From: a virus
Virus record (IMG/VR): IMGVR_UViG_3300042563_003347
Span: 24,798-88,797 of that record
Reading direction: 5' to 3' (one strand)
DNA: 64,000 bases
Shown here: positions 1-64,000 of the stretch, piece after piece
How positions within the stretch are numbered: position 1 is the first letter of the stretch
How the letters are laid out: each line of letters starts with the position of its first letter
Program-made: the position numbers and the translations under genes
The notes under the pieces: model-generated
Database searches by the model: none
What the model saw: the letters and a program-made list of their open reading frames with translations, nothing else
What the model was told of the DNA's origin: nothing

Positions 1-110
1 GCACAGCCCTGGTCACGTGCCTTTGCCTGCGGCAAAAGTATTACAGGGAATCACCGGGTCCGAGAAGGAATCAGTTGCGCCTAACAGCAGTAACTCACAA
101 ACTTCAAGGA

Positions 111-140
111 CCCTGGAACTAAAAACTCCAGGGTTTTTCT
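111..140 (+). terminator. intrinsic terminator-like hairpin
   Basis: Seven-base-pair stem (111-117 with 127-133), nine-base loop, followed directly by TTTTTCTTT. It would end transcription entering from the left edge. Positions 1-110 hold no gene that I recognise. Confidence 0.7.
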
Positions 141-348
141 TTATGTGCAATGAGTAACGAGGACTCAGCCAGCACACTAAACCAGGCAAACGGGCGGACA
201 GGACACATGAACGTGTGGCGATAACACACTAGTAAGACTCCTGGTCGGGGTATCAACCCCGTCATGTCCAGTAGCAATACTGGGCATTCTAAAACGCACT
301 AAGTTGATATGGACTGTGATGTCGCATCTAGTGCGTTTTAGAATGTAT
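141..348 (+). ncRNA. structured leader upstream of the tRNA array
   Basis: No coding frame is convincing here. Three hairpins follow one another: a GC-rich stem CGGGG/CCCCG (246-261); a perfect 6-bp stem capped by the GNRA loop GCAA (268-283); and a perfect 17-bp inverted repeat (285-301 with 329-345) around a 27-base loop, ending three bases before tRNA-Ala. The long stem resembles in length and placement the hairpins at 1404-3286. It may be a processing signal or a small RNA; the function is unknown. Confidence 0.45.
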
Positions 349-423
349 GGGCTGTAGGTGTTGTTGGGGGCACACGGGCTTTGCAAGCCTGGAGGAACGG
401 TTCGATCCCGTTACGGTCCACCA
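349..423 (+). tRNA. tRNA-Ala (anticodon TGC)
   Basis: Acceptor pairing 349-355 with 413-419 (two G-U pairs), anticodon loop TTTGCAA, T loop TTCGATC, CCA encoded at 421-423. First tRNA of the array, right after a 17-bp hairpin. Confidence 0.85.
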
Positions 424-432
424 TATGTTAAT

Positions 433-508
433 GTATCGCTAGCTCAATTGGCAGAGTTCTGGTCTCCAAAACCAGCGGTTCGGGGTTCGAATCCCTGGCG
501 GTACGCCA
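433..508 (+). tRNA. tRNA-Trp (anticodon CCA)
   Basis: Complete cloverleaf: acceptor 433-439 with 498-504, anticodon loop CTCCAAA between a perfect CTGGT/ACCAG stem, T loop TTCGAAT, CCA encoded. Confidence 0.95.
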
Positions 509-518
509 AGTTTTTTGT

Positions 519-592
519 TGGGGGTTAGTGTAGCGGTAACACTACAGACTTTGACTCTGTCATCACTGGTTCGATCCCAGTACCCTCTGCCA
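519..592 (+). tRNA. tRNA-Gln (anticodon TTG)
   Basis: Anticodon loop CTTTGAC in an ACAGA/TCTGT stem, T arm ACTGG/CCAGT, CCA encoded at 590-592. The first acceptor position is an unpaired U, fitting the weak U1 end typical of tRNA-Gln. Confidence 0.93.
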
Positions 593-596
593 ATAT

Positions 597-671
597 TGCC
601 GTGTAGCTCAGAGGAAGAGCAAACGCTTGATAAGCGTTAGGTCGACATTTCGAAATTGTCCATGGCAACCA
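597..671 (+). tRNA. tRNA-Ile (anticodon GAT)
   Basis: Acceptor 597-603 with 661-667, anticodon loop TTGATAA in AACGC/GCGTT, T arm GACAT/TTGTC, CCA encoded. Confidence 0.92.
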
Positions 672-679
672 CATATATG

Positions 680-708
680 TTGACACTGTTGGTCAACTGC
701 TATATAAT
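680..708 (+). promoter_or_regulatory. sigma70-type promoter inside the tRNA array
   Basis: TTGACA (680-685), 17-bp spacer, TATAAT (703-708): perfect consensus. Predicted start about 715, ten bases before tRNA-Ser(GCT). The array therefore has internal promoters that a host sigma70 polymerase could use. Confidence 0.88.
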
Positions 709-724
709 AGCAGTGTTAGTTTCA

Positions 725-812
725 GGAATGGTCCCATAATGGTATTGGAGCGGCTTGCTAAGCCGTCGGTCGGTTAAACGGCTTCTCGGTTCGAGTCCGA
801 GTCATTCCGCCA
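725..812 (+). tRNA. tRNA-Ser (anticodon GCT)
   Basis: Acceptor 725-731 with 802-808, anticodon loop TTGCTAA, long variable arm as expected for serine, T loop TTCGAGT, CCA encoded. Confidence 0.94.
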
Positions 813-820
813 AGTTTTAT

Positions 821-896
821 TCCTCAGTAGCACAGCGGTAGTTGCGCGACACTGTTAATGTCGATGTCCGTGGTTCGATCCCACGCTGAGGAGCCA
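821..896 (+). tRNA. tRNA-Asn (anticodon GTT)
   Basis: Perfect acceptor TCCTCAG/CTGAGGA, anticodon loop CTGTTAA in CGACA/TGTCG, CCA encoded. A second, degenerate Asn-type tRNA lies at 2277. Confidence 0.95.
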
Positions 897-899
897 AAC

Positions 900-948
900 A
901 AATCCATACTCTCCCTTGAAAAGTTAGGTCCCTGGATTTTTCTTTTTT
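900..948 (+). terminator. possible terminator between tRNA-Asn and tRNA-Thr
   Basis: Seven-base-pair stem AAATCCA/TGGATTT (900-906 with 933-939) around a 26-base loop, followed by a T-rich run to 948. The long loop makes it weaker than a classical terminator. It may instead be a processing stem. Confidence 0.4.
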
Positions 949-1022
949 GCCCTACTAGTACAATGGCAGTACACTGGTTTTGTAATCCTGTGATGGCAGT
1001 TCGATTCTGTCGTGGGGCACCA
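949..1022 (+). tRNA. tRNA-Thr (anticodon TGT)
   Basis: Acceptor 949-955 with 1012-1018, loop TTTGTAA giving TGT, T arm GGCAG/CTGTC, CCA encoded. The anticodon stem has two T-T oppositions, so the isotype call is slightly less secure. A second Thr tRNA (GGT) is at 7955. Confidence 0.8.
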
Positions 1023-1030
1023 CTTTTTAT

Positions 1031-1102
1031 CCCGGTTGTAGTGTAATGGCAACACAGGTCCGTATACAACCAATGAAGGTTCGATTCCTTCCTCCGGGGC
1101 CA
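1031..1102 (+). tRNA. tRNA-like gene, isotype not determinable
   Basis: Five good acceptor pairs (1031-1035 with 1094-1098), a D-arm GTGT/ACAC, a normal T arm (GAAGG TTCGATT CCTTC) and encoded CCA. The anticodon arm does not close: only GGT/ACC pairs, which would give TAT with a G at position 33, while a GTA reading leaves no stem. A competing perfect 7-bp pairing exists between 1034-1040 and the anticodon region. This is either a decayed tRNA or one that needs a partner to fold. Confidence 0.5.
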
Positions 1103-1108
1103 CTCAAT

Positions 1109-1186
1109 GCGTCTTTAGCTCAGTCGGAATAGAGCACTGGTTTACGAAGCCGGGGGCCGGGAGTTCGAGTCTCTCAGGACGCACCA
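1109..1186 (+). tRNA. tRNA-Arg (anticodon ACG)
   Basis: Acceptor 1109-1115 with 1176-1182, anticodon loop TTACGAA in CTGGT/GCCGG, CCA encoded at 1184-1186. Anticodon ACG normally needs deamination of A34 to inosine by TadA. Confidence 0.93.
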
Positions 1187-1193
1187 AACACAG

Positions 1194-1222
1194 TTGACAA
1201 CATTCTGCGATTGTTGTATAAT
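1194..1222 (+). promoter_or_regulatory. sigma70-type promoter
   Basis: TTGACA (1194-1199), 17-bp spacer, TATAAT (1217-1222): perfect consensus. Transcript would start near 1229 and include a hairpin at 1268-1305 and tRNA-Lys. Confidence 0.88.
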
Positions 1223-1331
1223 CAAAACTTAAACGAAAGACTATATGAAGCGAACAGCTAAAATGTAGTGTCGACCCAGATCCCATGTCGGTCTGGAGTT
1301 GGCACTGAAAAGACAATTCACGACTGAGTAT
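1223..1331 (+). ncRNA. structured non-coding segment before tRNA-Lys
   Basis: Follows a strong promoter directly. It holds a 13-bp hairpin with one bulge (1268-1280 with 1292-1305, including G-U pairs). It is not a tRNA, because I find neither a T loop nor an acceptor. It may be a leader processed off tRNA-Lys or a small RNA. Confidence 0.35.
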
Positions 1332-1407
1332 GGGATCATAGTGAAATGGTTATCACAGCAGACTTTTAATCTGCCAATTCCCGGTTCGAGTCCGGGTGGT
1401 CCTACCA
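1332..1407 (+). tRNA. tRNA-Lys (anticodon TTT)
   Basis: Acceptor 1332-1338 with 1397-1403, anticodon loop CTTTTAA in a perfect GCAGA/TCTGC stem, CCA encoded. Its terminal ACCA (1404-1407) is also the first four bases of the long hairpin that follows. Confidence 0.94.
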
Positions 1408-1505
1408 TATAAAAACACATTATAGCAACGCATGAGCAGGTTGTTAACTTTCGCTGGCTACGTATAGAATCGTAGGTGAGTAAAGGTAGTGTGTTTCTAT
1501 ATGGT
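1404..1505 (+). ncRNA. long hairpin A (repeat-family stem)
   Basis: Arms 1404-1421 and 1488-1505 pair over 18 positions with one A-C mismatch and one U-G pair, closing a loop of about 66 bases. The left arm starts in the tRNA-Lys 3' end. First of seven stems of one family (A-G) that fill the gap between tRNA-Lys and tRNA-His; the right arm AGTGTGTTTCTATATGGT recurs in B, D and G. Confidence 0.7.
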
Positions 1506-1560
1506 ATAACTGTTCAAGTTCAATGGTCACACGCCCTTGCTTGAATTAGAAGTCGCCATA
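1488..1560 (+). repeat. 73-base direct repeat, copy 1
   Basis: Covers the right arm of hairpin A, a linker hairpin (1513-1518 with 1540-1545) and the first bases of hairpin B. It matches 2739-2811 at 68 of 73 positions without gaps. Two of the five differences fall in the linker stem and turn C-G and A-U pairs into U-G and G-U, so pairing is kept. Confidence 0.85.
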
Positions 1561-1664
1561 TGAAAACATACTGTGAGGCGCTAGTTGCACGGCAAACTTA
1601 CACAAAGTGCAACCTGTCATGTAATAGTGTACATAAAGATGATAAGCAGTGTGTTTCTATATGG
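1556..1664 (+). ncRNA. long hairpin B
   Basis: Arms 1556-1572 and 1648-1664 pair over 17 positions with two wobble pairs and one mismatch. Inside lies a perfect 7-bp stem GTTGCAC/GTGCAAC (1584-1590 with 1607-1613). Confidence 0.6.
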
Positions 1665-1667
1665 TAG

Positions 1668-1744
1668 CTACAGATAAACACATTGGGATTAAATTCTGGT
1701 CACCCCAGCGCATAAGAGGTTGCGTACAGTGTGTTTTTCTATGG
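1668..1744 (+). ncRNA. hairpin C (weaker member)
   Basis: Arms 1668-1684 and 1728-1744 pair with two wobbles and two mismatches. The right arm is a variant of the family sequence (GTGTGTTTTTCTATGG). An inner stem CTGG/CCAG is present. Just before the promoter at 1757. Confidence 0.45.
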
Positions 1745-1756
1745 TAAAAACAGAGG

Positions 1757-1785
1757 TTGACCTAGATCAACTTTGATGTTACAAT
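1757..1785 (+). promoter_or_regulatory. promoter of the large non-coding RNA candidate
   Basis: TTGACC (1757-1762), 17-bp spacer, TACAAT (1780-1785). The predicted start near 1792 is followed at once by a stable hairpin (GGGCG/CGTCC, 1795-1810). No coding frame follows for 2.4 kb, so the promoter implies a non-coding product. Confidence 0.8.
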
Positions 1786-2682
1786 AAAATTCAAGGGCGG
1801 TTTAACGTCCTATAGGCCAGCTTGCTGGTTTATGAAGAATAACTGTGGTGACACAGCCAAAGGAGGTATGCCTACATAACTCCGCCAGCAACGGTTCGTT
1901 TAAGCAAGCCTGCTCAGGTCCGTGAGGATCCGATCACTGATAAGACCGGTGGTTGTAACAATGACGCTGGATGTTGTGGAAAGAACGTCGACTTACAAGC
2001 CCGAAAGGGGAACTTGAGTAGATGGAAAGTAACAGGTGGTGCTGACTTCACAACTAAACCAGTCCAGTTAATTGGCATGAGAAAGGGTAGCGTATTTGTC
2101 CGAGGGGTTGCACCCAAGGGCTCGTATGCAGTTTGAGTGGTTAGTGGATACGTAGCAATACGCAGACATCGATCGCAAAAGACGACTGAGTAGTTCGCAA
2201 GACCAAAGGTACGTGGTGTGTTGTATTGTGTAGAGCAAAACTTTATGCAGCAACTGAGTCAGCACATCGCAGTAGGTTCGTTATAGCTCAATTGGTAGAG
2301 CAACTCCCTGTTAAGGAGTAGGCAGAAGGTTCAAATCCCTCTAACTATTAAAAAGCAAAGACTGACTCGGTCGTGTGTGAAAAGCATCTAATACTTGGCT
2401 CGCAAGAGAACCAAGTCTAACCAAGCTCGCAAGGTGAGGTTAGTTTATGCAGGAAGTTTCGTAACTGTTTAGCGACAGTGAATGGCTCTAAAGGTCAACG
2501 GGATAGAAAGCGTAGAATAGCATACGGCGACGTGACTACTGCCTGTCACTAAAAACGGCGATGTTGGCAACAGACCAGGATACTCTGCAAAGAGACTTGG
2601 TGGAAGTCGGAAGAAAGTATACTCGCAAGGTGTACAATAATGTCCGAGGTGTTGTTGGAGAGGATGTATTCTCAGTCCTTTC
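1786..2682 (+). ncRNA. candidate large structured RNA (ornate RNA type)
   Basis: About 0.9 kb without convincing coding potential but rich in stable RNA elements. These include 5' hairpin 1795-1810; CTGTG/CACAG capped by GTGA (1843-1856); GGTCC/GGATC capped by GTGA (1917-1930); CCC/GGG capped by GAAA inside an outer CAAG/CTTG stem (about 1996-2015); and a nested stem capped by GCAA (2394-2415). A degenerate tRNA-Asn is embedded at 2277. Large ornate phage RNAs such as GOLLD and ROOL are known to sit beside or contain tRNAs in phage genomes; membership here is inference, and a new class is equally possible. The 3' end is not defined and may extend through hairpins D-G. Confidence 0.5.
2277..2349 (+). 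tRNA. degenerate tRNA-Asn-like element (anticodon GTT)
   Basis: D arm GCTC/GAGC and anticodon arm ACTCC CTGTTAA GGAGT are perfect, but the acceptor has two mismatches (2277-2283 with 2342-2348), the T stem one, and no CCA is encoded (TAAA follows). It lies inside the large RNA candidate. It could be a structural module of that RNA rather than a translating tRNA. Confidence 0.6.
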
Positions 2683-2756
2683 ACCATATAAAAACACACT
2701 TCCGACAGTAGGCGGAGGTGACAATGTCCATTCGGGTGAGTGTGTTTCTATATGGT
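2683..2756 (+). ncRNA. long hairpin D
   Basis: Arms 2683-2700 and 2739-2756 pair over 18 positions with a single A-C mismatch; loop of 38 bases. Same family as A, B and G. Confidence 0.7.
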
Positions 2757-2811
2757 AAAACTATTTGAGTTCAATGGTCACACGCCCTTGCTTGAATTAG
2801 AAGTTGCCATA
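2739..2811 (+). repeat. 73-base direct repeat, copy 2
   Basis: Ungapped second copy of 1488-1560 (five differences). It joins the right arm of hairpin D to the left arm of hairpin E, just as copy 1 joins A to B. A two-hairpin module has been duplicated, after which the arms diverged in a pairing-preserving way. Confidence 0.85.
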
Positions 2812-2932
2812 GTTGAATACATTCATCATTGGTTGACCCGACAGTCTGCTTGGTTAGCAGGGCGGACGCAACGAAGTAGCTTAACTAGCACGATGAAAAA
2901 GCCCTTTACGCCGAGAGTGTATTCAACTATGG
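2807..2932 (+). ncRNA. long hairpin E
   Basis: Arms 2807-2824 and 2915-2932 give 18 consecutive pairs with one U-G. The arm sequence (CCATAGTTGAATAC) differs strongly from D and F while pairing is kept, which is internal covariation evidence for a real RNA helix. Confidence 0.75.
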
Positions 2933-3038
2933 TTAGTATCAGAGGATGGGAACGAAACAGGGTTGCTAGTCACAATCAATGTCGTGAACGGGTACTGAGA
3001 AGTCGCAAGAGCAGGCTTGACCGCCAGAGGGTAGCGAC

Positions 3039-3153
3039 GCCATATAAGAACACATTCAACGGTTAGTGGATACCTAGCAACTGGACGCAGGTGCTATCCC
3101 AAAGAGCAGGCATGCCGCCGTAAAGCTAGGAAACGAATGTGTTCTTATATGGT
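3039..3153 (+). ncRNA. long hairpin F
   Basis: Arms 3039-3057 and 3135-3153 pair over 19 positions, 18 Watson-Crick and one G-U. The loop holds a GGTTAGTGGATAC segment also found at 2143-2155 in the large RNA. Confidence 0.75.
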
Positions 3154-3156
3154 CAG

Positions 3157-3286
3157 ATCATATACAAACACACTAGCATAGAGTGACGAGCCCGTTTAGC
3201 GGCGGGTGTTATGGGTTACTCGAATGTCAATACTTTGGTGAGTAGCCGGCAAGGCGGTTCGATTCCGTAGTGTGTTTCTATATGGT
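3157..3286 (+). ncRNA. long hairpin G
   Basis: Arms 3157-3174 and 3269-3286 pair with one wobble and one C-C mismatch. The loop ends in a T-arm-like GCGGTTCGATTCCGT, as if a tRNA remnant were enclosed. The right arm overlaps the first three bases of tRNA-His. Confidence 0.6.
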
Positions 3287-3360
3287 GTAGTTAGTGTCAG
3301 CGGTCAGCACTACGGATTGTGATTCCGTCAGCATGGATTCGAATTCCATACTATACCCCA
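3284..3360 (+). tRNA. tRNA-His (anticodon GTG)
   Basis: Acceptor 3285-3291 with 3350-3356, encoded G-1 (3284) opposite C73 (3357), which is the tRNA-His identity pair. Anticodon loop TTGTGAT, T loop TTCGAAT, CCA at 3358-3360. Confidence 0.94.
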
Positions 3361-3366
3361 GAATCA

Positions 3367-3441
3367 GGTTGTGTGGCGTAGACGGATGCGCACGGGCTTC
3401 ATAAGCCCTGGAGGAAGGATCGATACCTTCCACAACCACCA
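3367..3441 (+). tRNA. tRNA-Met (anticodon CAT)
   Basis: Perfect acceptor GGTTGTG/CACAACC, anticodon loop TTCATAA, CCA encoded. The 1-72 pair is G-C, so it is not a bacterial initiator. It could be elongator Met, or Ile2 if C34 is lysidinylated. Confidence 0.9.
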
Positions 3442-3620
3442 GTCAGAGTTTCTGAACAAAAGTCATTGCTGTTTCGACGTTGTTGAAAAACTTCATGGTC
3501 AATTTGAAGTTGTCAATATCAAACACAAGAATGTAAAAAGTGTGTTCTTGACTCATGGACAAGTGTATTAATAATCCAGTCTTGGTGATAGCATTGTAAA
3601 TATACATGAACGTATTTAAC
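3442..3620 (+). other. gap between tRNA-Met and tRNA-Gly
   Basis: No convincing gene. A short stem CAAGAA/TTCTTG lies near 3526-3550. A weak promoter-like pair, TTGACT (3548-3553) and AATAAT (3570-3575) with a 16-bp spacer, precedes tRNA-Gly. Confidence 0.3.
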
Positions 3621-3694
3621 GCGGGGTTCGTATAGTGGTAATACCTTAGCCTTCCAAGCTAAAGCGAGGAGTTCGATTCTCCTACCCCGCTCCA
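3621..3694 (+). tRNA. tRNA-Gly (anticodon TCC)
   Basis: Perfect acceptor GCGGGGT/ACCCCGC, anticodon loop CTTCCAA in TTAGC/GCTAA, CCA encoded. Confidence 0.95.
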
Positions 3695-3700
3695 CATTTT

Positions 3701-3775
3701 GCATCCTTAGCTCAGTGGTAGAGCGTTTCCTTTACACGGAAAGGGTCCGCGGTTCGAAACCGTGAGGATGTACCA
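3701..3775 (+). tRNA. tRNA-Val (anticodon TAC)
   Basis: Acceptor 3701-3707 with 3765-3771, anticodon loop TTTACAC in TTTCC/GGAAA, CCA encoded. A second Val tRNA (GAC) is at 5039. Confidence 0.95.
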
Positions 3776-3778
3776 AGT

Positions 3779-3901
3779 TTTGTAGCCATATCCCGGAGAT
3801 AGGGTAAAGGGTGTTGCGGGAGTCACATGCGCTGCCTGTATCATGTGAACCGATAAAGATCGAAGCGCAACTTAATCAGTTTTTGTTCGGCCTGCTACAA
3901 A
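3779..3901 (+). ncRNA. compact structured RNA between tRNA-Val and tRNA-Pro
   Basis: The whole 123-base interval folds on itself: closing stem TTTGTAGC/GCTACAAA (3779-3786 with 3894-3901); small hairpin around 3792-3804; inner stem GTTGCG/CGCAAC (3813-3818 with 3866-3871). That inner stem encloses TCACATG/CATGTGA (3823-3829 with 3842-3848) and CGAT/ATCG (3851-3862), forming a three-way junction. No T loop or CCA, so not a tRNA. Unknown small RNA. Confidence 0.55.
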
Positions 3902-3910
3902 TTCAATTTT

Positions 3911-3984
3911 CTCAGTATGGTGAAATGGTATCACTCTTGGTTTGGGACCAAGGAGCGTAGGTTCGATTCCTGCTACCGAGACCA
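3911..3984 (+). tRNA. tRNA-Pro (anticodon TGG)
   Basis: Acceptor 3911-3917 with 3974-3980 (one A-C mismatch), anticodon loop TTTGGGA in CTTGG/CCAAG, CCA encoded. Confidence 0.93.
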
Positions 3985-3990
3985 AGTTAT

Positions 3991-4068
3991 GCACAGGTGG
4001 CGGAGCGGCCCAACGCAAGGGATTGCAAATCCCTAAAACCGTGAGTTCAAATCTCACCCTGTGTTCCA
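3991..4068 (+). tRNA. tRNA-Cys (anticodon GCA)
   Basis: Acceptor 3991-3997 with 4058-4064, anticodon loop TTGCAAA in AGGGA/TCCCT, CCA encoded, U discriminator as usual for Cys. Confidence 0.94.
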
Positions 4069-4074
4069 CTCAAC

Positions 4075-4166
4075 GGAAAGTAATGCAGCGGGGATGGTCC
4101 TGCGACTGGCCTTGAAAACCAGGTTCTCAGAAATGGGATGGGGTTCGACTCCTCTGCTTTCCACCA
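4075..4166 (+). tRNA. tRNA-Ser (anticodon TGA)
   Basis: Acceptor 4075-4081 with 4156-4162, anticodon loop CTTGAAA, extended variable arm, CCA encoded. Second Ser isoacceptor of the array. Confidence 0.93.
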
Positions 4167-4190
4167 AATTTTATCACAAAGGAGAATGAT

Positions 4191-4793
4191 ATGCCCAGTG
4201 TATTTTTAGTCAGCGACACGCACTTTGGTCACATGGGTGTGTGCAAGTTTACTCGCAGCGATGGTGTTACAAAACTTCGTCCCTGGGACAGTGCCGAAGA
4301 AATGGATGAAGCCATGGTCAAGTCCTGGAACGAAACTGTCAAGCCCTCTGACAAAGTTTATCATTTGGGTGACGTGGTAATCAACCGCAAGAGCTTGAAG
4401 ACCCTGGCTCGCTTGAACGGTGATAAAGTTTTGATCCGCGGTAACCATGACATCTTTAGAGACGACGAGTATCGAGAATACTTTCGAGAACTTCGTGCAT
4501 ACCATGTGATGAACGGCATGATCCTTAGTCATATTCCTGTACACAGTGACAGCCTGGGTCGTTTTGGTGTTAACATACACGGACACACTCACGCAAACCG
4601 TGTGAAGAAAGCTCGTGGTGTTGACGCCAAGACAGGCACAGTGTTGTACAGTGATGAAATTGATCCTCGTTATCATTGTGTTTGTGTTGAGCAAACAGAC
4701 TTTCGACCCATCTTGTTCGAAGACGTGATCAAGCGTATTGAAGCAGAAGGTGGGTCTGTGGGTTTTCGCAATGGCAACGGACCAACCATGTGA
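4191..4793 (+). CDS. calcineurin-like metallophosphoesterase
   Basis: Encodes 200 residues with all blocks of the two-metal calcineurin-like phosphoesterase fold: D9-x-H11 (SDTHFGH), GD at 60-61, GNHD at 84-87, a histidine pair at 114/118 and HGHTH at 130-134. Such small phage enzymes hydrolyse phosphomonoesters or phosphodiesters; the substrate is not predictable, but its place inside a tRNA array makes an RNA 2',3'-phosphate or nucleotide substrate plausible (inference). A good ribosome site (AAAGGAG) lies eight bases before the ATG. It stands alone between tRNA-Ser and tRNA-Phe and is probably co-transcribed with them. Confidence 0.9.
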   Translation: MPSVFLVSDTHFGHMGVCKFTRSDGVTKLRPWDSAEEMDEAMVKSWNETVKPSDKVYHLGDVVINRKSLKTLARLNGDKVLIRGNHDIFRDDEYREYFRELRAYHVMNGMILSHIPVHSDSLGRFGVNIHGHTHANRVKKARGVDAKTGTVLYSDEIDPRYHCVCVEQTDFRPILFEDVIKRIEAEGGSVGFRNGNGPTM

Positions 4794-4798
4794 GTTCA

Positions 4799-4827
4799 GG
4801 AGAGTGTGGGGTATACTTGCACTCTCC
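4799..4827 (+). other. hairpin between phosphoesterase gene and tRNA-Phe
   Basis: Perfect 8-bp stem GGAGAGTG/CACTCTCC with a 13-base loop and no T run, so more likely an RNA processing or mRNA 3'-end stability element than a terminator. Confidence 0.5.
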
Positions 4828-4835
4828 GCCATGAC

Positions 4836-4911
4836 GCCGCGGTAGCTCATCAGGTAGAGCAGCAGATTGAAAATCTGTGTGTGGCTGGTTCGAGTCCAGC
4901 TCGTGGCACCA
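4836..4911 (+). tRNA. tRNA-Phe (anticodon GAA)
   Basis: Acceptor 4836-4842 with 4901-4907 (two G-U), anticodon loop TTGAAAA in GCAGA/TCTGT, CCA encoded. Confidence 0.94.
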
Positions 4912-4917
4912 AGTCAA

Positions 4918-4992
4918 GTTTCCATAGTTCAAGGGATAGAACACATTCCTCCTAAGAATGAAATACAGGTTCGAGTCCTGTTGGAGACACCA
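4918..4992 (+). tRNA. tRNA-Arg (anticodon CCT)
   Basis: Acceptor 4918-4924 with 4982-4988, anticodon loop CTCCTAA in CATTC/GAATG, CCA encoded. Reads AGG. With ACG (1109) and TCG (8029) the window carries three Arg tRNAs. Confidence 0.93.
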
Positions 4993-5038
4993 ACCTCTCC
5001 CTGACATACGGAGTACAATGTGATAAGTTGTATGTTTC

Positions 5039-5112
5039 AGGTCATTAGCTCAAAGGCAGAGCACTAGGTCGACATCCTAGACACAGCGGTTCGATACCGT
5101 TATGACCCACCA
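5039..5112 (+). tRNA. tRNA-Val (anticodon GAC), atypical
   Basis: Anticodon stem CTAGG/CCTAG with loop TCGACAT gives GAC, but position 33 is C instead of the near-universal U, and the first acceptor pair is A-C. T loop TTCGATA and CCA are normal. It abuts tRNA-Leu with no spacer. Confidence 0.8.
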
Positions 5113-5193
5113 GCCCCAGTAGACAAATTGGCAAAGTCGTCTCTCTCAAAAGGAGAAATTTAGATGCGGGTTCGACTCCCGCCTGGGGCACCA
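5113..5193 (+). tRNA. tRNA-Leu (anticodon CAA)
   Basis: Perfect acceptor GCCCCAG/CTGGGGC, anticodon loop CTCAAAA in TCTCT/GGAGA, variable region of nine bases (short for Leu), CCA encoded. Starts at the base after the CCA of tRNA-Val. Confidence 0.92.
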
Positions 5194-5223
5194 TGTTGTT
5201 TCTCTTGACACAAAATTAGTCAT

Positions 5224-5231
5224 TATAAATA
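5224..5231 (+). promoter_or_regulatory. T4-type late promoter motif
   Basis: Exact TATAAATA, the T4 late promoter consensus read by gp55-type sigma factors. It lies 24 bases before the next start codon. A TTGACA at 5205-5210 is too close (13 bp) to pair with it as a sigma70 promoter. Confidence 0.5.
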
Positions 5232-5255
5232 CACTTAGAGTTATTGCAAAATCTA

Positions 5256-5786
5256 ATGAAAAAAAATATACTTAAATTTACGCTACGATCAACCAATGTC
5301 AACGGATGGCCAATGGTACGTGCTAAATTCAATCAGGACCTGTTCCGTGATATATGCATTCAACAAGAGCTCACAACCTTTGAAATTTCTGTGCCATTAG
5401 AAATTTTACCAAATTGCAAAGTAACCATTGAACGTTACGGAAAAACGTCAGACAACCAATCTCAAACAGATGATCAAATTGTTGAAATTATTGCTGCAAC
5501 AATTGATGGATCCCTTGTGCCTGATTTTGTTTTTTCTAAATTTTCTAAATTTGAATTTGACAGTCAAAGTCACAACGGCAGTAGATACTTTGGCCCAAAT
5601 GGTACCTGGATCTTTGAATTTAACACTCCCATAATAACCTGGTTGTTGGACCAAAAAATAATGCACGAAAGTCAGTACGATCAAAGTTACATTTATCCTT
5701 GGAGCTACAAGCTGGGGCCTGACTCAGTAAACACTCTCGGATCGCAGCTAGAATCAGTAACTCTCAAAGTAAATAATATTTTATGA
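5256..5786 (+). CDS. beta-rich protein of unknown function, paralogue of 9777 product
   Basis: I do not recognise the family. The 176-residue product looks like alternating beta strands without signal peptide or membrane segment. Its central part and C-terminal region (TPIITWLLDQK) resemble the protein encoded at 9777 (TPIYRWLFDNQK), so the two are probably paralogues that bracket this AT-rich gene group. ATG 5256 is chosen over an upstream in-frame TTG (5244); neither has a clear Shine-Dalgarno site. The stop overlaps the start of the radical SAM gene (ATGA), so a role tied to that enzyme, perhaps as substrate or partner, is possible but unproven. Confidence 0.75.
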   Translation: MKKNILKFTLRSTNVNGWPMVRAKFNQDLFRDICIQQELTTFEISVPLEILPNCKVTIERYGKTSDNQSQTDDQIVEIIAATIDGSLVPDFVFSKFSKFEFDSQSHNGSRYFGPNGTWIFEFNTPIITWLLDQKIMHESQYDQSYIYPWSYKLGPDSVNTLGSQLESVTLKVNNIL

Positions 5787-7270
5787 GCAAAAAAATAACT
5801 TGCATCAGCATTGATTTAATCAATGCCGACAAGCCTCCGGCTGCATTAGCATTTATGGCAGGAGCCTGTGAAAAGGTCAACGCAGATTATCAATGTATTA
5901 GCTTGAACTCAGTGTTTTATCATAAACTATCACAAAAAAAATATAATGATATATATTCAAGCGTCAAAATTGGAAATATAGAAAATTTTTTACCTACTGT
6001 TGGTCCTGTTGTTCAGAAGATCATAGAACATGTAAAAAATTTCAACAGCGATTTGATCATGATAAGTGTGTTTAGCTACATGCAATATCAATTGGCAGAA
6101 TTTTTCTTGCAACTTCTAAAAGAACAAATTCCCAATGTGGAAATAATTGCCGGGGGGCCAGGAATTGGGCACGAGATACACAGCATGACCAATGGCCGAC
6201 GGCTACTAGAAAAAAATTTAATAGATTTTTATTGCCTAGGCGAAGGCGACGAAGTGCTGGTTAATTTTTTAAAAGGTAGTCGCTCTGAACTAGGAATAAA
6301 CTCAAAAAGCAACTTTTATGAATCCTGGACCCCGCAAATCAATGATTTAGATAAACACTATGTATTTCCTAGCTATAAAAAAATTGAGTCAGGCAACTAT
6401 AAAAATTTAGAAAATAAAAATTCTACAGTGTTTAGCCTAAGCACAAGTCGAGGATGTGTAAGATCTTGCACTTTTTGTGATGTTGGTAAAACTTGGAAAA
6501 AATTTAAATTTAGAAGCGGGTCAAATGTTGTAGATGAAGTAATAAAACATCATCAGGATATTGGTGCAGTGCATTTTACCATTGTAGATAGTTTGATCAA
6601 TGGTAGTTTAAAAAGTTTTCAAGACTTTAATCTTAGAATGATCAAAGTCAAACAACAATATCCTGGACTTAAAGATTTTAGTTATAATGGAATGTTTATT
6701 GTAAGAGATCGACACTCACACAAAGAAGATCTGTTTAAAATTATGAAGCAGGCCGGATGCGACAGCTTGTCCATTGGGGTTGAGACGGGCAGTGATCACC
6801 TTCGAGCACAGATGAACAAAAAATTTACCAATAAAGATTTAGACTATCATTTGGAAATGTGCGACAAGTATGGTATCAGAAATAGCTTGTTTATGTTTGT
6901 TGGGTATCCAACAGAGACTGCCAAAGATTTTGAAGAGTCAGTGGCTATGTTATACAAATATCAACGGTATTTGATCAATGACACTATTATTGGTATCAAC
7001 CATTCGGGCATCTTTAGTATGTTGCCTGACACCCCGTCATACGATCACCGGCAGGAGTTGGGCATTGAAATTGTTGAAGACACCAGCAACACTGGTATTT
7101 TAAATTGGATCAATCACAATAACTTAGAATTGACTGTCAAAGAGAGAATACTAAGAGACCTAGAGTTTAGACAGCATGCACTAGATCTAAGATACCCTGT
7201 TCCGTATGCTGCTCGATACCTAGAGTATTTGAGCAAGGTACATCCAGAATTTGTACCTCAAAGTGATTGA
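5783..7270 (+). CDS. B12-binding-type radical SAM protein
   Basis: The 495-residue protein has the layout of class B radical SAM enzymes. The N-terminal Rossmann-like region (to about 165) carries the IIAGGPGIGHE stretch seen in cobalamin-binding domains. The radical SAM core follows, with C225-x3-C229-x2-C232 (CVRSCTFC) for the 4Fe-4S cluster and an ETGSD strand later in the core. Such enzymes use SAM, and often methylcobalamin, for methylations, ring contractions or C-C bonds. No cobalamin-ligand motif DxHxxG is visible, so B12 use is uncertain. Coupled to the upstream beta-rich gene by ATGA; strongly AT-rich compared with genes after 10753. Confidence 0.88.
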   Translation: MSKKITCISIDLINADKPPAALAFMAGACEKVNADYQCISLNSVFYHKLSQKKYNDIYSSVKIGNIENFLPTVGPVVQKIIEHVKNFNSDLIMISVFSYMQYQLAEFFLQLLKEQIPNVEIIAGGPGIGHEIHSMTNGRRLLEKNLIDFYCLGEGDEVLVNFLKGSRSELGINSKSNFYESWTPQINDLDKHYVFPSYKKIESGNYKNLENKNSTVFSLSTSRGCVRSCTFCDVGKTWKKFKFRSGSNVVDEVIKHHQDIGAVHFTIVDSLINGSLKSFQDFNLRMIKVKQQYPGLKDFSYNGMFIVRDRHSHKEDLFKIMKQAGCDSLSIGVETGSDHLRAQMNKKFTNKDLDYHLEMCDKYGIRNSLFMFVGYPTETAKDFEESVAMLYKYQRYLINDTIIGINHSGIFSMLPDTPSYDHRQELGIEIVEDTSNTGILNWINHNNLELTVKERILRDLEFRQHALDLRYPVPYAARYLEYLSKVHPEFVPQSD

Positions 7271-7333
7271 TCTTGACTATTAGCAATGTAGTCATTGACT
7301 AATTGTTAGTCTAACTACAAAAGAAAGAACCAT

Positions 7334-7804
7334 ATGAAAAAAATTGATCTAGAAAAAGTCTGCGCATTTATTGAAGCTCAGTCGCCGGAAACCAAGATTT
7401 ATCTGGGTTGCGATAGTGAACGTGTAAAAATAGATGGCGTATGGCATGCTGACTATGTGTTGGCCATTGTGGTTCACATCAACGGCAACAACGGCTGCAA
7501 ACTGTTTGGTGAAGTACATCGAGAACGCGACTATGACTCCAAGCCCGGCAAACCTGCCATGAGACTCATGACAGAAGTATACAAGGTCAGCGAGTTGTAT
7601 CTAAAACTGGCCGAAGTACTGGATGGTCGTGATGTTGAAGTACACCTGGATATCAATCCTGACGAAATGCATGGCTCAAGTTGTGTGATTTCACAAGCCA
7701 TAGGCTACATCAAGGGCACATGCAATGTGGTTCCTTTTGTCAAGCCCGAAGCCTTTGCTGCCAGCTATGCTGCTGACCGTTTTAGGTCACTCCGCGTAGC
7801 TTGA
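7334..7804 (+). CDS. RNase H-like protein (DUF458/YkuK-type)
   Basis: The 156-residue product starts with a strand-acid pattern (YLGCDSERV near residue 24), a second acidic strand (VHLDINPD near 105) and a third conserved segment, the arrangement of the DUF458 family predicted to adopt an RNase H fold. A nuclease role on RNA or RNA/DNA hybrids is inferred from the fold, not shown. Ribosome site AAAGAAAG precedes ATG 7334. A small hairpin GACTAA/TTAGTC (7297-7311) lies in the leader. Three tRNA genes follow directly, so a link with RNA turnover or tRNA processing would fit. Confidence 0.72.
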   Translation: MKKIDLEKVCAFIEAQSPETKIYLGCDSERVKIDGVWHADYVLAIVVHINGNNGCKLFGEVHRERDYDSKPGKPAMRLMTEVYKVSELYLKLAEVLDGRDVEVHLDINPDEMHGSSCVISQAIGYIKGTCNVVPFVKPEAFAASYAADRFRSLRVA

Positions 7805-7811
7805 CGATTTT

Positions 7812-7885
7812 GCGTGGTTAGTTTAATGGTAAAACTTCTCGTTGCCAACGAGAGGTCAAGGGTTCGATTCCCTTACCCCGCACCA
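7812..7885 (+). tRNA. tRNA-Gly (anticodon GCC)
   Basis: Acceptor 7812-7818 with 7875-7881 (one mismatch), anticodon loop TTGCCAA in a perfect TCTCG/CGAGA stem, CCA encoded. Confidence 0.93.
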
Positions 7886-7893
7886 AATTATGG

Positions 7894-7949
7894 CCCAGTC
7901 CTCTGGCACATGACCTCTTTTAATGTTGTGTGTTACGACTGGGTTTTTC
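7894..7949 (+). terminator. terminator-like long-loop hairpin
   Basis: CCCAGTC/GACTGGG (7894-7900 with 7937-7943) followed by TTTTT. The 36-base loop is unusual. Lies between tRNA-Gly and tRNA-Thr, like the similar element at 900-948. Confidence 0.5.
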
Positions 7950-7954
7950 TACAA

Positions 7955-8028
7955 GCTCTTGTAGTTAAGTGGTATAACAAATCCATGGTAAGGATTAATC
8001 GACAGTTCGATTCTGTACTAGAGCACCA
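7955..8028 (+). tRNA. tRNA-Thr (anticodon GGT)
   Basis: Acceptor 7955-7961 with 8018-8024 (one T-T), anticodon loop ATGGTAA in AATCC/GGATT, T loop TTCGATT, CCA encoded. Abuts tRNA-Arg without spacer. Confidence 0.9.
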
Positions 8029-8103
8029 GGGCCTTTGGTGAAATGGATATCATGCTGGTCTTCGAAACCAGCGGTGGGAGTTCGATCCTCTCAGGGCCCG
8101 CCA
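8029..8103 (+). tRNA. tRNA-Arg (anticodon TCG)
   Basis: Acceptor 8029-8035 with 8093-8099, anticodon loop CTTCGAA in CTGGT/ACCAG, CCA encoded at 8101-8103. Confidence 0.94.
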
Positions 8104-8114
8104 ATAAATACCGT

Positions 8115-8267
8115 ATGAAACTTTTTGAAGCAACCATACGCACAGCCGACGGCAAAGAATTCAAAGACCGTGTTGGCGCAGATACAGCTCAAGCAGCTCG
8201 ATTTCTTCTGCAACAAAAATATGGGCCCAGGGCGGTACCATACATTCCCAAACTTATACCCGGCTAG
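8115..8267 (+). CDS. small protein of unknown function (50 aa)
   Basis: Starts MKLFEATIRTADG and reads like a compact soluble domain (strand, acidic turn, helix AAQARFLLQ-type, basic tail). I do not recognise it. A longer reading frame begins at 8043 but would overlap tRNA-Arg, so ATG 8115 is the sensible start. AATAAATA (8103-8110) sits only four bases upstream; if used as a late promoter the mRNA would have almost no leader. Confidence 0.6.
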   Translation: MKLFEATIRTADGKEFKDRVGADTAQAARFLLQQKYGPRAVPYIPKLIPG

Positions 8268-8276
8268 CAGTTACCC

Positions 8277-8284
8277 AATAAATA
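8277..8284 (+). promoter_or_regulatory. late-promoter-like AATAAATA
   Basis: One mismatch to the T4 late consensus TATAAATA, ten bases before the next start codon. A single short motif, so evidence is weak; supported by the exact copies at 5224 and 52274. Confidence 0.3.
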
Positions 8285-8294
8285 AAGACAGACC

Positions 8295-8573
8295 ATGAAT
8301 GTTATTAATCACAACTTTTACAAAATTCTACTGCTGAATTCTGTAGAAAAAAAAGTTGCCGACGAAAGACAAAAATTAATCAACGAATTAATTGATGCCG
8401 GTAATGATCCGGTTGTGTGGAAACGAAGATTTAGAATGTTGTCGCAGTTGAGTCAATGGCACAGCAACATTGTGAAAAAAATTTATCAATTCGAAACAGA
8501 CTCAATAGAAGAGTATCAACAACTTGACATGGTGTGTCAAGAACTAGCGACTATAGTATCAAGAAATGCATAA
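8295..8573 (+). CDS. small helical protein of unknown function
   Basis: 92 residues, mostly charged amphipathic helix (KKVADERQKLINEL and later QLSQWHSNIVKKIYQF). No recognisable domain, signal or membrane segment. No Shine-Dalgarno site is evident. Its end overlaps the PP-loop ligase gene by eight bases, which suggests translational coupling and perhaps a helper role for that enzyme. AT-rich like its neighbours. Confidence 0.65.
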   Translation: MNVINHNFYKILLLNSVEKKVADERQKLINELIDAGNDPVVWKRRFRMLSQLSQWHSNIVKKIYQFETDSIEEYQQLDMVCQELATIVSRNA

Positions 8574-9729
8574 TTGTTCTCCTACTGTGATGTGTACTAG
8601 TCCAATGTACATAGAAAAGTTGTTAAAATATTTAGACGTTGAATATACCATGCACGGACGATTGTTTTCACAATCTGGTTTTGATCAACACAACCATCTA
8701 GTTAATATTAATTCGTTGTTTTCTTTAAACCCAAATTTTGATCTTGTGGACCGAACATCAACAGTTCTACACCCATTAAAATACTATGTAGATCGCCCTT
8801 GGCGTATCCCTGACCAAGAAATTTCATTAGAACAAGCCATGCAGTCTCGTGTTGAAAATATATCAACTGAACCTGGACCAATTAACATTTTTTGGAGTGG
8901 CGGGATTGATTCTACCGCAGTGGTTACTGCATTTTTAAAATATTGTAATGACTTGTCACGCATAAGAATTCTGTACAGTCCTTGGTCAACCTATGAACAT
9001 CCTGAATTTTTAAATTTTATCAAGCAATGGCCAGAAATTGACCTTGTTGATATCAGCGGTGATGTGTACATGAATCATGAGTTTGACGGAGTATTTGTCA
9101 CAGGCGACGGAGGTGACGAGACTAATGCCAGCTTAGATCAGAGTTTTTTTTCAGCACATGGTGCAGACACATTGTCTAAATCCTGGAAAGATTTTTTTTA
9201 TAAACAAAATCACAATATAAAATTCATTGAGTTTTGCGAACAGTATTTTACTCTGTCTGGAAGGCCTATTAGCACTGTACTTGAAGCCAAGTGGTGGTTC
9301 TATATCAGTTGCAAGATGACCAGTATTATGTATAATCTAAAACTTCCGTACTTTGTAAGCTCGTATCAAAATTTTGATCATCAAAAATTAATATCTTTTT
9401 TTAATTGCGACGAATACGAAAGTTTCATTTACTTTAACATAGATAAAATACTGCCCACCAACGAGTACATTTCGTGGAAACAGTATCTTAAAGATTTTTG
9501 TTACCAACACAACAAACTAGAAACATGGTATCAACAACATCGAAAAGTCAGCAGTAGTCAGATAATTGACTATGCTTTTAAAAAAATAGCTCTGGGTGAC
9601 AGCCAATTTTTAATGATACTTAGTGACGGTTCATTGATACGAACACCCAACTTACCGTTATTCAGTGCCAAAGAACTAAAACAACATTGCCATTACCAAC
9701 TTCGGAGTGTAATCAATGATCCCAATTAA
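8566..9729 (+). CDS. asparagine-synthase-like PP-loop ATP pyrophosphatase
   Basis: 387 residues with the PP-loop SGGIDS at 111-116 and, further on, GDGGDE, matching the ATP-binding loop and acidic metal site of the synthetase domain of asparagine synthase B-type enzymes. The N-terminal glutaminase domain of true AsnB is absent: the first 100 residues have no Cys2 nucleophile arrangement. It therefore probably adenylates a carboxylate or carbonyl and joins it to ammonia or another amine supplied otherwise, as in lasso-peptide or beta-lactam synthetase relatives. In the same AT-rich group as the radical SAM gene at 5783. Substrate unknown. Confidence 0.82.
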   Translation: MHNCSPTVMCTSPMYIEKLLKYLDVEYTMHGRLFSQSGFDQHNHLVNINSLFSLNPNFDLVDRTSTVLHPLKYYVDRPWRIPDQEISLEQAMQSRVENISTEPGPINIFWSGGIDSTAVVTAFLKYCNDLSRIRILYSPWSTYEHPEFLNFIKQWPEIDLVDISGDVYMNHEFDGVFVTGDGGDETNASLDQSFFSAHGADTLSKSWKDFFYKQNHNIKFIEFCEQYFTLSGRPISTVLEAKWWFYISCKMTSIMYNLKLPYFVSSYQNFDHQKLISFFNCDEYESFIYFNIDKILPTNEYISWKQYLKDFCYQHNKLETWYQQHRKVSSSQIIDYAFKKIALGDSQFLMILSDGSLIRTPNLPLFSAKELKQHCHYQLRSVINDPN

Positions 9730-9776
9730 GTATCATGCACCATGGCATCCGTTAAAACAAGGAGTCAAAGAACAAT

Positions 9777-10265
9777 ATGTTAACTGACTGGGATTTTATA
9801 AAACAAAACAAGCCATTGGTAACCAAAACTGGTGAATTAAGCATGCGGATGTCAATGGGCAAACTAACCGGGCAAATATGGGACACTACTTTCTGTGATC
9901 GTTGGACAACAGTGATCACCACAGTGCGACTCAATCAGCAAGAGATTTTTTCTGGAGTTATTAGGGAACCGTTGAAGTTGACCTGGCTGTTTGAAGATAC
10001 TGAAGATCTGCAGGCTCACCAACTGACTGTGACAGTGCAGGGCCTGGATCAACTGGCAGAAAAAAATGTTATGATATCAATGACTGACTTTACGATTGAA
10101 CATCTGCCTTTGAGCAAAGTCATAGAGTGCACTGGCACGTATCAGGACAGCACTCAACACATGAACATTGCTGGAGAATTCATGGGCAAAGACGGTCAAA
10201 CTACAATACCGTTTTCAACACCAATTTATCGCTGGCTTTTTGACAATCAAAAATATTTCATTTGA
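9777..10265 (+). CDS. beta-rich protein of unknown function, paralogue of 5256 product
   Basis: 162 residues, predicted all-beta by eye, with a strand LTVTVQGLDQ followed by ISMTDFTIEHLPL and a C-terminal TPIYRWLFDNQK that mirrors the 5256 product. No known domain recognised. A Shine-Dalgarno AAGGAG lies rather far (12 bases) upstream of ATG 9777. Convergent to the exported peptide gene downstream, from which a 12-bp hairpin separates it. The two paralogues flank the radical SAM and PP-loop genes, hinting at a shared pathway. Confidence 0.7.
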   Translation: MLTDWDFIKQNKPLVTKTGELSMRMSMGKLTGQIWDTTFCDRWTTVITTVRLNQQEIFSGVIREPLKLTWLFEDTEDLQAHQLTVTVQGLDQLAEKNVMISMTDFTIEHLPLSKVIECTGTYQDSTQHMNIAGEFMGKDGQTTIPFSTPIYRWLFDNQKYFI

Positions 10266-10283
10266 TAATCTTGTATTAATGGA

Positions 10284-10310
10284 GTCCAAAAGTTTTAAAA
10301 ACTTTTGGAC
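10284..10310. terminator. symmetrical hairpin between convergent genes
   Basis: Perfect 12-bp inverted repeat (10284-10295 with 10299-10310) with a 3-base loop. Lacks a clean T run on either side, so it may work as a weak bidirectional or factor-assisted terminator. A second long-range stem GTGTGAA/TTCACAC (10321-10327 with 10366-10372) follows. Confidence 0.5.
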
Positions 10311-10381
10311 ACAGATAACAAGTGTGAAAATCTGACTGATCAGAACCCAACGGTCCTGGAGAATCTTCACACTCGTAATCA

Positions 10382-10573
10382 TTACTTCTTAGCTGAATCA
10401 GCAGGCTTGGCTTCTTCTTTTTTAGCTGCTGGCTTTTTGGCTTCTTCTTTCTTGGCAGCAGGAGCAGCAGCAGGAGCGGCAGCAGGTTTTGCAGCAGCAG
10501 GAGCAGCAGCAGGTGCTTGAGCAAATGCAGTAGCAACGGTCAGGGTAGCGATAATAGCGATAAGTTGTTTCAT
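10382..10573 (-). CDS. exported Ala/Pro/Lys-rich peptide
   Basis: 63 residues: a signal peptide (MKQLIAIIATLTVATAFAQA, likely cleaved after AFAQA or nearby), then low-complexity PAAAPAAAK repeats and KKEEAKKPAAKKEEAKP. The mature part would be a disordered cationic periplasmic peptide. Similar small proteins are common in Burkholderiales genomes, so this looks like a host-derived gene and hints at the host group (inference). Good ribosome site AAGGAAA before the start. Only minus-strand gene among early plus-strand genes besides the one at 11917, so probably a separately expressed accessory gene. Confidence 0.8.
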   Translation of the reverse strand: MKQLIAIIATLTVATAFAQAPAAAPAAAKPAAAPAAAPAAKKEEAKKPAAKKEEAKPADSAKK

Positions 10574-10599
10574 GGTATTTTCCTTAAGGTTAGAAACTT

Positions 10600-10622
10600 G
10601 TGTACAAAACTATTCTGTACAC
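10600..10622. promoter_or_regulatory. inverted repeat upstream of exported-peptide gene
   Basis: Perfect 7-bp inverted repeat GTGTACA/TGTACAC with a 9-base spacer, 27 bases upstream of the minus-strand start codon. Could be an operator or a leader hairpin. No clear -35/-10 pair for that gene was found. Confidence 0.35.
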
Positions 10623-10693
10623 ATGTATTTAATACACCAGCAGTAGACCTGGTTTAATTTGACCGGTGGCTTTGGGACAGTTTGCCAAAGCAG

Positions 10694-10722
10694 TTGACGT
10701 CTTGTGCTGAGTGTGTTATAGT
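10694..10722 (+). promoter_or_regulatory. sigma70-type promoter for the omega operon
   Basis: TTGACG (10694-10699), 17-bp spacer, TATAGT (10717-10722); predicted start near 10729, about 24 bases before the ATG at 10753 with AAGGAA in the leader. Confidence 0.75.
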
Positions 10723-10752
10723 GCAGCATAGTGTAGATTCACAAGGAACTCA

Positions 10753-11040
10753 ATGAGCACTGAACAAGACCGATTCAAAAACTCAAGGCGCCGCCTCAGT
10801 GATGAGTCAGCCGTAAAAAAGCAGACCAGGATTGCAAAACAGTATGGAAGCAATGTTGAGGAACCTCATAGGTTTGCCAAACATCATGCCATGAACTGCG
10901 GTGATCCCCGATGCATGATGTGCGGTAACCCACGCAAGGTGTTCAACGAACCTACTACACAAGAGAAGCGACTGTTTCAGGACACTGATGCAGTACGCAA
11001 ACGTCATTCAAACGGAAAAACATCAGAAAGTACACCATGA
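10753..11040 (+). CDS. small protein with a single zinc-ribbon-like cysteine cluster
   Basis: 95 charged residues. A central block NCGDPRCMMCGNPRK has C-x4-C-x2-C plus nearby histidines (KHHAMNC), which could bind one zinc ion. N-terminal part is basic (RRRLSDES), the C-terminus polar and probably disordered. Short phage proteins with this C-x-x-C-G-N-P-R pattern occur in many myoviruses; function unknown. First gene after the promoter at 10694. Its stop overlaps the omega-like gene (ATGA). Confidence 0.75.
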   Translation: MSTEQDRFKNSRRRLSDESAVKKQTRIAKQYGSNVEEPHRFAKHHAMNCGDPRCMMCGNPRKVFNEPTTQEKRLFQDTDAVRKRHSNGKTSESTP

Positions 11041-11288
11041 GAGATTTTGAAAGAACTGCTGGGCTCACTAGCCAGGCTGCTGTAGAAGCTGTTGGCAATC
11101 GTTACGATTTGGTCTTGATTGCGTCTTTACGCATGCGAGAACTAGCTCGAGGCCACCTGGCTCGAGTCCCAAGCAAACACGGGCACGGCGTCACTGCCTT
11201 GTTGGAAATTGAGCAAGGAAAAGTAGGCCGCGAATACCTCATGCGTGACGCTGCTGCTGCACCCCGTAAAAGATCTTATCCTGATTAA
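11037..11288 (+). CDS. rpoZ: RNA polymerase omega subunit homologue
   Basis: 83 residues matching the bacterial omega pattern: an N-terminal segment ending in A-V-E-A-V-G, the hallmark NRYDLVLIASLRMREL (compare NRFDLVLVAARRARQ in E. coli), then TALLEIEQGKVGREYL matching the VIALREIEEGLI helix. Length is close to cellular omega (about 90). Omega clasps the beta-prime C-terminus, so a phage copy might replace or compete with the host subunit and bias transcription. Function is inferred from similarity. Coupled to the upstream zinc-ribbon-like gene by ATGA. The kinase gene follows after 16 bases. Confidence 0.8.
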   Translation: MRDFERTAGLTSQAAVEAVGNRYDLVLIASLRMRELARGHLARVPSKHGHGVTALLEIEQGKVGREYLMRDAAAAPRKRSYPD

Positions 11289-11304
11289 TAGCAACGACAA
11301 TCAG

Positions 11305-11781
11305 GTGTCAACTGTATACATATTGGTAGGAGTGCCAGGCTCCGGCAAGAGTACCTGGTACCGCAATCAAGATTGGTTGGGCAAAGATAAAAAAGATCAC
11401 AAGTATGTTTCTACAGATCAGCATGTAGAAGCATACGCTCAAGATCAGGATAAAACATACAGTGAAGTGTTTGAGGAATACATGCCCACTGCTGTCAAGC
11501 AGATGATGGTAAATGTTAATATGGCAGCAGCTTTTGGGCTGGACATTGTGTGGGACCAGACCAGCACCACAGTTAAAAGCCGCAGGAAAAAGTTTGTTGA
11601 GTTGCCCAACTACAAGCACATTGCAGTGGTGTTTCGAACTCCCGAGCCAGACGAATTGACTCGGCGGTTAGCAAGTCGTCCGGGCAAGGTAATCCCGGAC
11701 GAAGTTGTTCAGAACATGATTAATAATTTTGAAATGCCAACGTTAGAAGAGGGCTTTGATGAGGTCTGGTACGCAGGCTAG
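11305..11781 (+). CDS. P-loop kinase (polynucleotide-kinase-like)
   Basis: Begins VSTVYILVGVPGSGKSTWYR: Walker A GVPGSGKST near residue 9, a DQ/DxT-type acidic pair after strand 3 (IVWDQTSTTVKSR) and a lid arginine cluster (ELTRRLASRPGK). This is the AAA/zeta-toxin-like kinase fold of phage polynucleotide kinases. Likely phosphorylates RNA or DNA 5' ends or a nucleotide; no phosphatase domain is fused. GTG 11305 was chosen because homology starts there; a GTG at 11245 would add 20 unrelated residues overlapping the omega gene. Shine-Dalgarno is weak for both. Confidence 0.8.
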   Translation: MSTVYILVGVPGSGKSTWYRNQDWLGKDKKDHKYVSTDQHVEAYAQDQDKTYSEVFEEYMPTAVKQMMVNVNMAAAFGLDIVWDQTSTTVKSRRKKFVELPNYKHIAVVFRTPEPDELTRRLASRPGKVIPDEVVQNMINNFEMPTLEEGFDEVWYAG

Positions 11782-11805
11782 CTATTGCAGAAATCAAAGG
11801 TCATC

Positions 11806-11904
11806 ATGTTTGACAACAAGTTTAGTAATAGTGGCGACGGTCCAAGCGGCGGTATTCATAAAGAACATCACCAATTGCGCACAAGTAATCAAATACCGAA
11901 TTAA
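11806..11904 (+). CDS. possible 32-aa peptide
   Basis: MFDNKFSNSGDG start, polar and disordered, preceded by AAAGG eight bases upstream. Too short for recognition; kept because spacing and ribosome site look right. Confidence 0.3.
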   Translation: MFDNKFSNSGDGPSGGIHKEHHQLRTSNQIPN

Positions 11905-11916
11905 ATAATTTTTTCA

Positions 11917-12078
11917 TCATAGCCATCTTTTGTGTTGACGTATTTCAAACTGGCGTTGCCAGTAATCTGCTTCTCCAGCAGTTTGTATATTCTTGCTGAT
12001 CAAGTACTGTTCCATGCAAGAATGGGCATCAGTTCCCGGGAATATCTTTTTTAGTAGATTCACTAGAGTTTTCAACAT
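11917..12078 (-). CDS. small protein, possibly DUF3563-like
   Basis: 53 residues: amphipathic N-terminus (MLKTLVNLLKKIFPG) and a YLISKNIQTAGEADYWQRQ region ending HKRWL. Layout recalls the short DUF3563 proteins of proteobacteria (hydrophobic helix, then YL...DL..R), but identity is low. A strong ribosome site GAAGGAA precedes the ATG. Opposite in direction to its neighbours. The rest of the 11905-12183 interval (about 120 bases before the next promoter) shows nothing else. Confidence 0.6.
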   Translation of the reverse strand: MLKTLVNLLKKIFPGTDAHSCMEQYLISKNIQTAGEADYWQRQFEIRQHKRWL

Positions 12079-12183
12079 TGCTGTTCCTTCTCAGTATTTA
12101 CCATGAGACTCTCATGGTTTCTACTAATACATTACCCTGATTTAACCGGCAATTTTTGTTGTTTTTTAGCAACATTATTTCGG

Positions 12184-12212
12184 TTGACCCAAAATGCCCA
12201 TTCTGCTATAAT
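12184..12212 (+). promoter_or_regulatory. sigma70-type promoter
   Basis: TTGACC (12184-12189), 17-bp spacer, TATAAT (12207-12212) in the context CTGCTATAAT that recurs at several promoters of this phage. Confidence 0.85.
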
Positions 12213-12241
12213 TAATACTTAAACAGCAAACAGGAGTCAGA

Positions 12242-12517
12242 ATGTTTTATATCGTTGCTAAAGGTACTGGTTTAATCGTAACAGACGGTCCTAACAAGAC
12301 TCGTGCATACAAAACTTTCCCTGCGGCTCACGCCACCCGGACTCGTTTGTGCCGCAAAGCAGGTTGGAGCGTGGACCAACTGAACATTGTGAGCCGTGAC
12401 ACTTACCGGGCTCCCAAGATGACTGTGAAGAACCTGATGAGCGGCGCTCCGGTGGAAATTGATGCAGACACGCCTTGGTGTTGCAACCCTGCGTCAGAAA
12501 CTTACTGGTCAATGTAA
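12242..12517 (+). CDS. small protein of unknown function (91 aa)
   Basis: Starts MFYIVAKGTGLIVTDGPNK, a short beta sheet, followed by a basic helix (ATRTRLCRKAGW) and a C-terminal region with paired cysteines (WCCNP). Not recognised. Good Shine-Dalgarno (CAGGAG) and its own promoter at 12184 indicate an expressed early gene. Nothing suggests membrane location. Confidence 0.75.
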   Translation: MFYIVAKGTGLIVTDGPNKTRAYKTFPAAHATRTRLCRKAGWSVDQLNIVSRDTYRAPKMTVKNLMSGAPVEIDADTPWCCNPASETYWSM

Positions 12518-12522
12518 AACGG

Positions 12523-12551
12523 TTGACGATAAATCACCAAAATGCTATAAT
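12523..12551 (+). promoter_or_regulatory. sigma70-type promoter
   Basis: TTGACG (12523-12528), 17-bp spacer, TATAAT (12546-12551), 25 bases before the next start codon. Head of the long chain of overlapping small genes. Confidence 0.85.
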
Positions 12552-12576
12552 ATACACATCGCAACAAGGAGTCACT

Positions 12577-12834
12577 ATGTCAGCACTGAACACTTATTTG
12601 GATCGTAAAAATTCTTTTGCCAAACTGTTTGGACAAAAGGCTCTGAGCCTGCAGGTGGCTGCGGATCGTCAGAGTATTGCCAACAGCATTGATGCAGATC
12701 TCAGTCCTGAGAATTTGACCTGCGATGGTGAACTGAGCCGTAGTCAGGTGCAGACCCGCTACCGGGCCTTGACTGCCGCAGCCAAAGAGCTCAAGCAGTT
12801 GGATCCTGGTGTTAAATTTTACGAATTTGCCTAA
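12577..12834 (+). CDS. small protein of unknown function (85 aa)
   Basis: MSALNTYLDRKNSFAK start, helical and polar, with a C-terminal helix rich in Ala, Lys and Leu (YRALTAAAKELKQLD). ATG 12577 is preceded by AAGGAG at the right distance; an in-frame upstream frame from 12475 would overlap the previous gene and the promoter, so it is rejected. Not recognised. Confidence 0.75.
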   Translation: MSALNTYLDRKNSFAKLFGQKALSLQVAADRQSIANSIDADLSPENLTCDGELSRSQVQTRYRALTAAAKELKQLDPGVKFYEFA

Positions 12835-12844
12835 GGAGAGCAAT

Positions 12845-13057
12845 ATGAACATGAGCTACTGCATGTTTCAAAACACCGCAAACGATCTGCGTCAGTGCCT
12901 GGAGGCCATGGATGCAGCCGAGACCATGGCTGAACTGGAACTGAGCCGTGACGAAAAGCGCAGTTACGATCTCATGCGAGAATACTGCGAAAACTTCCTG
13001 AACATTGCTGAACGACTGGATGATGCTGACGCTGACGCTTTTGGAGTTGCAAAATGA
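12845..13057 (+). CDS. small helical protein (70 aa) ending in FGVAK
   Basis: Acidic helical protein (AMDAAETMAELELSRDEKR). Unrelated in sequence to the small-protein family that follows, yet its end is AFGVAK because the codons hold GGAGTTG, the ribosome site for the next gene. AAGGAG precedes ATG 12845. Stop overlaps the next start (ATGA). Confidence 0.75.
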   Translation: MNMSYCMFQNTANDLRQCLEAMDAAETMAELELSRDEKRSYDLMREYCENFLNIAERLDDADADAFGVAK

Positions 13058-13272
13058 ACGAACGAATTCGAGAACTACTGAAACAGGCAACTAAAGCAGT
13101 TGATCCCGAAAACCGTGTATGGGTGTTTTCTAAGGTTGACCAAGCAAAGTTCGCCGAGTTGATTGTGCGGGAATGTGCTAATATTGATTTTAGACGCGAG
13201 GTCGGGTTAACTGCTGATGATGATTACGAAATCGGCAAGGTTATAAAAGAACACTTTGGAGTCGAATCGTGA
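13054..13272 (+). CDS. HFGVE-family small protein, copy 1
   Basis: 72 residues. First of ten paralogues with a shared plan: N-terminal MNxRIxxLxxQA helix, a variable insert, a core helix KFAELIVRECA, a variable acidic stretch, and a C-terminal HFGVE. Probably a small helical soluble protein; no motif suggests an enzyme. Function unknown. Starts by ATGA overlap with the preceding gene and ends at a GTGA overlap with the next. The conserved tail encodes the ribosome site for the gene after it. Confidence 0.8.
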   Translation: MNERIRELLKQATKAVDPENRVWVFSKVDQAKFAELIVRECANIDFRREVGLTADDDYEIGKVIKEHFGVES

Positions 13273-13469
13273 AAGTGACCCATCCCTACACCTTGATAAA
13301 GCGGCGTATTGATGTTGTGGTCCGAGTGCCAGCCTGGGCGGTTGGAGAGATAAACAAAGGCGATCTGGTCATACGCCTGGATGCTCAAACTGTTTTGCGA
13401 GACAATGGCAGATACAAGGTGGGCGAATCCTACACCAAGTTCTGGGGCTACACAGGAGAAAATGCATGA
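13269..13469 (+). CDS. small beta-type protein (66 aa)
   Basis: Starts with GTG in a GTGA overlap behind GGAGTCGAATC. Contains RRIDVVVRVPAWAVGEINKGD and a C-terminal KFWGYTGENA; the pattern suggests a small beta barrel. Not recognised. Its last codons contain GGAG, serving the next gene, although the tail is TGENA instead of HFGVE. Confidence 0.65.
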   Translation: MKVTHPYTLIKRRIDVVVRVPAWAVGEINKGDLVIRLDAQTVLRDNGRYKVGESYTKFWGYTGENA

Positions 13470-13693
13470 ACAAACGAATTCAACAACTTGCCGAACAGGC
13501 TACATCTTACAATAACAGTGATGGTTGGCTTTTTGATAAAGAAAAGTTCGCCCAGTTGATTGTTCAGAAATGTATATCAGTTATTAATACTGAGGCTGCC
13601 GAAGTTCCTGCTGAAGATGAATATGAAAGAATGTGGAAGATGGGAACGGAATTTGCTGTATATCAGATTGAAAAACATTTCGGAGTTGAATGA
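13466..13693 (+). CDS. HFGVE-family small protein, copy 2
   Basis: 75 residues: MNKRIQQLAEQA, KFAQLIVQKC core, acidic linker (EVPAEDEYERM) and HFGVE end. In this copy the core ends QKC where others have REC or QEC. Coupled on both sides by ATGA overlaps. Confidence 0.8.
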   Translation: MNKRIQQLAEQATSYNNSDGWLFDKEKFAQLIVQKCISVINTEAAEVPAEDEYERMWKMGTEFAVYQIEKHFGVE

Positions 13694-14070
13694 TGAACAC
13701 ACGAATTCGAGAACTTGTCGTTGAGGCTAGGAACTATGCCCTAGATGAAAAGCGAATTTATGAACGAGTGCATAACACCGAACAATGTATGGAAGAATAT
13801 CGTGATGTGTATAACAAAAAGTTCGCTGAACTGATTGTGGCTGAATGTTTGGCCCAGGTTGCCCGGGTGGATGACATGTTGGAAGATGAGCCTGCACAAC
13901 ATGCGGCAGTGGCCTGGGTGGCCCGGTCAATTGCAGACCATTTTGACGTTGCAAAACCACAGTCAGACTGGGATCAAGAAGCAGCTGAATTTATTGCCGC
14001 AGAGAATAAAAAGGTTGCCAGCAGATACGGATATATCCCAAAACTTCATCCATCAGAATGGCAAGACTAA
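13690..14070 (+). CDS. HFGVE-family protein, copy 3, C-terminally extended
   Basis: 126 residues, the longest member. MNTRIRELVVEA, KFAELIVAECL core and DHFDVAK (a diverged HFGVE) are followed by about 40 extra residues ending HPSEWQD. In line with that, the GGAGTTG ribosome block is missing at its end and the next gene starts through TAATG overlap. Confidence 0.78.
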   Translation: MMNTRIRELVVEARNYALDEKRIYERVHNTEQCMEEYRDVYNKKFAELIVAECLAQVARVDDMLEDEPAQHAAVAWVARSIADHFDVAKPQSDWDQEAAEFIAAENKKVASRYGYIPKLHPSEWQD

Positions 14071-14276
14071 TGAACACACGAATTAAAGAGTTGGCTGAAC
14101 AATGCTGGGACAAGCGTCCAGAAGGCCAACTACATTTTGACAATGAAAAGTTCGCCGAGTTGATTGTTAAGAAATGTATGGATATTGCCAAGTATCACAC
14201 GCCCGACACAGAAGAATGTGAATATACATGGTTGATCCATGCCAAGATTCAAGAACATTTCGGAGTTGCGGAATGA
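14070..14276 (+). CDS. HFGVE-family small protein, copy 4
   Basis: 68 residues: MNTRIKELAEQC, KFAELIVKKCM core, HFGVAE end. ATG 14070 overlaps the previous stop by one base (TAATG) and matches the family N-terminus; an ATG at 14058 would add MARL. Confidence 0.78.
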   Translation: MNTRIKELAEQCWDKRPEGQLHFDNEKFAELIVKKCMDIAKYHTPDTEECEYTWLIHAKIQEHFGVAE

Positions 14277-14503
14277 ACCAACGAATTCGACAACTTGCTG
14301 AAAAAGCAAACATTGAGTTTACCTATGACCCAACAGAAAAACCTGTTAGAGCATTTGCCGAGTGTTGGGAAGATGAACTTGAAAAGTTCGCTGACATGAT
14401 TGTGCAGGAATGCGGTGTAGCATTGAGTCCTATGTTGCGTGATATGATCAGCCGTGGGCAGGCTGTGGAGTTGATTAAGAAACATTTTGGAGTTGAACTA
14501 TGA
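14273..14503 (+). CDS. HFGVE-family small protein, copy 5
   Basis: 76 residues: MNQRIRQLAEKA, KFADMIVQECG core, KHFGVEL end. Start fixed by the ATGA overlap and family alignment rather than the longer frame from 14228. Confidence 0.78.
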   Translation: MNQRIRQLAEKANIEFTYDPTEKPVRAFAECWEDELEKFADMIVQECGVALSPMLRDMISRGQAVELIKKHFGVEL

Positions 14504-14619
14504 CACAGAACGATTGGGTATTACTAATGTGTCTAGCAATTGGATGGCTACAGGGTCTGTATATTGGATGGTTACTGTGGCGTAGACCACAATTGAAATA
14601 TCACGGAGTTGCAGAATGA
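14500..14619 (+). CDS. single-span membrane peptide (39 aa)
   Basis: MTQNDWVLLMCLAIGWLQ opens one hydrophobic helix, followed by WRRPQLK and HGVAE. Both ends use ATGA overlaps, and the tail again encodes GGAGTTG for the next gene although the protein is unrelated to the HFGVE family. Probable inner-membrane peptide of unknown role. Confidence 0.65.
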   Translation: MTQNDWVLLMCLAIGWLQGLYIGWLLWRRPQLKYHGVAE

Positions 14620-14855
14620 ACCCACGAATTCAAGAACTTTTAAAACAAGCTGGGGTCACTGACAACTGGAACAAGGCAGACTGGTACAGTATGAGTCCAG
14701 AGATGATTGAAAAATTCGCCCAGTTGATTGTGCAGGAATGTGTGGAACTGGTATCTGTTAACAGAGACCTGGCTATCGAAGATGAATGGAATGTGGATGA
14801 AGCAATGTCCACAGCAATCAATGATATTGAAGAACATTTCGGAGTTGAATCGTGA
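14616..14855 (+). CDS. HFGVE-family small protein, copy 6
   Basis: 79 residues: MNPRIQELLKQA, KFAQLIVQECV core, EEHFGVES end. Overlaps neighbours by ATGA and GTGA. Confidence 0.8.
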   Translation: MNPRIQELLKQAGVTDNWNKADWYSMSPEMIEKFAQLIVQECVELVSVNRDLAIEDEWNVDEAMSTAINDIEEHFGVES

Positions 14856-15022
14856 TCACACTGTTTATCTGGACTGTGGTCGGCTACGCTGGTATGAACA
14901 ATAGCATCAGTACTAAAATGGACTGGCGGGCTTTGGCTCAGTTTGAGACAGTCGCGCTCTGTGAGGAGGCTGTGCGATCCATGAACCTACAGGACAGGCA
15001 CCGTTGCCTGAAGACCAAATGA
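14852..15022 (+). CDS. small exported or membrane-anchored protein (56 aa)
   Basis: GTG start in a GTGA overlap. Hydrophobic N-terminus (ITLFIWTVVGYAGM), then a polar domain with two cysteines (ALCEEAVRSMN and HRCLKTK). Similar in plan to the 61-aa product at 23983, so the two may be distant paralogues. Function unknown. Confidence 0.65.
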   Translation: MITLFIWTVVGYAGMNNSISTKMDWRALAQFETVALCEEAVRSMNLQDRHRCLKTK

Positions 15023-15282
15023 ACAAACAAATTCAACAACTTGCCGAACAGGCTCATTGCTATGCTTGTGAATATGCTCGACAACCAGATTACAATCCAC
15101 ACAACCCTTACAATCAAGGAATGTATAAACAGCGATACGATTCAAAGTTCGCCCAGTTGATTGTGCAGGAATGTATGGATGCAGTGGGTGATGGACCAAT
15201 GCAAAGACCAGAAATTCAACGGATCAAAGCCAGGTTTGGGGTTGAGTATTACGAGCCAATTGAAAAAGCATTTGGGAGTTGA
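15019..15282 (+). CDS. HFGVE-family small protein, copy 7, frame-altered tail
   Basis: 87 residues: MNKQIQQLAEQA, KFAQLIVQECM core, RFGVEYYEP, then a second tail copy in another frame: the codons read AFGS because TTTGGGAGTTGA has one extra G. The nucleotide ribosome block is thus kept while the amino acids differ. Start by ATGA overlap (15019). Confidence 0.78.
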   Translation: MNKQIQQLAEQAHCYACEYARQPDYNPHNPYNQGMYKQRYDSKFAQLIVQECMDAVGDGPMQRPEIQRIKARFGVEYYEPIEKAFGS

Positions 15283-15285
15283 ATC

Positions 15286-15681
15286 GTGAACATAACTGTA
15301 TACAGCTGGAATCTACTAAAAGAATCCTGTGAGCGTTGGTCGGTGCCCAGAGACTTTGCCGACCCCATGCTGAACTATCTGGTGTATGGATATAGTCCGG
15401 GTAGTTGTTTCTATGCGGTGCTGGCCAATGACTGGCGTGGGGCAATAGGATCCAGCCATTCCATGAACAGTGTAGAAGCCTTCAAGGCCTTGACCGGCTG
15501 GATACACAACGACTTTCCTGCCGAAGCACGTGGCAGTTACCAAGCTGTCGACCAGTGGTGTCAGCTTGATGCTGTGGTTCGACGAGCAATCCTTGAACGA
15601 CAGGGACTGATCTATACCCAGCACGAAGAAGTGTTTAAAATTCTACGGAATGAGCACACCGTGGAACCTGTGTTGTATTAA
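15286..15681 (+). CDS. conserved-looking phage protein of unknown function (131 aa)
   Basis: GTG start behind GGAGTTGAATC. Aromatic-rich soluble protein (NITVYSWNLLKESCERW, YGYSPGSCFYAVLANDW, GWIHNDFPAEARGSY). The end (LYTQHEEVF-type, EPVLY) has no known motif. Predicted mixed alpha/beta. Not recognised; length and codon use argue for a real gene. Confidence 0.72.
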   Translation: MNITVYSWNLLKESCERWSVPRDFADPMLNYLVYGYSPGSCFYAVLANDWRGAIGSSHSMNSVEAFKALTGWIHNDFPAEARGSYQAVDQWCQLDAVVRRAILERQGLIYTQHEEVFKILRNEHTVEPVLY

Positions 15682-15697
15682 GCATGAGAGTTGAACC

Positions 15698-15988
15698 ATG
15701 ATGCAAGATTTCGTGTATGAGCAAACTCGAGCCACTGTGACCGACACATGGGATGACGAGATATCACAGTCTGTGATTGCAGCCGCAGTCAATGCGCCTC
15801 GAGCCAGCTACCGGATTTATTATTCCCAGGACAACCTGACCCGTAGGATTTTTGTTCATCGCGGCTGGCCCAACTGCACACCCACAGAGATTGACGCATT
15901 GTTGGGCTTGGGCTTTGTGGTGGCACAGCCTGGTGATGCAGACAACATTCCTGATCATGCACCTGTGTTTGAAAGGCTTTTGAAATGA
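15698..15988 (+). CDS. small protein of unknown function (96 aa)
   Basis: Mixed alpha/beta (SYRIYYSQDNLTRRIFVHRG), no cysteine cluster or membrane segment. Start at ATG 15698 or the adjacent ATG 15701, preceded by a GAGAGTTGAACC leader that resembles the ribosome block of the neighbours. Ends in an ATGA overlap. Confidence 0.7.
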   Translation: MMQDFVYEQTRATVTDTWDDEISQSVIAAAVNAPRASYRIYYSQDNLTRRIFVHRGWPNCTPTEIDALLGLGFVVAQPGDADNIPDHAPVFERLLK

Positions 15989-16200
15989 ACCAACGAATTC
16001 GAGAACTTGCTGAACAGGCTACATCAATTGTAGAAATGGTTGGTCCACAAGGTTATACAAGTTCATATGCTAACTTTGATAGAGAAAAGTTCGCCGAATT
16101 GATTGTGCGGGAATGTGCTGGCCGAGTTGATTGGATACTTGCCGAAGGTGGCCGGACACAGGGTGATTTGATTAGAGAACATTTTGGAGTTGAAGAATGA
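15985..16200 (+). CDS. HFGVE-family small protein, copy 8
   Basis: 71 residues: MNQRIRELAEQA, KFAELIVRECA core, REHFGVEE end; ATGA overlaps at both ends. Closest by eye to copies 1 and 9. Confidence 0.8.
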   Translation: MNQRIRELAEQATSIVEMVGPQGYTSSYANFDREKFAELIVRECAGRVDWILAEGGRTQGDLIREHFGVEE

Positions 16201-16415
16201 ATACGCCCATCGTTCCTGATAATAAATTCAAGTTCTGGGCTGATCCTAGATTTGAAATTCTGGCAGAAATGGACAAACTATTGAACGGTAGCAAGATCTG
16301 GGGTGGCCAGGAATGGGTCTACCATCCCATCCATCCTGTGAAATATCAGCCTGTGGCCGAAAAGATTCGTCTAGCAATGGATGCGTTAAAAGCAGAATAC
16401 GGAGTTGAAGAATGA
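16197..16415 (+). CDS. small protein (72 aa) ending YGVEE
   Basis: Unrelated to the HFGVE family in its body (KFKFWADPRFEILAEMDKLL, WVYHPIHPVKYQ) but ends AEYGVEE because the same GGAGTTGAAGAATGA block closes the gene. Unknown function. Confidence 0.7.
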   Translation: MNTPIVPDNKFKFWADPRFEILAEMDKLLNGSKIWGGQEWVYHPIHPVKYQPVAEKIRLAMDALKAEYGVEE

Positions 16416-16642
16416 GTGACTCCATCATGCCCGTAACTCAATTTGCCAACAGCTTCACTGGCGTGTTGCCCATTGCCACTGTGGGCAAAGGTGTTGTCAA
16501 ACAGGAAAGTTGGCAACAGACCACTTATCCCAATGGTGCCACGGTCACCAGGGTTTATCACGCCAGTATTGAAGTGTATGACAACCGTGCAGTGGTGACC
16601 CGGCACAATGAACCAAACATCATTGACATTTTGATCAAGTAA
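16412..16642 (+). CDS. small beta-rich protein (76 aa)
   Basis: MSDSIMPVTQFANSF start, Thr/Val-rich strands (NGATVTRVYHASIEVYDN). No recognised domain. Ends the coupled run; a 27-base gap with GGGAG follows before the next gene. Confidence 0.7.
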   Translation: MSDSIMPVTQFANSFTGVLPIATVGKGVVKQESWQQTTYPNGATVTRVYHASIEVYDNRAVVTRHNEPNIIDILIK

Positions 16643-16669
16643 TATTACAATAACTCACCGGGAGAAATC

Positions 16670-17116
16670 ATGTTTGCAGTGCTGAAATTTATCTACATCT
16701 TGTTCAAGGCGTTCAGAGACGGGCTCAATCCCAATGTCAACAGTCTAAGACATGCACCAACTTATTTGAAATACTTTGCCAGCATTGTGTTGGCCTGTTT
16801 CTGGTGCCTGGCCTTTGGTCTTTACATTGGTGAACTCATGACCATTGGCTACAACATGATTGGTCACATTGCCCTAATCACCATGGCATTCAGCACTGGC
16901 TATGTCATGCAAGTGTTCAGGAAAACATATAACCCTGGCCAAGTCACTGTGAGACAAGGCACTGTGGAATATCTACGCATGCCTGATCGAAGCAGTCGCT
17001 GTGATGAACTTACTGAAGAACAACGCCTGGCCAAAATTCAAGAATGGAATCAGCGCAATGTTTGGAATGATCCCAAACTGGCCAAAAAAGACAAAGAAAC
17101 CTACTACGGAGCATGA
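16670..17116 (+). CDS. membrane protein of unknown function (148 aa)
   Basis: Two to three hydrophobic helices within residues 35-90 (YFASIVLACFWCLAFGLYIG and IGHIALITMAFSTGYVMQVF), then a charged C-terminal half (CDELTEEQRLAKIQEWNQ) presumably cytoplasmic. Inner-membrane location likely. Not recognised. GGGAG ribosome site. Overlaps the next membrane peptide by ATGA. Confidence 0.75.
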   Translation: MFAVLKFIYILFKAFRDGLNPNVNSLRHAPTYLKYFASIVLACFWCLAFGLYIGELMTIGYNMIGHIALITMAFSTGYVMQVFRKTYNPGQVTVRQGTVEYLRMPDRSSRCDELTEEQRLAKIQEWNQRNVWNDPKLAKKDKETYYGA

Positions 17117-17220
17117 CCATGACCGTTGATGAAATTATTTCTACCATAATTATTGTAACCGTAGTGGGAGCAGTACTATGGGACATGTACAAGAAAGAAG
17201 AACATGAACCCGGAGAATAA
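17113..17220 (+). CDS. single-span membrane peptide (35 aa)
   Basis: MTMTVDEIISTIIIVTVVGA, one helix and a charged tail (WDMYKKEEHEPGE). ATGA overlap with the previous gene and 17-base overlap with the next. Confidence 0.6.
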   Translation: MTMTVDEIISTIIIVTVVGAVLWDMYKKEEHEPGE

Positions 17221-17335
17221 AGAACCAGAAAAAGATCCAGTGGACGATGTGGTTGAACACATACACATTGTGTTGCCCATTGTGGGAGCCGTCTTGGTGT
17301 TCATGCTGGCTTTTATTGCTGTTACAATGGCCTAA
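17204..17335 (+). CDS. single-span membrane peptide (43 aa)
   Basis: Acidic N-terminus (MNPENKEPEKDPVDD) followed by one hydrophobic helix (IVLPIVGAVLVFMLAFIAV) ending at the C-terminus, so tail-anchored. Ribosome site AAGAAAGAAG lies inside the upstream gene. Confidence 0.6.
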   Translation: MNPENKEPEKDPVDDVVEHIHIVLPIVGAVLVFMLAFIAVTMA

Positions 17336-17348
17336 CACTAGGCAATAT

Positions 17349-17377
17349 TTGACTTAAAATACCTCTTCTGCTATAAT
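17349..17377 (+). promoter_or_regulatory. sigma70-type promoter
   Basis: TTGACT (17349-17354), 17-bp spacer, TATAAT (17372-17377) in the recurring CTGCTATAAT context; 31 bases before the next ATG. Confidence 0.85.
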
Positions 17378-17408
17378 ACATGTATAGCAAAACAAAACAG
17401 GAGAGAAC

Positions 17409-17684
17409 ATGAGCATTCAAAGCATCAACACTGAGATCATCGCAGGTAATTTTACCAACGATCAACTCACCAGCATCATTGATGCTGTGAAATATGCTCG
17501 GGCTCAACTAGCCCAGAAAAACAAACGGGCCTTGACATTGCAGAGCAACGTGGAATTCACCAGTGCTAAAACTGGTCGAGTCATGCGTGGTTTTGTGCAA
17601 AAGATTGCCATCAAATATGTGACTGTAGACACAGGCGGGGGCCTGTGGCGGGTTCCTGCCAACATGCTGAAGGTAGTAGCATGA
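17409..17684 (+). CDS. small protein of unknown function (91 aa)
   Basis: N-terminal helix pair (NDQLTSIIDAVKYARAQLAQ) then a strand-rich basic half (VEFTSAKTGRVMRGFVQKIA) resembling a small barrel that could bind nucleic acid (inference only). Own promoter, AGGAG ribosome site. Linked to the next gene by ATGA. Confidence 0.72.
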   Translation: MSIQSINTEIIAGNFTNDQLTSIIDAVKYARAQLAQKNKRALTLQSNVEFTSAKTGRVMRGFVQKIAIKYVTVDTGGGLWRVPANMLKVVA

Positions 17685-17851
17685 GTCGCATTAAAGATTA
17701 TTTTGCCCCTATAGAGGAACCGGACAACATGCCTTATGCCCCAGAACCAGAACCAGAACCAGACCAGGCAGAAGATCAGGGTCAACAAGTGTTTGCTCAC
17801 ATGATTCGCGAGCTTACACAACGTTTTCGGCCAGAACTTGATTTTGACTAA
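17681..17851 (+). CDS. small acidic protein (56 aa)
   Basis: Starts MSRIKDYFAPIEEPDN, a Glu-Pro repeat in the middle, C-terminal helix (FAHMIRELTQRFRP). Start fixed by ATGA overlap. Its last codons contain the -35 box of the next promoter. Unknown function. Confidence 0.65.
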   Translation: MSRIKDYFAPIEEPDNMPYAPEPEPEPDQAEDQGQQVFAHMIRELTQRFRPELDFD

Positions 17852-17872
17852 AAATCACAGATCACGTATAAT
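17844..17872 (+). promoter_or_regulatory. sigma70-type promoter for the MoxR gene
   Basis: TTGACT (17844-17849), 17-bp spacer, TATAAT (17867-17872); 33 bases before the MoxR start codon. The -35 box overlaps the end of the previous gene. Confidence 0.87.
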
Positions 17873-17905
17873 ACAATTTTCAACCACTCCACCAAGGAAA
17901 TTTCC

Positions 17906-18991
17906 ATGTCAGATACCCGCACTGTTACTTCTGCACAAGCCCGCAAGAGCCTGCTCAAAGCATTCCGCGTCCAGCGTCCGTTGTTCCTGTGGGGTCCTCC
18001 GGGTATTGGCAAAAGCGAACTGGTGGAAAATATCACCAAAGAGCTAGGTGGCCTAATGATTGATCTGCGCCTGGGCCAGATGGAACCCACCGACATTCGT
18101 GGCATTCCGTTCTACAACAAGGACATTGGCAAGATGGATTGGGCACCTCCTGTGGAATTGCCCGACGAAGAAATGGCCAAGGACTATCCCATTGTGGTCC
18201 TGTTCCTGGACGAGTTGAATTCAGCCGCACCCAGCGTTCAAAGTGCCGCATATCAGTTGATTCTGAATCGACGCATTGGCAAATATCGCCTGCCTAAAAA
18301 TGTTGTTATGGTTGCCGCAGGCAACAGGGAAAGCGACAAGGGCGTTACTTACCGCATGCCTACTCCGCTGGCAAACCGTTTCTTGCACCAAGAGATGAAG
18401 GTGGATTTTGCTAGTTGGCAAGAGTGGGCTGTAACCAACAAAGTTCACAAGGACGTGGTTGGCTACTTGAGCTTTGCTAAACAGGACCTGTACGACTTTG
18501 ATTCTAAGTCCAGCTCACGTGCGTTTGCTACACCGCGTACCTGGAGTTTTGTAAGCGAGCTCCTGCAAGAAGATGACAGCGACGACAACACCATGACCAA
18601 CCTGATTGCAGGCACTGTGGGCGAAGGTCTTGCTGTGAAGTTCATGGCACATCGCAAGATTGCCGGACGCATGCCCAACCCTGCAGATATCTTGAGTGGC
18701 AAGGTTACCACTCTTGACGTCAAAGAAGTCAGTGCCATGTACAGCCTGGTGATCTCCATGTGCTACGAGCTCAAGGCCGCTGTGGAGAACAAGGTGGAGG
18801 ACAAAAAGTTTCAGGACATGGCCGACCACTTCCTGGGCTACATGATGAAAAACTTTGAAACAGAGTTGACTGTGATGGGTGCTAGAATTGCCCTTACTAC
18901 TTATAACTTGCCCATGATGCCTACCAAGCTGAAAAACTTTGACGAGTTCCATCAACGCTTTGGCAAGTACATTTTGGCTGCTAGTACCTAA
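17906..18991 (+). CDS. MoxR-type AAA+ ATPase
   Basis: 361 residues with Walker A GPPGIGKS at 30-37, Walker B VLFLDELN near 100, sensor-1 GNRE and an arginine-rich second half. The EMxPTDIRG-type loop (QMEPTDIRGIP) after strand 2 is typical of MoxR/RavA chaperone-like ATPases. MoxR proteins work with VWA-domain partners in metal insertion, complex maturation or remodelling; the VWA/metallopeptidase gene at 20062 is the obvious partner. Own promoter, AAGGAAA ribosome site, and a terminator-like hairpin after the gene make it a separate transcription unit. Confidence 0.9.
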   Translation: MSDTRTVTSAQARKSLLKAFRVQRPLFLWGPPGIGKSELVENITKELGGLMIDLRLGQMEPTDIRGIPFYNKDIGKMDWAPPVELPDEEMAKDYPIVVLFLDELNSAAPSVQSAAYQLILNRRIGKYRLPKNVVMVAAGNRESDKGVTYRMPTPLANRFLHQEMKVDFASWQEWAVTNKVHKDVVGYLSFAKQDLYDFDSKSSSRAFATPRTWSFVSELLQEDDSDDNTMTNLIAGTVGEGLAVKFMAHRKIAGRMPNPADILSGKVTTLDVKEVSAMYSLVISMCYELKAAVENKVEDKKFQDMADHFLGYMMKNFETELTVMGARIALTTYNLPMMPTKLKNFDEFHQRFGKYILAAST

Positions 18992-18998
18992 ATTGATC

Positions 18999-19030
18999 GG
19001 GGCTGTTTAATCACAGCCCCGGTGTTTCTT
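18999..19030 (+). terminator. terminator after the MoxR gene
   Basis: Perfect 8-bp stem GGGGCTGT/ACAGCCCC with 6-base loop, followed by GGTGTTTCTT, a weak T-rich tail. Confidence 0.55.
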
Positions 19031-19047
19031 ATCACAAGGACCAGAGT

Positions 19048-19290
19048 ATGGGATGGATAGTGTATACTAAAAAATCTGGCGAGATTTTGAGATATTACGA
19101 TACTGAATCCAAGGCACGGTCGCAGGTGACTGGACACAATAAAAAACTATTTTGGTCAAGATTACAGTCAACCCGAATCGACTATAAAGAAGAATGGGCA
19201 CATTGTGACTGGCAAGACTACGAAAATATTTTTAAGAAATACTACGAAGTTCATAAACCCTACATGTTGCAGAGCAGCAGTTACAAATGA
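19048..19290 (+). CDS. small protein of unknown function (80 aa)
   Basis: Aromatic, basic protein (MGWIVYTKKSGEILRYYDTE, KKLFWSRLQSTR, WQDYENIFKKYYEVHKPY). Opens with a strand pair, then helices. Not recognised. CAAGGA ribosome site; ATGA overlap with the next gene. Confidence 0.72.
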   Translation: MGWIVYTKKSGEILRYYDTESKARSQVTGHNKKLFWSRLQSTRIDYKEEWAHCDWQDYENIFKKYYEVHKPYMLQSSSYK

Positions 19291-19625
19291 AATATCAAGT
19301 AACCGATATGGACCGCCGCTTCAGCCATAGCGCGAGCTTCAACTATATGCTAGAGTTTTCCAAAAATACCTGGGGACATAGCACTGGTGTGTTGGATTTT
19401 GACCGAGCTCGTCGCTGGATGAATCGCACCTGGGGCTGGGGGCAGGATGTGGAAACTCGTACCGCTATCAAGCGTTGTAAAATGCTTAATCCTGCTGTTG
19501 CGGTACAGGATGAAGATATCAATCAGCACTGGGCATATTCGGTTGCATACAAAGACTATCGTATCTATCTTGCTAGTGAAAAAGAACTGGCATTTTTTCA
19601 ACTGGCACATTCAGGCACTGAATAG
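19287..19625 (+). CDS. protein of unknown function (112 aa)
   Basis: MKYQVTDMDRRFSHSASF start, WGWGQDVETRTAIKRC in the middle, C-terminal strands with YKDYRIYLASEKELAF. The repeated short strand-turn pattern resembles the 80-aa neighbour only in composition. Next gene starts on the last base of its stop. Confidence 0.72.
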   Translation: MKYQVTDMDRRFSHSASFNYMLEFSKNTWGHSTGVLDFDRARRWMNRTWGWGQDVETRTAIKRCKMLNPAVAVQDEDINQHWAYSVAYKDYRIYLASEKELAFFQLAHSGTE

Positions 19626-19957
19626 TGGGACAGGTAACTGTAAAAAAGAATCTTGTGGTATTTCATGATCCTGCTGACTGGACAAAGATTCTAGATCAAT
19701 TGACTCAGACTTATGGCAACACAATTCGCATGCGGCACATAATGCGGCGTGAGCTAGGTTTTACTGCCCGTGACCATCAAGGACTAGAACCCTACTATGC
19801 ACCAATTTCAACCGCCGCAGTAATATATCCTGGGCTAGTCTCTGTGGAAAAACGGCATCACTACAGTCCGCAGGTACACTTGGATTTTTTTACAGAGGCT
19901 GCGCACTCTTGGTTCCAGTTAAAGTACCTAAACCGTGAACGTCAGAACAATAGCTGA
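19625..19957 (+). CDS. protein of unknown function (110 aa)
   Basis: GTG start overlapping the previous TAG by one base. Contains LVVFHDPADWTKILDQL and RHIMRRELGFTARDHQG, then aromatic strands near the C-terminus. Not recognised. The last 11 codons lie in the first copy of a 49-bp tandem duplication; the gene end (NRERQNNS) is therefore repeated downstream out of use. Confidence 0.7.
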   Translation: MGQVTVKKNLVVFHDPADWTKILDQLTQTYGNTIRMRHIMRRELGFTARDHQGLEPYYAPISTAAVIYPGLVSVEKRHHYSPQVHLDFFTEAAHSWFQLKYLNRERQNNS

Positions 19958-20022
19958 TTTGACCATTAATCGCTACCTAAACCGTGAACGTCAGAACAAT
20001 AGCTGATTTGACCATTAATCGC
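19925..20022 (+). repeat. perfect 49-bp tandem duplication
   Basis: Unit 19925-19973 is repeated as 19974-20022 (TACCTAAACCGTGAACGT start). It includes the end of the upstream gene and a TTGACC box. Only the second TTGACC has a TATAAT at 17 bp, so the first is a dead -35. Exactness implies a recent event. Confidence 0.92.
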
Positions 20023-20036
20023 TATTGTGCTATAAT
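20008..20036 (+). promoter_or_regulatory. sigma70-type promoter
   Basis: TTGACC (20008-20013), 17-bp spacer, TATAAT (20031-20036); the -35 lies in the second copy of the 49-bp duplication. Confidence 0.87.
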
Positions 20037-20061
20037 TACACATAAGCAACAAAGGACTCGC

Positions 20062-21339
20062 ATGACATCTACTACTGCTACAAAAGAAGACCACAAGAAG
20101 TTTGCCAACTTGCTGGGCAAAACTGATCCCAAAATTGATCGAGAAGTACGTGAGCTTTTGATCACTGCCCGTGTGGGCTTGCTGTTGAAAGCCAGTTTCT
20201 TTGGCAACTTGGCCACTAGATTGAAACTGGTCAATGCCGACGAATGGTGCAGTACCGCCGCAACAGACGGCAGAAACTTCTATTACAACAGCCGTTTCAT
20301 CAAACTGTTGCGTCCCAAAGAAATTGAATTCTTGTTTGGCCACGAAGTCTTGCATTGTGTATATGATCACTTTGGCCGTAGGGGTGATAGAGATCCTCAA
20401 CTGTTTAACATTGCCAATGACTTTTGCGTTAATGCAGACCTAATCAAACACAAAGTAGGTGAAAAGATCACGTCAGTGCCTTGTTTGTATGATCCCAAGT
20501 ATGATGGCATGAGCTCCGAAGAAATCTACGATATCTTGTATGAAAAAGCAGACAAGATTGACATTGGCAAATTGCTGGATCAAATGATCGACGAGCACCT
20601 GGATGGTGAAGGCGACAGCGACAGTGACGACGATCAAGATGGCAAAGGCAAAGGTCGTCCCAAACTCACTGCCGAAGAACGTCAAGCCATCAAGGATGAG
20701 ATCAAGGAAGCCATGCTGGCAGCGGCTGCCACAGTGGACGGAGCAGGCAACTTGCCCGCAGGTGTCAAGCGACTGATCCAGGAGCTCACCGAGCCACAAA
20801 TGAACTGGCGTGAACTGTTGCGTATGCAATTGGAGAGCACTATCAAAAGTGACTACACCTGGATGCGAGCAAGCCGTAAAGGCTGGCACATGGATGCAGT
20901 CATGCCTGGCATGAAACTGGATCCCATGATTGATATTGCTGTGGCTCTGGATGCATCTGGCAGTATTAGCGAAACCATGCTGAAAGACTTCTTGGGTGAG
21001 ATTCAAGGCATCATGGAATCGTTCCCAGCATACCGTATTCATGTGGTCACATTTGATACCGAAGCATACAACCCTGTGCAGTATGACAGTGAAAACTTAG
21101 ATGACATCTGCGATTACGAAATCAAGGGTGGTGGTGGCACAGACTTTGAATGTATCTTCAACTACCTGAAAGAGAACGAGATTGAACCCAAGCGCCTGGT
21201 AGTGTTCACAGACGGCTACCCGTTTGGTTCATGGGGTGATGAGAACTACGCAGACACTGTGTGGATCTTGCATGGCACTACAACCATTGTGCCACCTTGG
21301 GGACAGCATGCCTACTACGATGAGGAGAAAAACAAATGA
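20062..21339 (+). CDS. putative metallopeptidase with VWA-like domain (MoxR partner)
   Basis: 425 residues. N-terminal metallopeptidase-like domain with HEVLH at 94-98 (HExxH zinc motif); an acidic linker near 190-215 (DGEGDSDSDDDQ); C-terminal VWA-like domain with the MIDAS motif DASGS in IAVALDASGS and later VVFTDGYPFG. This two-domain plan matches the DUF2201-type proteins usually encoded next to a MoxR ATPase. Role inferred: protease or metal-dependent adaptor remodelled by the ATPase. ATG 20062 chosen (AAAGGA ribosome site, promoter at 20008) over a frame open from 19984 that runs through the duplication. Confidence 0.88.
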   Translation: MTSTTATKEDHKKFANLLGKTDPKIDREVRELLITARVGLLLKASFFGNLATRLKLVNADEWCSTAATDGRNFYYNSRFIKLLRPKEIEFLFGHEVLHCVYDHFGRRGDRDPQLFNIANDFCVNADLIKHKVGEKITSVPCLYDPKYDGMSSEEIYDILYEKADKIDIGKLLDQMIDEHLDGEGDSDSDDDQDGKGKGRPKLTAEERQAIKDEIKEAMLAAAATVDGAGNLPAGVKRLIQELTEPQMNWRELLRMQLESTIKSDYTWMRASRKGWHMDAVMPGMKLDPMIDIAVALDASGSISETMLKDFLGEIQGIMESFPAYRIHVVTFDTEAYNPVQYDSENLDDICDYEIKGGGGTDFECIFNYLKENEIEPKRLVVFTDGYPFGSWGDENYADTVWILHGTTTIVPPWGQHAYYDEEKNK

Positions 21340-21764
21340 TTGTTAGACTAGAGCAAGATGCCAACGGCGATTTGATTCTGCCACTCAGCGACGAACTGTT
21401 GCAGTCAGTTGGTTGGCAAATTGGTGACACTGTTGTGTGGACTGATAACAAAGATGGTTCCTGGACCATGAGCAAGAAGCCCAAGACCAGGATTGTGCTG
21501 GTTGATGCACTGGTATCATATCGCATGCGTTATGCTGTGGAACTGGCAGAAGATTCACCGGAAGAGTGGGCCAGAGACACTGTGACCATGGAACAGGCTG
21601 TAGAGTTTAGCCAGGAGTGCCTGGGCGAGCAGATTGTGTCACACAGAGTGATTACTGAGGATGAATTTTTACAACAGTTTGACAAGGACAACGGTTATCT
21701 TGCAGACTGGCCCGCAGACAAAAAGTTTGACTCAGCACTGACCCGGCTGGAGATCACAAAGTGA
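21336..21764 (+). CDS. AbrB-like N-terminus fused to an unknown domain
   Basis: 142 residues. Residues 1-48 (GDLILPLSDELLQSVGWQIG then DTVVW) follow the SpoVT/AbrB swapped-hairpin pattern used for DNA binding. Residues 50-142 form an acidic alpha/beta region with EDEFLQQFDKDNGYL and DWPADKKFD. Might be a small transcription regulator, but the AbrB part lacks obvious basic DNA-contact residues. ATGA overlap with the VWA gene and GTGA overlap with the next. Confidence 0.65.
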   Translation: MIVRLEQDANGDLILPLSDELLQSVGWQIGDTVVWTDNKDGSWTMSKKPKTRIVLVDALVSYRMRYAVELAEDSPEEWARDTVTMEQAVEFSQECLGEQIVSHRVITEDEFLQQFDKDNGYLADWPADKKFDSALTRLEITK

Positions 21765-22036
21765 ACGAACGAATTCAACTACTGATTGAGCAGGCCACTA
21801 CCCGCATTGATCCCACGGCTCATGACGGAGCGTGTTGGGACTTTGATAAAGAAAAGTTCGCCGAGTTGATTGTAGCAGAATGTATTGCACAATGCGAGCA
21901 AGTTGCTACAGATGCTGATGCTATGACTAATAGTAAATTTGTAACTGATGCAGGTCGTATGCTTCACGAAGGTATGTGGGGTGGCGCCAAGAATTGTACC
22001 GCCCAGATTCAAACACATTTTGGAGTAGAAGAATGA
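21761..22036 (+). CDS. HFGVE-family small protein, copy 9
   Basis: 91 residues, GTG start in a GTGA overlap behind GGAG. VNERIQLLIEQA, KFAELIVAECI core, long variable C-terminal part, THFGVEE end. 5.5 kb away from copies 1-8, so the family is in two clusters. Confidence 0.78.
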   Translation: MNERIQLLIEQATTRIDPTAHDGACWDFDKEKFAELIVAECIAQCEQVATDADAMTNSKFVTDAGRMLHEGMWGGAKNCTAQIQTHFGVEE

Positions 22037-22185
22037 CTCCGGCTGAGATTATTTTATTAGTAATTCTTTCTCCGTTGTATTTGGGGATAACAGTAGCAGG
22101 AGTAGGAGTTGTAATAGTCTCGTGGATATGTGTATTCGCCCTGCTGGGTAATCAGAAAGCACGAGACTTTATACGGAGATTTTAA
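22033..22185 (+). CDS. two-span membrane peptide (50 aa)
   Basis: MTPAEIILLVILSPLYLGIT and a second hydrophobic stretch (GVVIVSWICVFALL), basic end RDFIRRF. ATGA overlap; start by overlap rather than the longer frame from 21976. Confidence 0.65.
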   Translation: MTPAEIILLVILSPLYLGITVAGVGVVIVSWICVFALLGNQKARDFIRRF

Positions 22186-22187
22186 GA

Positions 22188-22403
22188 ATGAACGAACGAA
22201 TTCTAAAACTTGGTGCAGAGGCCGGACTGTATGTGGATCTCGACGGTGCGCCGTGGCCGCGAGCCATGTCAGCCGAAGAATCTGAAGCAGCCTATAAAAA
22301 GTTCGCCGAGTTGATTGTTCAGGATGTGTTAAACGAAGTGCTACAGGCAATAGATGATGGTATGGACGTCTACTACACAGTGGCAGATAAATTTCGGAGT
22401 TGA
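22188..22403 (+). CDS. HFGVE-family small protein, copy 10, tail out of frame
   Basis: 71 residues: MNERILKLGAEA, KFAELIVQDVL core. The end reads DKFRS because AAATTTCGGAGTTGA is in another frame, yet the nucleotide block TTTCGGAGTTGAAGAATG is intact before the next start. Strong evidence that the block is kept as a ribosome site and not for the amino acids. Confidence 0.75.
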   Translation: MNERILKLGAEAGLYVDLDGAPWPRAMSAEESEAAYKKFAELIVQDVLNEVLQAIDDGMDVYYTVADKFRS

Positions 22404-22406
22404 AGA

Positions 22407-22574
22407 ATGAAGGAAATCATAGCATTGATCACTGCGTATTTTACAGCATTCATAGTTACTTACGGGCATGCCTATCAGCAGGTAGATTCTACCTTTGCCG
22501 GAGAGAATGCTGTTGGAGCATTCGTTTCATCACTCTTCTGGCCACTCTATTGGTCTGTGCAGGTGTGGAAATAG
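22407..22574 (+). CDS. membrane protein (55 aa)
   Basis: N-terminal hydrophobic helix (MKEIIALITAYFTAFIVTYG), short loop, second aromatic segment (FVSSLFWPLYWSVQVW). Possibly holin-like in size but unproven. Confidence 0.62.
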   Translation: MKEIIALITAYFTAFIVTYGHAYQQVDSTFAGENAVGAFVSSLFWPLYWSVQVWK

Positions 22575-22593
22575 TTGTTAATGGAGTTGAACT

Positions 22594-22827
22594 ATGTCGA
22601 CTGATTGTAACTCACACGAATTTCTATGGAAGGCAGATCGCGCCATTCCTATGTGGAGTGGAGAATGGACTCCGCCAGAAGGTTCAAGTATGGCTAGAGG
22701 ATATGCTCATGAGATAACCAATGAATGGAGACAGTATTGGATTGCTCAGAATGCTAAAGATGGTTGGAAACAGGTAGCAAGACAGATACAAGATAGCGTT
22801 AATAGACATTTTGGAGTTGAATCATGA
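22594..22827 (+). CDS. small protein (77 aa) with HFGVES end
   Basis: Trp-rich N-terminal half (WKADRAIPMWSGEWTPP), helix WRQYWIAQNAKDGW, then RQIQDSVNRHFGVES. Lacks the KFAELIVxEC core, so it is not a clear member of the HFGVE family; only the tail is shared. Preceded by GGAGTTGAACT in non-coding DNA. Confidence 0.68.
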   Translation: MSTDCNSHEFLWKADRAIPMWSGEWTPPEGSSMARGYAHEITNEWRQYWIAQNAKDGWKQVARQIQDSVNRHFGVES

Positions 22828-22892
22828 TTGAACTATTGGTCCTTGTGTGTGTAATTGGTCCCACTGTGGTTGTTCACTACTTGGGCAAGTAA
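22824..22892 (+). CDS. possible 22-aa membrane peptide
   Basis: MIELLVLVCVIGPTVVVHYL: one hydrophobic span. ATGA overlap with the upstream gene and a ribosome block support translation, but the peptide is minimal. Confidence 0.4.
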   Translation: MIELLVLVCVIGPTVVVHYLGK

Positions 22893-22909
22893 TATTTTGG
22901 AGTTGAAGA

Positions 22910-23086
22910 ATGATTAGACTTTGGTTGGTATTTTTTGTTTCGGTTGCTGTGATACATTTTGCCATTGCGGCCTGGCGAAAGATAGACGGAAAAGAACGCT
23001 GGTCCTTGACAAAATCTCTAGGATACAGTATAATTGTTTCACTGCTAACAGTAATGCTGATGACAGCAATTGTGGTAATTTTTTAA
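22910..23086 (+). CDS. two-span membrane protein (58 aa)
   Basis: Hydrophobic helix 1 (LWLVFFVSVAVIHFAIAAW), basic/acidic loop RKIDGKERW, helix 2 (SIIVSLLTVMLMTAIVVIF). The leader ATTTTGGAGTTGAAGA before the ATG is non-coding here but identical in type to the gene-embedded blocks. Confidence 0.65.
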   Translation: MIRLWLVFFVSVAVIHFAIAAWRKIDGKERWSLTKSLGYSIIVSLLTVMLMTAIVVIF

Positions 23087-23094
23087 GGAACTGT

Positions 23095-23184
23095 ATGTTT
23101 TCTGAAGTGGTTGGACGCCTGGCGTATGTTGCGCTGGGTATTGTGATTGGTATCAATCTTTTTCTTTTTTTTGGAGTTATCTAA
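23095..23184 (+). CDS. possible 29-aa membrane peptide
   Basis: MFSEVVGRLAYVALGIVIGI, a single span ending FFGVI because GGAGTTATC provides the ribosome site for the SPFH gene; TAATG overlap with it. Confidence 0.5.
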   Translation: MFSEVVGRLAYVALGIVIGINLFLFFGVI

Positions 23185-23981
23185 TGAATCGTGTTATTAA
23201 ACTTTCTATCGTAGCCGCGGCTGTGGCTCTTACTAGTGCTTGCACTCGCATTGAAACCGGCGAGGTCGGTGTGCGTGTGGGCTTTGACAAACAGGTAAAA
23301 TCTGGCGAACTGTTGCCAGGCTCGTTCAATCAAACCTTGATTGGTGAAGTGCTCACATTCCCTATCAAGGATGTCAATGTAGTTCTGGACAACATGACTC
23401 CTGTGGCCAAAGACAACAGCACCATGAAAGAGGTGGATGCCGTGGTTGTTTATAACATCAACCCACAAAGTGTTGCAGAGTTGTACAGTACCAAGAACAA
23501 GAGCTTTCATGCTGAGTTCAAGGGCGATACCTATGTGATGTACAACTACATTGTACAGAATGCTCGTAACGCCATCTACAAGGCTGCTCGCAAGTACGAG
23601 GCCCTGGACATGGCAGATGCTCGTGGTGACATGGAAACCTTTATCAAGGAAGAAATTGTTCGTAATCTTACCGAAGAAAAACTAGACAGTAGCATCACTA
23701 TCAGTCAGGTGTTGATTCGTAATATTGTGCCAGCCGACACTGTGGTTGAAAGCGCCAATGCATTGGTTCGCAGTAAAAACGAACTCAAGCAGAAGGAAGT
23801 TGAAGTCAAGACCGCTGAAGCTGAAAGCCGTCGTATGGCAGCATTGGCCAACAACTCAGGTGCAAGCATTGCGTTCATGCAGGCACAGGCCATGTTGAAC
23901 ATTTCGGAAGGTATCAAGAACGGTCAAGTGCAGACCATTGTTGTTCCCTCAAACTTCAACGCACTCATGATGAACAAGTAA
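23184..23981 (+). CDS. SPFH/prohibitin-family lipoprotein
   Basis: 265 residues with a lipoprotein signal (MNRVIKLSIVAAAVALTSAC; lipobox cysteine at 20). The mature part is a typical SPFH (band 7) domain: ETGEVGVRVGFDKQV, a DNMTPVAKDNSTMKEVDAVV strand region, then the helical arm with KQKEVEVKTAEAESRRMAAL and a C-terminal tail ending FNALMMNK. SPFH proteins form membrane-bound rings that organise membranes and proteases. On a phage it could protect against host proteolysis, alter the envelope or exclude superinfecting phage (inference). ATG overlaps the previous stop (TAATG). Confidence 0.88.
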   Translation: MNRVIKLSIVAAAVALTSACTRIETGEVGVRVGFDKQVKSGELLPGSFNQTLIGEVLTFPIKDVNVVLDNMTPVAKDNSTMKEVDAVVVYNINPQSVAELYSTKNKSFHAEFKGDTYVMYNYIVQNARNAIYKAARKYEALDMADARGDMETFIKEEIVRNLTEEKLDSSITISQVLIRNIVPADTVVESANALVRSKNELKQKEVEVKTAEAESRRMAALANNSGASIAFMQAQAMLNISEGIKNGQVQTIVVPSNFNALMMNK

Positions 23982-23982
23982 T

Positions 23983-24168
23983 ATGCTCTGGACTCTAATA
24001 CTATTTGCACATGTTGGTATGATGAGTGATAAGGATTCCATGGCGCTGACTTCAGTGCCTGGTTTCCGAACTCAACAAGAATGTGCAGCAGCTGGTAAAA
24101 CTGCTGAAAAGATGGCTGCTGGAACAACTAAGGTAATGAAATTTACCTGTGTTGAGGTTACTAAATGA
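23983..24168 (+). CDS. small exported or membrane-anchored protein (61 aa)
   Basis: MLWTLILFAHVGMMSDKD: short hydrophobic N-terminus, then a small domain with two cysteines (TQQECAAAGKTAEKMAA and FTCVEVTK), fitting a periplasmic disulfide. Same plan as the product at 14852. Unknown function. Confidence 0.68.
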   Translation: MLWTLILFAHVGMMSDKDSMALTSVPGFRTQQECAAAGKTAEKMAAGTTKVMKFTCVEVTK

Positions 24169-24185
24169 ACAAGTAAGGCATACTC

Positions 24186-24413
24186 ATGTACAAAACAGTT
24201 TACAAAGAAGTTGAAGTTGATGTTGACTTGCACGACTTTGACACCGATGATCTGATTGAAGAACTAGAAGAACGCGGAGAACTACCTTCCAGCACCGGGC
24301 CATACGACAGTAACGAATTGGTGCAACAAATCTGGATGCTTCGACGCAACGGAAAAGACTACCAACGTGTGTTGGATGATTTGATCTATGCTGTGACCGG
24401 ACGGATTGTGTGA
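24186..24413 (+). CDS. small acidic protein (75 aa)
   Basis: Strand VYKEVEVDVDLHDF then acidic helix DDLIEELEERGELP and a C-terminal helix pair. ATG 24186. Not recognised; soluble. Confidence 0.7.
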   Translation: MYKTVYKEVEVDVDLHDFDTDDLIEELEERGELPSSTGPYDSNELVQQIWMLRRNGKDYQRVLDDLIYAVTGRIV

Positions 24414-24414
24414 T

Positions 24415-24543
24415 ATGACTGAGTTTGTCAATGCACTTGTGCCCTTTGTGTATGGCTTTGCTATTGGTTTTTTCTACAACCCGTTGTGGAAACTGTTCAA
24501 GAGGATAGTTGAAGAGGCCAAGGCGGCCAAAAAAGAGTGGTAA
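24415..24543 (+). CDS. single-span membrane peptide (42 aa)
   Basis: MTEFVNALVPFVYGFAIGFF then a basic amphipathic helix (KLFKRIVEEAKAAKK). One base after the previous stop. Confidence 0.6.
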   Translation: MTEFVNALVPFVYGFAIGFFYNPLWKLFKRIVEEAKAAKKEW

Positions 24544-24583
24544 TGGACTGATTTGAGTCTATGATTAAAAAAGGAAAAATATT

Positions 24584-24763
24584 ATGATGAGCAAATTTAG
24601 AGCATGGTATGTTGAATACCAAGATGAGATCTCTTGGTTTTTGATTGGTTGGTTGAGTCTGGCCACTATTGAACATTTTGTAGAGCAAAAGTACATCTGG
24701 GCCGCATTCGATGCAGTGATGGTATATGCCAACTACAAGATGTCCAAGTTTCAGATGAAGTGA
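24584..24763 (+). CDS. small membrane-associated protein (59 aa)
   Basis: Charged start (MMSKFRAWYVEYQDEI), central hydrophobic segment WFLIGWLSLATIEHFV, C-terminal MVYANYKMSKFQMK. Aromatic residues suggest an interfacial membrane helix. Ribosome site AAGGAAAA. Confidence 0.62.
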   Translation: MMSKFRAWYVEYQDEISWFLIGWLSLATIEHFVEQKYIWAAFDAVMVYANYKMSKFQMK

Positions 24764-24766
24764 TGT

Positions 24767-25009
24767 GTGGCCAGTCTAGCTGAGTATTTTGCTGCCAATC
24801 GTCCGGTTGCAAAATACAACATTGGCGATCGGGTTATAGGCAAATATCATGGAGTGCCGTTTGTGGGCACATGCGGCGCTGATATCATGGTCAACGAAAG
24901 CGTAGGACCGCTGGTAACTGTGTTCCTGGATTTGCCTCTAAAGCACAATGATCAATGGCATGAGCTGTTTGTCAAGGTCAAATACAAAGACATCAAGCTG
25001 TATTGTTAA
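24767..25009 (+). CDS. small beta-type protein (80 aa)
   Basis: GTG start. The sequence VAKYNIGDRVIGKYHGVPFV and later strands look like an SH3-like or Tudor-like small barrel. No further identification. Confidence 0.65.
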   Translation: MASLAEYFAANRPVAKYNIGDRVIGKYHGVPFVGTCGADIMVNESVGPLVTVFLDLPLKHNDQWHELFVKVKYKDIKLYC

Positions 25010-25067
25010 ATGTCAGTATATTGATTTAAAAATATTGCCGTTGTATTTTTATAGATTAAATATCTAT

Positions 25068-25262
25068 ATGGAAAACGCACAACTTACCATTGCTGACATG
25101 GCTTCACTCAAAAGTCTATTAGAAGCTGCTGCCAATCGCGGTGCCTTCAAAGCACAAGAAATGAGCACTGTAGGTGCCATTTATGACAAACTCTCAAAGT
25201 TTGTAGAAGTAACAACAGCTCAACTGGCTGAACAACAAGCACAAGGAGAACAAAATGCTTAA
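25068..25262 (+). CDS. small helical protein (64 aa)
   Basis: MENAQLTIADMASLKSLLEA, helix-rich, Gln/Ala-rich end. Start at ATG 25068; the frame open from 24948 overlaps the previous gene. Overlaps the next gene by eight bases, indicating coupling. Confidence 0.72.
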   Translation: MENAQLTIADMASLKSLLEAAANRGAFKAQEMSTVGAIYDKLSKFVEVTTAQLAEQQAQGEQNA

Positions 25263-25983
25263 ACATATTGGACGTCATGGTGATCGCAAGGTCGCAATTT
25301 TATTTAGAGAAGTACCTGGTGAAGATCACATGTGCTTGGTTGTGTATCCAGAAACACTGCCCACACACATTCACAACTCAATCATGAGCACTTTGGAAAG
25401 TCTACCTGGGCAAGCAGCACCCAATCTAGCAGATGTGCTGGGACGAAATTTATTGCCCGACGGTAGACCACAACTAGAGGCTTTGCATCGTGAAGGAATG
25501 ATCAAGAAAATTCCCGCAAGCCAAGTGATTGTAACACCCACAGCACAAAGCAGTGTCAAGCTGGATGAAATGAATCAGATCATTCGCGAGATGGAAACAG
25601 GTGAGTCGGCCCACAAGCGACTGCAAGAACTAGATGCCAGCGCTGGCTTTGTTGATCCTGCACAGAAACGCAAGGCCGAAGCTGAATACAAACGCAGCCG
25701 CGAACGTCAAGCCCAACCAGCTGCCGCGCCCTTGACCAGTGATGCCAACAGTGCATTGGACGACAAAACCTTGGCCACCAACATGCTAGCACAGGCCAAA
25801 CGTATGGAACTGGAAGCTCGTAGCCTGGTTGCTGAAGCTGCCCGAATGAAAAAAGATGCACAACGCATGTTCCCAGGTGTGCAAAACACCGGTGAAGTTG
25901 TTGCAGCAGCAACACCAACAGAAGCAGTCCCTGCCAAAATTCGCAGTCGCAAAAAGGTAGTGACTGCCGATGCCGTTCAGTGA
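25255..25983 (+). CDS. protein of unknown function (242 aa), coiled C-terminus
   Basis: N-terminal alpha/beta domain (residues 1-80: KVAILFREVPGEDHMCLVVY, TLESLPGQAAPNLADVLG), then a long helical, Ala/Lys/Arg-rich region (ELDASAGFVDPAQKRKAEAE, MLAQAKRMELEARSLVAEAA) probably forming a coiled coil, and a basic tail RSRKKVVTADAVQ. Not recognised. Overlaps both neighbours (8 and 14 bases), so the three proteins may act together. Confidence 0.75.
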   Translation: MLKHIGRHGDRKVAILFREVPGEDHMCLVVYPETLPTHIHNSIMSTLESLPGQAAPNLADVLGRNLLPDGRPQLEALHREGMIKKIPASQVIVTPTAQSSVKLDEMNQIIREMETGESAHKRLQELDASAGFVDPAQKRKAEAEYKRSRERQAQPAAAPLTSDANSALDDKTLATNMLAQAKRMELEARSLVAEAARMKKDAQRMFPGVQNTGEVVAAATPTEAVPAKIRSRKKVVTADAVQ

Positions 25984-26275
25984 TGAATTCCTTGCTATGT
26001 GGGAGCATATAATTGAGGAGGTACACAAGACCGAGGTACCTCTCGAGTGTATCAAAAAAGTAGTAATCAAGCTACATAGCAAGCGACAAAAAACAATAAA
26101 TCTACAAACTCTACGACGCCAGGGCTTGGACAGCAATGAACTTGAAACCATACTAACTCGCACACTGCTGGAGTTGGATGATCAGGTTCGTGACGTTGAA
26201 TTCGTGGTAGATATCGGTGCTGTGGCCGAACTAGTACAACCTGAAACCGATAAACTCTTGACCAATTTAAAATAG
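25970..26275 (+). CDS. protein of unknown function (101 aa)
   Basis: Helical protein (EFLAMWEHIIEEVHKTEVPL), a basic HSKRQKTINLQTLRRQG segment that could contact nucleic acid, and an acidic end. One base before thyX. Not recognised. Confidence 0.72.
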   Translation: MPFSDEFLAMWEHIIEEVHKTEVPLECIKKVVIKLHSKRQKTINLQTLRRQGLDSNELETILTRTLLELDDQVRDVEFVVDIGAVAELVQPETDKLLTNLK

Positions 26276-26276
26276 C

Positions 26277-26963
26277 ATGAATGTTAGACTTATCTCCTCT
26301 TCAGAACCCACTGCAGAATTTACCAACCAGGGCATCAGCGATGCCCAAGAGCTCATTGCGTATTGTGCCCGTGTCAGCAATCCTGCCAATCAGTTCAACA
26401 CAGACACATCAGAAAAACTCATCCGATACTTGGTCAAACACCAGCACTGGAGTCCACTCGAGATGGTCAGTGCCTGCATGGAAATTGTCACCACCAGAGA
26501 CATTGCCCGACAGATTCTACGTCACAGAAGTTTCAGCTTCCAGGAGTTCAGTCAGAGATATGCTGATCCTACAGCTGAACTTGATGAAGCGTTTGTGCTA
26601 CGTGAGGCAAGATTCCAGGACACAAAGAATCGACAGAACAGTGTAGAGCTAGACATGAGTGACGAAGCACAAAAGCTCCTGGCCATTGAATGGGAACGTG
26701 CTCAGAAGCGTGTGCTGTTCAGCGTCAAACAAGAATACTCCTGGGCCATTGCCAATGGCATTGCCAAAGAACAGGCTCGGGCTGTGCTGCCAGAAGGACT
26801 AACTGTGAGTCGCATGTACATGAACGGTACCTTGCGCAGCTGGATTCATTACATTGAGCTTCGTGCCAGCAACGGTACTCAAAAAGAACACATGGACATT
26901 GCTCGTGCTTGCGCCCAGGCCATTGCAGCAATTTTTCCAATGACCTCGACACTGATAAAATAA
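26277..26963 (+). CDS. thyX: flavin-dependent thymidylate synthase ThyX
   Basis: 228 residues with the ThyX signature RHRSFSFQEFSQRY at 82-95 (RHR-x2-S-x4-S-x-R) and the upstream HQHWSPLEMVSACMEI typical of the family. A C-terminal GLTVSRMYMNGTLRSW-type segment carries catalytic and dUMP-binding residues. It methylates dUMP to dTMP using methylenetetrahydrofolate, NADPH and FAD, supplying thymidylate for phage replication. Length is normal for phage ThyX. Directly follows the 101-aa gene. Confidence 0.95.
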   Translation: MNVRLISSSEPTAEFTNQGISDAQELIAYCARVSNPANQFNTDTSEKLIRYLVKHQHWSPLEMVSACMEIVTTRDIARQILRHRSFSFQEFSQRYADPTAELDEAFVLREARFQDTKNRQNSVELDMSDEAQKLLAIEWERAQKRVLFSVKQEYSWAIANGIAKEQARAVLPEGLTVSRMYMNGTLRSWIHYIELRASNGTQKEHMDIARACAQAIAAIFPMTSTLIK

Positions 26964-26974
26964 TCTGCTATAAT
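26946..26974 (+). promoter_or_regulatory. sigma70-type promoter overlapping the end of thyX
   Basis: TCGACA (26946-26951), 17-bp spacer, TATAAT (26969-26974) in the CTGCTATAAT context. The next gene's ATGs (26980, 26986) lie where transcription should begin, so the mRNA may be leaderless. Confidence 0.7.
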
Positions 26975-26979
26975 GTGTT

Positions 26980-27315
26980 ATGGCAATGGTACATAACAAA
27001 CAAGACGAATACAAGCACTGGCGTGCTGCCGAAACAAAAATTTTGGACAACAAGCCAGTGCGTTTTCGTGACGTGTGTGTGCATGAAATTAGAATGGGTG
27101 ATGTAGAGGATCCGGACATATATGTTGCTGCACCAATCTGGGAATGGCAACAAACAGACGCAGGCAAGTTTGTGATGGAGCATGCTGTATCAAAACCTTA
27201 CTGGACTCATCATATGGATCACACAGGCTACCATCAGGTGTATCGTATCGTGGCACGACTCAGCGAATCCAACGAAACTTTTTGGAGGCTCAAATATGTG
27301 GACACAAAAAATTGA
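26980..27315 (+). CDS. protein of unknown function (111 aa)
   Basis: Polar, aromatic-rich protein (EYKHWRAAETKILD, IYVAAPIWEWQQTDAG, HHMDHTGYHQVYRIVARL). No Shine-Dalgarno site; TATAAT ends five bases before the first ATG. Not recognised. Overlaps the next gene by 20 bases. Confidence 0.7.
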   Translation: MAMVHNKQDEYKHWRAAETKILDNKPVRFRDVCVHEIRMGDVEDPDIYVAAPIWEWQQTDAGKFVMEHAVSKPYWTHHMDHTGYHQVYRIVARLSESNETFWRLKYVDTKN

Positions 27316-27571
27316 ATATGTAGATGCTGAAGTCACACTGCCGCCGCCTGTGAAGAAACAAGTGTGGGATGGTGAACAGTTTGTGCCAATCACACTGTAC
27401 AAGATAAAAGGGTGGCCAGGTATGGCTGCAGAAAACTGGCTGCTCACGAGTTTTGGACACGCAGGAACATATCGAGACGGAAGATACTGGGAATACAGCA
27501 GAGCCGGAGACTTTACTGTGATGGATGAAAAAGTGTATACATGGTATCAAATGAAATGGGGCAACCAATGA
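27296..27571 (+). CDS. protein of unknown function (91 aa)
   Basis: MWTQKIEYVDAEVTLPPP start, WLLTSFGHAGTYRDGRYW in the middle; aromatic, strand-rich, similar in style to the 111-aa neighbour. ATG 27296 has GGAGG seven bases upstream. ATGA overlap with the epimerase gene. Confidence 0.7.
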   Translation: MWTQKIEYVDAEVTLPPPVKKQVWDGEQFVPITLYKIKGWPGMAAENWLLTSFGHAGTYRDGRYWEYSRAGDFTVMDEKVYTWYQMKWGNQ

Positions 27572-28536
27572 AAGTATTGATAACCGGCGGACTAGGGCTG
27601 ATTGGGCACAATGTGGCGGCTCGTTTGCAGCAGCGCAATGACACAGTGAGCATTGTGGATAGCCAAACCACCTACGGTATTATTCCGCGTGAAGAAGTTG
27701 ACTATTTGATTGGTGAACGTCTTAAAAAACTAGCACCATGTAGTCACTATCACGACTACATTGAAAATGCAGATCGTATGGATGCCATTATTGGTAAAGA
27801 GACACCAGAGGTAATCATACACTGTGCCAGCTTTCCCAGACAAAAAGTAGTCAATGCCAACCCTGCATTGGCTGCTGATGTCATGATGCGTGGTCTAATC
27901 AATCTTCTTGAGAGTGCCAAAAAACACCAGGTCCGCCGCTTTGTGTACATGTCCAGCAGCATGGTCTACGGCGACTTTGAAGATCAAGTGTTAGAGGACG
28001 ACGAGTGCAGGCCGCAAGGACAGTATGGTATCATGAAGCTGGCCGGTGAATGGTTGGTCAAAGATTATGCTCGCAGAACCGGCATGGAGTATGTGATACT
28101 TCGTCCCAGTGCTGTGTACGGACCGCTCGATGTGGAGGATCGTGTGGTGGCCAAGTTCATGCTGACCGCCATGCGTGGCGGTGTGCTGAAAGTCAATGGT
28201 GCAGGCGAAACACTGGACTTTACCTATGTGGATGATGCTGCCGATGGTGTGGTTGCTGCTGCAACTAGAATCATGAGTGCCAACCGAACATACAACATTA
28301 CCAAATCACATTCAGTGAGTTTGTTACAAGCAGCCGAAATGATTGTGAAGATCGTGGGTTCTGGTACCATTGAATGTCGAGATCGAGATGCAGACTTTCC
28401 CAGTCGTGGCGCATTAAACATCGATCGTGCAAGAACCATACTGGGCTTTGATCCCCGAGTAGACGTTGAACAAGGATTCCAAAATTACTATGAGTGGCTT
28501 TCAAATAGCGTTTACTGGTCTACAAAGACAGTATAA
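27568..28536 (+). CDS. NAD-dependent sugar epimerase/dehydratase (extended SDR)
   Basis: 322 residues starting MKVLITGGLGLIGHN: the NAD-binding GxxGxxG at 7-13, catalytic S(S/M)VYG strand (MSSSMVYGDFE) and YGIMKLAGE with the Y-x3-K pair. Substrate strand LRPSAVYGP and FTYVDDAADG are typical of nucleotide-sugar epimerases and dehydratases. It would interconvert or dehydrate an NDP-sugar. First gene of the sugar island; ATGA overlap upstream, 47-base overlap with the aminotransferase gene downstream, so the two are co-translated. Confidence 0.9.
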   Translation: MKVLITGGLGLIGHNVAARLQQRNDTVSIVDSQTTYGIIPREEVDYLIGERLKKLAPCSHYHDYIENADRMDAIIGKETPEVIIHCASFPRQKVVNANPALAADVMMRGLINLLESAKKHQVRRFVYMSSSMVYGDFEDQVLEDDECRPQGQYGIMKLAGEWLVKDYARRTGMEYVILRPSAVYGPLDVEDRVVAKFMLTAMRGGVLKVNGAGETLDFTYVDDAADGVVAAATRIMSANRTYNITKSHSVSLLQAAEMIVKIVGSGTIECRDRDADFPSRGALNIDRARTILGFDPRVDVEQGFQNYYEWLSNSVYWSTKTV

Positions 28537-29575
28537 TAATCTCAGAGAGGAGATACTGGATGCAACGGACCAGGTTCTAGCATCTGGCAATCTCATGAAC
28601 GGCCAGTTCACTCAACAGTTTGAGGAATGGTTGGCTCAAAAAAATCATTCGAATTATGCAGTACTGTGCCATTCGGGTACACAGGCTCTGGAGATACTGG
28701 CTGGCTATTACCGCACAGAGCATAGCCTGCATCCCCAGCCAACACCACCTACAGTGTTAATTCCTGCCATGACATTTCCTGCCAGTGCAAATGCATTTGT
28801 ACGAGCAGGATGGAACATACACTTGGTTGACACCGATGCCAATGGCAACATGCAATTTAGAGATAAACCACCACACCTGAGTTACGAAGCCATACTTGGC
28901 ATTGGATTGTATGGCGCAGCATTGTCTGATAGTCTACGCCGTGTTAGCCACCTGATAATTGAAGATGCAGCACAACACTGGTTGTCTGACCGTTGCCATC
29001 GTGTGGGCGAAGCCAGTGCTATCAGTTTTGATCCCATGAAAAATCTAAACAACTACGGCAACGGTGGTGCCGTAGTCACCAACGACCGCAATCTAAGTGA
29101 CTATGCTCGTAACTGGAGTGACAACGGTAAACGATCTGGTCATACACAAACAGGCACTAACTCACGCATGAGCGAAGTAGACTGTGCGCAAATGATGGTC
29201 AAGACTGTGTATCTAGATGCGTGGCAAGCTCGCAGGGAAAAAATTGCACTGCGCTACATAGACGCATTTGGTAAAGCACCGTTTCGTTGTTTGATCGACG
29301 ATTCAAATGTGTCTACTCACTGTTTTCACAAATTTGTTATTGATACCAGCAATCGGGATCAACTGCAAGCAGATCTGAAGTCTGCGGGCATAGAGACTCG
29401 AGTACATTACCAACATCCATTGCACGAACTGGCGGCATATCAACAGTATGCTGGACCTAGTATTCTTAGTGCTGCAAGTTCATTGAGTAGACGAGCACTG
29501 AGTCTGCCTATCTATCCTGAGCTCACAGACTCAGAAGTAGAATACATTATTAGTTCGGTACTAGACTGCGTTTGA
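28490..29575 (+). CDS. DegT/DnrJ/EryC1-type PLP aminotransferase
   Basis: 361 residues with the sugar-aminotransferase pattern: GTQALEILAGYY for PLP phosphate, VLIPAMTFPASANAF, IIEDAAQHW (PLP ring Asp), SFDPMKNLNNYGNGGAVV with the Schiff-base lysine, and a C-terminal HYQHPLHELAAYQQY typical of the family. It would aminate a keto-sugar, or a keto-cyclitol as in aminoglycoside pathways. ATG 28490 (AAGGA upstream) is preferred to a frame open from 28466. Converges with the large minus-strand gene, overlapping it by 26 bases. Confidence 0.92.
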   Translation: MSGFQIAFTGLQRQYNNLREEILDATDQVLASGNLMNGQFTQQFEEWLAQKNHSNYAVLCHSGTQALEILAGYYRTEHSLHPQPTPPTVLIPAMTFPASANAFVRAGWNIHLVDTDANGNMQFRDKPPHLSYEAILGIGLYGAALSDSLRRVSHLIIEDAAQHWLSDRCHRVGEASAISFDPMKNLNNYGNGGAVVTNDRNLSDYARNWSDNGKRSGHTQTGTNSRMSEVDCAQMMVKTVYLDAWQARREKIALRYIDAFGKAPFRCLIDDSNVSTHCFHKFVIDTSNRDQLQADLKSAGIETRVHYQHPLHELAAYQQYAGPSILSAASSLSRRALSLPIYPELTDSEVEYIISSVLDCV

Positions 29576-31748
29576 TAAAAGCATAACTAGCTAGCCACTC
29601 CCACTCGTAGCTTTTCTTCAGCGCATCAAAGTTGCCGTTGACTGCATCGTAGTAATTCACAGCATCCTCTGCACCCCATCGGCTCCACTGAGGATCTGCT
29701 TCGTCGCTGTTGACATCAAGCCATTTGCCTAACCGATATTCACTTTCCACATCAGGCAAGCTGGCTTTCAATTTGATACATTCACGAAACGCTGTGCGCC
29801 AGCTTGACCACGGTGAAGTGTTATAGTGTGCCACGCCACTCAAGATAGGCACCACTTCATGCGGTGAGTCCAGTGTGAAGTCCAGGCCTATACCCGGGTT
29901 ATCCAATACTAATTGCCGGTTGTATGCAATCATGGCCTGGTGTCCGTATACTAGGCCATTAACAGGATTCTGGGCATGGAAGATGTAGTGCTTGGCCTGT
30001 TGCATGCGATCAGGTTGCCAAGTAAAGTCAAAGTCAATGTCCACTTCCAGCTTGGCAAACACAGCAAAGAACCAGGGTGTGGTGCTGGCCTCAGCTGCTG
30101 CATGATATGCTGCTGCACGACCATTGATGTTGCTCACACGCACCAGGCGATTAGCCTTGGGCAACAAACTCAATCTTTTGTAATGTTGCTCAGCATTGGG
30201 TTCACCGTTGGAGATGAACACAATATCCTGTAGCTGATCCTTTAGCATGCAGTGCGTCTTGTCTACATAGGGATAATCATATAGCTGCGTCTTGATGTAG
30301 GGTATGGCCGTTCGAGGTACAACCACACTGCTGGCACCAGGATTCAACGGAACTATGGTCTTGGTTTGTTCTCTCCATAGTGGCACAGTGACCAAGTTTG
30401 TGCTCATGTAGTCGGACTGTGTGAACACTGCCAGTGGACCGGCAAAGTTTCGGGTACGAACCACATCCACATGACTGTCTTGATCGTGTTGTACTACGGG
30501 CATGGGTCTGCGAGGTACACCAACACTGACAAAATTGCAATCATACCATTCCAGCAATTCCTTGCGTTCTGCATACTCAGCAAAGGTAGGCACATGCATG
30601 AAGAATGTGTCTCCAAACTTTTCTGTATCACTTGCAAACACATGCAGCATTGTGGCTTGCCATTGTTCGGGATGCCACGAGAAGTCAAAGTCAGTGTAAT
30701 CACAGATGCTGCTGCATACCCAGACATATTCATGTTCTGTGCCTATGCTCTTGGCCAAGCGTATCAAGGTATCTCTATAGTTGTCAAAGTATCGCACTCG
30801 ACGAGTGATGTTGGGTATCTGTCCAGCGGCGCCATCCATGTGATCAATTTCGTATATGGCTGTGGCTTTGCCCACTGTGCGAATTTTTAGTTCAGCAAGG
30901 TACTTGACTTCTACCGCACCGGGCACACGATAAACAGGTCCGCCAGTCTTTTGATGTTGTGTAGCAAACTGATACACATAGGGCGGTTCTCCAGGATCAG
31001 GTACCCAGCTAAAGTCTACACCAGCAGGATCAACTGAATCAGGCACAGTCCATCTAGCAGAGTTTGCTAGCAAACTAGCACGTGGCCATGCAACATACTT
31101 GCGTTCAGTTGCGCCTGGCACACGATACTCCACAGTGGGCATGATCTCTGCTGGCCACCACTGGTTGCCAAACACATAGATGTAAGGAACATCTCCAGGA
31201 TCAGGTACCCATGAATAGTCCATGTCGCTGTTGACCACGTTGTACCAGGGTCGATTGGGATTTTGTGTCAGCTCAGCTCTTGGTGTTGTCATGTACTTGC
31301 GTTCAGTTGCACCCGGCACATGATATTCTACTGTGGGCATGATCTCTGCTGGCCACCACTGGTTGCCAAACACATAGATGTAAGGAGGATCATGCGGATG
31401 TGGTGCCCAGGAGTAATCAAACTCTGCGTTTGACATTGCAGTATAGAAATGCATAGTCGAACTTTTGTTTGGAATAATTCGATCATGAAAGTGATATTTG
31501 ATCTCGCCGCCCCTGGGCACAAGGTATGTGCCCGAATACTCATGATGTTGACTGGGCCATGTGTGAGTGTACTCGCTTTGCCAAGGCACAGGTTGAAAAT
31601 CCCAATCATGTGTGCTATAATCAGCTAAGTATGTGATCCACCAGAAATACCTAGTACGACTCAGAGTCTGCGCATGCTCAATGCTGTCAGCTTCCTGCTC
31701 ATGCACAAACAAGTTGGGTTTCTTTCCAGAATAAAATACGTCAAACAT
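29550..31748 (-). CDS. repeat-module protein fused to a glycosyltransferase-like domain
   Basis: 732 residues. At least six modules with the core D-(F/Y)-(S/T)-W-x-P about 66 or more residues apart, e.g. DYSWAPHPHDPPYIYVFG, DYSWVPDPGDVPYIYVFG and DFSWVPDPGEPPYVYQF, each ending in a VPGATERKY-like strand. Two adjacent modules are near identical in DNA (54 bases from 31135 and from 31333, period 198). The C-terminal 250 residues (DIVFISNGEPNAEQHY, AAYHAAAEASTTPWFF, NPVNGLVYGHQAM) match the glycosyltransferase-like protein encoded at 46312. The modules may be sugar-binding. Divergent from the gene at 31751 with two bases between start codons. Confidence 0.75.
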   Translation of the reverse strand: MFDVFYSGKKPNLFVHEQEADSIEHAQTLSRTRYFWWITYLADYSTHDWDFQPVPWQSEYTHTWPSQHHEYSGTYLVPRGGEIKYHFHDRIIPNKSSTMHFYTAMSNAEFDYSWAPHPHDPPYIYVFGNQWWPAEIMPTVEYHVPGATERKYMTTPRAELTQNPNRPWYNVVNSDMDYSWVPDPGDVPYIYVFGNQWWPAEIMPTVEYRVPGATERKYVAWPRASLLANSARWTVPDSVDPAGVDFSWVPDPGEPPYVYQFATQHQKTGGPVYRVPGAVEVKYLAELKIRTVGKATAIYEIDHMDGAAGQIPNITRRVRYFDNYRDTLIRLAKSIGTEHEYVWVCSSICDYTDFDFSWHPEQWQATMLHVFASDTEKFGDTFFMHVPTFAEYAERKELLEWYDCNFVSVGVPRRPMPVVQHDQDSHVDVVRTRNFAGPLAVFTQSDYMSTNLVTVPLWREQTKTIVPLNPGASSVVVPRTAIPYIKTQLYDYPYVDKTHCMLKDQLQDIVFISNGEPNAEQHYKRLSLLPKANRLVRVSNINGRAAAYHAAAEASTTPWFFAVFAKLEVDIDFDFTWQPDRMQQAKHYIFHAQNPVNGLVYGHQAMIAYNRQLVLDNPGIGLDFTLDSPHEVVPILSGVAHYNTSPWSSWRTAFRECIKLKASLPDVESEYRLGKWLDVNSDEADPQWSRWGAEDAVNYYDAVNGNFDALKKSYEWEWLASYAFIKRSLVPN

Positions 31749-31750
31749 TA

Positions 31751-32878
31751 ATGATTAGAATAGATGAAATTTACAACAACACATTCTGGCCCTGGCTGAA
31801 GGCTAACCGTCCTGGTTTTAGAGCATTCTTTTGCGAACCGTTTGGACGCAGTGATCCTGCCAGTGTGATGAATTATGGCAGAGATGACATACATGAACAC
31901 AATTATATATTCTTTTTTGACCAAGAGCCAATAAATTTGGACATACACATGCCTACTTTTGCAAGAGTAGTTGTTTGTAATGTAGATATATTAAAAAATA
32001 CAAGCATACAACAGCTAGTGATGTTACATAATCTCGGATATCTTGTAACCAGCGAAAAAAACAGCGACAATGTTGCTGCTTTGTGCAAACAGCATTGGTG
32101 GACGCCTTTGTATTATTTCTTTCACGGTTGGGCAGCACTAGATTGGTATCGAGGTTACGATAAAACTTTCTTGATCCAGCCGGCGTCTGAGCGTGTTATT
32201 ACAAAGACATTCATTGCACCTAATCGAATTATAGCAGGAGAGCGACAACACCGGCTGGAGATGCTGTACCACATCTTTAAGAACGGAATGGCACACAATC
32301 ATATCAGCTGCCCTTCTGTGTGTCCTTCAGAAAATATCAGCATACTAGATGCTGTAAAACCATTGTCAAACAAGTATCCTGATATAGAATCAGTGTTTGC
32401 CGCACAAACTTTGCCTATAAATTTTGCCAACGAAACTGATCATCCCATGCACTCGTGTTGGCTCAGCTTGTTTGATGAGTCAGCTGAAAGCCTGTTGTAC
32501 TTGGTTACAGAAACTGTGGCCACAGGCCAACGACTTCACTTGACTGAAAAAACATTCAAACCCATTGCCCTGGGCATGCCGTTTGTAATTGTGGGCACCA
32601 AGGGCAGTCTGGAGTATTTGCGCAGTTACGGATTTCAAACATTTGGAGATATCTGGGACGAGAGCTATGATTCTGCAGACGATGATGTACGTATAGAACG
32701 CATTACTAGCCTGTTACGTAGTCTCGACGAGTTGCCTGCTGAAGCCAAACAAGACCTGTTTGAGCAGTGTCACCAAGTCATAGAACACAACTGGAATCAC
32801 TTTTATAGGGGTGGATTTGAAGCTGTGTTATGGCAAGAACTAAATGAGATGCTAAATGGAATTAAATCTAATAGCTGA
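31751..32878 (+). CDS. glycosyltransferase-like protein, TEKTFKP family member 1
   Basis: 375 residues. No canonical DxD, but a C-terminal block LHLTEKTFKPIALGMPFVIV then GSLEYLRSYGFQTFGDIWDE that it shares with the products at 32856 and, more distantly, 42733. The pattern (E-K-x-F-K-P, then G-P and a donor-site G-S-x-x-x-L-R) recalls nucleotide-sugar binding in GT-B-type enzymes such as GT10 fucosyltransferases. Inferred role: transfer of a sugar made by the island. N-terminal half more AT-rich. The start is only three bases from the divergent gene. Confidence 0.68.
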   Translation: MIRIDEIYNNTFWPWLKANRPGFRAFFCEPFGRSDPASVMNYGRDDIHEHNYIFFFDQEPINLDIHMPTFARVVVCNVDILKNTSIQQLVMLHNLGYLVTSEKNSDNVAALCKQHWWTPLYYFFHGWAALDWYRGYDKTFLIQPASERVITKTFIAPNRIIAGERQHRLEMLYHIFKNGMAHNHISCPSVCPSENISILDAVKPLSNKYPDIESVFAAQTLPINFANETDHPMHSCWLSLFDESAESLLYLVTETVATGQRLHLTEKTFKPIALGMPFVIVGTKGSLEYLRSYGFQTFGDIWDESYDSADDDVRIERITSLLRSLDELPAEAKQDLFEQCHQVIEHNWNHFYRGGFEAVLWQELNEMLNGIKSNS

Positions 32879-34037
32879 TCGCGTTGATAAAGGACGCATC
32901 TATCCTGCACTTGCTACTCACCAAGCAAGGCCTTACACACAGAGCTGGCGTGAGTTTGATCTGCATTTTCCCTACACCATTCCCTTACGACTGCAAGAAT
33001 ACTGTGACCATCATGAAGTCAAAATCAACATTCATTACATTCACAACAACTTGCCAGCCAATACGTTTTACCCAATAGGTCTGAGCTTTTTCAATTTTAG
33101 CATTGATTATTTTACTTTGTTGCCTGCTGAAATTTTTACTGCTGTGTGCCAGAAGAAAATTCGTGTGTTGTTTTACTATCACGAAGGGGACAATCCTGCC
33201 AGGATCAAACAAAGATTGGACAAATTAGCTGTACAAGTACGACTACCAGCCAACTGTTATATTTTTGTTAGTGCTAACTCTGCTGCACGAGATATTCCAG
33301 GCTTTGTGTACTTCAATGACTTTGAACTTTGGTACTATCAGCGCAACCGTGAACAAGCACCTCTGGCCATACATTCTAAACCAAGAGAACGTGAATTCAC
33401 TGTGTTAAATCGACTACACAAAAGCTGGAGAGCCACTGCAATGGCAGATTTGTCACGAACAGGTGTGCTGGACCGCAGTTACTGGAGCTACTGCGAAACT
33501 GGTGAGTTAGATAACGACAACCCCATTGAGATAGACGCTGTACCCGGACTGCGTGAAGCCACTGTGAAGTTTCTTGGCCAGGCACCTTATGTCAGCGACG
33601 AACTTGATCAGGACAGCCGCAACAATCATTCTGAAACTGAATCCAAATATCACGTCAACAGTTATTGCAACATTGTGATGGAAACACACTGGGACGCAGA
33701 TCAGTCCGGTGGCGCATTCTTAACTGAAAAAACTTTCAAGCCAATCAAGCACGGACAACTGTTCTTTGTTGCCGGTCCTGCGGGCAGTTTACAAGCTCTG
33801 CGTGATCTAGGCTACAAGACCTTTGACACAGTGTTGGACACCATGTATGATCGCATTGAGGATAACACCCAACGCTGGATACGCCTATGTGATGCAGTTG
33901 CTCAGGCACGGCATAGATTGGCAGATCGGTTTGAAACTGCACGAGCAGACATAGAACACAACCAACAGTTATTTGCCGAACTCAAGACGCAGCGTTTAAA
34001 TAGCTTGATCAAGGACATTCATGAGCAATACAATTAA
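32856..34037 (+). CDS. glycosyltransferase-like protein, TEKTFKP family member 2
   Basis: 393 residues with AFLTEKTFKPIKHGQLFFVA and GSLQALRDLGYKTFDTVLDT near 280-330, parallel to member 1. N-terminal half (VKINIHYIHNNLPANTFYP, IRVLFYYHEGDNPARIKQ) looks like the acceptor Rossmann-like domain of a GT-B fold. Overlaps member 1 by 23 bases and the amidinotransferase gene by 17, so the three are one translational unit. Confidence 0.68.
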   Translation: MELNLIADRVDKGRIYPALATHQARPYTQSWREFDLHFPYTIPLRLQEYCDHHEVKINIHYIHNNLPANTFYPIGLSFFNFSIDYFTLLPAEIFTAVCQKKIRVLFYYHEGDNPARIKQRLDKLAVQVRLPANCYIFVSANSAARDIPGFVYFNDFELWYYQRNREQAPLAIHSKPREREFTVLNRLHKSWRATAMADLSRTGVLDRSYWSYCETGELDNDNPIEIDAVPGLREATVKFLGQAPYVSDELDQDSRNNHSETESKYHVNSYCNIVMETHWDADQSGGAFLTEKTFKPIKHGQLFFVAGPAGSLQALRDLGYKTFDTVLDTMYDRIEDNTQRWIRLCDAVAQARHRLADRFETARADIEHNQQLFAELKTQRLNSLIKDIHEQYN

Positions 34038-35064
34038 TTCATACACCAGCTGGCAACCACTTGAAGAAGTGATTGTGGGGCAAGCATACACACCTGACTA
34101 TTTTGATTTTATCGAAAACCCACAGGTGCGCAATCAACTGCAACAGATCTTGTCGGAAACAGCCGAAGATCTAGACAACTTGCAAAAAACCATTGAGAAG
34201 TTTGGTGCTCGAGTGCGGCGTCCTGATCTGCCCAACAAACACAATTTCCAACAACAACAAATCACAGGGGACGGCGCGCCGCTGCCGCCGCTGACGCCAC
34301 GTGACTGGCAGATCACTCTAGGCAACAAACTGTTACGTGTGTTGCCCATGCAAGAGCTTGACGCAGTTTGTGCCGAGTACGAAGCAGCTGATCCTGGCAG
34401 TGTGATTAATCCTCATGGACCGTCAGGCTGGGATGAAAACTGTATTCTAAATGGTGCCAGTGCCAGTTGTATTGTGCGAGTGGGTCGCGATGTGTTCTTT
34501 GACAACTCAGACTTCCTAAAACCTGAACAATCACGCTGGATTGTGGACAATGTACTGGGTCCTGAGTACCGCATACACGAAGCTATCACCGACGGGCATG
34601 GCGATGCTGTGTTTGCTATACTCAAGCCTGGTGTGTTGTTGAGCAGCAAGCACGATGTGAATCTAAATCTTGCAGCAGATTTTCCTGGCTGGGACGTTTG
34701 CAAGATTTGGGATAGCTCAATCTGGGCTGCTATGGAAGTGGGCAAGTTCAAATACGAACAAAGCCCTGGTGCATGGTATGTGCAAGGACAAACACCCACA
34801 GCAGAGTTTACAGACTTTGTAAACACCTATCTAACCAAGTGGACAGGTTTTGTTGCTGAGACTGTGTTTGATGTCAACTGTCTTGTGCTAGACGAAAGTC
34901 ACGTTATCTTTAGTGCCTATAACCGAGAAGTGTTTGACTACTGTCGTAAGCACAAGATTGAACCTATCATTAGTGAACTGCGTCACAGCTACTTCTGGGA
35001 TGGCGGCATCAGTTGCTGTACTCAAGACATTCGCCGACGTGGCGGGCTAGAAACTTACTTTTAA
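34021..35064 (+). CDS. amidinotransferase (glycine/scyllo-inosamine amidinotransferase family)
   Basis: 347 residues. Opening WQPLEEVIVGQAYTPDYFD is the strand-loop seen at the start of L-arginine:glycine and inosamine-phosphate amidinotransferases. NPHGPSGWDENC, DGHGDAVFAILKPG (catalytic His) and GGISCCTQDIRRRGG (catalytic Cys) complete the Cys-His-Asp site. It moves an amidino group from arginine to an amine, giving a guanidino compound. Beside a DegT aminotransferase and a carbamoyltransferase it recalls streptomycin-type aminocyclitol chemistry (StrB1). Stop codon overlaps the converging carbamoyltransferase gene. Confidence 0.88.
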   Translation: MSNTINSYTSWQPLEEVIVGQAYTPDYFDFIENPQVRNQLQQILSETAEDLDNLQKTIEKFGARVRRPDLPNKHNFQQQQITGDGAPLPPLTPRDWQITLGNKLLRVLPMQELDAVCAEYEAADPGSVINPHGPSGWDENCILNGASASCIVRVGRDVFFDNSDFLKPEQSRWIVDNVLGPEYRIHEAITDGHGDAVFAILKPGVLLSSKHDVNLNLAADFPGWDVCKIWDSSIWAAMEVGKFKYEQSPGAWYVQGQTPTAEFTDFVNTYLTKWTGFVAETVFDVNCLVLDESHVIFSAYNREVFDYCRKHKIEPIISELRHSYFWDGGISCCTQDIRRRGGLETYF

Positions 35065-36542
35065 CTACAAACTCGAACGCCGTACTCACGTTCAAAGCGG
35101 TCCGCATCTGCTCGATCATTGACCATGGGCTCTCCGCGTATGTTCAATGACGTGTTGAGCAGCATAGGACAATCAGTCATCACGTACCATTTTTCCAAGA
35201 GTTCTCTAATGCCTGAACCATCCGCAGGAACTGTCTGCACTCTACTAGTGCCGTCATGATGCACAATAGCAGGAAAAAGATCAGGATACCAGCAGTTGGC
35301 GACTGCTTGCATATACCTACTAGTGCTGAAACCCCTAGGCATATCAAAATACTGATCAGCGTATTCTTCAAGGATAACTGGTGCAAATGGTCTGAATTGT
35401 TGTCTACGTTTGATCTCATTTACTTGATCCTTTATTTCCGAGCCACGAGGGTCTGCTAACAAACTTCTATTGCCCAGGGCCCTGGGTCCAAATTCTGCTC
35501 GACCACTAGCCACTCCCACAATTTTTCTAGTGACCAACTCATCCAGGATGGCATTGACAGGATAAGCACCGAGGATATTGTGGCCAAGATAAGCATTGGT
35601 CCAGTTGATTCGACCACCATGTGCCAAGGCAGCAGCGCCAAGACTACTGCCTGCGTCACCAGGACAAGGCATGATCCAGATGTTGTCAAAATAATTTCCA
35701 ATCCGTTGGTTGGCACTACAGTTAAGAGCAACACCGCCCATGTAAACTAGGTTCCGGCTCCAGTTCAGTTTCTTAGCACGAACCATCACATTCAAAATAA
35801 GGTCTTCTGCTAGAGCCTGTGCCCCGGCGGCAATATCAAACTCTGAATAATCATTTAGATATTCAGCTTCAAGACCTGTATGTAGATTCTCTTTGAATCG
35901 AATTTCATATTCATTGTCGATAAGATCGTAGCGCAGTCGATTGCTGATATTGTTTTGTCCGTATGCAGCCATGCCCATTAGAATGTATTCTTCGTCCAGG
36001 GGTCTAAGACCCACACGAGCAGTGACTGCACTGTAGAACAATCCTATGCTGTGCGGATACCCGCGGGACCAAAGTTTTCGATAAGTTGCTCGGCCCTGAG
36101 AATTGTATTCAGCGCCCCAGATGGTTATGGTGTCCCACTCACCCACAGCGTCTATTACCACAACTGTGGCTCGATCAAATGGGCTGGTCTGAAATCCGCC
36201 TGCGGCATGACTTAGATGATGATTGTAACTGGACACATGCTCAGGCTTGATCTGATTGCCCAGTTGTGCCTTCAAGATCTGTCCTACAGTGAGTTTGTTC
36301 CACTCGATACCTTGTCCTGAATACCATTGTCGCAGTTGTTTACGCCAAGGACGCTCATAGTAAGCAACTTGTTCAGGCTGACCATAATACAGTACGTCGG
36401 CAATCAGTCCTAAACTGATATCAGCGTCATTTTTCTTTTTGCTGTAGCGTTCTGAATGGCCGGCAAAAAGAATGTTGCCGTCATGATCCAGTACCGTGGC
36501 AGCAGCATCATGGAATCCTGCCGATATTCCCAGTATGTTCAT
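35061..36542 (-). CDS. NodU/CmcH-type carbamoyltransferase
   Basis: 493 residues. N-terminal YrdC/Kae1-like (actin-fold) part: MNILGISAGFHDAAATVL, SSYNHHLSHAAGGFQTSPF with metal-binding histidines, VVVIDAVGEWDT; then GGVALNCSANQRIG and the diagnostic EFGPRALGNRSLLADPRG. NodU, CmcH and TobZ relatives use carbamoyl phosphate and ATP to form carbamoyl-adenylate and carbamoylate a sugar hydroxyl. Slightly short compared with about 570 residues in TobZ, reduced at the C-terminal end. Coupled (ATGA) to a 33-aa gene upstream. Homologues are known in T4-like cyanophages. Confidence 0.92.
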   Translation of the reverse strand: MNILGISAGFHDAAATVLDHDGNILFAGHSERYSKKKNDADISLGLIADVLYYGQPEQVAYYERPWRKQLRQWYSGQGIEWNKLTVGQILKAQLGNQIKPEHVSSYNHHLSHAAGGFQTSPFDRATVVVIDAVGEWDTITIWGAEYNSQGRATYRKLWSRGYPHSIGLFYSAVTARVGLRPLDEEYILMGMAAYGQNNISNRLRYDLIDNEYEIRFKENLHTGLEAEYLNDYSEFDIAAGAQALAEDLILNVMVRAKKLNWSRNLVYMGGVALNCSANQRIGNYFDNIWIMPCPGDAGSSLGAAALAHGGRINWTNAYLGHNILGAYPVNAILDELVTRKIVGVASGRAEFGPRALGNRSLLADPRGSEIKDQVNEIKRRQQFRPFAPVILEEYADQYFDMPRGFSTSRYMQAVANCWYPDLFPAIVHHDGTSRVQTVPADGSGIRELLEKWYVMTDCPMLLNTSLNIRGEPMVNDRADADRFEREYGVRVCS

Positions 36543-36640
36543 TTATAAATGAAAGGGTCTCTTTTGCGTAGCTCTTTGAGTTTCTTGCGGTAACGATATT
36601 CCAGGGAGATTCTTGCCCATAATTTTTTTAGCCAGTTCAT
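36539..36640 (-). CDS. 33-aa basic peptide
   Basis: MNWLKKLWARISLEYRYRKK followed by LKELRKRDPFIYK: a basic amphipathic helix and a short conserved-looking RDPFIYK tail. Peptides of this type turn up in several tailed phages; role unknown. AAGGAAAT ribosome site; ATGA overlaps with both neighbours. Confidence 0.65.
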   Translation of the reverse strand: MNWLKKLWARISLEYRYRKKLKELRKRDPFIYK

Positions 36641-37674
36641 GTTAATTTCCTTATCTGCTGTAGATCATAGTCAGGATCACTCCAGCGATACTGGTATGTG
36701 GTCTGTGCCATGCTAGTACTTATTCTATAAACGTCTTGATGCTGCGACAACTGTGCCCATATTTCTCGGTAATCTACTGTGCCAAAACTGCGAACTAGAT
36801 CCACTTGTGCCACTCTAGGATGCCCAATTGTTAGAGATTTATCTTCAGGATCAAAGTTGTTGTCTATTAGCCAGGCACGAAAGTCTTTGAGTGATGCAAT
36901 CTGCCACAGGAATGATCCAGGATTGTTGGCCCATTCTATATCAAAATCTCCAGCTGCTTGAGTTTGGGATTTCAGTGTACTGGTCACAAGTTCGCTTACA
37001 CGACTGTCTCTGCCTTCGTCTGTGAACACTTCCCAATGATGTTTGCCCACAGCTTTGTTCACTCCTACATATACGCCGCCCAGGGATCTATTGATAGTTT
37101 CTATTCCAAACAGTTCATAATCTTCATCTGACAGTTCAAAGCGTGGTGCTGCCAACCAGCACATCAACTGTGACGGACGTTGCCATTCAGGCGCTATTTT
37201 CAACATACGATTGCTTAATACCAAACTTTCTAGTTCGTGACACAGCAAATTTAATTGACGTATGTGCCAACGAGTTGTGTCATTGGCTGCTGTGTAATAC
37301 GGGCTCATGGCACCCGACACACCTTGTAGGTCTTCAAAATATTTGTGCAACTGATTTAGGTGGGTATGATTGATCCCAAGACTCGCATCAATTGTGTTGG
37401 CAGGTGTAAAAAAGTCTTGTATGACATATCCTAGATTGGCTGAATTAACAGCATGTATACTGCGATTGAGTTGTGTGCAGATGTATTCGTGGTTGCGATC
37501 ACTCTCTGCCCAGCCCAACCAGCAATAGTTCTTTTCCAGATGATTTTGATTCTGAATTAGCTGATTCAATGCTGCCAGCCATTTGCGTGAGAGACTGTTG
37601 TCTTCTACGTCAATATACACTGACAGCTCTTGATTGTCCGTGCTTCTTAGGTCCATCTGGATAGTATCAAGCAT
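36637..37674 (-). CDS. protein of unknown function in the radical SAM operon (345 aa)
   Basis: Soluble, aromatic protein (YCWLGWAESDRNHEYICTQ, SLGGVYVGVNKAVGKHHWEV, WIDNNFDPEDKSLTIGHPR-like end). No cysteine cluster, membrane segment or nucleotide motif. Position between the carbamoyltransferase and six radical SAM genes, with overlaps on both sides, indicates a role in the same pathway, perhaps as an accessory or acceptor-recognition protein. Confidence 0.7.
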   Translation of the reverse strand: MLDTIQMDLRSTDNQELSVYIDVEDNSLSRKWLAALNQLIQNQNHLEKNYCWLGWAESDRNHEYICTQLNRSIHAVNSANLGYVIQDFFTPANTIDASLGINHTHLNQLHKYFEDLQGVSGAMSPYYTAANDTTRWHIRQLNLLCHELESLVLSNRMLKIAPEWQRPSQLMCWLAAPRFELSDEDYELFGIETINRSLGGVYVGVNKAVGKHHWEVFTDEGRDSRVSELVTSTLKSQTQAAGDFDIEWANNPGSFLWQIASLKDFRAWLIDNNFDPEDKSLTIGHPRVAQVDLVRSFGTVDYREIWAQLSQHQDVYRISTSMAQTTYQYRWSDPDYDLQQIRKLT

Positions 37675-38950
37675 GTTGGTTCCACCATTCTAGCACCGCG
37701 GGCCTTGCTGACAAAATATCAGCCATGGACGTTGATGATTTGCGTATGCTTTCTAATTGTAACACTCTAGCCCGACCTTTAGCAACTCCTTGAGCATGGG
37801 TATCTGGCCATTGTTGTTCAAACGTGGGGCGTGATTTCAATTGCATCAGCACATCACGCATGGCGCCTGAACTGGCTTCAATCAGTTCATCCAGCCAGGG
37901 ATGCAGCAGATTTTTGGGCAGGGCCAATGGGCTCATCACAATATCTGGGCCAAAACTAAACACCACTTTGGCCAGCAATTGCACACCCAGTTCTTGAGCC
38001 AGTTGCTGTATGGCCAGGACCTGTGTCATGCCCGGCAGGGTCAGTGTAAAGTCTATGCGCATCTGTCGCGGATTTGAACTGTGTTTTAATCCTTGACGGA
38101 AGTTTGCAAGCCAGGTGTTGTAGTCAAGCCCTGTTCGGATGTATTCTCCTGTGGCACCTGTACCGTCCAGACTTGCGCATATTTGCCAATCACGAATATG
38201 AGCCAGTATATCACCAAATAGATTGCGCCCACCATAGTCAACTCTGCTAAGATTGGTATTATACCTTGCATATACTCGACCTCCGTCATTTAATTCAACA
38301 ATACGAGCCATGTAACGCCAGTGCTGTTCGTACATCAGCGGTTCACCGCCGACCCAGTACACTTCTTCCACACGATGTTGTTCCACAGCGTCCGAGAATT
38401 CTTTTTCAATCTGACTGTCCTGGAATGCAGAAATCTCTTGACGAATCTCAGGCTGCATCCATGCATTTTTGGGATTAGTCCAGTCAATCATGTGGTGTTG
38501 TCGTTGTTCACTTTCCCATGCACTAGATAACATGTCACCACATGTTCTACACTTGAAGTTGCACAGGTTGCTGAAACGATAGTCCCAGCTTACGGGTTGC
38601 ATTGTGGTGCTGCCGTCTGGGGCAGTACTGCTGATTACTTCGGGCAACTTGTGACTGAACAGGTGTTCAAAATAGGTACGATACACATCAGTGTTCAACA
38701 ACTGATCGTTGCACACTTCACACTCGGACAGGGTTTCTCCAGCCAACATGCGTCTACGCACACCGCGCATGTGTTCACCATTCCAGTGCTGTTCAAGTGT
38801 GATAGGAATATACCGGCCTGTACCTGCGGCCGTGTCTATGTACTGAGCAAAGTTCTGCGCAGGTTCTCGACTGGCACAGCACATTCTACGTTCAGTTTGC
38901 GGGCTAAGATAGGTGTGTGTCCACGGAGCAAGACACAAGGAACTAGCCAT
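37667..38950 (-). CDS. radical SAM protein with N-terminal cysteine-rich region, member 1
   Basis: 427 residues. Before the core come C6-LAPWTH, C24-C25 and C77-x2-C80, an auxiliary-cluster layout resembling a twitch/SPASM half-domain moved to the N-terminus. Core motif C130-x3-C134-x2-C137 (CNFKCRTC) binds the SAM cluster; WVGGEPLMYEQH is the GGE motif. Such enzymes oxidise or epimerise peptides or sugars. ATG 38950 is chosen; the frame extends to a TTG (38965) inside the upstream gene. Overlaps its neighbours by 8 bases each side. Confidence 0.87.
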   Translation of the reverse strand: MASSLCLAPWTHTYLSPQTERRMCCASREPAQNFAQYIDTAAGTGRYIPITLEQHWNGEHMRGVRRRMLAGETLSECEVCNDQLLNTDVYRTYFEHLFSHKLPEVISSTAPDGSTTMQPVSWDYRFSNLCNFKCRTCGDMLSSAWESEQRQHHMIDWTNPKNAWMQPEIRQEISAFQDSQIEKEFSDAVEQHRVEEVYWVGGEPLMYEQHWRYMARIVELNDGGRVYARYNTNLSRVDYGGRNLFGDILAHIRDWQICASLDGTGATGEYIRTGLDYNTWLANFRQGLKHSSNPRQMRIDFTLTLPGMTQVLAIQQLAQELGVQLLAKVVFSFGPDIVMSPLALPKNLLHPWLDELIEASSGAMRDVLMQLKSRPTFEQQWPDTHAQGVAKGRARVLQLESIRKSSTSMADILSARPAVLEWWNQHA

Positions 38951-40157
38951 TGAACTTGTACTCAATCAACTGTGCCATTTCGGGCGCCACCGCGGCAAAG
39001 TCTTGATTTCTTTTGCGGTCTAGGTCTGCTATTTTCATTCGGGTCATAAAGCCGTCGGTGCTGGCGCCACCATTCATGAAGTCTACTATTCGTGCAAACT
39101 CTTCACGATACAGGGGCGGCACATCTGCTGTGCGTAAGTGTTCAGTAATGCCGGCCTTGACAGTGTCAGGCAGTGTGGCAATACTAAAGTACCAGGCGTC
39201 ATGCATCATGTTCCAGTACACAAAGTCAAACTTCTGCCGTGCTATCCAATGTGCCAACTCATTGATGTAGCGCACGTTGAATATGTTCACAGTCGAACAA
39301 CACTGCAACTGAATGTTGGGCATTTGATCTTTGAGATATTGAAAACTTGTGATTGTGTCCAGGACCACTGCCCAGTCAGCATTGGTGCGCTGGTATTCAA
39401 ATCTTTCTCCAATGTCATCTATACTAAAAGCAATTTCCACAGTCTTAAAATGTTTCCAAATGTCTGGACCTCGCTCGGGCCATTGTGTGCCATTGGTGTT
39501 GTAGTGTATTTCAACTTGATGTGCAATACCACGATCAATGATGCCTTGTAACATGTCAAAGTGTTCGTTGATCATAAACGGCTCGCCGCCAGTGAATTCA
39601 ATATAGCGTATGTCTGTCAGCACCGTGTCAATTTGGCTCCAGAATTGCTCATTTTCTCGGGGCCAGGCGCCGGCGCGCAGCATTTGATATGCATGAGAGC
39701 TTTTTTGTTCTTCGCGTGGCATGAAGTTCAATTCTTCTGTGGCAAACTGGCTTGAACTCCAAGGGCCACATATACGACATTTTAGATTGCAGATGTTGCC
39801 CAGTTTAAGATCCAGGAACATCAAGGGCTTGGCGTTAGTGGTCCAGTCCTGATCAGGCAGCATGTGTTTGAGTCTGTTCAAGGTGTGTATGCGTTTGCTG
39901 TCACGTCCTGCACGTTCTTCATTCCAGCACTTGCGGCATGTCTGCGGCTTTTCCTCTGCAAGAAACTGTGCTCTAAGATTGCGCATGTGATTTGAGTTCT
40001 GAATGTCTTGGAAATTGGCCGTGCTCAATTTGAACTTTTGTCCAGAATTGTCTACTATTTCATCATCGGCCAGGCAGCAGGGTCGTACAGTACCAATGGG
40101 ACTGGCTTCCAGACTAACCCAGGGTAATACACAGAATTTATCGTGTGGCAAATTCAT
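38943..40157 (-). CDS. radical SAM protein with N-terminal cysteine-rich region, member 2
   Basis: 404 residues. C9-VLPWVS, C27-C28, C74-x2-C77-W, then core C123-x3-C127-x2-C130 (CNLKCRIC) and FTGGEPFMINEH. Same architecture as members 1 and 3 but clearly diverged, so a different substrate position is likely. ATGA-type overlap with member 3. Confidence 0.88.
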   Translation of the reverse strand: MNLPHDKFCVLPWVSLEASPIGTVRPCCLADDEIVDNSGQKFKLSTANFQDIQNSNHMRNLRAQFLAEEKPQTCRKCWNEERAGRDSKRIHTLNRLKHMLPDQDWTTNAKPLMFLDLKLGNICNLKCRICGPWSSSQFATEELNFMPREEQKSSHAYQMLRAGAWPRENEQFWSQIDTVLTDIRYIEFTGGEPFMINEHFDMLQGIIDRGIAHQVEIHYNTNGTQWPERGPDIWKHFKTVEIAFSIDDIGERFEYQRTNADWAVVLDTITSFQYLKDQMPNIQLQCCSTVNIFNVRYINELAHWIARQKFDFVYWNMMHDAWYFSIATLPDTVKAGITEHLRTADVPPLYREEFARIVDFMNGGASTDGFMTRMKIADLDRKRNQDFAAVAPEMAQLIEYKFNG

Positions 40158-41413
40158 TTCAGCGCCCTTAATTCAGGAATTACGTCTAGGATATTTTCTT
40201 TTCTAATAGCGTCTAGCTCGTGTGTTTTGCGCCAGAATGTGTCTATTAGTTGTGTGTTGTCTGTGGCTGTCATAAAGGTGATAGCACTTTCAAAACCTTG
40301 TGTGGCTCGCTGTAATGGATCTTGGCCGCGAAGCCATTCAATGTGTTCGCGATACCGAGCCATCAATGACCCTTTGTACGCAGCAGGCGCAATGTCTATT
40401 CTATAGTGCAGGGGATCTTGCAAGATATTTACATTTAAATCCTGCGCTCGAATAAGTCCTTTCGCAACCCAGTCACGATGAAAGTCCGGCAAGTGCCATG
40501 CATTCATAATGCTAAGAGTAGGGCTGACATAAAAGTCCACCTCGGGACAGATTGACAGCATGTCTCTACGATTTTGTTCTACCACAGTCCAGTCTGTGCC
40601 TTTGCGTATGTATTCAGCACGTGGCCCTTGTCCGTCCAGGCTGGCGCCCACTGCAACTGAATCAAACTGTTTCCAGTATTCAAATACACTACGGCCTTTT
40701 AGGTCAGTGTGCGTAAAGTTGGTGTTGTAGATCAAGCGTACATCAAAGCGTTTTCTCCTGACCAGCTCGTCTAGGATTCGATAGTGTTCTTCCATCAGCA
40801 AGGGTTCGCCGCCTGCAAAGTAGATTTGCTCAACATAGTCTAGATGCGGTTCCAACTGAGTCCACATGTCTGTTTCTGTGCGGCCAGCATAGTTGAGAAC
40901 TGTGTTATTGAGCTTCCAGGCAGGTCCTGCTAGTTTAGCTTGATCTTGATACCACTGACTACTGAATATGTGGCCGCAGCTACGACATTTTAGGTTGCAA
41001 AGATTGCTGAAACGAATATCCCAGTAGGTCATTTCAAAAGGATTAGCTTCTAGCTTTTTGATCTGATGTCCGTGATGTTTGTTGGCACTTCGACGTCCCG
41101 AAAAGAATCCTGATTCTTCTTGTTCATAACAGCGTGTGCAAGCTGCATTGGGTGTTTCACTCAGCATGTCAGCTCGTAGGCGTTGCATAGGAACATCAGT
41201 CCATATTTCTTCCAGGGTATTCTCACGACAATTGCCCACTTGCCCCACACCCATTTCAGCATGACAGCAAGGATATGCTTCCCCTGTGGGGTATGCATGT
41301 AAATGAATCCAAGGATAGATACAAAATGTCTTGGAATCTTTTAAAAGAAATCGCTCACGCTCGGACAATTCCGTAGCACGTACCAGATCTGTGCTGTTGT
41401 AATTATAGGTCAT
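40154..41413 (-). CDS. radical SAM protein with N-terminal cysteine-rich region, member 3
   Basis: 419 residues. C31-IYPWIH, C49-C50, C92-x2-C95, core C139-x3-C143-x2-C146 (CNLKCRSC), FAGGEPLLMEEH. An additional N-terminal helix of 25 residues precedes the first cysteine. Overlaps member 4 by 11 bases. Confidence 0.88.
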   Translation of the reverse strand: MTYNYNSTDLVRATELSERERFLLKDSKTFCIYPWIHLHAYPTGEAYPCCHAEMGVGQVGNCRENTLEEIWTDVPMQRLRADMLSETPNAACTRCYEQEESGFFSGRRSANKHHGHQIKKLEANPFEMTYWDIRFSNLCNLKCRSCGHIFSSQWYQDQAKLAGPAWKLNNTVLNYAGRTETDMWTQLEPHLDYVEQIYFAGGEPLLMEEHYRILDELVRRKRFDVRLIYNTNFTHTDLKGRSVFEYWKQFDSVAVGASLDGQGPRAEYIRKGTDWTVVEQNRRDMLSICPEVDFYVSPTLSIMNAWHLPDFHRDWVAKGLIRAQDLNVNILQDPLHYRIDIAPAAYKGSLMARYREHIEWLRGQDPLQRATQGFESAITFMTATDNTQLIDTFWRKTHELDAIRKENILDVIPELRALK

Positions 41414-42740
41414 TGTACCATTCTTTTAGTTCAGGAAATGCTGTGACAAAATCTTTTCCACGACGTTGATCATACTGCTGATAAAACTGTTTGAAGTCAT
41501 TCAGTAACTTGGGCTGTTCAAATGCATCCGAATGCGGCGTTTTGACCACGTCCAGGTAATCTATTAGACGCTGGGTATGATTTATTTCATGCTCATGCAG
41601 ACACGGGTTGTCACGATTTCGATACAGCCATTCTTCAAGTACTACTCTGTAGCCAGTTCGAATGTGTTCGGGCAACACCAGGGCCGACTGAAAGCTGGGA
41701 AAGCGTAGAATGTTCAATGTAAAATTAACTCTTTCGCGACCATAAACTTGTTTTAATTTAAGTAACTGGTACAATAAATCAGGAAGTTGTTCCAAACAAA
41801 GAGCATTGATTGTACACATACAATGCACAGCTTTTATATGATCATGTTCTAGTAGCTCTTGTACATTGTGCATCCAGAGATCGTAGTCAAGCCCATCACG
41901 AATATACTCAGCTTGTTGATCCACACTCTCCATGCTGGTGTATATCTCTAGGTGTGGGATATCTCGGACTCGTTCAATAAACTCCTGCAGCTTGATGCGA
42001 TCCATACCCAGATTTGAGTTGATCGCCAGGCGGGTAGAGCTTTTGTTTTTGTTTGTTTTGAACCAATCGATCAGCTTCCAGGTCTCTCCTGACATTAGCG
42101 GTTCACCGCCGGTGATTCTTAGCTCTTGAAGAGTCCGGTGAAGATCTGTTTCCCACCACTTAAAGAACGCTTCAACGTAGGGATTAGTTTCGCCAAACTT
42201 GTATAGTTGAGCACTATCGTGAGTGTGAGTAAAGTGGTTACGCCCATCAGACACCAGGTGCTCATAGGCACCATGCTTTCGGATATCATTAACCCATGTG
42301 CTACTGAAAGCAGGGTTACAATAGCTACAAGCAAATTGGCAAGTGCGGTCGAATGCAATTTCAAGTGTGCGTAAATTGATGTCTTGATCAGGTGGAGTTT
42401 CATATGCTTCTTTCAGTGTGTTAATGGGATAAATCTTGCTCTTGTACACGCGGTCGCTCACAGCGTCTCGACCCATGTCTTCAATCTTCCAGCAGTATTC
42501 GCAACCTGCAGGACGCTCGCCTGCAATCATCTTGCGACGGTCTTCTTTCTTCTGAACAGTATTGTGCAGCAGCCTAGGGTTGATACTGACTTTATCTTTG
42601 TCGACCAAATGAGCTGGCGGGTGATGACAACTTGTGGTCTGTCCACTTCCTAACCAAATGGTAGCATTGTACCATTTCGCTGCACAAAAACTGTCACTCA
42701 GTGGGTCTAGCACTGTGCGTTTAAATTCTAGATCATTCAT
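41403..42740 (-). CDS. radical SAM protein, KW/CHHPP subtype, member 4
   Basis: 445 residues. The N-terminal region differs from members 1-3: C19-AAKWYN, C38-HHPP, C80-x2-C83-W, then core C134-x3-C138-x2-C141 (CQFACSYC) and ITGGEPLMSGET. The CHHPP segment replaces the CC pair, suggesting another auxiliary cluster or metal ligand set. Same subtype as member 5. Overlaps the GT-like gene upstream by 8 bases. Confidence 0.87.
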   Translation of the reverse strand: MNDLEFKRTVLDPLSDSFCAAKWYNATIWLGSGQTTSCHHPPAHLVDKDKVSINPRLLHNTVQKKEDRRKMIAGERPAGCEYCWKIEDMGRDAVSDRVYKSKIYPINTLKEAYETPPDQDINLRTLEIAFDRTCQFACSYCNPAFSSTWVNDIRKHGAYEHLVSDGRNHFTHTHDSAQLYKFGETNPYVEAFFKWWETDLHRTLQELRITGGEPLMSGETWKLIDWFKTNKNKSSTRLAINSNLGMDRIKLQEFIERVRDIPHLEIYTSMESVDQQAEYIRDGLDYDLWMHNVQELLEHDHIKAVHCMCTINALCLEQLPDLLYQLLKLKQVYGRERVNFTLNILRFPSFQSALVLPEHIRTGYRVVLEEWLYRNRDNPCLHEHEINHTQRLIDYLDVVKTPHSDAFEQPKLLNDFKQFYQQYDQRRGKDFVTAFPELKEWYNDL

Positions 42741-43842
42741 TTAGATATGTTATTAAATTCTGTGGGAGACGGTTTCGTTCACGAGCATTGTGTTCGCGCA
42801 GGTGTTGATAATTGTATTTACACACCTCTCGAGCAGCAGTCAAGAAACTGCTAGCACCATTATAGCATATATCTTTGACTGTTGCAACCACGGCGTCAGC
42901 CCGATCCTGTGCGTTGTCTATCATGTCAAATGATTCATCAATCAGATGGCCAAAGGTTTGAAATCCTGCATTCCGTAGATCTCGATAGTAGCCTGTGTTA
43001 GCAGCCACTACAAATGGATGACACATGATCATGGGCTTCCAGATTTTTTCTGTTCTGAATGAGTGGGGGTAATCAAAAATGGTTTCTGTTACTAGGCTAA
43101 AACATGTGTCCATGTATGCCTGCGGATTGACAATGGCGTCACCCCAGGTATTGCCAAACAATTCATGCTTGACAAATCCTGAATTCAAACTGGCCTTGAG
43201 ATTGGGCCTGGCACGAGGTATTTCATATTCCGGGGGCAGCAGTCTAACGTGTTCTAGTTTGGCTGTTTGCAGCACAGACGTAAACTCCATTTCAACCTGA
43301 CTGCCCAAATTGGTCCACAGTGCATCTCTCAACAGATCCTGACTGCGTAGTGCATCTATTAGATACTTGCGATGTGGTCTGAGGCGTCCATTTAGAAACA
43401 AAAATTCATAGCGTTTGACTGGATCAGCAAACACATCTGACTCGGCTGCCGCTAGATTTTCAGTGTATTCTACTATGTTACTAAAGTAACAGTCTGTGCT
43501 GAGTTCATGAAACCCTGCTTCTAGATTGCCACTGGCGATCATGCGTATGTTGCGATTCTGCACCAGCTCAGTGATTCTCAGTCTTGAGAGCTGTAGTTTG
43601 ATTGTTTCAGATCCTTCGGCAGGATTACAAAACACAATGCGTCCCGGGTGTTGGCGTGCTAGGTCAGTGATTGACTGCCAGTTTTCTTTCAATACCACAC
43701 GCCCTACAATATAAAACTTGTTGGGATCAAAGGTTACTGATTTCCAGTCCCAGAAGCTTTCCACAGCATAGGGCTTTAATAAATCCCATACTTCAGCCCA
43801 TTCGTCCACTACTATGTTATGCGGCCCTAGCATGATACTCAC
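42733..43842 (-). CDS. glycosyltransferase-like protein, TEKTFKP family member 3 (diverged)
   Basis: 369 residues. SLVTETIFDYPHSFRTEKIW, KPMIMCHPFVVAANTGYYRD and NAGFQTFGHLIDESFDMID parallel the C-terminal block of the 31751 and 32856 products. Inserted between two radical SAM genes, so modification and sugar transfer appear linked. The start is GTG 43842 or ATG 43833; both overlap the upstream gene. Confidence 0.68.
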   Translation of the reverse strand: MSIMLGPHNIVVDEWAEVWDLLKPYAVESFWDWKSVTFDPNKFYIVGRVVLKENWQSITDLARQHPGRIVFCNPAEGSETIKLQLSRLRITELVQNRNIRMIASGNLEAGFHELSTDCYFSNIVEYTENLAAAESDVFADPVKRYEFLFLNGRLRPHRKYLIDALRSQDLLRDALWTNLGSQVEMEFTSVLQTAKLEHVRLLPPEYEIPRARPNLKASLNSGFVKHELFGNTWGDAIVNPQAYMDTCFSLVTETIFDYPHSFRTEKIWKPMIMCHPFVVAANTGYYRDLRNAGFQTFGHLIDESFDMIDNAQDRADAVVATVKDICYNGASSFLTAAREVCKYNYQHLREHNARERNRLPQNLITYLNE

Positions 43843-45217
43843 ATTCTGCCCACCATGACTTCATTTCAGGAAAGGTCTTCAAGAAGTTGGTGCCACGCCG
43901 ACGATCATGTTCACTAAAGAAACGCCAAAAGTCTGCTTTGGCAACACTATGATCTTTGTCCTGTCCCGCTCGCATCCAGGCTATGTCTCGGTCCAGTCGA
44001 CTGAGTTCGTAGTCTTTGAATCCTTGAAACGGTGTTTCGGCCGTTTCAATTTGACGTACCATCCAGGCCCACAAATGCTCCAGTTTGTCAGCATAGGGTT
44101 CAGGAAGAATCTGCAGACTCTGCCAGGCTGGCTCACGCAGCACAGGAGTATCAAACCACACACGCTGATAGGTCTTGCTGTAGGTTTTTCTCAGACCCAG
44201 AATGCCAGCAAACAAGTTTTCCAGACTTGGTACACTGAGATTGTTCATTGTGACAATAAATGTCAGACTTGAGTAATTGGGAACTTCAGTTAAGAATTGA
44301 TTTACTCGGTCCCACAGCAGATCAAAGTCCAGGCCATGCCGTATGTATTCTGCTTGAGCTCCCCAGGTGTCTAGACTCACGTACTGCATGAAATGTTCTA
44401 TGCGTCCATCGCATAGCTGTTTCACATAGGACAGATACTTTTGCCAGGACTTTTCATCCACACTAAAGTTTGACGTGACATTTAGGTGCAGTTTAGCACT
44501 GGGGTTGGCCAGCACATAGTCAAATACTCGGTAAGTGTTCTTGTCAAGAAGTGGCTCGCCGCCAGTCATACGGAAGTGTTCCAGTTCGGGGTATAACGTG
44601 GGCCACCAAGACCAGAAGGCATCTACATAGGGATTGTGATCACGGGCAGGAATAGGACGATTACGGCCGGTAAAGTGACCAGGATCGTTATGCACAGTGC
44701 TAGTAGGATATCCGCCATGTCGATCGACTTCTTGTTGCCAGCTTGAACTAAACTGCGGGCTGCAATAGCTGCAAGACAAGTTACAAGCATTATTAAAATT
44801 AACTTCCACATAACTAGGTATGGCATCCTCATCTCCTGTTGATTGGGTAATTACTGAATAATCTTTGGCTGCCCAGGGTTCACCTGATCTATAGTGTCTA
44901 TCACTCAGCTTGTCATGTGCTTCCATGTTCCAGCAATAGCTGCACTCTGCAGGTTTGGTGCCTGCTAGCATGAGTTTGCGCTGCGATTTTTTAAACGGTG
45001 TATTGTGCAATGCACTTGGATTGCGGCCAATATCTTCTATGGGTATTTGGTGTAAAGGTGGATGATAGCATGAGTTGTTGAGCCCTGTGGGCAGGTGTAG
45101 GCTAACTTGTTTCCATTTAGCCAAGCACAAGGCAGGTCCCAGATCAGCCTGCATTTTTTCTGCGGCTGTTAGGAAATGACTTTTGTTGTCAGTAGTTTCA
45201 TCGCCTTTGTTACTCAT
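43817..45217 (-). CDS. radical SAM protein, KW/CHHPP subtype, member 5
   Basis: 466 residues. C31-LAKWKQ, C50-YHPP, C92-x2-C95-W, core C145-x3-C149-x2-C152 (CNLSCSYC), RMTGGEPLLDKNT. Closest to member 4. Longest of the set; the first 20 residues are polar. Overlaps member 6 by 8 bases. Confidence 0.87.
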   Translation of the reverse strand: MSNKGDETTDNKSHFLTAAEKMQADLGPALCLAKWKQVSLHLPTGLNNSCYHPPLHQIPIEDIGRNPSALHNTPFKKSQRKLMLAGTKPAECSYCWNMEAHDKLSDRHYRSGEPWAAKDYSVITQSTGDEDAIPSYVEVNFNNACNLSCSYCSPQFSSSWQQEVDRHGGYPTSTVHNDPGHFTGRNRPIPARDHNPYVDAFWSWWPTLYPELEHFRMTGGEPLLDKNTYRVFDYVLANPSAKLHLNVTSNFSVDEKSWQKYLSYVKQLCDGRIEHFMQYVSLDTWGAQAEYIRHGLDFDLLWDRVNQFLTEVPNYSSLTFIVTMNNLSVPSLENLFAGILGLRKTYSKTYQRVWFDTPVLREPAWQSLQILPEPYADKLEHLWAWMVRQIETAETPFQGFKDYELSRLDRDIAWMRAGQDKDHSVAKADFWRFFSEHDRRRGTNFLKTFPEMKSWWAECEYHARAA

Positions 45218-46310
45218 ATTCGTAATTTCGTAAAATGTTATCTACTGCAATTGATTTAAACGGTAATAGTTCAAATAATTTTTCTCCGCGCAAGTTGTCT
45301 AATAGCAATACGTGCGAAATAGTTTGCTGAAATAAAAATTGATTGCGATTGTTATTAATCAAATTTTTAATATGTTGTACAATTTTTTTGTCTATAGGGT
45401 AACTGGATTCAATGTTGGTGATTTTTTCCAGGGCTAGAGATTTTAATTCGTCTGGAATTACGTCTATTGCTAGATAGTCAGGACCTGTCAGTATAATTGG
45501 TTCAACAGTAATGTTGTTTGACCAAGCATATTTGTATAATTCATCAACAAACCACATGTTTAAAATACTCACCACAGGTGCCAACACGACTGTGATATTT
45601 GATTTTTGTGACACTAATATCAAATGTGTTAAATTAAATTTTATTTTTTCCCAGCTTGTACCAGATCTAATATATTCTAATGGGGCGCCTACTGCGTCAA
45701 TGCTACATCGTACTCTGACATTTTTAAATTGTTTCCAAATGTCAATAACATTTTTATCTTTGTATTTTATTGTAGTCAAATTGGTATTATAAACCAACGA
45801 TATGCTATTAGATTTCCCACTATCAATCAATTCCTCAAGCAGGTCCCAGTGTTCTCTGTTAATCAGTGGTTCTCCACCTGTAAAATACATCCAATGCAAT
45901 GAATCAGTGATTAGTATATCTTTGTAATCAGTTATGTCTTGCTGTTGTATTGACGGAAATTTGTCAAGTTCTTCCGCCCATTGACTGCTAAAATGTGGGC
46001 CGCAGTATCTACATTTTAAATTACAAAGATTAGTATTTCTGATATCAACAAACTGCAACCCAGGAGCCGATGTCACTGTACTATCAAATGATTTTCTATA
46101 GCTTGGTAGTCCATGATATTCTGCCACCGAACATGTATTACACGGGTGGTCCGGCGGGCAGTCTTGAGTCTTTAAATCTGCAAATCTGTCAGGATTTGAT
46201 AATTCTGATATGGGTTTTAGATAATCTGCGGCAATTTGACAGCAAGGTCCAATTTTCCCATTGGGGAAAACAGTAACTCCATGATCAATAGCGGCACAAT
46301 TCCAGGTCAT
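45210..46310 (-). CDS. radical SAM protein with N-terminal cysteine-rich region, member 6 (AT-rich)
   Basis: 366 residues. C5, C23-C24, C57-x2-C60, core C96-x3-C100-x2-C103 (CNLKCRYC), YFTGGEPLINREH. Shortest member. Much more AT-rich than its neighbours (many AAA, ATT, TTA codons), pointing to separate acquisition. ATG 46310 is chosen: AGAAGG lies eight bases upstream and the first conserved cysteine follows; the frame open to 46367 merely overlaps the upstream gene. Confidence 0.87.
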   Translation of the reverse strand: MTWNCAAIDHGVTVFPNGKIGPCCQIAADYLKPISELSNPDRFADLKTQDCPPDHPCNTCSVAEYHGLPSYRKSFDSTVTSAPGLQFVDIRNTNLCNLKCRYCGPHFSSQWAEELDKFPSIQQQDITDYKDILITDSLHWMYFTGGEPLINREHWDLLEELIDSGKSNSISLVYNTNLTTIKYKDKNVIDIWKQFKNVRVRCSIDAVGAPLEYIRSGTSWEKIKFNLTHLILVSQKSNITVVLAPVVSILNMWFVDELYKYAWSNNITVEPIILTGPDYLAIDVIPDELKSLALEKITNIESSYPIDKKIVQHIKNLINNNRNQFLFQQTISHVLLLDNLRGEKLFELLPFKSIAVDNILRNYEYE

Positions 46311-46311
46311 A

Positions 46312-47238
46312 TTACCAACCTTCTTGAGCTCGAATAACATCCATTTCTCGGACCATGATACCTTCATTGTGCCAGTTGCTTCGGTAGTGGTGCTTGAAAA
46401 ACTTGCTTTGTTCTGCTTCCAGCATGGCCATTGGCAGATCCAGTTGTTGATCTAGATCTTCTGCCACACGGCCTGCTAGCAATCTTGGATCACTGGATTC
46501 CACAGTCTTCCACAGTTCAGCCAGTGCATCAAAGTTCTGCACTTGAGTATGATCCCAGTTTGTGAGCATGGTCATGTAGGTGCCTTGTCTTGCGCCGGCC
46601 ATGCTCCAGTAGCCGTGGTCAACATCTGCACCTATGTTGTGCCAGATGGTGAGATGGTCCAGATTGCGTTGATGCACACGATCCTTAAATTCTTCCAGTG
46701 TGGGCTTGGCTCCGCGATTCAGGCACATCTTTACACCTTCGCGGAATCCTGCACGCCAGGCATGAAAAGCAGATCCATTGGGATAGGTTGTTGAGTAGCA
46801 GTCATGCATGGCCCAGTACAAGGGATCAAAACAAAACTCCACCTGTGTTTCTGTGCGGCCGTCTGTGGCTTCGTGTGTGCGCATGCTGTTCACAAAGGTT
46901 TTTGTCCAAGAGCTCAGTCCACCATTGCCATACATGAGTCCGTTGACGGCATTTCTCGCTCTCCAACGGAACACAGCAGATTCATAATCTGCCGTAGCAA
47001 ATGCCAAGGTCTGATTGAAGAATTTGGCGTCAGGCATGTTGTCCCCGTCGATCAGGATGAATCGTTCTGTAGTGCTAGCAGCCGCAGCGGCCTTGTGTGC
47101 TGCGTCGGACCCGCGAACGCCGTCCACACGCTGCGCCCAGGGCACCATGTTGCGTATGATTGCCCAGTATTCTTCTTTCTTGGGTTCATCAAATGTCAAA
47201 AATATCACGTCTAGGTCTGCTATGTCAATTTGTTTCAT
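46312..47238 (-). CDS. glycosyltransferase-like protein (308 aa)
   Basis: [20 protein letters not shown] start, [20 protein letters not shown] then [11 protein letters not shown]: a GT-A-like nucleotide-sugar region with a D-G-D acidic motif, followed by [18 protein letters not shown] and [11 protein letters not shown]. The same blocks occur in the C-terminal part of the 29550 product. ATG 47238 is chosen (the GTG at 47277 lies inside the upstream gene). Ends one base before member 6 of the radical SAM set starts. Confidence 0.75.
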
Positions 47239-47560
47239 AAGTTTTCTTGGTCCATTTTTGATGGGGTCGGTGCTCACTGACGATTACAGCGACATTGCGA
47301 AGATCGCAAGGGGATCCAGAGTCAGCAGGCACAAGTTTTGTGATTGTTTTCCACACACGTTGCGTTAGTTTTCCATCACGCACATGTACATGCATGGGGC
47401 TACGAGCATACGTTGCAGCATCTATTTCAATGTATGTACCTGGCACATCATCCATGCTGTAAAATAATGGTCGGCCATCGGAGTCATGATACAATCTATA
47501 ACTCACAGGGTATGTTTCAGGCACTGCATGCAGTATGCTCCAGAATTCATCTGGTGTCAT
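47225..47560 (-). CDS. small protein of unknown function (111 aa)
   Basis: [20 protein letters not shown] start, strand-rich middle ([19 protein letters not shown]), basic end [18 protein letters not shown] 47560 has GGAG at eight bases; a frame from 47599 is less likely. Overlaps both neighbouring glycosyltransferase-like genes. Confidence 0.7.
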
Positions 47561-48318
47561 GGCTGCCACTCCTTGATGTGATAATGGAATGCACCCCATT
47601 GTGCCACTGTGTTTATCCGTAACGGATCATGTTCCCAGATCAGTTCGTGTGTCCACTGATCGGTTGTGCCTGCATGATGCGGTTTCATGTGAACAATTTG
47701 TGGATATGTGGCAAAGGGCATGGTAACTCTGTGTTCACCCATGATCTGTGCAGCCATGGCATACACCAGATCAGTGTCTGCTACTGCTGGCGCAAACTTT
47801 ATTAGTGTGCGAACGTGTTCCCAGTTGGCAAAGATATCTTGTGTCAGGTCAAAGAATTCTTTTGCAGTTTCACTCAGGCGCCAGTAGGTAATAGCGTTGT
47901 ACACATCAGGCAAGTGATTTTGATCAAATACTCGGCGATAATGCCGAGCAGTGCTGACATCGCCGCACCAGTTTCTACAGCCTGTGCTGATCACAACATC
48001 ACGGTGTCTGAACAGGTCCCACCAGTGTGAGATAGGACTGGCTATCAGCATGTCTGCTTCCAGCTTGATTGTTTCACGAAACGGCGTTAACTGAAATACT
48101 GCTGCGTCATTGGCATAGGCATTGTCTGACACAACCGGCAGCACATGCACATAATCAAACACAGAATCTTCTACTGGTTGATCTGTGATCAGGCATACTC
48201 TTGCAGTAGGATGCTGTGTCTTTAGACTTTGCACCAACATAGCAGCGCAACGAACATAGTCAACTGTGGCAGTGTTGACTGCTAGCACAACATAACCTTG
48301 TTCTTCAATGGGTCGCAA
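47557..48318 (-). CDS. glycosyltransferase, GT-A type (253 aa)
   Basis: [20 protein letters not shown] then VCLITDQPV and [20 protein letters not shown]: a Rossmann-like nucleotide-sugar half with an E-A-D motif in place of D-x-D, as in GT8-like proteins. Related to the neighbour at 48305 (shared start and shared NWEH segment). Likely transfers a sugar; donor unknown. Confidence 0.78.
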
Positions 48319-49117
48319 TTATGTTCTCCAGGTGCTGTTTGCCCATGGCATGAAAATCTGTAGTATGCCATTGAATGTATTTTGATTGGTTGTCTGGGTC
48401 GCGATATGTGATGCGGTATGTATCAGTTTGGTGTGCAATTTTGGTCAGCACTGTGTCTGGCATTACAGTCAGTAAGGGCCAGGGCATTTCATCTACCCGG
48501 CCTGTGTGGCCGCTCACAATTCCCAGAGCAATACTCAAGGCAAAATCATTACGATAGGTCTTGTTGTCAATGCCATACAGTGCGCGGTAATGTTCCCAGT
48601 TGTTTCGAATCATCTGCATGCAGTCAAATATATATTGTGCAGTGTTTGACCGACGAAATAACATTACTGTGGCCCACCACATGGGCATGCTATGCCGTCC
48701 AAAAACATTGAGTCCTTTCAAAGGATGCCCAGTGCTGAAGTTGACGGCCGATCGATGACACATAAAGTCTGTGTTGTATTCTAAAATTCTTTTGAGATCT
48801 GAACTGGCTACTACATAGTCTGCATCCAAGACCAGAGTCTGATCCCAGGGCGTTAGATCATATGCGTTGACCCTACCGGCGTTGTGCCAGGTCACTGTGC
48901 TGGCATAGTCTTCAAACCATCGTGTGCCACCGGCGTCTGGTTTTGCATGTACCACTTGATCAAATGCGTTGAGTCTGGGATCTGCAGGATCCGCGTTAGT
49001 GACCACTGCAACAGGAATGTTTAAGTGCCGACGAATGTTTTCAGCACTCCAGGCGGCCAAGCGCACATAATCAGTGGCTTCGTTGTTGAAGGCAAATATC
49101 AGTGCGCCTGTGGTCAT
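48305..49117 (-). CDS. glycosyltransferase, GT-A type (270 aa)
   Basis: ALIFAFNNEATDYVRLAAWS, PVAVVTNADP, then QTLVLDADYVVASSDLKRIL with a clear D-x-D near residue 97. GT8-like layout. Tandem paralogue of the 47557 product; the pair overlaps by 14 bases. Probably extends or caps the glycan built by the island. Confidence 0.82.
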   Translation of the reverse strand: MTTGALIFAFNNEATDYVRLAAWSAENIRRHLNIPVAVVTNADPADPRLNAFDQVVHAKPDAGGTRWFEDYASTVTWHNAGRVNAYDLTPWDQTLVLDADYVVASSDLKRILEYNTDFMCHRSAVNFSTGHPLKGLNVFGRHSMPMWWATVMLFRRSNTAQYIFDCMQMIRNNWEHYRALYGIDNKTYRNDFALSIALGIVSGHTGRVDEMPWPLLTVMPDTVLTKIAHQTDTYRITYRDPDNQSKYIQWHTTDFHAMGKQHLENIIATH

Positions 49118-49422
49118 CGCTGTTGACGTTGTTGGTCAAATTCCACAAGCCATGCATTCATTTGTTCTTGCCAACGATCAAATGCCAGGTGTTGTAATTC
49201 TAACGGACTTATCTTTACAGGAGTATCATAAAGATCCAGTAACACTACATGGTCCTCAACAGGAACAGACTGCAGCACTGCCAGCAGTTCAGGGCCAGCA
49301 CGCCACATTCCGCCGCTGTGGGCAAACAGCATACGGGCCTGGTATTTTTCTTTGAGCACACGGCGTGCAGTTGCATGATCAAAACGTGTTCGTGCGTGGG
49401 CAATTAAAGCATCAGTATCCAT
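49114..49422 (-). CDS. small protein heading the minus-strand operon (102 aa)
   Basis: MDTDALIAHARTRFDHATAR start, helices then strands (DHVVLLDLYDTPVKISPLEL), Gln/Arg end. Unknown. The start codon is five bases after the -10 box, with no room for a ribosome site, so translation is probably leaderless. First gene of an operon running to 35061. Confidence 0.72.
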   Translation of the reverse strand: MDTDALIAHARTRFDHATARRVLKEKYQARMLFAHSGGMWRAGPELLAVLQSVPVEDHVVLLDLYDTPVKISPLELQHLAFDRWQEQMNAWLVEFDQQRQQR

Positions 49423-49427
49423 GCTGT

Positions 49428-49456
49428 ATTATATTACAAATCTAGATAAAAGTAAA
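49428..49456 (-). promoter_or_regulatory. promoter of the radical SAM/glycosyl operon
   Basis: On the minus strand TTTACT (49456-49451), 17-bp spacer, TATAAT (49433-49428). It sits directly after the terminator of the virion operon and five bases before the ATG at 49422. Confidence 0.72.
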
Positions 49457-49475
49457 GGGGCAGCAGCCCCTTTTT
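49454..49475. terminator. terminator of the virion operon
   Basis: Perfect 8-bp stem AAAGGGGC/GCCCCTTT with the loop AGCA and T-rich flanks on both strands. Placed three bases after the stop of the minus-strand structural gene. Confidence 0.85.
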
Positions 49476-49477
49476 GG

Positions 49478-50446
49478 TTAAGTTGTTGTGGCAGCCACAG
49501 TTGGCGTGCCCCAAGAAGCTGTGGTCAGATAAGTTGATGATGGCGGGAAATAAGTCACAATTGTGGTGGGTGCTGTGCCTGGAGTTGCGCCCGAACTAGC
49601 TGTGCCGCCTGTAATTGCATCGCCGTCCGATGCTGACCAAAGTGTTGTGATAACCAATGTGTCCGAACCAGCACCTTTGGCAATTGAGTGTTGAATAAAG
49701 TTTGCGGTGTAGGGAGCAGTGTCGGCAAATTGCTTGTACACAATGGTAGCAGCCGCGCCTGCCGTCAAGTCATACCAACCAGTTGTGGTCAGCAGTATAG
49801 TAGGAGTTCCTGTGCCGCCGGTTTTGGTGGTGCCTGTGTAGTTGGCACCAGAAATGGTTTGTGTGGCTGTACCGCCTGTGATAAAAATATCACCGCACAA
49901 GGTGTTGGCCAGGTCGTTCCATTCTGGGTCGCCCACGTCGCCTGTGGCAGTTTTGCTCACGTCGATCTTGATTCGGCCACCGGCGTTGAAGAAATAACGG
50001 GCAGCGTCAGCTGATGCAAATGTCACTGTGTTCACAAATGAGATAGTCCAGGTTGCGCCCGAAGTGGCTGCTGTTTTTGAATTGGTGCCGGTGTAGCCGG
50101 TGAACTGTGTGCCATTGGCCACAGCGTTTTGGCGGTTGGTAGTAATATTGGTCAGGTCAGTGTTGAGTGCAGCCAGAATGTCAATGGTGTTGCCAGTTAC
50201 TGGGGCAGTTCTAGCAGTGATAGTTGTACCTGTTTGGCTGCCCATGCTGCTAATGGTGTTTACCAGGCTGGCCCATTGGGTAGCACTAATTGATCCTGCT
50301 GCTGCCACCGTAGCCAGTGCTGATTGTCCCCACCCTGAATCAGTTGAGCCAGTGCTCCATACGTTGTTGATGTTGGCTCCTGCTGTGGTGCTTACAAACC
50401 CGTTGTAGTCTGTGGCTTCAATTAATTGACCCGCTGAATATGTCAT
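49478..50446 (-). CDS. virion structural protein, Thr/Ala/Gly-rich (322 aa)
   Basis: MTYSAGQLIEATDYNGFVST start, then a low-complexity Thr/Ser/Gly/Ala protein with NTIDILAALNTDLTNITTNR and FVNTVTFASADAARYFFNAG-type segments. The YSAGQ-I-x-A-x-D-Y-N-x-F opening recurs in phage tail and baseplate-associated proteins. Likely an appendage or tail-tip protein; exact role unknown. Last gene of the virion operon, followed by a terminator. Confidence 0.75.
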   Translation of the reverse strand: MTYSAGQLIEATDYNGFVSTTAGANINNVWSTGSTDSGWGQSALATVAAAGSISATQWASLVNTISSMGSQTGTTITARTAPVTGNTIDILAALNTDLTNITTNRQNAVANGTQFTGYTGTNSKTAATSGATWTISFVNTVTFASADAARYFFNAGGRIKIDVSKTATGDVGDPEWNDLANTLCGDIFITGGTATQTISGANYTGTTKTGGTGTPTILLTTTGWYDLTAGAAATIVYKQFADTAPYTANFIQHSIAKGAGSDTLVITTLWSASDGDAITGGTASSGATPGTAPTTIVTYFPPSSTYLTTASWGTPTVAATTT

Positions 50447-50460
50447 TTTGGTATCCTATA

Positions 50461-52248
50461 TTAGTTCTTGATTGTAACAATTGCTTCAATTGTACCTGAT
50501 TCAGGGGTTAGTTTGTCAACCAGACTTCGTCCAATCACGTTGAATGCTGTGGCTTCGCCAGGTTGTGCTGCTCGAGCAACACCGTCACCGGCACTGACCA
50601 AGCGATCACCTTTGCGTACCCGCCCCACTATCTTGACTGGCACACGACCAGTCATGGCCACTGCAGGGTGAGTATCATCTTCGCCTGCACCACCGTTCAT
50701 CATGAAAGCAGGATTGGTTGAAATAACTCCAAACACCTGCTCGCTTAGATCATTGGTAGCACGAGTAATTTCTTTGGTGCCGCCAAGTTCGACCACTGTG
50801 CCTGGCTCCATGACTTCGTCAGCTGCAAAACGTTCTGCAACGTCAGCGTATAGGGCAGTGGTTGCTGTGGCAAACACACGGTTAAAGTAATTAACGGAAC
50901 TGCCAATGTTGCCCACAGCGTTAGTTCCTGATTTGGCAATACTAGCTGTTGTGAGTCCTAAAAACACGCCGCCTGTGGTTGTGAACACAGCCACGTTTGA
51001 TGTTCCGGCTACGTTGAAGTTGATGTTACCACCTGATTCGCCAACGTTGCCTTCTGATGTTCCATTCACAAACTTAGTGACACTAACGCCCAGGCTCAGT
51101 CCAGTCAGTTGTGAACCGTTACCAATAAAAAATGTGCCAGCAACATTGGCTGCACTGGTGATATTGCCTGCAGCACTGACCAGGCCTGCTGTGCGCAAGT
51201 TGCCGCCTGTGACGTTGGCAGTACTGGTAATTGCACCTGTTGCAGTGATCAAACCTGCAGTCACAATGTTGCCGCCAGTGACGTTGCCTGTGGCCACAAC
51301 TTGTGCACCTGTGTTCAAGTTTGCACCAGTAATATTGCCAGTCACGCTGAGTGTTGTGCCTACTGTGGCAGCATTGCTGACTGCAAATGTGCCACTGGCT
51401 CCCAGTGCACGAGCAACGTCAAACAATGTTCCGCCCACGTTGGATTGAATTACCAAGTTACCGCCTGAAATTCCGCTGCGTACAACACCATCGTTGCCAG
51501 TTTCAGAAATAATAGCAGCGTTGCCAGTTCCCACAAACAAACCTAGATCATTGTTGATTCGCACTGTGCCGCTGGTGGCGGTGTTGGCAGTGGCTCGCAT
51601 GAAGTCGGTTGAGTCCAGGCTGTCCAGCAGCTGGGCATTGGTTGCACTTCCGCCAAACACAGGAGATCCTGAATTCCACAGTGTGATACCGTTGAAGATC
51701 GACGGGAAATCTGTGTTGATAGGAGCAGCAGGAGTAAAAGTAGCGTCTTTGCTCACAATAGCCACTCGTGTGTTGTTCACATACAAGCTGGTTATAAAGT
51801 GAGGACTTGCGCTGGAGTCATTGATGGTTTCAGGAATAGCACCTGTGGTACCCTGAGTGCTGGAGAAAGCAGGACCTACCACAATAAATGCAGCACCTGT
51901 CCAAACTTTCAGTTGCTGGTTTACTGTGTCATACCATAGATCGCCTTGCACATTGGAAGTGGGAGCAGTGGCACTGGATGTGGCTGCTGAAATTGTTTTG
52001 AAAATGGTACCGTTGTAGACCTTGAGCAAGAAATTGGTCTTGTCCCACCACAGTTGCCCTGTCAGCGGAGCAGCAGGAGCAGTGGTGTTTGAACCGCATT
52101 CCAGCAAGTGAATAAAGTTTTCGTCCAAAAACTCACCGTATCCAGCGTAGTTTTTGCCCACCAAGATCATGCTAGAGCTGGTGTTTACTGTACCGTCTGC
52201 AATTGTTGCAAAAACGTTACCGTCGGTAAGATTGATTATGTATGCCAT
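50461..52248 (-). CDS. tail fibre-type protein (595 aa)
   Basis: N-terminal region with repeated domains typical of T4-like cyanophage fibres (YGEFLDENFIHLLECGSNTT, PLTGQLWWDKTNFLLKVYNG and GDLWYDTVNQQLKVWTG). A central repeat array NVTGGNIVTAGLITATGAI follows. The C-terminal domain (YADVAERFAADEVMEPGTVV, FGVISTNPAFMMN, VAMTGRVPVKIVGRVRKGDR) is common at the end of marine and freshwater myovirus fibres. Should assemble as a trimeric fibre that binds the host. A T4-type late promoter lies 26 bases upstream. Confidence 0.87.
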   Translation of the reverse strand: MAYIINLTDGNVFATIADGTVNTSSSMILVGKNYAGYGEFLDENFIHLLECGSNTTAPAAPLTGQLWWDKTNFLLKVYNGTIFKTISAATSSATAPTSNVQGDLWYDTVNQQLKVWTGAAFIVVGPAFSSTQGTTGAIPETINDSSASPHFITSLYVNNTRVAIVSKDATFTPAAPINTDFPSIFNGITLWNSGSPVFGGSATNAQLLDSLDSTDFMRATANTATSGTVRINNDLGLFVGTGNAAIISETGNDGVVRSGISGGNLVIQSNVGGTLFDVARALGASGTFAVSNAATVGTTLSVTGNITGANLNTGAQVVATGNVTGGNIVTAGLITATGAITSTANVTGGNLRTAGLVSAAGNITSAANVAGTFFIGNGSQLTGLSLGVSVTKFVNGTSEGNVGESGGNINFNVAGTSNVAVFTTTGGVFLGLTTASIAKSGTNAVGNIGSSVNYFNRVFATATTALYADVAERFAADEVMEPGTVVELGGTKEITRATNDLSEQVFGVISTNPAFMMNGGAGEDDTHPAVAMTGRVPVKIVGRVRKGDRLVSAGDGVARAAQPGEATAFNVIGRSLVDKLTPESGTIEAIVTIKN

Positions 52249-52273
52249 GTTGGTCGCCTATTCCTGTTGTCAA

Positions 52274-52281
52274 TATTTATA
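52274..52281 (-). promoter_or_regulatory. T4-type late promoter before the tail fibre gene
   Basis: Exact TATAAATA on the minus strand (52281 to 52274), 25 bases before the ATG at 52248, at the boundary with the upstream virion gene. Confidence 0.65.
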
Positions 52282-52885
52282 CAGCATTGATGTTACTCAA
52301 TGTCTGGATTCGTACGGTGTAGTCAATTTGAATTTGTCGGTTCAAACTCTTTTGCACCGGGTGAAAAATCACATGTGTGATCAAGCGTAAATCGTCTGCT
52401 GCACCGTTCCAGACTTTGAGTCCCAGTTCGTCAAACACAAATTCGCCGTTGAAGTCGGTTGAGTTGTCAAATGCCTGCTGTGTTGGCGGCTCGCCGTAGT
52501 CCAGCAAACATGTGACCAAGATATCAGTGTACACGTTGCCTGAAGTATGCAACACAGTCATGCGGTTGTTTACAGGATCTTGGTTGGCTGCACTTTGATC
52601 ATCCACTACTTTTTGATAGGTTTGATTGTACAAGTCAGCGTTTTGTCCGATGGTATTAGGGGGCAAATAGGTAATAACACCTGTGGGGTCAACTGAACTG
52701 CCGCCGTTACCAAAAGCCATTTCGTAGACGTAACCCAAATTTCTGTTGCTCAGAGTCTGTGCCATTGCAATTGAGATGTTTTCGTAGTGAATAGCATTCT
52801 TTTTGTCCACCAACACTTCACCTGTTACAGGGTCGTGGATTTTGATAAATCCTTCAATTTTTGCAAGACCAGGAGTGATAATCAT
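52277..52885 (-). CDS. virion structural protein (202 aa)
   Basis: MIITPGLAKIEGFIKIHDPV start, TLSNRNLGYVYEMAFGNGGS, and an end of HPVQKSLNRQIQIDYTVRIQ. The pattern resembles small baseplate or tail-associated proteins next to fibre genes in T4-like cyanophages. ATGA overlap with the 49-aa gene upstream. Its last codons overlap the late promoter of the fibre gene. Confidence 0.75.
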   Translation of the reverse strand: MIITPGLAKIEGFIKIHDPVTGEVLVDKKNAIHYENISIAMAQTLSNRNLGYVYEMAFGNGGSSVDPTGVITYLPPNTIGQNADLYNQTYQKVVDDQSAANQDPVNNRMTVLHTSGNVYTDILVTCLLDYGEPPTQQAFDNSTDFNGEFVFDELGLKVWNGAADDLRLITHVIFHPVQKSLNRQIQIDYTVRIQTLSNINAV

Positions 52886-53031
52886 GCTCGACCCTCCACG
52901 TAGGTTTTTTGGGTAGCAGGATCAAAAATTCGCATGTGTGCCTGTACTGAAATAGACCCTTTTTCGTTGGGTCTTGCAGGACGCTGCTGAACAGCAGGTA
53001 CTGTGGGTTTTGTCGACTGTGTGTTTGTCAT
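52882..53031 (-). CDS. small virion-operon protein (49 aa)
   Basis: MTNTQSTKPTVPAVQQRPAR, a proline-rich disordered start, then SISVQAHMRIFDPATQKTYV ending EGRA. Sits between the giant structural gene and the 202-aa gene, with ATGA overlap. A GGTAAATA late-promoter-like motif precedes it (53044-53037). Perhaps a short structural or assembly peptide. Confidence 0.62.
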   Translation of the reverse strand: MTNTQSTKPTVPAVQQRPARPNEKGSISVQAHMRIFDPATQKTYVEGRA

Positions 53032-53053
53032 GATCTTTTATTTACCTTGTTTA

Positions 53054-56000
53054 TTACCCACGCAAGAACCTTGCTGCACGAGTATTGGTATCTTGTAAGG
53101 CAACGCCGTTGCTGGCAGTGCCCACACCTGGTTCGTACCAACTTACACCACGGCGAATCAAGATTGTAACTTCAATTCCTTCTGGTGGTAATGCTTCCAG
53201 AAATTCCACAGCCACAGGGTCAAAATTGGTCACAACCCAAGGGTACGGCGATTCTGTAATAAAAGCAGGATACTGACGTTGGCCGCCCACATACACTTCA
53301 ATAGCATCAACAAACACACTACTAGAATCTCCAAAATCAACATCAGTTATACTTGGTGCGTAATACACCACAGTTGACCCATCGCCTAGTGCAGTGTCAC
53401 TGACCACACGATCTTGATATTCTGGATCCAACAAGTTGCCACGACCAAGATCAGTTACACTTGCTCCCACTGCATGGTCAGCAGCGGCTGTGCCTGCAGT
53501 GCCCCGCAACAAACTACTGATGGTTTTGGCAGCAAGATCACGTGTGCGATACATGATACGTTCGCCATCAATAATTACCACACCAAAAATGCCCAACTCT
53601 AAATTAGGCTCGCTTAGTGCTGCAGCGTCTACCACCTGGATAGAATCCGCAGCAGCAGACACGGCTGCCGCCAGTTCTGTGGTTGTGGTACGAGTAATTC
53701 TGTAAACTGCTTGTACTCCACGCATGTCCTGGAATATACGGAAATCCAGTTCTTCAGGAGTCACACTGTTGGTAAATTGAGTCACAGCCATTATCTGTGT
53801 TGACCCAATTGCACCAGAACTCAAGATCACAAATCCATTATCCACGGTGTAGTCTGCACCTTCAAACAGTCTATAGCCATCCAGTGTGACCCAAAGTCTG
53901 CTGGCCACAATGTCTGTACGTCCTAGATTAAACTGATTGTTGGCCACTGACGTACCAGCGGTGTAATCATAAGATCCAGGAGTGTTGTTGACAACTGCAG
54001 GATCGTAATCAGTGCTGTCATAGGGCTCGTTGATGGTGATGCCTGATGTCACTGGACCTACAAATACCTGTGTCAAGATATCTTGTTGGGCAGTGTCGTT
54101 CCAGGTAGTAATTTCAAATACATCTCCAGAATTCACTGTGCCCACAATCTGAACTTGACTGGCTCCTATTATATAATCAGCTACAGTGTTGACTGATATC
54201 AAGATCTTGGCTCCTGCTGCAGGCGGAGTTGCAAATATCACTTGGCGGCCTGGAGTGTTTGAGCCGTCCCAGTTGGACACACTAAAATTTCCCACAAACG
54301 ATCCAAGACTTTGTGTCTGGACTGCACCGTCTACCCATACTAGAACATCAGTGGCAGGGTCAATGATGTTTTGTTGATAACCACCTCGCTGTGGCAATCC
54401 AAAACTCACGCTGCTGTCGTCACCAATCCATTCAATGCCTTCTGCAGGACGAAGTCTCAAGCCGTTGCGTGTCACAATCATGTTGGCAGGGTTGGTGCCT
54501 CGGAGACTGTTGGTGGTTGTGATAGTTTTGGTGATGGCCAATGCTGCACCCGCGACTACTGTTTGTATTTGCGGGGTGCTCCAGGAGTATTGAATTGGAC
54601 TCGTTGTGCCCAGGGCCACCAACGAAACACCATCGTTGACACCCAGGGTTGTACCAAAATTTACCTGAGACTCCAGAGTTGGTGCAAATTCAAACCAGTA
54701 CAATACGTTGTCGATAGCAACGCCGTCCGGAACTGGTTGCAATGCACGATAATATGTGTTGTCATCAATGACCACTGCTGATTGTTCATACGAATCAAGA
54801 ATTGACCAGACTGCAGCGTCAAAGTACGGTTCCCAGGTCACGTTGTCAATCAGTTGACCATTTACAAACACAGCCACATCAAAAATTTCAGCTTCGTTGA
54901 CTGGAATAATCACTGAACTGCCAACATCTGCTCCGATGTAGTTGGCACGATACAATTGACTTCCGCCGCCAGCTTCGTAGACAGAAATATTCACAATGTC
55001 GTTGTTGGCAACGCCTGACACAAAAGACACAGTCTGGTTCACCCAGTTCACTGTGTAGTTGACGTCTCGAGCTAGGTCACGACCTGTGGTCAAATTGCTG
55101 ACCAACACTTGCACAGGATTTTCAACCACATTGGCCCAGCTGTATGTTCCGGTCACAGCAGGTTCGTAGGTGTATCGTACAGTGCCAATTTCAAAACCGT
55201 GTCCGTCAAGGCTCCAGTCGCTGCCAGGGCGTGTGAACACTCGGAAATCTAGTGTGTCAAATTCTGAACCGTTGACTAGTTCTTCAGGAGCATGTCCTTC
55301 GTAGGGTCCAATGAATTCTCCGCCGTTGACATTGATGTCAGAAAAACGATTGCCTAGCGTAGTGTCAGTAAATTCACTTTGATACACTGCATCTAATGCA
55401 TTTGGATCGCCTAGAAAATATTCTCCGTATACCTGTACTCCTGGATAGTCTATGCCGTCGATCAACAACGGCAGTTCTAGACCAGGTGAGTTAACTCCTG
55501 CAACATACAAACCCATGGTACGGTCAACGCCGCTGAGCCCTAGACCATTGTTGTAGGTTCCGGCATTTACCAACTGCCAGTTTTCTAGATCAAATGTAGG
55601 GCCCACAACTGCGGTGCTGTCTTGACTGTCAGCTTGCCACACACGATTGTCATAACGTACCAGATCTCCGTTTTGGTAGGTGGCATCAGAACTCCATTCA
55701 GTCAGGGTTGGCACATATTGATAGCGGTCAAACTTCATGGTGGTACGGAATGTACGCACAGGACTGTAGTAATCAACAGTTGTGGGAATCACTGATCCAC
55801 TGTAGTCTTGTGCAGCCGCAGATCCATCCATAGATGCGTATGCACGAACACCTGATCCATTGCCGCCGGTGAATGTTACAACAGGAGTAGCACGATATCC
55901 AACGCCCGGAGTGGTGATTGTTACACCAACCACTTGACCCAGACTGTTGACCACAGCAAATCCTTGAGCTGGTTGAACCGCATCACCTTCAAACGTGACC

Positions 56001-59000
56001 ACCGGTGCTTGGTTGTAGCCTTGGCCGCTTGAGGTAATTTCAACTTCAATTAGATTCAACAGGTAGTTTTGAATCCATTCTGAGTAAGGCCACTGTGTCC
56101 ATACTGTACTAGAAGCAGGCAAATTGCTTACTGTTGTGAGTGTGGCATTAAATGCTGTACTCTGTTGATACGGCAGCAACACTGGGCTTGTGAATTGAGG
56201 AAGTTCGAGCTCAGTGTCAAAATAGGCTGGCAAATCAAAGTCAACGGCATCGCCGCGGAAATCGTCAAAGCCTGCATATTGCAAGTTGAACTCTCGAATC
56301 TGCACGTGGTATGGTTTGACTTCTTGAATGTAGTCTTCTACAAACTCCTGGTTGTCTCGGTTAAAATTTTGGTAAGGCACAAGATCTCGAATTCTATGAT
56401 CTACATCAATCAAACTGGTTTTGACCAGCCATTCAGGTGCAGAAAATTCGCTCAACACATAGTCAAACATCAAGATCAAAGACCGGTTACGTTCAATTGC
56501 TAGATCATCAACAAACAGTTCTTCATTGATGGCTTGAATAATTTTACGAGTTTCAATCACTGGTTCTTGATCATAGTACTGTGCATCAAACACTTCCAGG
56601 TCAAAACCATATCGACCCAGTGCGTAGTCCCACAGCTCTGCACTGAATTCAATAGTGCCATCTTCTAGTCCCACCCGTTCCCAAGCAAGGTCAGTCTTCA
56701 GATAAATTTCAAACTTACCTTGTGCATTGGCAGTTACTTTGACGCTGGATCCCACTGGAACACTCAGTGTGTCTAACAAACTAAAACTAGCCACTTCAGT
56801 TATTAACTTGCTGCTGGAATTGTATCCAGGACGGTACCAATCAATGTAACTCCAGTAATCCGGAGTATTGAAGTTCTGCACTCGGGAAAGTATGAGTGCT
56901 CGCTGGCCCAGTTGTGTTTGACTATTCTGAACAGTATAGATAGTCCACAGGCCTCGATTGTTGCTGTCAGTTTGTACCAGGTATCGATAGCCCAGCGGCA
57001 CAGCATCAATGTTTTGAAATCCAAGAATTTCCAAATTAGTTACTCGGAGGTTCCACAATCCTGAACTGGCACTGGGTTCAGGTTCGCCGGAGTTGAGCAA
57101 ATTAAACACACGGCTTTCAGCAATAAAATACTGCTTGAGTACAGAATTTGCTCTAGACAAATAGTTACGTAGAGCTTCAAATCGGTTCACAAACATGCTT
57201 TGACGTGGACGGAATTGCACACCATAACGCTCTGCTGGACTTAGGCCAAGATCAGGCACTTGATTACCAAACGTATCTACTCCGCAAAAACTGTCTTGTA
57301 ACTTGCGATACAAGTTGTTGCTCAAGAAACCATCTGCACGGCCTTGTGCAATCAATTCATATTCCACGTGCACATTGTCTGTGGTCAGTTCTCGGTCGAA
57401 TTCAATATGCAACACAGTGTCGCTGGCTTCAATCAAGTCTCCAGAGTTGTACAAAGCCACGGTGCTGGCGTTGATCGGAGCCAGATAAGGAATACCACTG
57501 GATCGTGGACTTTCAATATAACTGGCCACGGTGCTGACTGGCAACGTCTTGCGCGGTGCTGTCACAGTAATACCACGAACCCAGAAATAATATTCTGTAA
57601 CAATTGTGCCATCGGCAGCAAGTTTAGAATTTACAGTAAAACTCAAATTGTCAAGTACTGTGCCTTGGCCTGTGTAGTTGGCAGGTGGCACTGAGCTTGA
57701 GATCCATTGATACACATCTACGGAACTGCCCGGAAACACTTGTGCCCAACGACGACTTGCATACACAATATTGTCTTGGTTGGGATCAATAAATCTCACT
57801 GTGCTGGTATTCCACCATACTTGACCCACATGACTGGCTGCCCAGGTGGTGCCACGAACATTGTTAGGTCCAGAATTGTAAGATGCAGGGTCAATTCCAC
57901 CAATGTAGTCAATGTTTTGTCGTGCAGCACCTAGAATTTTGCCTTGCAATGGATCCATAAAGTCCAAAAACTCTGTGGTTGCACTGGTAATCTGATCATA
58001 CAAGAATACTGAATTCAGTAGTCTAATATCCACCACTGGTTGCTGCACAGCAGTGGCCTGCCACACAGGAGATCGAGTGGCGTTTTCGTACACAAACACA
58101 CTGCCGTAGTCGGTTTCTGCAGAGTCGCCAACATCAGCATCAGGTGCACCTACCATGAGCAGGCCTGACGTATAGTTCACAGCGGTGCCAAAGTTGGCAT
58201 AAGGTGTTACTTCAATGGTGGAAATCTGTGCACCAAACACAAACTTGCCAGGATTGGACACTGATTCTGAATCACTTGGCAAGTAGTCAAATGTGTACAC
58301 GGCACCACTTTGTGCGATGCTGCTGAAGAATTCTGTACTGCCCACGTCAAATATAGTGGTACCGTCATCAAATTCAACTTCGATATATAAGGTTCCTTGT
58401 GGAGCACCAACCACGAGATTGATTGCTGATGTGTCAATACTGACACTGCTGCCAAATCCAGCAAACGCAATAGGATAAGGACTAGAAATATTTTGTGTCC
58501 AAACAAATGTACGGAATCCTAGGTCAGCAAATGCTGTGCCCACGCTGCCTGGCGCTACTTGTAGTTTGTTACCATACGGTGCTGCTGCACTGTTTTTGAC
58601 ACTCAGTGTCAAAATACCAGCAGTCACAGTGGCCAACACGTTGGGCACACCTGACTGAACGCCCACGGGCAATCCGTTGATTGCAGCGGCCAGGCCCTGT
58701 ATTGTGGGATTGCTAGCAGGAACTGCAACATCAATGTTGTTGACTCTTAAAGTATTGCCAGCAGTCAACGCAGGATTGGCCACTGTGGCAGCAATAGAAC
58801 CGTATAGTCGACTTTGATTTACACTGCGTTCGACGATGCCACCTTTATACACTTGTACACTGCTTTGAGGTTCTCCCACATACAAACTACAGTTGTTGCT
58901 GCACAAATCAACTGCAGAACCAAAATTACAAAACTCTGCCACAGTGTTTTGTGTTACAGCCTCAATCAAGCCAAATTGGTTGGTTTCAATTTCTATGTTG

Positions 59001-62000
59001 TCACCAATGTTCAATTCATCTGCAATGGTAATTGTGTTGCCTGATACTGCAAATGTGCCAGGTGCCCCAACAATGCTGTTGTCTTGGTTGATCAACCTGG
59101 TGTTGTTTAGATAAACAGTCACCGGTGCTGTGACTGTGCCAAGCACTGTGTAAGCATTGCTGGAATCATTGTTTCGAATAAATCGTTGCACAGCTCGGTC
59201 AAACACATACACTGCACCTGCTTGAACCTGAGCACTGACTGTTTGATAAGGTGTGCCGACCATGACCTGGCGGCCATCAGTGCTGCAACTCACTGAATGT
59301 CCAAATCTTGCGTCTGCTGCAAGTCCACCCACAGTAAGGGTGTTGACATATTCAAAATAGCCTTGAGCATTGACCACAATCACTGTGCCTTGTGTTGGCA
59401 CTGTGGCAAAAGTCAACTGTTTTGTGCCAGAGTTGAATGTGTAGTCAATGTTGGGTCTGTATAACACACTGCCAACTGTGATACTGAACGAATCAATGTT
59501 GGTTGCAGTAAAGAAATTTGTGCTAAGATCAAACACTGTCTGCAGTGTTGGTGGAGTGTACGCAATCGTAAATGCACCTGCTGATCCTGCTGCTCCAACG
59601 GAAGTCAGAGTCAACACAATGTCATTGACTCCGTTGACGCCGCCACCAAAGCTAGTGGCTGCAATGGTTATGGTGTTACCAACAGCATATCCTGAACCAA
59701 ATGATGTTAGGCCAATGCTGCCAGGCAAGGTGCCGCCTGACTGACCAATTTCATTGCGCACACGCACAATTGTAAATTCTACGCCAGAGCCACCACCCGA
59801 TGTGGCTGTTTGTGGCACATCAAAATAAGTTTGTGCATCTATTTGTTGCACGTAGATACGTTGAATATCTACCAGTTTGTCTATTGCAGCAGCAACAGAT
59901 AGTTCAACTTCTGTCAATGCAGCATTGACAGTATAATCAGTTCCCAGTGCCAGCAACAGGCCGTCCACAGTAACTTTGAGTTGAGTGGCCTGGTCAATTT
60001 GAATAGTATTGCTGATGTCGTAAGTGGTAGTAACACCATTGCCGCGAACACGGAAAAACTGATTTTGCCAATCAACTCGACCGTATGCATGAACTTGATT
60101 CAGGCCCGGAGCTCCAATATACATCCAGCGTTCGTCTGCACTCATGACCACACTGTGGCCAAATTCTCCTGCACCCGGTGTGGTGGTGGTAGTGGTGCCT
60201 GGCTGAGTCAACAGTTGCCATTGTGCAAACGGAATTACGCCAGGTTGGCCCAGCGCAGGATCACGAAAGATCACAACAGTATAACCGTTGTTGTCCTGGC
60301 CCTGTGGTCCGAGACTTGCACTTGCTCCGGCTACTGCCCAGGCCTGGTCTCCAAAATCCACAGCATTGCCGTAGCCTCTGACACCTTCAACATCCAAAGT
60401 CAGCACTGCATCTTCATCAGCACCCAGTGGACTCACAGGATTATATGCTGTGGAATCGTCTCTCAAAAACACATACACGCCGCCGCGTTGATTTAGCGAA
60501 CTGTCGTCAGACACAGCGTAATGCGGACTTCCTATCAACACTGCCAGTCTATTTCTTGCTTGTGCAATACTGGTACCAAATTGTTCTCCAGCTTGCACTA
60601 CATTTTGGTCAGGAACTATGGTAGTGATATTTTCAAAAGCCTGACGCTTTTCCAACACTGACCAGGCTCCGGCACCGTTGTTGTCTACCCATACACGAGC
60701 GCCAGAGCGAATTTCGTTAGCATAAGGCAGGTCAGCAATGTCGCTGGCCTGGGCCACACGCATGGTCTGAAGTGTGAATCCTAGACCTTGACCATTGGCC
60801 ACTGTGCGATCTCCAGCAAACTGAAACACAATGTTCACTGTGTTGATATTTGGTATGCCTACTACATCGTAAACACCATTGACTTCATCATCAAAAAATT
60901 TGATGATCAGTTTGTCGCCAATGGCAAGATCATGTTGCTTGCTAAAGATCACACGGCTAGTTTCGTTCAAGTTGTCGCACACGTGATCCACAGTACCCGG
61001 AACAGACTCAGCACGATAGATATTCCAGTCATGATTGTTGACTTTGGCCACCCAAATAGTAGTTCCAACTTCAATGTTGTCAATATTCTCATTGAGGCTT
61101 CCAACATCATTGATGTCAAATACAGTGATGTCAGCATCGTTGATATTCACATAGCCTGCTGTGGGCAATGCAATGTCAGTTGGTAACGTGGTTGTGGTTG
61201 GCAAAATGTCAGGCGAAGTTAGCCGGTAACTTTGACGCCATACGTCGGTCAACAACACAGTTTGATCAGCATCACTTGCCTGTTGAGGCACAACCACTTG
61301 TACCAGGCTTGGGTTCGGATCTAATAGAGCCCGATTTAGTCTCAGTTCAAAGAAACTGCGATTGGCATTGGCTCCATACACTGCACGTTGTACCGCCCAG
61401 TTTTCATAGATGTCATAGTCAGCTGCTTCTTTTCCAAAGTTGGCACCTTTAAACAGTTCGGTACTGAGGGCAGTGCCTTTTGATCCCAAGAACTGTCGGT
61501 ACACGTTGACTTGACTTACATCGTCAAGATTCAGAGCAGCCATGTATTCACGAGGACGGAATCCAATCAAGCCGTAACTCAACAAGTCGTTGTCAGAATC
61601 AATATTGGCACTGTTGATGTTGTAACTGTTGACCAACTGGTTGGCCTTGTTGCTCAAGTTTGGTAGCAGGCCCAGTTCAATTTGAGAATAATCACTTTGT
61701 GTCCAGTTATTAAAATTAAAGTTTACGCTGGGTTGAACAATGGTTAGTGCACTCCAGAATACATTTTTGTACTTGACAATTTCGCCTTTGCTGTAGATGC
61801 GAGTTCCTGTCCATTCTTCCACATTGTCCTGATTTAAAATAAATCCAGGAGCATCAACATTGCCGTTCCAACCTGTGCTGTTTACTGCAACTAGATTCAA
61901 GCGACTTTGTCTTGCTCCGGTCACAGGATCATAGATTAAATCTCCAAACACGCTTTGATTGTTCAACACAACCATATGTTCGTAGGTGGTATAACTTAGA

Positions 62001-64000
62001 TCAACAAAACTTATGGAGTTGTCGTTCAGAGCCTGCATCACAAATGTGTTGTCCAATCTCACAATGTTTAGATTGCGAACAGGAAACTCTTGACTGTTTT
62101 GATTCAACACACTGTTTTCAGCAGTTTGTGCAAGAATTGAATCCACAATAGCTTGTGGTTTAGTAACTGTGAGACCAGTGGCCAATGGGTTTATGTTGAT
62201 GATAGCATCAGTACCCCAACCTTGTTGACTCCAATACATGAATTCATTGACCATTCTTGGCCAATCCAGCACATAGCCATTGGCAATATCTGTAAAGCTC
62301 AGTCCCTGACTGTCTAAAAATTGTCCATAACTCAACAAAAAGTCTGCCACACTGGTCACACTAGAAAACTCAAATCCGTATGGAACCTGGACCACTGTGT
62401 CAGTGTAGAATGTGGGCACACGAATGGTTATGCCACCATTGGTGTATGTTTGCAATCGGCCAGTTGCACGGCTTTCAAATATGTTAAAGTACGGCTGGAC
62501 AGTACTGTATCCATTGACAATAAATCCGCCACGATCGGTTCGTTGTATGGTCACGCTGCTGTAGCTCACACGATCAAACGGTTGATTCTTGTACAATAAA
62601 ATATCGTAACTTTCATCAGGAATCAACAATGTAGTATTAATGCTGTTGGGACTTGATTTTTCAGTGTACAGTTTGATGTATTGTTTGTCACTAAAACTGG
62701 CCATACGATAGCACAGTCGAACGTCCAGGCTCTTGAGATCTGCAGTGAGATTGTTGGTGGAGTCCAGGCCAGTAAGACGATTGTAGTCCACAATCCAGTT
62801 GATATAACTGGCTTTGCTGACACCATTGCCGTACACTTCGACCCCATTAGCATCTAGTCTAAATCGATTATTATAAAGATACTGTTGATAGTCTTCATTG
62901 TAACGATACAGATCTCGATCAGCAAACAATGCAAAGAATTTTGCTGGGCGGGTAAGAGCCAGTACTCGCATGACCGCAAACGGGTAAGAGGAACTGTTCC
63001 ACCATGATGCTTCAACCGGGCCACCGTCGCCCACAGTCCAAGATTTCTGAAATTGTGTTTCGTTAAATGTGCCCATGACGCATTGAGCAGGACTCAGTAG
63101 TTCACCTTCGGTTCCGGTAGGTAGTATTTCCAGCAGCCCTGGGCGAGCATATCCTTCGGCAAAGTATGGAGCAACAGGATCCGCTACGTAACCAGCCTCG
63201 ATATCATCCCATAACACCAAGTTGTCTTGAGTGTATGGCGCAGGACCATATCGCTCGTTCCACCAGGTGGGACGAATACTCAGACCCAACATTTCCCAAG
63301 GAGTGTATTCAGGCTGCTGTGTGTCGTAGGTGTAACGATAGATTCCTCGCCAGGCACCCAGCATGTTTTGATTGTTCAGCTTGTTTTGTGCACTGCTGTA
63401 GTTCCAGGTAAATGAATTGTTAGCACTGTATTGTTGTGGTTTGTAATCTAACTTGTTCCAGCCGCAGTAACTCAAGAAGTCTTGACTGAGAATGCTGTTG
63501 ATTTCTTCAAAACTATAACCGGTGGTTCGGAATTGGCCAGGCATGACATTGTTCAGATCCAGTGGCACAGGGTTACCGTCTAGTTTCAAATTGTTATAAA
63601 TTCTGGTTTCAAATTCCAGCAATACTTGGTCACGAATGTCGCCAAACACAGGAGTAGTACTACCGTCGTGACCTTGAATCGCTTCAATTGTACCTGTGCT
63701 GGTTTTTTGTAACACAATGCCTGGTTGGTATGCAGGATATAATCCCAGTTTAGTAGGAGTGTTGGGTACAAAACTGCCATAGGTGTTGGAATATTCGTTG
63801 ATCACAATTGTATCGCCTGTGGCCAATGTTGTGATAATAGTGATTCGAGGACCGTCTGTGGCCACAACATAATCTACACCGCGAGTCAACAACAAATCGT
63901 TGCGATATACCAACAGGCCAAGATAGTTGGCTGATGTGTAGTTGTACACTTGCACAGTATCAAATGTGACACCAGTAACAAAGCCCACAGTGTAGGTGTT
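53054..64000 (-). CDS. giant virion structural protein with FG-GAP-like repeats (partial, 5' end outside window)
   Basis: More than 3,640 codons. The frame is still open at the right edge (codons upstream of a GTG at 63988 are sense), so the true start lies beyond the window. The region encoded at about 60600-58100 holds seven FG-GAP-like blades (FGTSIAQARNRLAVLIGSP, FGHSVVMSADERWMYIGAP, FGSSVSIDTSAINLVVGAP, FGTAVNYTSGLLMVGAP and others), the number of a complete integrin-type beta propeller. Other parts: GYRATPVVTFTGGNGSG-type GY strands, EEVKPYHVQIREF-type helices and many short beta motifs. Probably a huge tail or baseplate appendage. No protease or glycosidase motif was recognised. Confidence 0.85.
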   Translation of the reverse strand, partial: NTYTVGFVTGVTFDTVQVYNYTSANYLGLLVYRNDLLLTRGVDYVVATDGPRITIITTLATGDTIVINEYSNTYGSFVPNTPTKLGLYPAYQPGIVLQKTSTGTIEAIQGHDGSTTPVFGDIRDQVLLEFETRIYNNLKLDGNPVPLDLNNVMPGQFRTTGYSFEEINSILSQDFLSYCGWNKLDYKPQQYSANNSFTWNYSSAQNKLNNQNMLGAWRGIYRYTYDTQQPEYTPWEMLGLSIRPTWWNERYGPAPYTQDNLVLWDDIEAGYVADPVAPYFAEGYARPGLLEILPTGTEGELLSPAQCVMGTFNETQFQKSWTVGDGGPVEASWWNSSSYPFAVMRVLALTRPAKFFALFADRDLYRYNEDYQQYLYNNRFRLDANGVEVYGNGVSKASYINWIVDYNRLTGLDSTNNLTADLKSLDVRLCYRMASFSDKQYIKLYTEKSSPNSINTTLLIPDESYDILLYKNQPFDRVSYSSVTIQRTDRGGFIVNGYSTVQPYFNIFESRATGRLQTYTNGGITIRVPTFYTDTVVQVPYGFEFSSVTSVADFLLSYGQFLDSQGLSFTDIANGYVLDWPRMVNEFMYWSQQGWGTDAIININPLATGLTVTKPQAIVDSILAQTAENSVLNQNSQEFPVRNLNIVRLDNTFVMQALNDNSISFVDLSYTTYEHMVVLNNQSVFGDLIYDPVTGARQSRLNLVAVNSTGWNGNVDAPGFILNQDNVEEWTGTRIYSKGEIVKYKNVFWSALTIVQPSVNFNFNNWTQSDYSQIELGLLPNLSNKANQLVNSYNINSANIDSDNDLLSYGLIGFRPREYMAALNLDDVSQVNVYRQFLGSKGTALSTELFKGANFGKEAADYDIYENWAVQRAVYGANANRSFFELRLNRALLDPNPSLVQVVVPQQASDADQTVLLTDVWRQSYRLTSPDILPTTTTLPTDIALPTAGYVNINDADITVFDINDVGSLNENIDNIEVGTTIWVAKVNNHDWNIYRAESVPGTVDHVCDNLNETSRVIFSKQHDLAIGDKLIIKFFDDEVNGVYDVVGIPNINTVNIVFQFAGDRTVANGQGLGFTLQTMRVAQASDIADLPYANEIRSGARVWVDNNGAGAWSVLEKRQAFENITTIVPDQNVVQAGEQFGTSIAQARNRLAVLIGSPHYAVSDDSSLNQRGGVYVFLRDDSTAYNPVSPLGADEDAVLTLDVEGVRGYGNAVDFGDQAWAVAGASASLGPQGQDNNGYTVVIFRDPALGQPGVIPFAQWQLLTQPGTTTTTTPGAGEFGHSVVMSADERWMYIGAPGLNQVHAYGRVDWQNQFFRVRGNGVTTTYDISNTIQIDQATQLKVTVDGLLLALGTDYTVNAALTEVELSVAAAIDKLVDIQRIYVQQIDAQTYFDVPQTATSGGGSGVEFTIVRVRNEIGQSGGTLPGSIGLTSFGSGYAVGNTITIAATSFGGGVNGVNDIVLTLTSVGAAGSAGAFTIAYTPPTLQTVFDLSTNFFTATNIDSFSITVGSVLYRPNIDYTFNSGTKQLTFATVPTQGTVIVVNAQGYFEYVNTLTVGGLAADARFGHSVSCSTDGRQVMVGTPYQTVSAQVQAGAVYVFDRAVQRFIRNNDSSNAYTVLGTVTAPVTVYLNNTRLINQDNSIVGAPGTFAVSGNTITIADELNIGDNIEIETNQFGLIEAVTQNTVAEFCNFGSAVDLCSNNCSLYVGEPQSSVQVYKGGIVERSVNQSRLYGSIAATVANPALTAGNTLRVNNIDVAVPASNPTIQGLAAAINGLPVGVQSGVPNVLATVTAGILTLSVKNSAAAPYGNKLQVAPGSVGTAFADLGFRTFVWTQNISSPYPIAFAGFGSSVSIDTSAINLVVGAPQGTLYIEVEFDDGTTIFDVGSTEFFSSIAQSGAVYTFDYLPSDSESVSNPGKFVFGAQISTIEVTPYANFGTAVNYTSGLLMVGAPDADVGDSAETDYGSVFVYENATRSPVWQATAVQQPVVDIRLLNSVFLYDQITSATTEFLDFMDPLQGKILGAARQNIDYIGGIDPASYNSGPNNVRGTTWAASHVGQVWWNTSTVRFIDPNQDNIVYASRRWAQVFPGSSVDVYQWISSSVPPANYTGQGTVLDNLSFTVNSKLAADGTIVTEYYFWVRGITVTAPRKTLPVSTVASYIESPRSSGIPYLAPINASTVALYNSGDLIEASDTVLHIEFDRELTTDNVHVEYELIAQGRADGFLSNNLYRKLQDSFCGVDTFGNQVPDLGLSPAERYGVQFRPRQSMFVNRFEALRNYLSRANSVLKQYFIAESRVFNLLNSGEPEPSASSGLWNLRVTNLEILGFQNIDAVPLGYRYLVQTDSNNRGLWTIYTVQNSQTQLGQRALILSRVQNFNTPDYWSYIDWYRPGYNSSSKLITEVASFSLLDTLSVPVGSSVKVTANAQGKFEIYLKTDLAWERVGLEDGTIEFSAELWDYALGRYGFDLEVFDAQYYDQEPVIETRKIIQAINEELFVDDLAIERNRSLILMFDYVLSEFSAPEWLVKTSLIDVDHRIRDLVPYQNFNRDNQEFVEDYIQEVKPYHVQIREFNLQYAGFDDFRGDAVDFDLPAYFDTELELPQFTSPVLLPYQQSTAFNATLTTVSNLPASSTVWTQWPYSEWIQNYLLNLIEVEITSSGQGYNQAPVVTFEGDAVQPAQGFAVVNSLGQVVGVTITTPGVGYRATPVVTFTGGNGSGVRAYASMDGSAAAQDYSGSVIPTTVDYYSPVRTFRTTMKFDRYQYVPTLTEWSSDATYQNGDLVRYDNRVWQADSQDSTAVVGPTFDLENWQLVNAGTYNNGLGLSGVDRTMGLYVAGVNSPGLELPLLIDGIDYPGVQVYGEYFLGDPNALDAVYQSEFTDTTLGNRFSDINVNGGEFIGPYEGHAPEELVNGSEFDTLDFRVFTRPGSDWSLDGHGFEIGTVRYTYEPAVTGTYSWANVVENPVQVLVSNLTTGRDLARDVNYTVNWVNQTVSFVSGVANNDIVNISVYEAGGGSQLYRANYIGADVGSSVIIPVNEAEIFDVAVFVNGQLIDNVTWEPYFDAAVWSILDSYEQSAVVIDDNTYYRALQPVPDGVAIDNVLYWFEFAPTLESQVNFGTTLGVNDGVSLVALGTTSPIQYSWSTPQIQTVVAGAALAITKTITTTNSLRGTNPANMIVTRNGLRLRPAEGIEWIGDDSSVSFGLPQRGGYQQNIIDPATDVLVWVDGAVQTQSLGSFVGNFSVSNWDGSNTPGRQVIFATPPAAGAKILISVNTVADYIIGASQVQIVGTVNSGDVFEITTWNDTAQQDILTQVFVGPVTSGITINEPYDSTDYDPAVVNNTPGSYDYTAGTSVANNQFNLGRTDIVASRLWVTLDGYRLFEGADYTVDNGFVILSSGAIGSTQIMAVTQFTNSVTPEELDFRIFQDMRGVQAVYRITRTTTTELAAAVSAAADSIQVVDAAALSEPNLELGIFGVVIIDGERIMYRTRDLAAKTISSLLRGTAGTAAADHAVGASVTDLGRGNLLDPEYQDRVVSDTALGDGSTVVYYAPSITDVDFGDSSSVFVDAIEVYVGGQRQYPAFITESPYPWVVTNFDPVAVEFLEALPPEGIEVTILIRRGVSWYEPGVGTASNGVALQDTNTRAARFLRG

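Follow-up and report, generated by a model that had tools for sequence, protein, structure and literature searches.

A seven-bladed FG-GAP β-propeller appears to fill a lineage-specific slot in the giant baseplate protein of an uncultured group of jumbo phages, where it probably acts as a rigid platform on the outer baseplate that carries further domains. The protein is encoded on the minus strand of the analysed window, a 64,000-nt stretch of IMG/VR record IMGVR_UViG_3300042563_003347, by an ORF (53054–64000) whose 5′ end is open, as the window and the contig stop at the same point. Residues are counted here from a GTG at 63988 that is not the gene start; the gene begins further upstream, outside the contig. 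A second contig (L002), identical across 3,644 shared residues, showed that the whole protein has 4,886 aa and begins MATVRSVDFLPEIFQ, so the figure of more than 3,600 residues given in the sequence-only reading of this DNA described a truncated ORF whose actual product is longer. That reading had also called the size exceptional, which was overstated: homologues of 3,323–4,555 aa come after a gp6-like gene in several jumbo phages, and those of close environmental relatives are up to 5,135 aa long. Large size is normal for the family, as the flanks of the slot are those of the giant virion protein of RaK2/PA5oct/Atu_ph07-type jumbo phages.

The ORF matched phrog_10938 (virion structural protein, 3,324 positions) at E 3e-209, and a further match to this family was at E 3e-89. 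In 18 close loci (L002–L019), the giant gene directly follows another large gene or ORF, which, in the locus where its identity was tested (L011), is a gp6-type baseplate wedge subunit (phrog_10646 and phrog_219). The phrog_10938 proteins of isolates (121Q gp582, CBB_236 and PA5oct gp355) occupy the same place after gp6 and are homologous to the window protein in the N-terminal part, the scaffold core and the region downstream of the slot. A tblastn search located the core in 60 phage records, each of them listed with a second query from the core; these comprise RaK2-like phages infecting enterobacteria and Xanthomonas, PA5oct-like Pseudomonas phages, Atu_ph07, Phosso and SCTP-2, together with a Vibrio phage and distant Stenotrophomonas and Xanthomonas matches. 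Two homologues are virion components, PA5oct gp355 by ESI-MS/MS (record annotation) and CBB_236 with 21 peptides detected in virions by mass spectrometry (PMC5259590), in agreement with the earlier description of a virion protein. From these homologues, which are devoid of the propeller, we infer that the giant protein is present in the virion of this phage too. Sequence searches of the PDB and a fold search revealed no solved counterpart of the whole core; fold matches were small and partial, one of them aligning 90 columns with the phi92 endosialidase. Assignment of the core as the T4 gp7 baseplate wedge was rejected, as there was no PDB sequence match and only small partial fold matches were listed. 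A sub-threshold CBM5/12 match was seen at aa 2764–2786 of the giant ORF, and homologues in other jumbo phages have such matches too, at positions that vary.

Seven FG-GAP-type motifs run from nt 60580 down to 58148 (Table 1). A strict regular expression recovered 5 of the 7, whereas 2,000 composition shuffles averaged 0.048 matches and none exceeded 2. Pfam FG-GAP_2 (PF14312) scored 30.4 bits in the window against a curated cut-off of 23, and an FG-GAP match was present in all 11 homologues of alignment A1, at E values of up to 0.1. These had been read as seven consecutive repeats; the number stands, but the second copy is degenerate (YG/GAS) and the spacing is uneven, with inserts of approximately 220, 53, 93 and 24 aa. 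We modelled the 926-aa segment encoded by 57980–60757 with AlphaFold2 (AF2), using 54 homologous sequences. The model was confident (pLDDT 84.5, pTM 0.86) and nearly all β, with strands that group into seven four-stranded sets around the motifs. The last strand of blade 1 is short and of low confidence, and an extra N-terminal strand is present at model residues 42–47; strand order and fold matches suggest that the seven blades close into a ring. In Foldseek searches of the PDB, the numerically first row was a processome protein with a TM score of 0.11, and integrin-α propellers dominated (4wk0, 4wjk and 8tcf; probability 1.00) with TM scores by target length of 0.5–0.6 (4wk0, E 2e-9; 8tcf, TM 0.60), in superpositions blurred by the inserts (rmsd 13–20 Å in the better ones). 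Matches in BFVD included viral FG-GAP proteins.

Table 1 Features of the giant gene, its propeller and the genes that follow (motif residues counted from GTG 63988)
Feature	Position (nt)	Strand	Motif	Motif residue (aa)	Basis or match
Giant baseplate-region virion gene, 3′ three quarters	53054..64000	-			3,648 codons in window, 4,886 in full; phrog_10938, E 3e-209
Conserved scaffold core	60749..63877	-			Common to RaK2/PA5oct/Atu_ph07-type jumbo phages; AF2 pLDDT 81, pTM 0.62
Predicted seven-bladed FG-GAP β-propeller with insert domains	58040..60634	-			Model residues 42-906; AF2, Foldseek
Blade 1	60413..60607	-	FGTSI..IGSP	1137	Motif, AF2
Blade 2 (degenerate)	60200..60400	-	YGNAV..VAGAS	1206	Motif, AF2
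Blade 3	First three strands 60062..60190, last strand 59330-59383	-	FGHSV..IGAP	1276	Motif, AF2
Blade-3 insert, ~220 aa, small β domains	59384..60043	-			AF2
Blade 4	First three strands 59168..59329, last 58949-58999	-	FGHSV..VGTP	1562	Pfam FG-GAP_2 match, AF2
Blade-4 insert, ~53 aa	59000..59158	-			AF2
Blade 5 (most conserved blade)	First three strands 58793..58948, last 58478-58513	-	FGSAV..VGEP	1689	AF2, alignment
Blade-5 insert, ~93 aa	58514..58792	-			
Blade 6	58220..58477, short insert (~24 aa) 58322-58393	-	FGSSV..VGAP	1845	Motif, AF2
Blade 7	58040..58219	-	FGTAV..VGAP	1933	Motif, AF2
Conserved region 3′ of slot, start	57980..58039	-			..VDIRLLNSVFLYDQITSA
~200-aa gene after giant gene	52277..52885	-			phrog_11259
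Fibre/structural protein	50461..52248	-			Matches to phrog_6427, phrog_22593, phrog_19602

By predicted fold the segment is an integrin-α-type propeller, and it is not an integrin. It shares with the N-terminal propeller of integrin α and the FG-GAP family (PF01839, PF14312) its seven FG-GAP blades and its dominant PDB fold matches; it differs in its large inserts, in an identity of only about 10%, and in forming part of a 4,886-aa phage virion protein with neither a β-subunit partner nor a transmembrane receptor architecture. The calcium-binding blades of integrin α carry a Dx[DN]xDG loop (PMC3123361). A motif scan detected no such loop in the window's propeller, and we therefore rejected the suggestion that it binds calcium. 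Among the 90 close loci, 10 have the strict motif at some point in the slot region; in the one relative inspected (L011), it sits in the blade-3 insert and not in a blade. Two cysteines in blade 5 (58793–58948, minus strand; C619 and C623 of the segment) are invariant in a 54-sequence alignment (A2) and could possibly form a disulfide. Matches to Phage_T7_tail (PF03906) were found in 4 of 11 homologues, in a search that covered the whole segment rather than the blade-3 insert specifically, and in the slot of one relative (L160), flagellin hook IN matched below threshold at the place corresponding to the blade-5 insert.

A propeller-based scan of IMG/VR yielded 211 relatives, some on contigs of 331–364 kb. 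In each of the 90 close loci whose slot could be measured, a blade HMM counted seven blades, no more and no fewer. In a core-based scan (best 80 loci), more distant environmental loci had 2–7 recognizable blades at the same slot, with seven in L129, L137, L160, L165 and L175; in L129, L137 and L175, inserts follow other blades while the seven blades are kept. Pfam FG-GAP_2 independently supported four distant members (E 3e-22 to 1e-6). Conservation is higher in blade columns (0.73) than in insert columns (0.61). This constancy of blade number, together with the AF2 model and the integrin fold matches, bore out the proposal of a complete seven-bladed integrin-α-like propeller; prediction returned that fold rather than unrelated β-sandwiches.

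Unlike the window protein, the giant proteins of seven checked isolates (121Q, CBB, PA5oct, Atu_ph07, Phosso, SCTP-2 and Vibrio 2.275) have no propeller detectable by the blade HMM, a profile trained on this clade that other propeller types could escape, and slots of 500–1,549 aa could hide divergent ones. The slots of 121Q and CBB, at only about 220 aa compared with 1,093 here, are too short for a propeller. A group of environmental loci likewise lacked blades by the same HMM. The flanks of the slot match those of the isolates, whereas the propeller does not, and a tblastn search of phage records with the propeller as query produced no significant match. The SCTP-2 slot (L023, 12013–13599, minus strand) contains a different stretch of about 530 aa with no Pfam match; a laminin-G-like domain suspected there by eye was discarded, as Pfam gave it no support. 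As for a bacterial source, a single pattern-based scan across bacterial and archaeal genomes, which divergent FG-GAP proteins could have eluded, confirmed no relative.

In a tree of the upstream flank (81 rows, scored as propeller-positive at ≥2 blade matches), a single branch with SH-aLRT support of 100 separated presence from absence of the propeller, and the split was the same under a mixture model; the downstream-flank tree agreed, with a single branch (SH-aLRT 99). The propeller is thus a lineage-specific module at one slot that underwent one change, either gain or loss. More tentatively, a modular slot may have been filled once, in one large uncultured clade, by the propeller, which would then have served as a chassis whose accessory domains hop between blade loops and tune attachment.

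We favour a rigid docking platform because the blades are conserved, the inserts are mobile and the context is that of a baseplate, from which we infer both the location of the propeller inside the baseplate and its docking role. The propeller would act as a rigid, wheel-like part of the outer baseplate of uncultured jumbo myoviruses. Its conserved blade core would pack against the scaffold and adjacent subunits; the domains carried by the blade loops would point outward and dock fibres or accessory proteins, and might perhaps contact the host surface. It is highly improbable that the motifs mark scattered or unrelated β domains instead of one propeller. Large inserts do separate the motifs, and a PDB sequence search with the segment gave only non-significant matches, integrins among them; against this stand the confident model, the integrin fold matches, the constant seven blades and the Pfam FG-GAP_2 matches of distant members, with E values as low as 3e-22.

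The main rival holds that the propeller or its inserts are the primary host-recognition module, binding a glycan or, as the sequence-only reading had suggested, a protein on the host surface. In its favour, propellers of the integrin type are adhesion domains, this one lies within a tail-baseplate gene, and there are sub-threshold matches to the carbohydrate-binding module CBM5/12 elsewhere in the protein and in its homologues. Receptor-binding tips, however, usually diverge fast, whereas the blade core is well conserved over a broad environmental clade; the window has no integrin-type metal loop, and a separate fibre gene lies downstream. We therefore regard primary host recognition as unlikely. 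Still less probable is an internal structural or gating element that is unexposed for docking. Its precedent is the T7 nozzle gp12, a seven-bladed propeller whose blade-3 loop leads to another domain (PMC6702177), but a podoviral nozzle and a contractile-tail wedge are different places, relatives manage without the propeller, and the inserts, which reach 250 aa, imply that blade edges are exposed.

Other genes in the window were also noted. Downstream of the baseplate genes is a run of radical SAM/SPASM genes with a carbamoyltransferase (35061–45217, minus strand), and radical SAM genes likewise lie downstream of the giant gene in Atu_ph07 and Phosso. The plus strand encodes a radical SAM protein in which a B12-binding domain matched weakly (5783–7270) and a DUF2201 putative metallopeptidase with a VWA-like domain (19984–21339).

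The giant protein itself, seven-bladed propellers in phage tails (T7 gp12) and Kelch-type propellers in a related jumbo virion (CBB_552 of phage CBB; PMC5259590) are already known. Gp12 resembles the window propeller in being a seven-bladed tail propeller with a blade loop bearing another domain; it belongs to the nozzle of a short-tailed phage and is absent from the PDB matches listed for our segment. The CBB propellers are separate genes built of Kelch repeats, as opposed to an FG-GAP insertion inside a giant protein. Searches of open-access text found no description of an FG-GAP propeller in a phage baseplate, and an integrin-like FG-GAP propeller inside the giant protein is apparently undescribed. 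The propeller represents a conserved module in the baseplate of a large environmental group of jumbo phages with no cultured representative in the phage collection searched, and it offers a confidently modelled target of about 865 residues for asking how giant phages organize the baseplate periphery. It would also be a case in which a contractile tail has recruited a propeller fold of the adhesion type.
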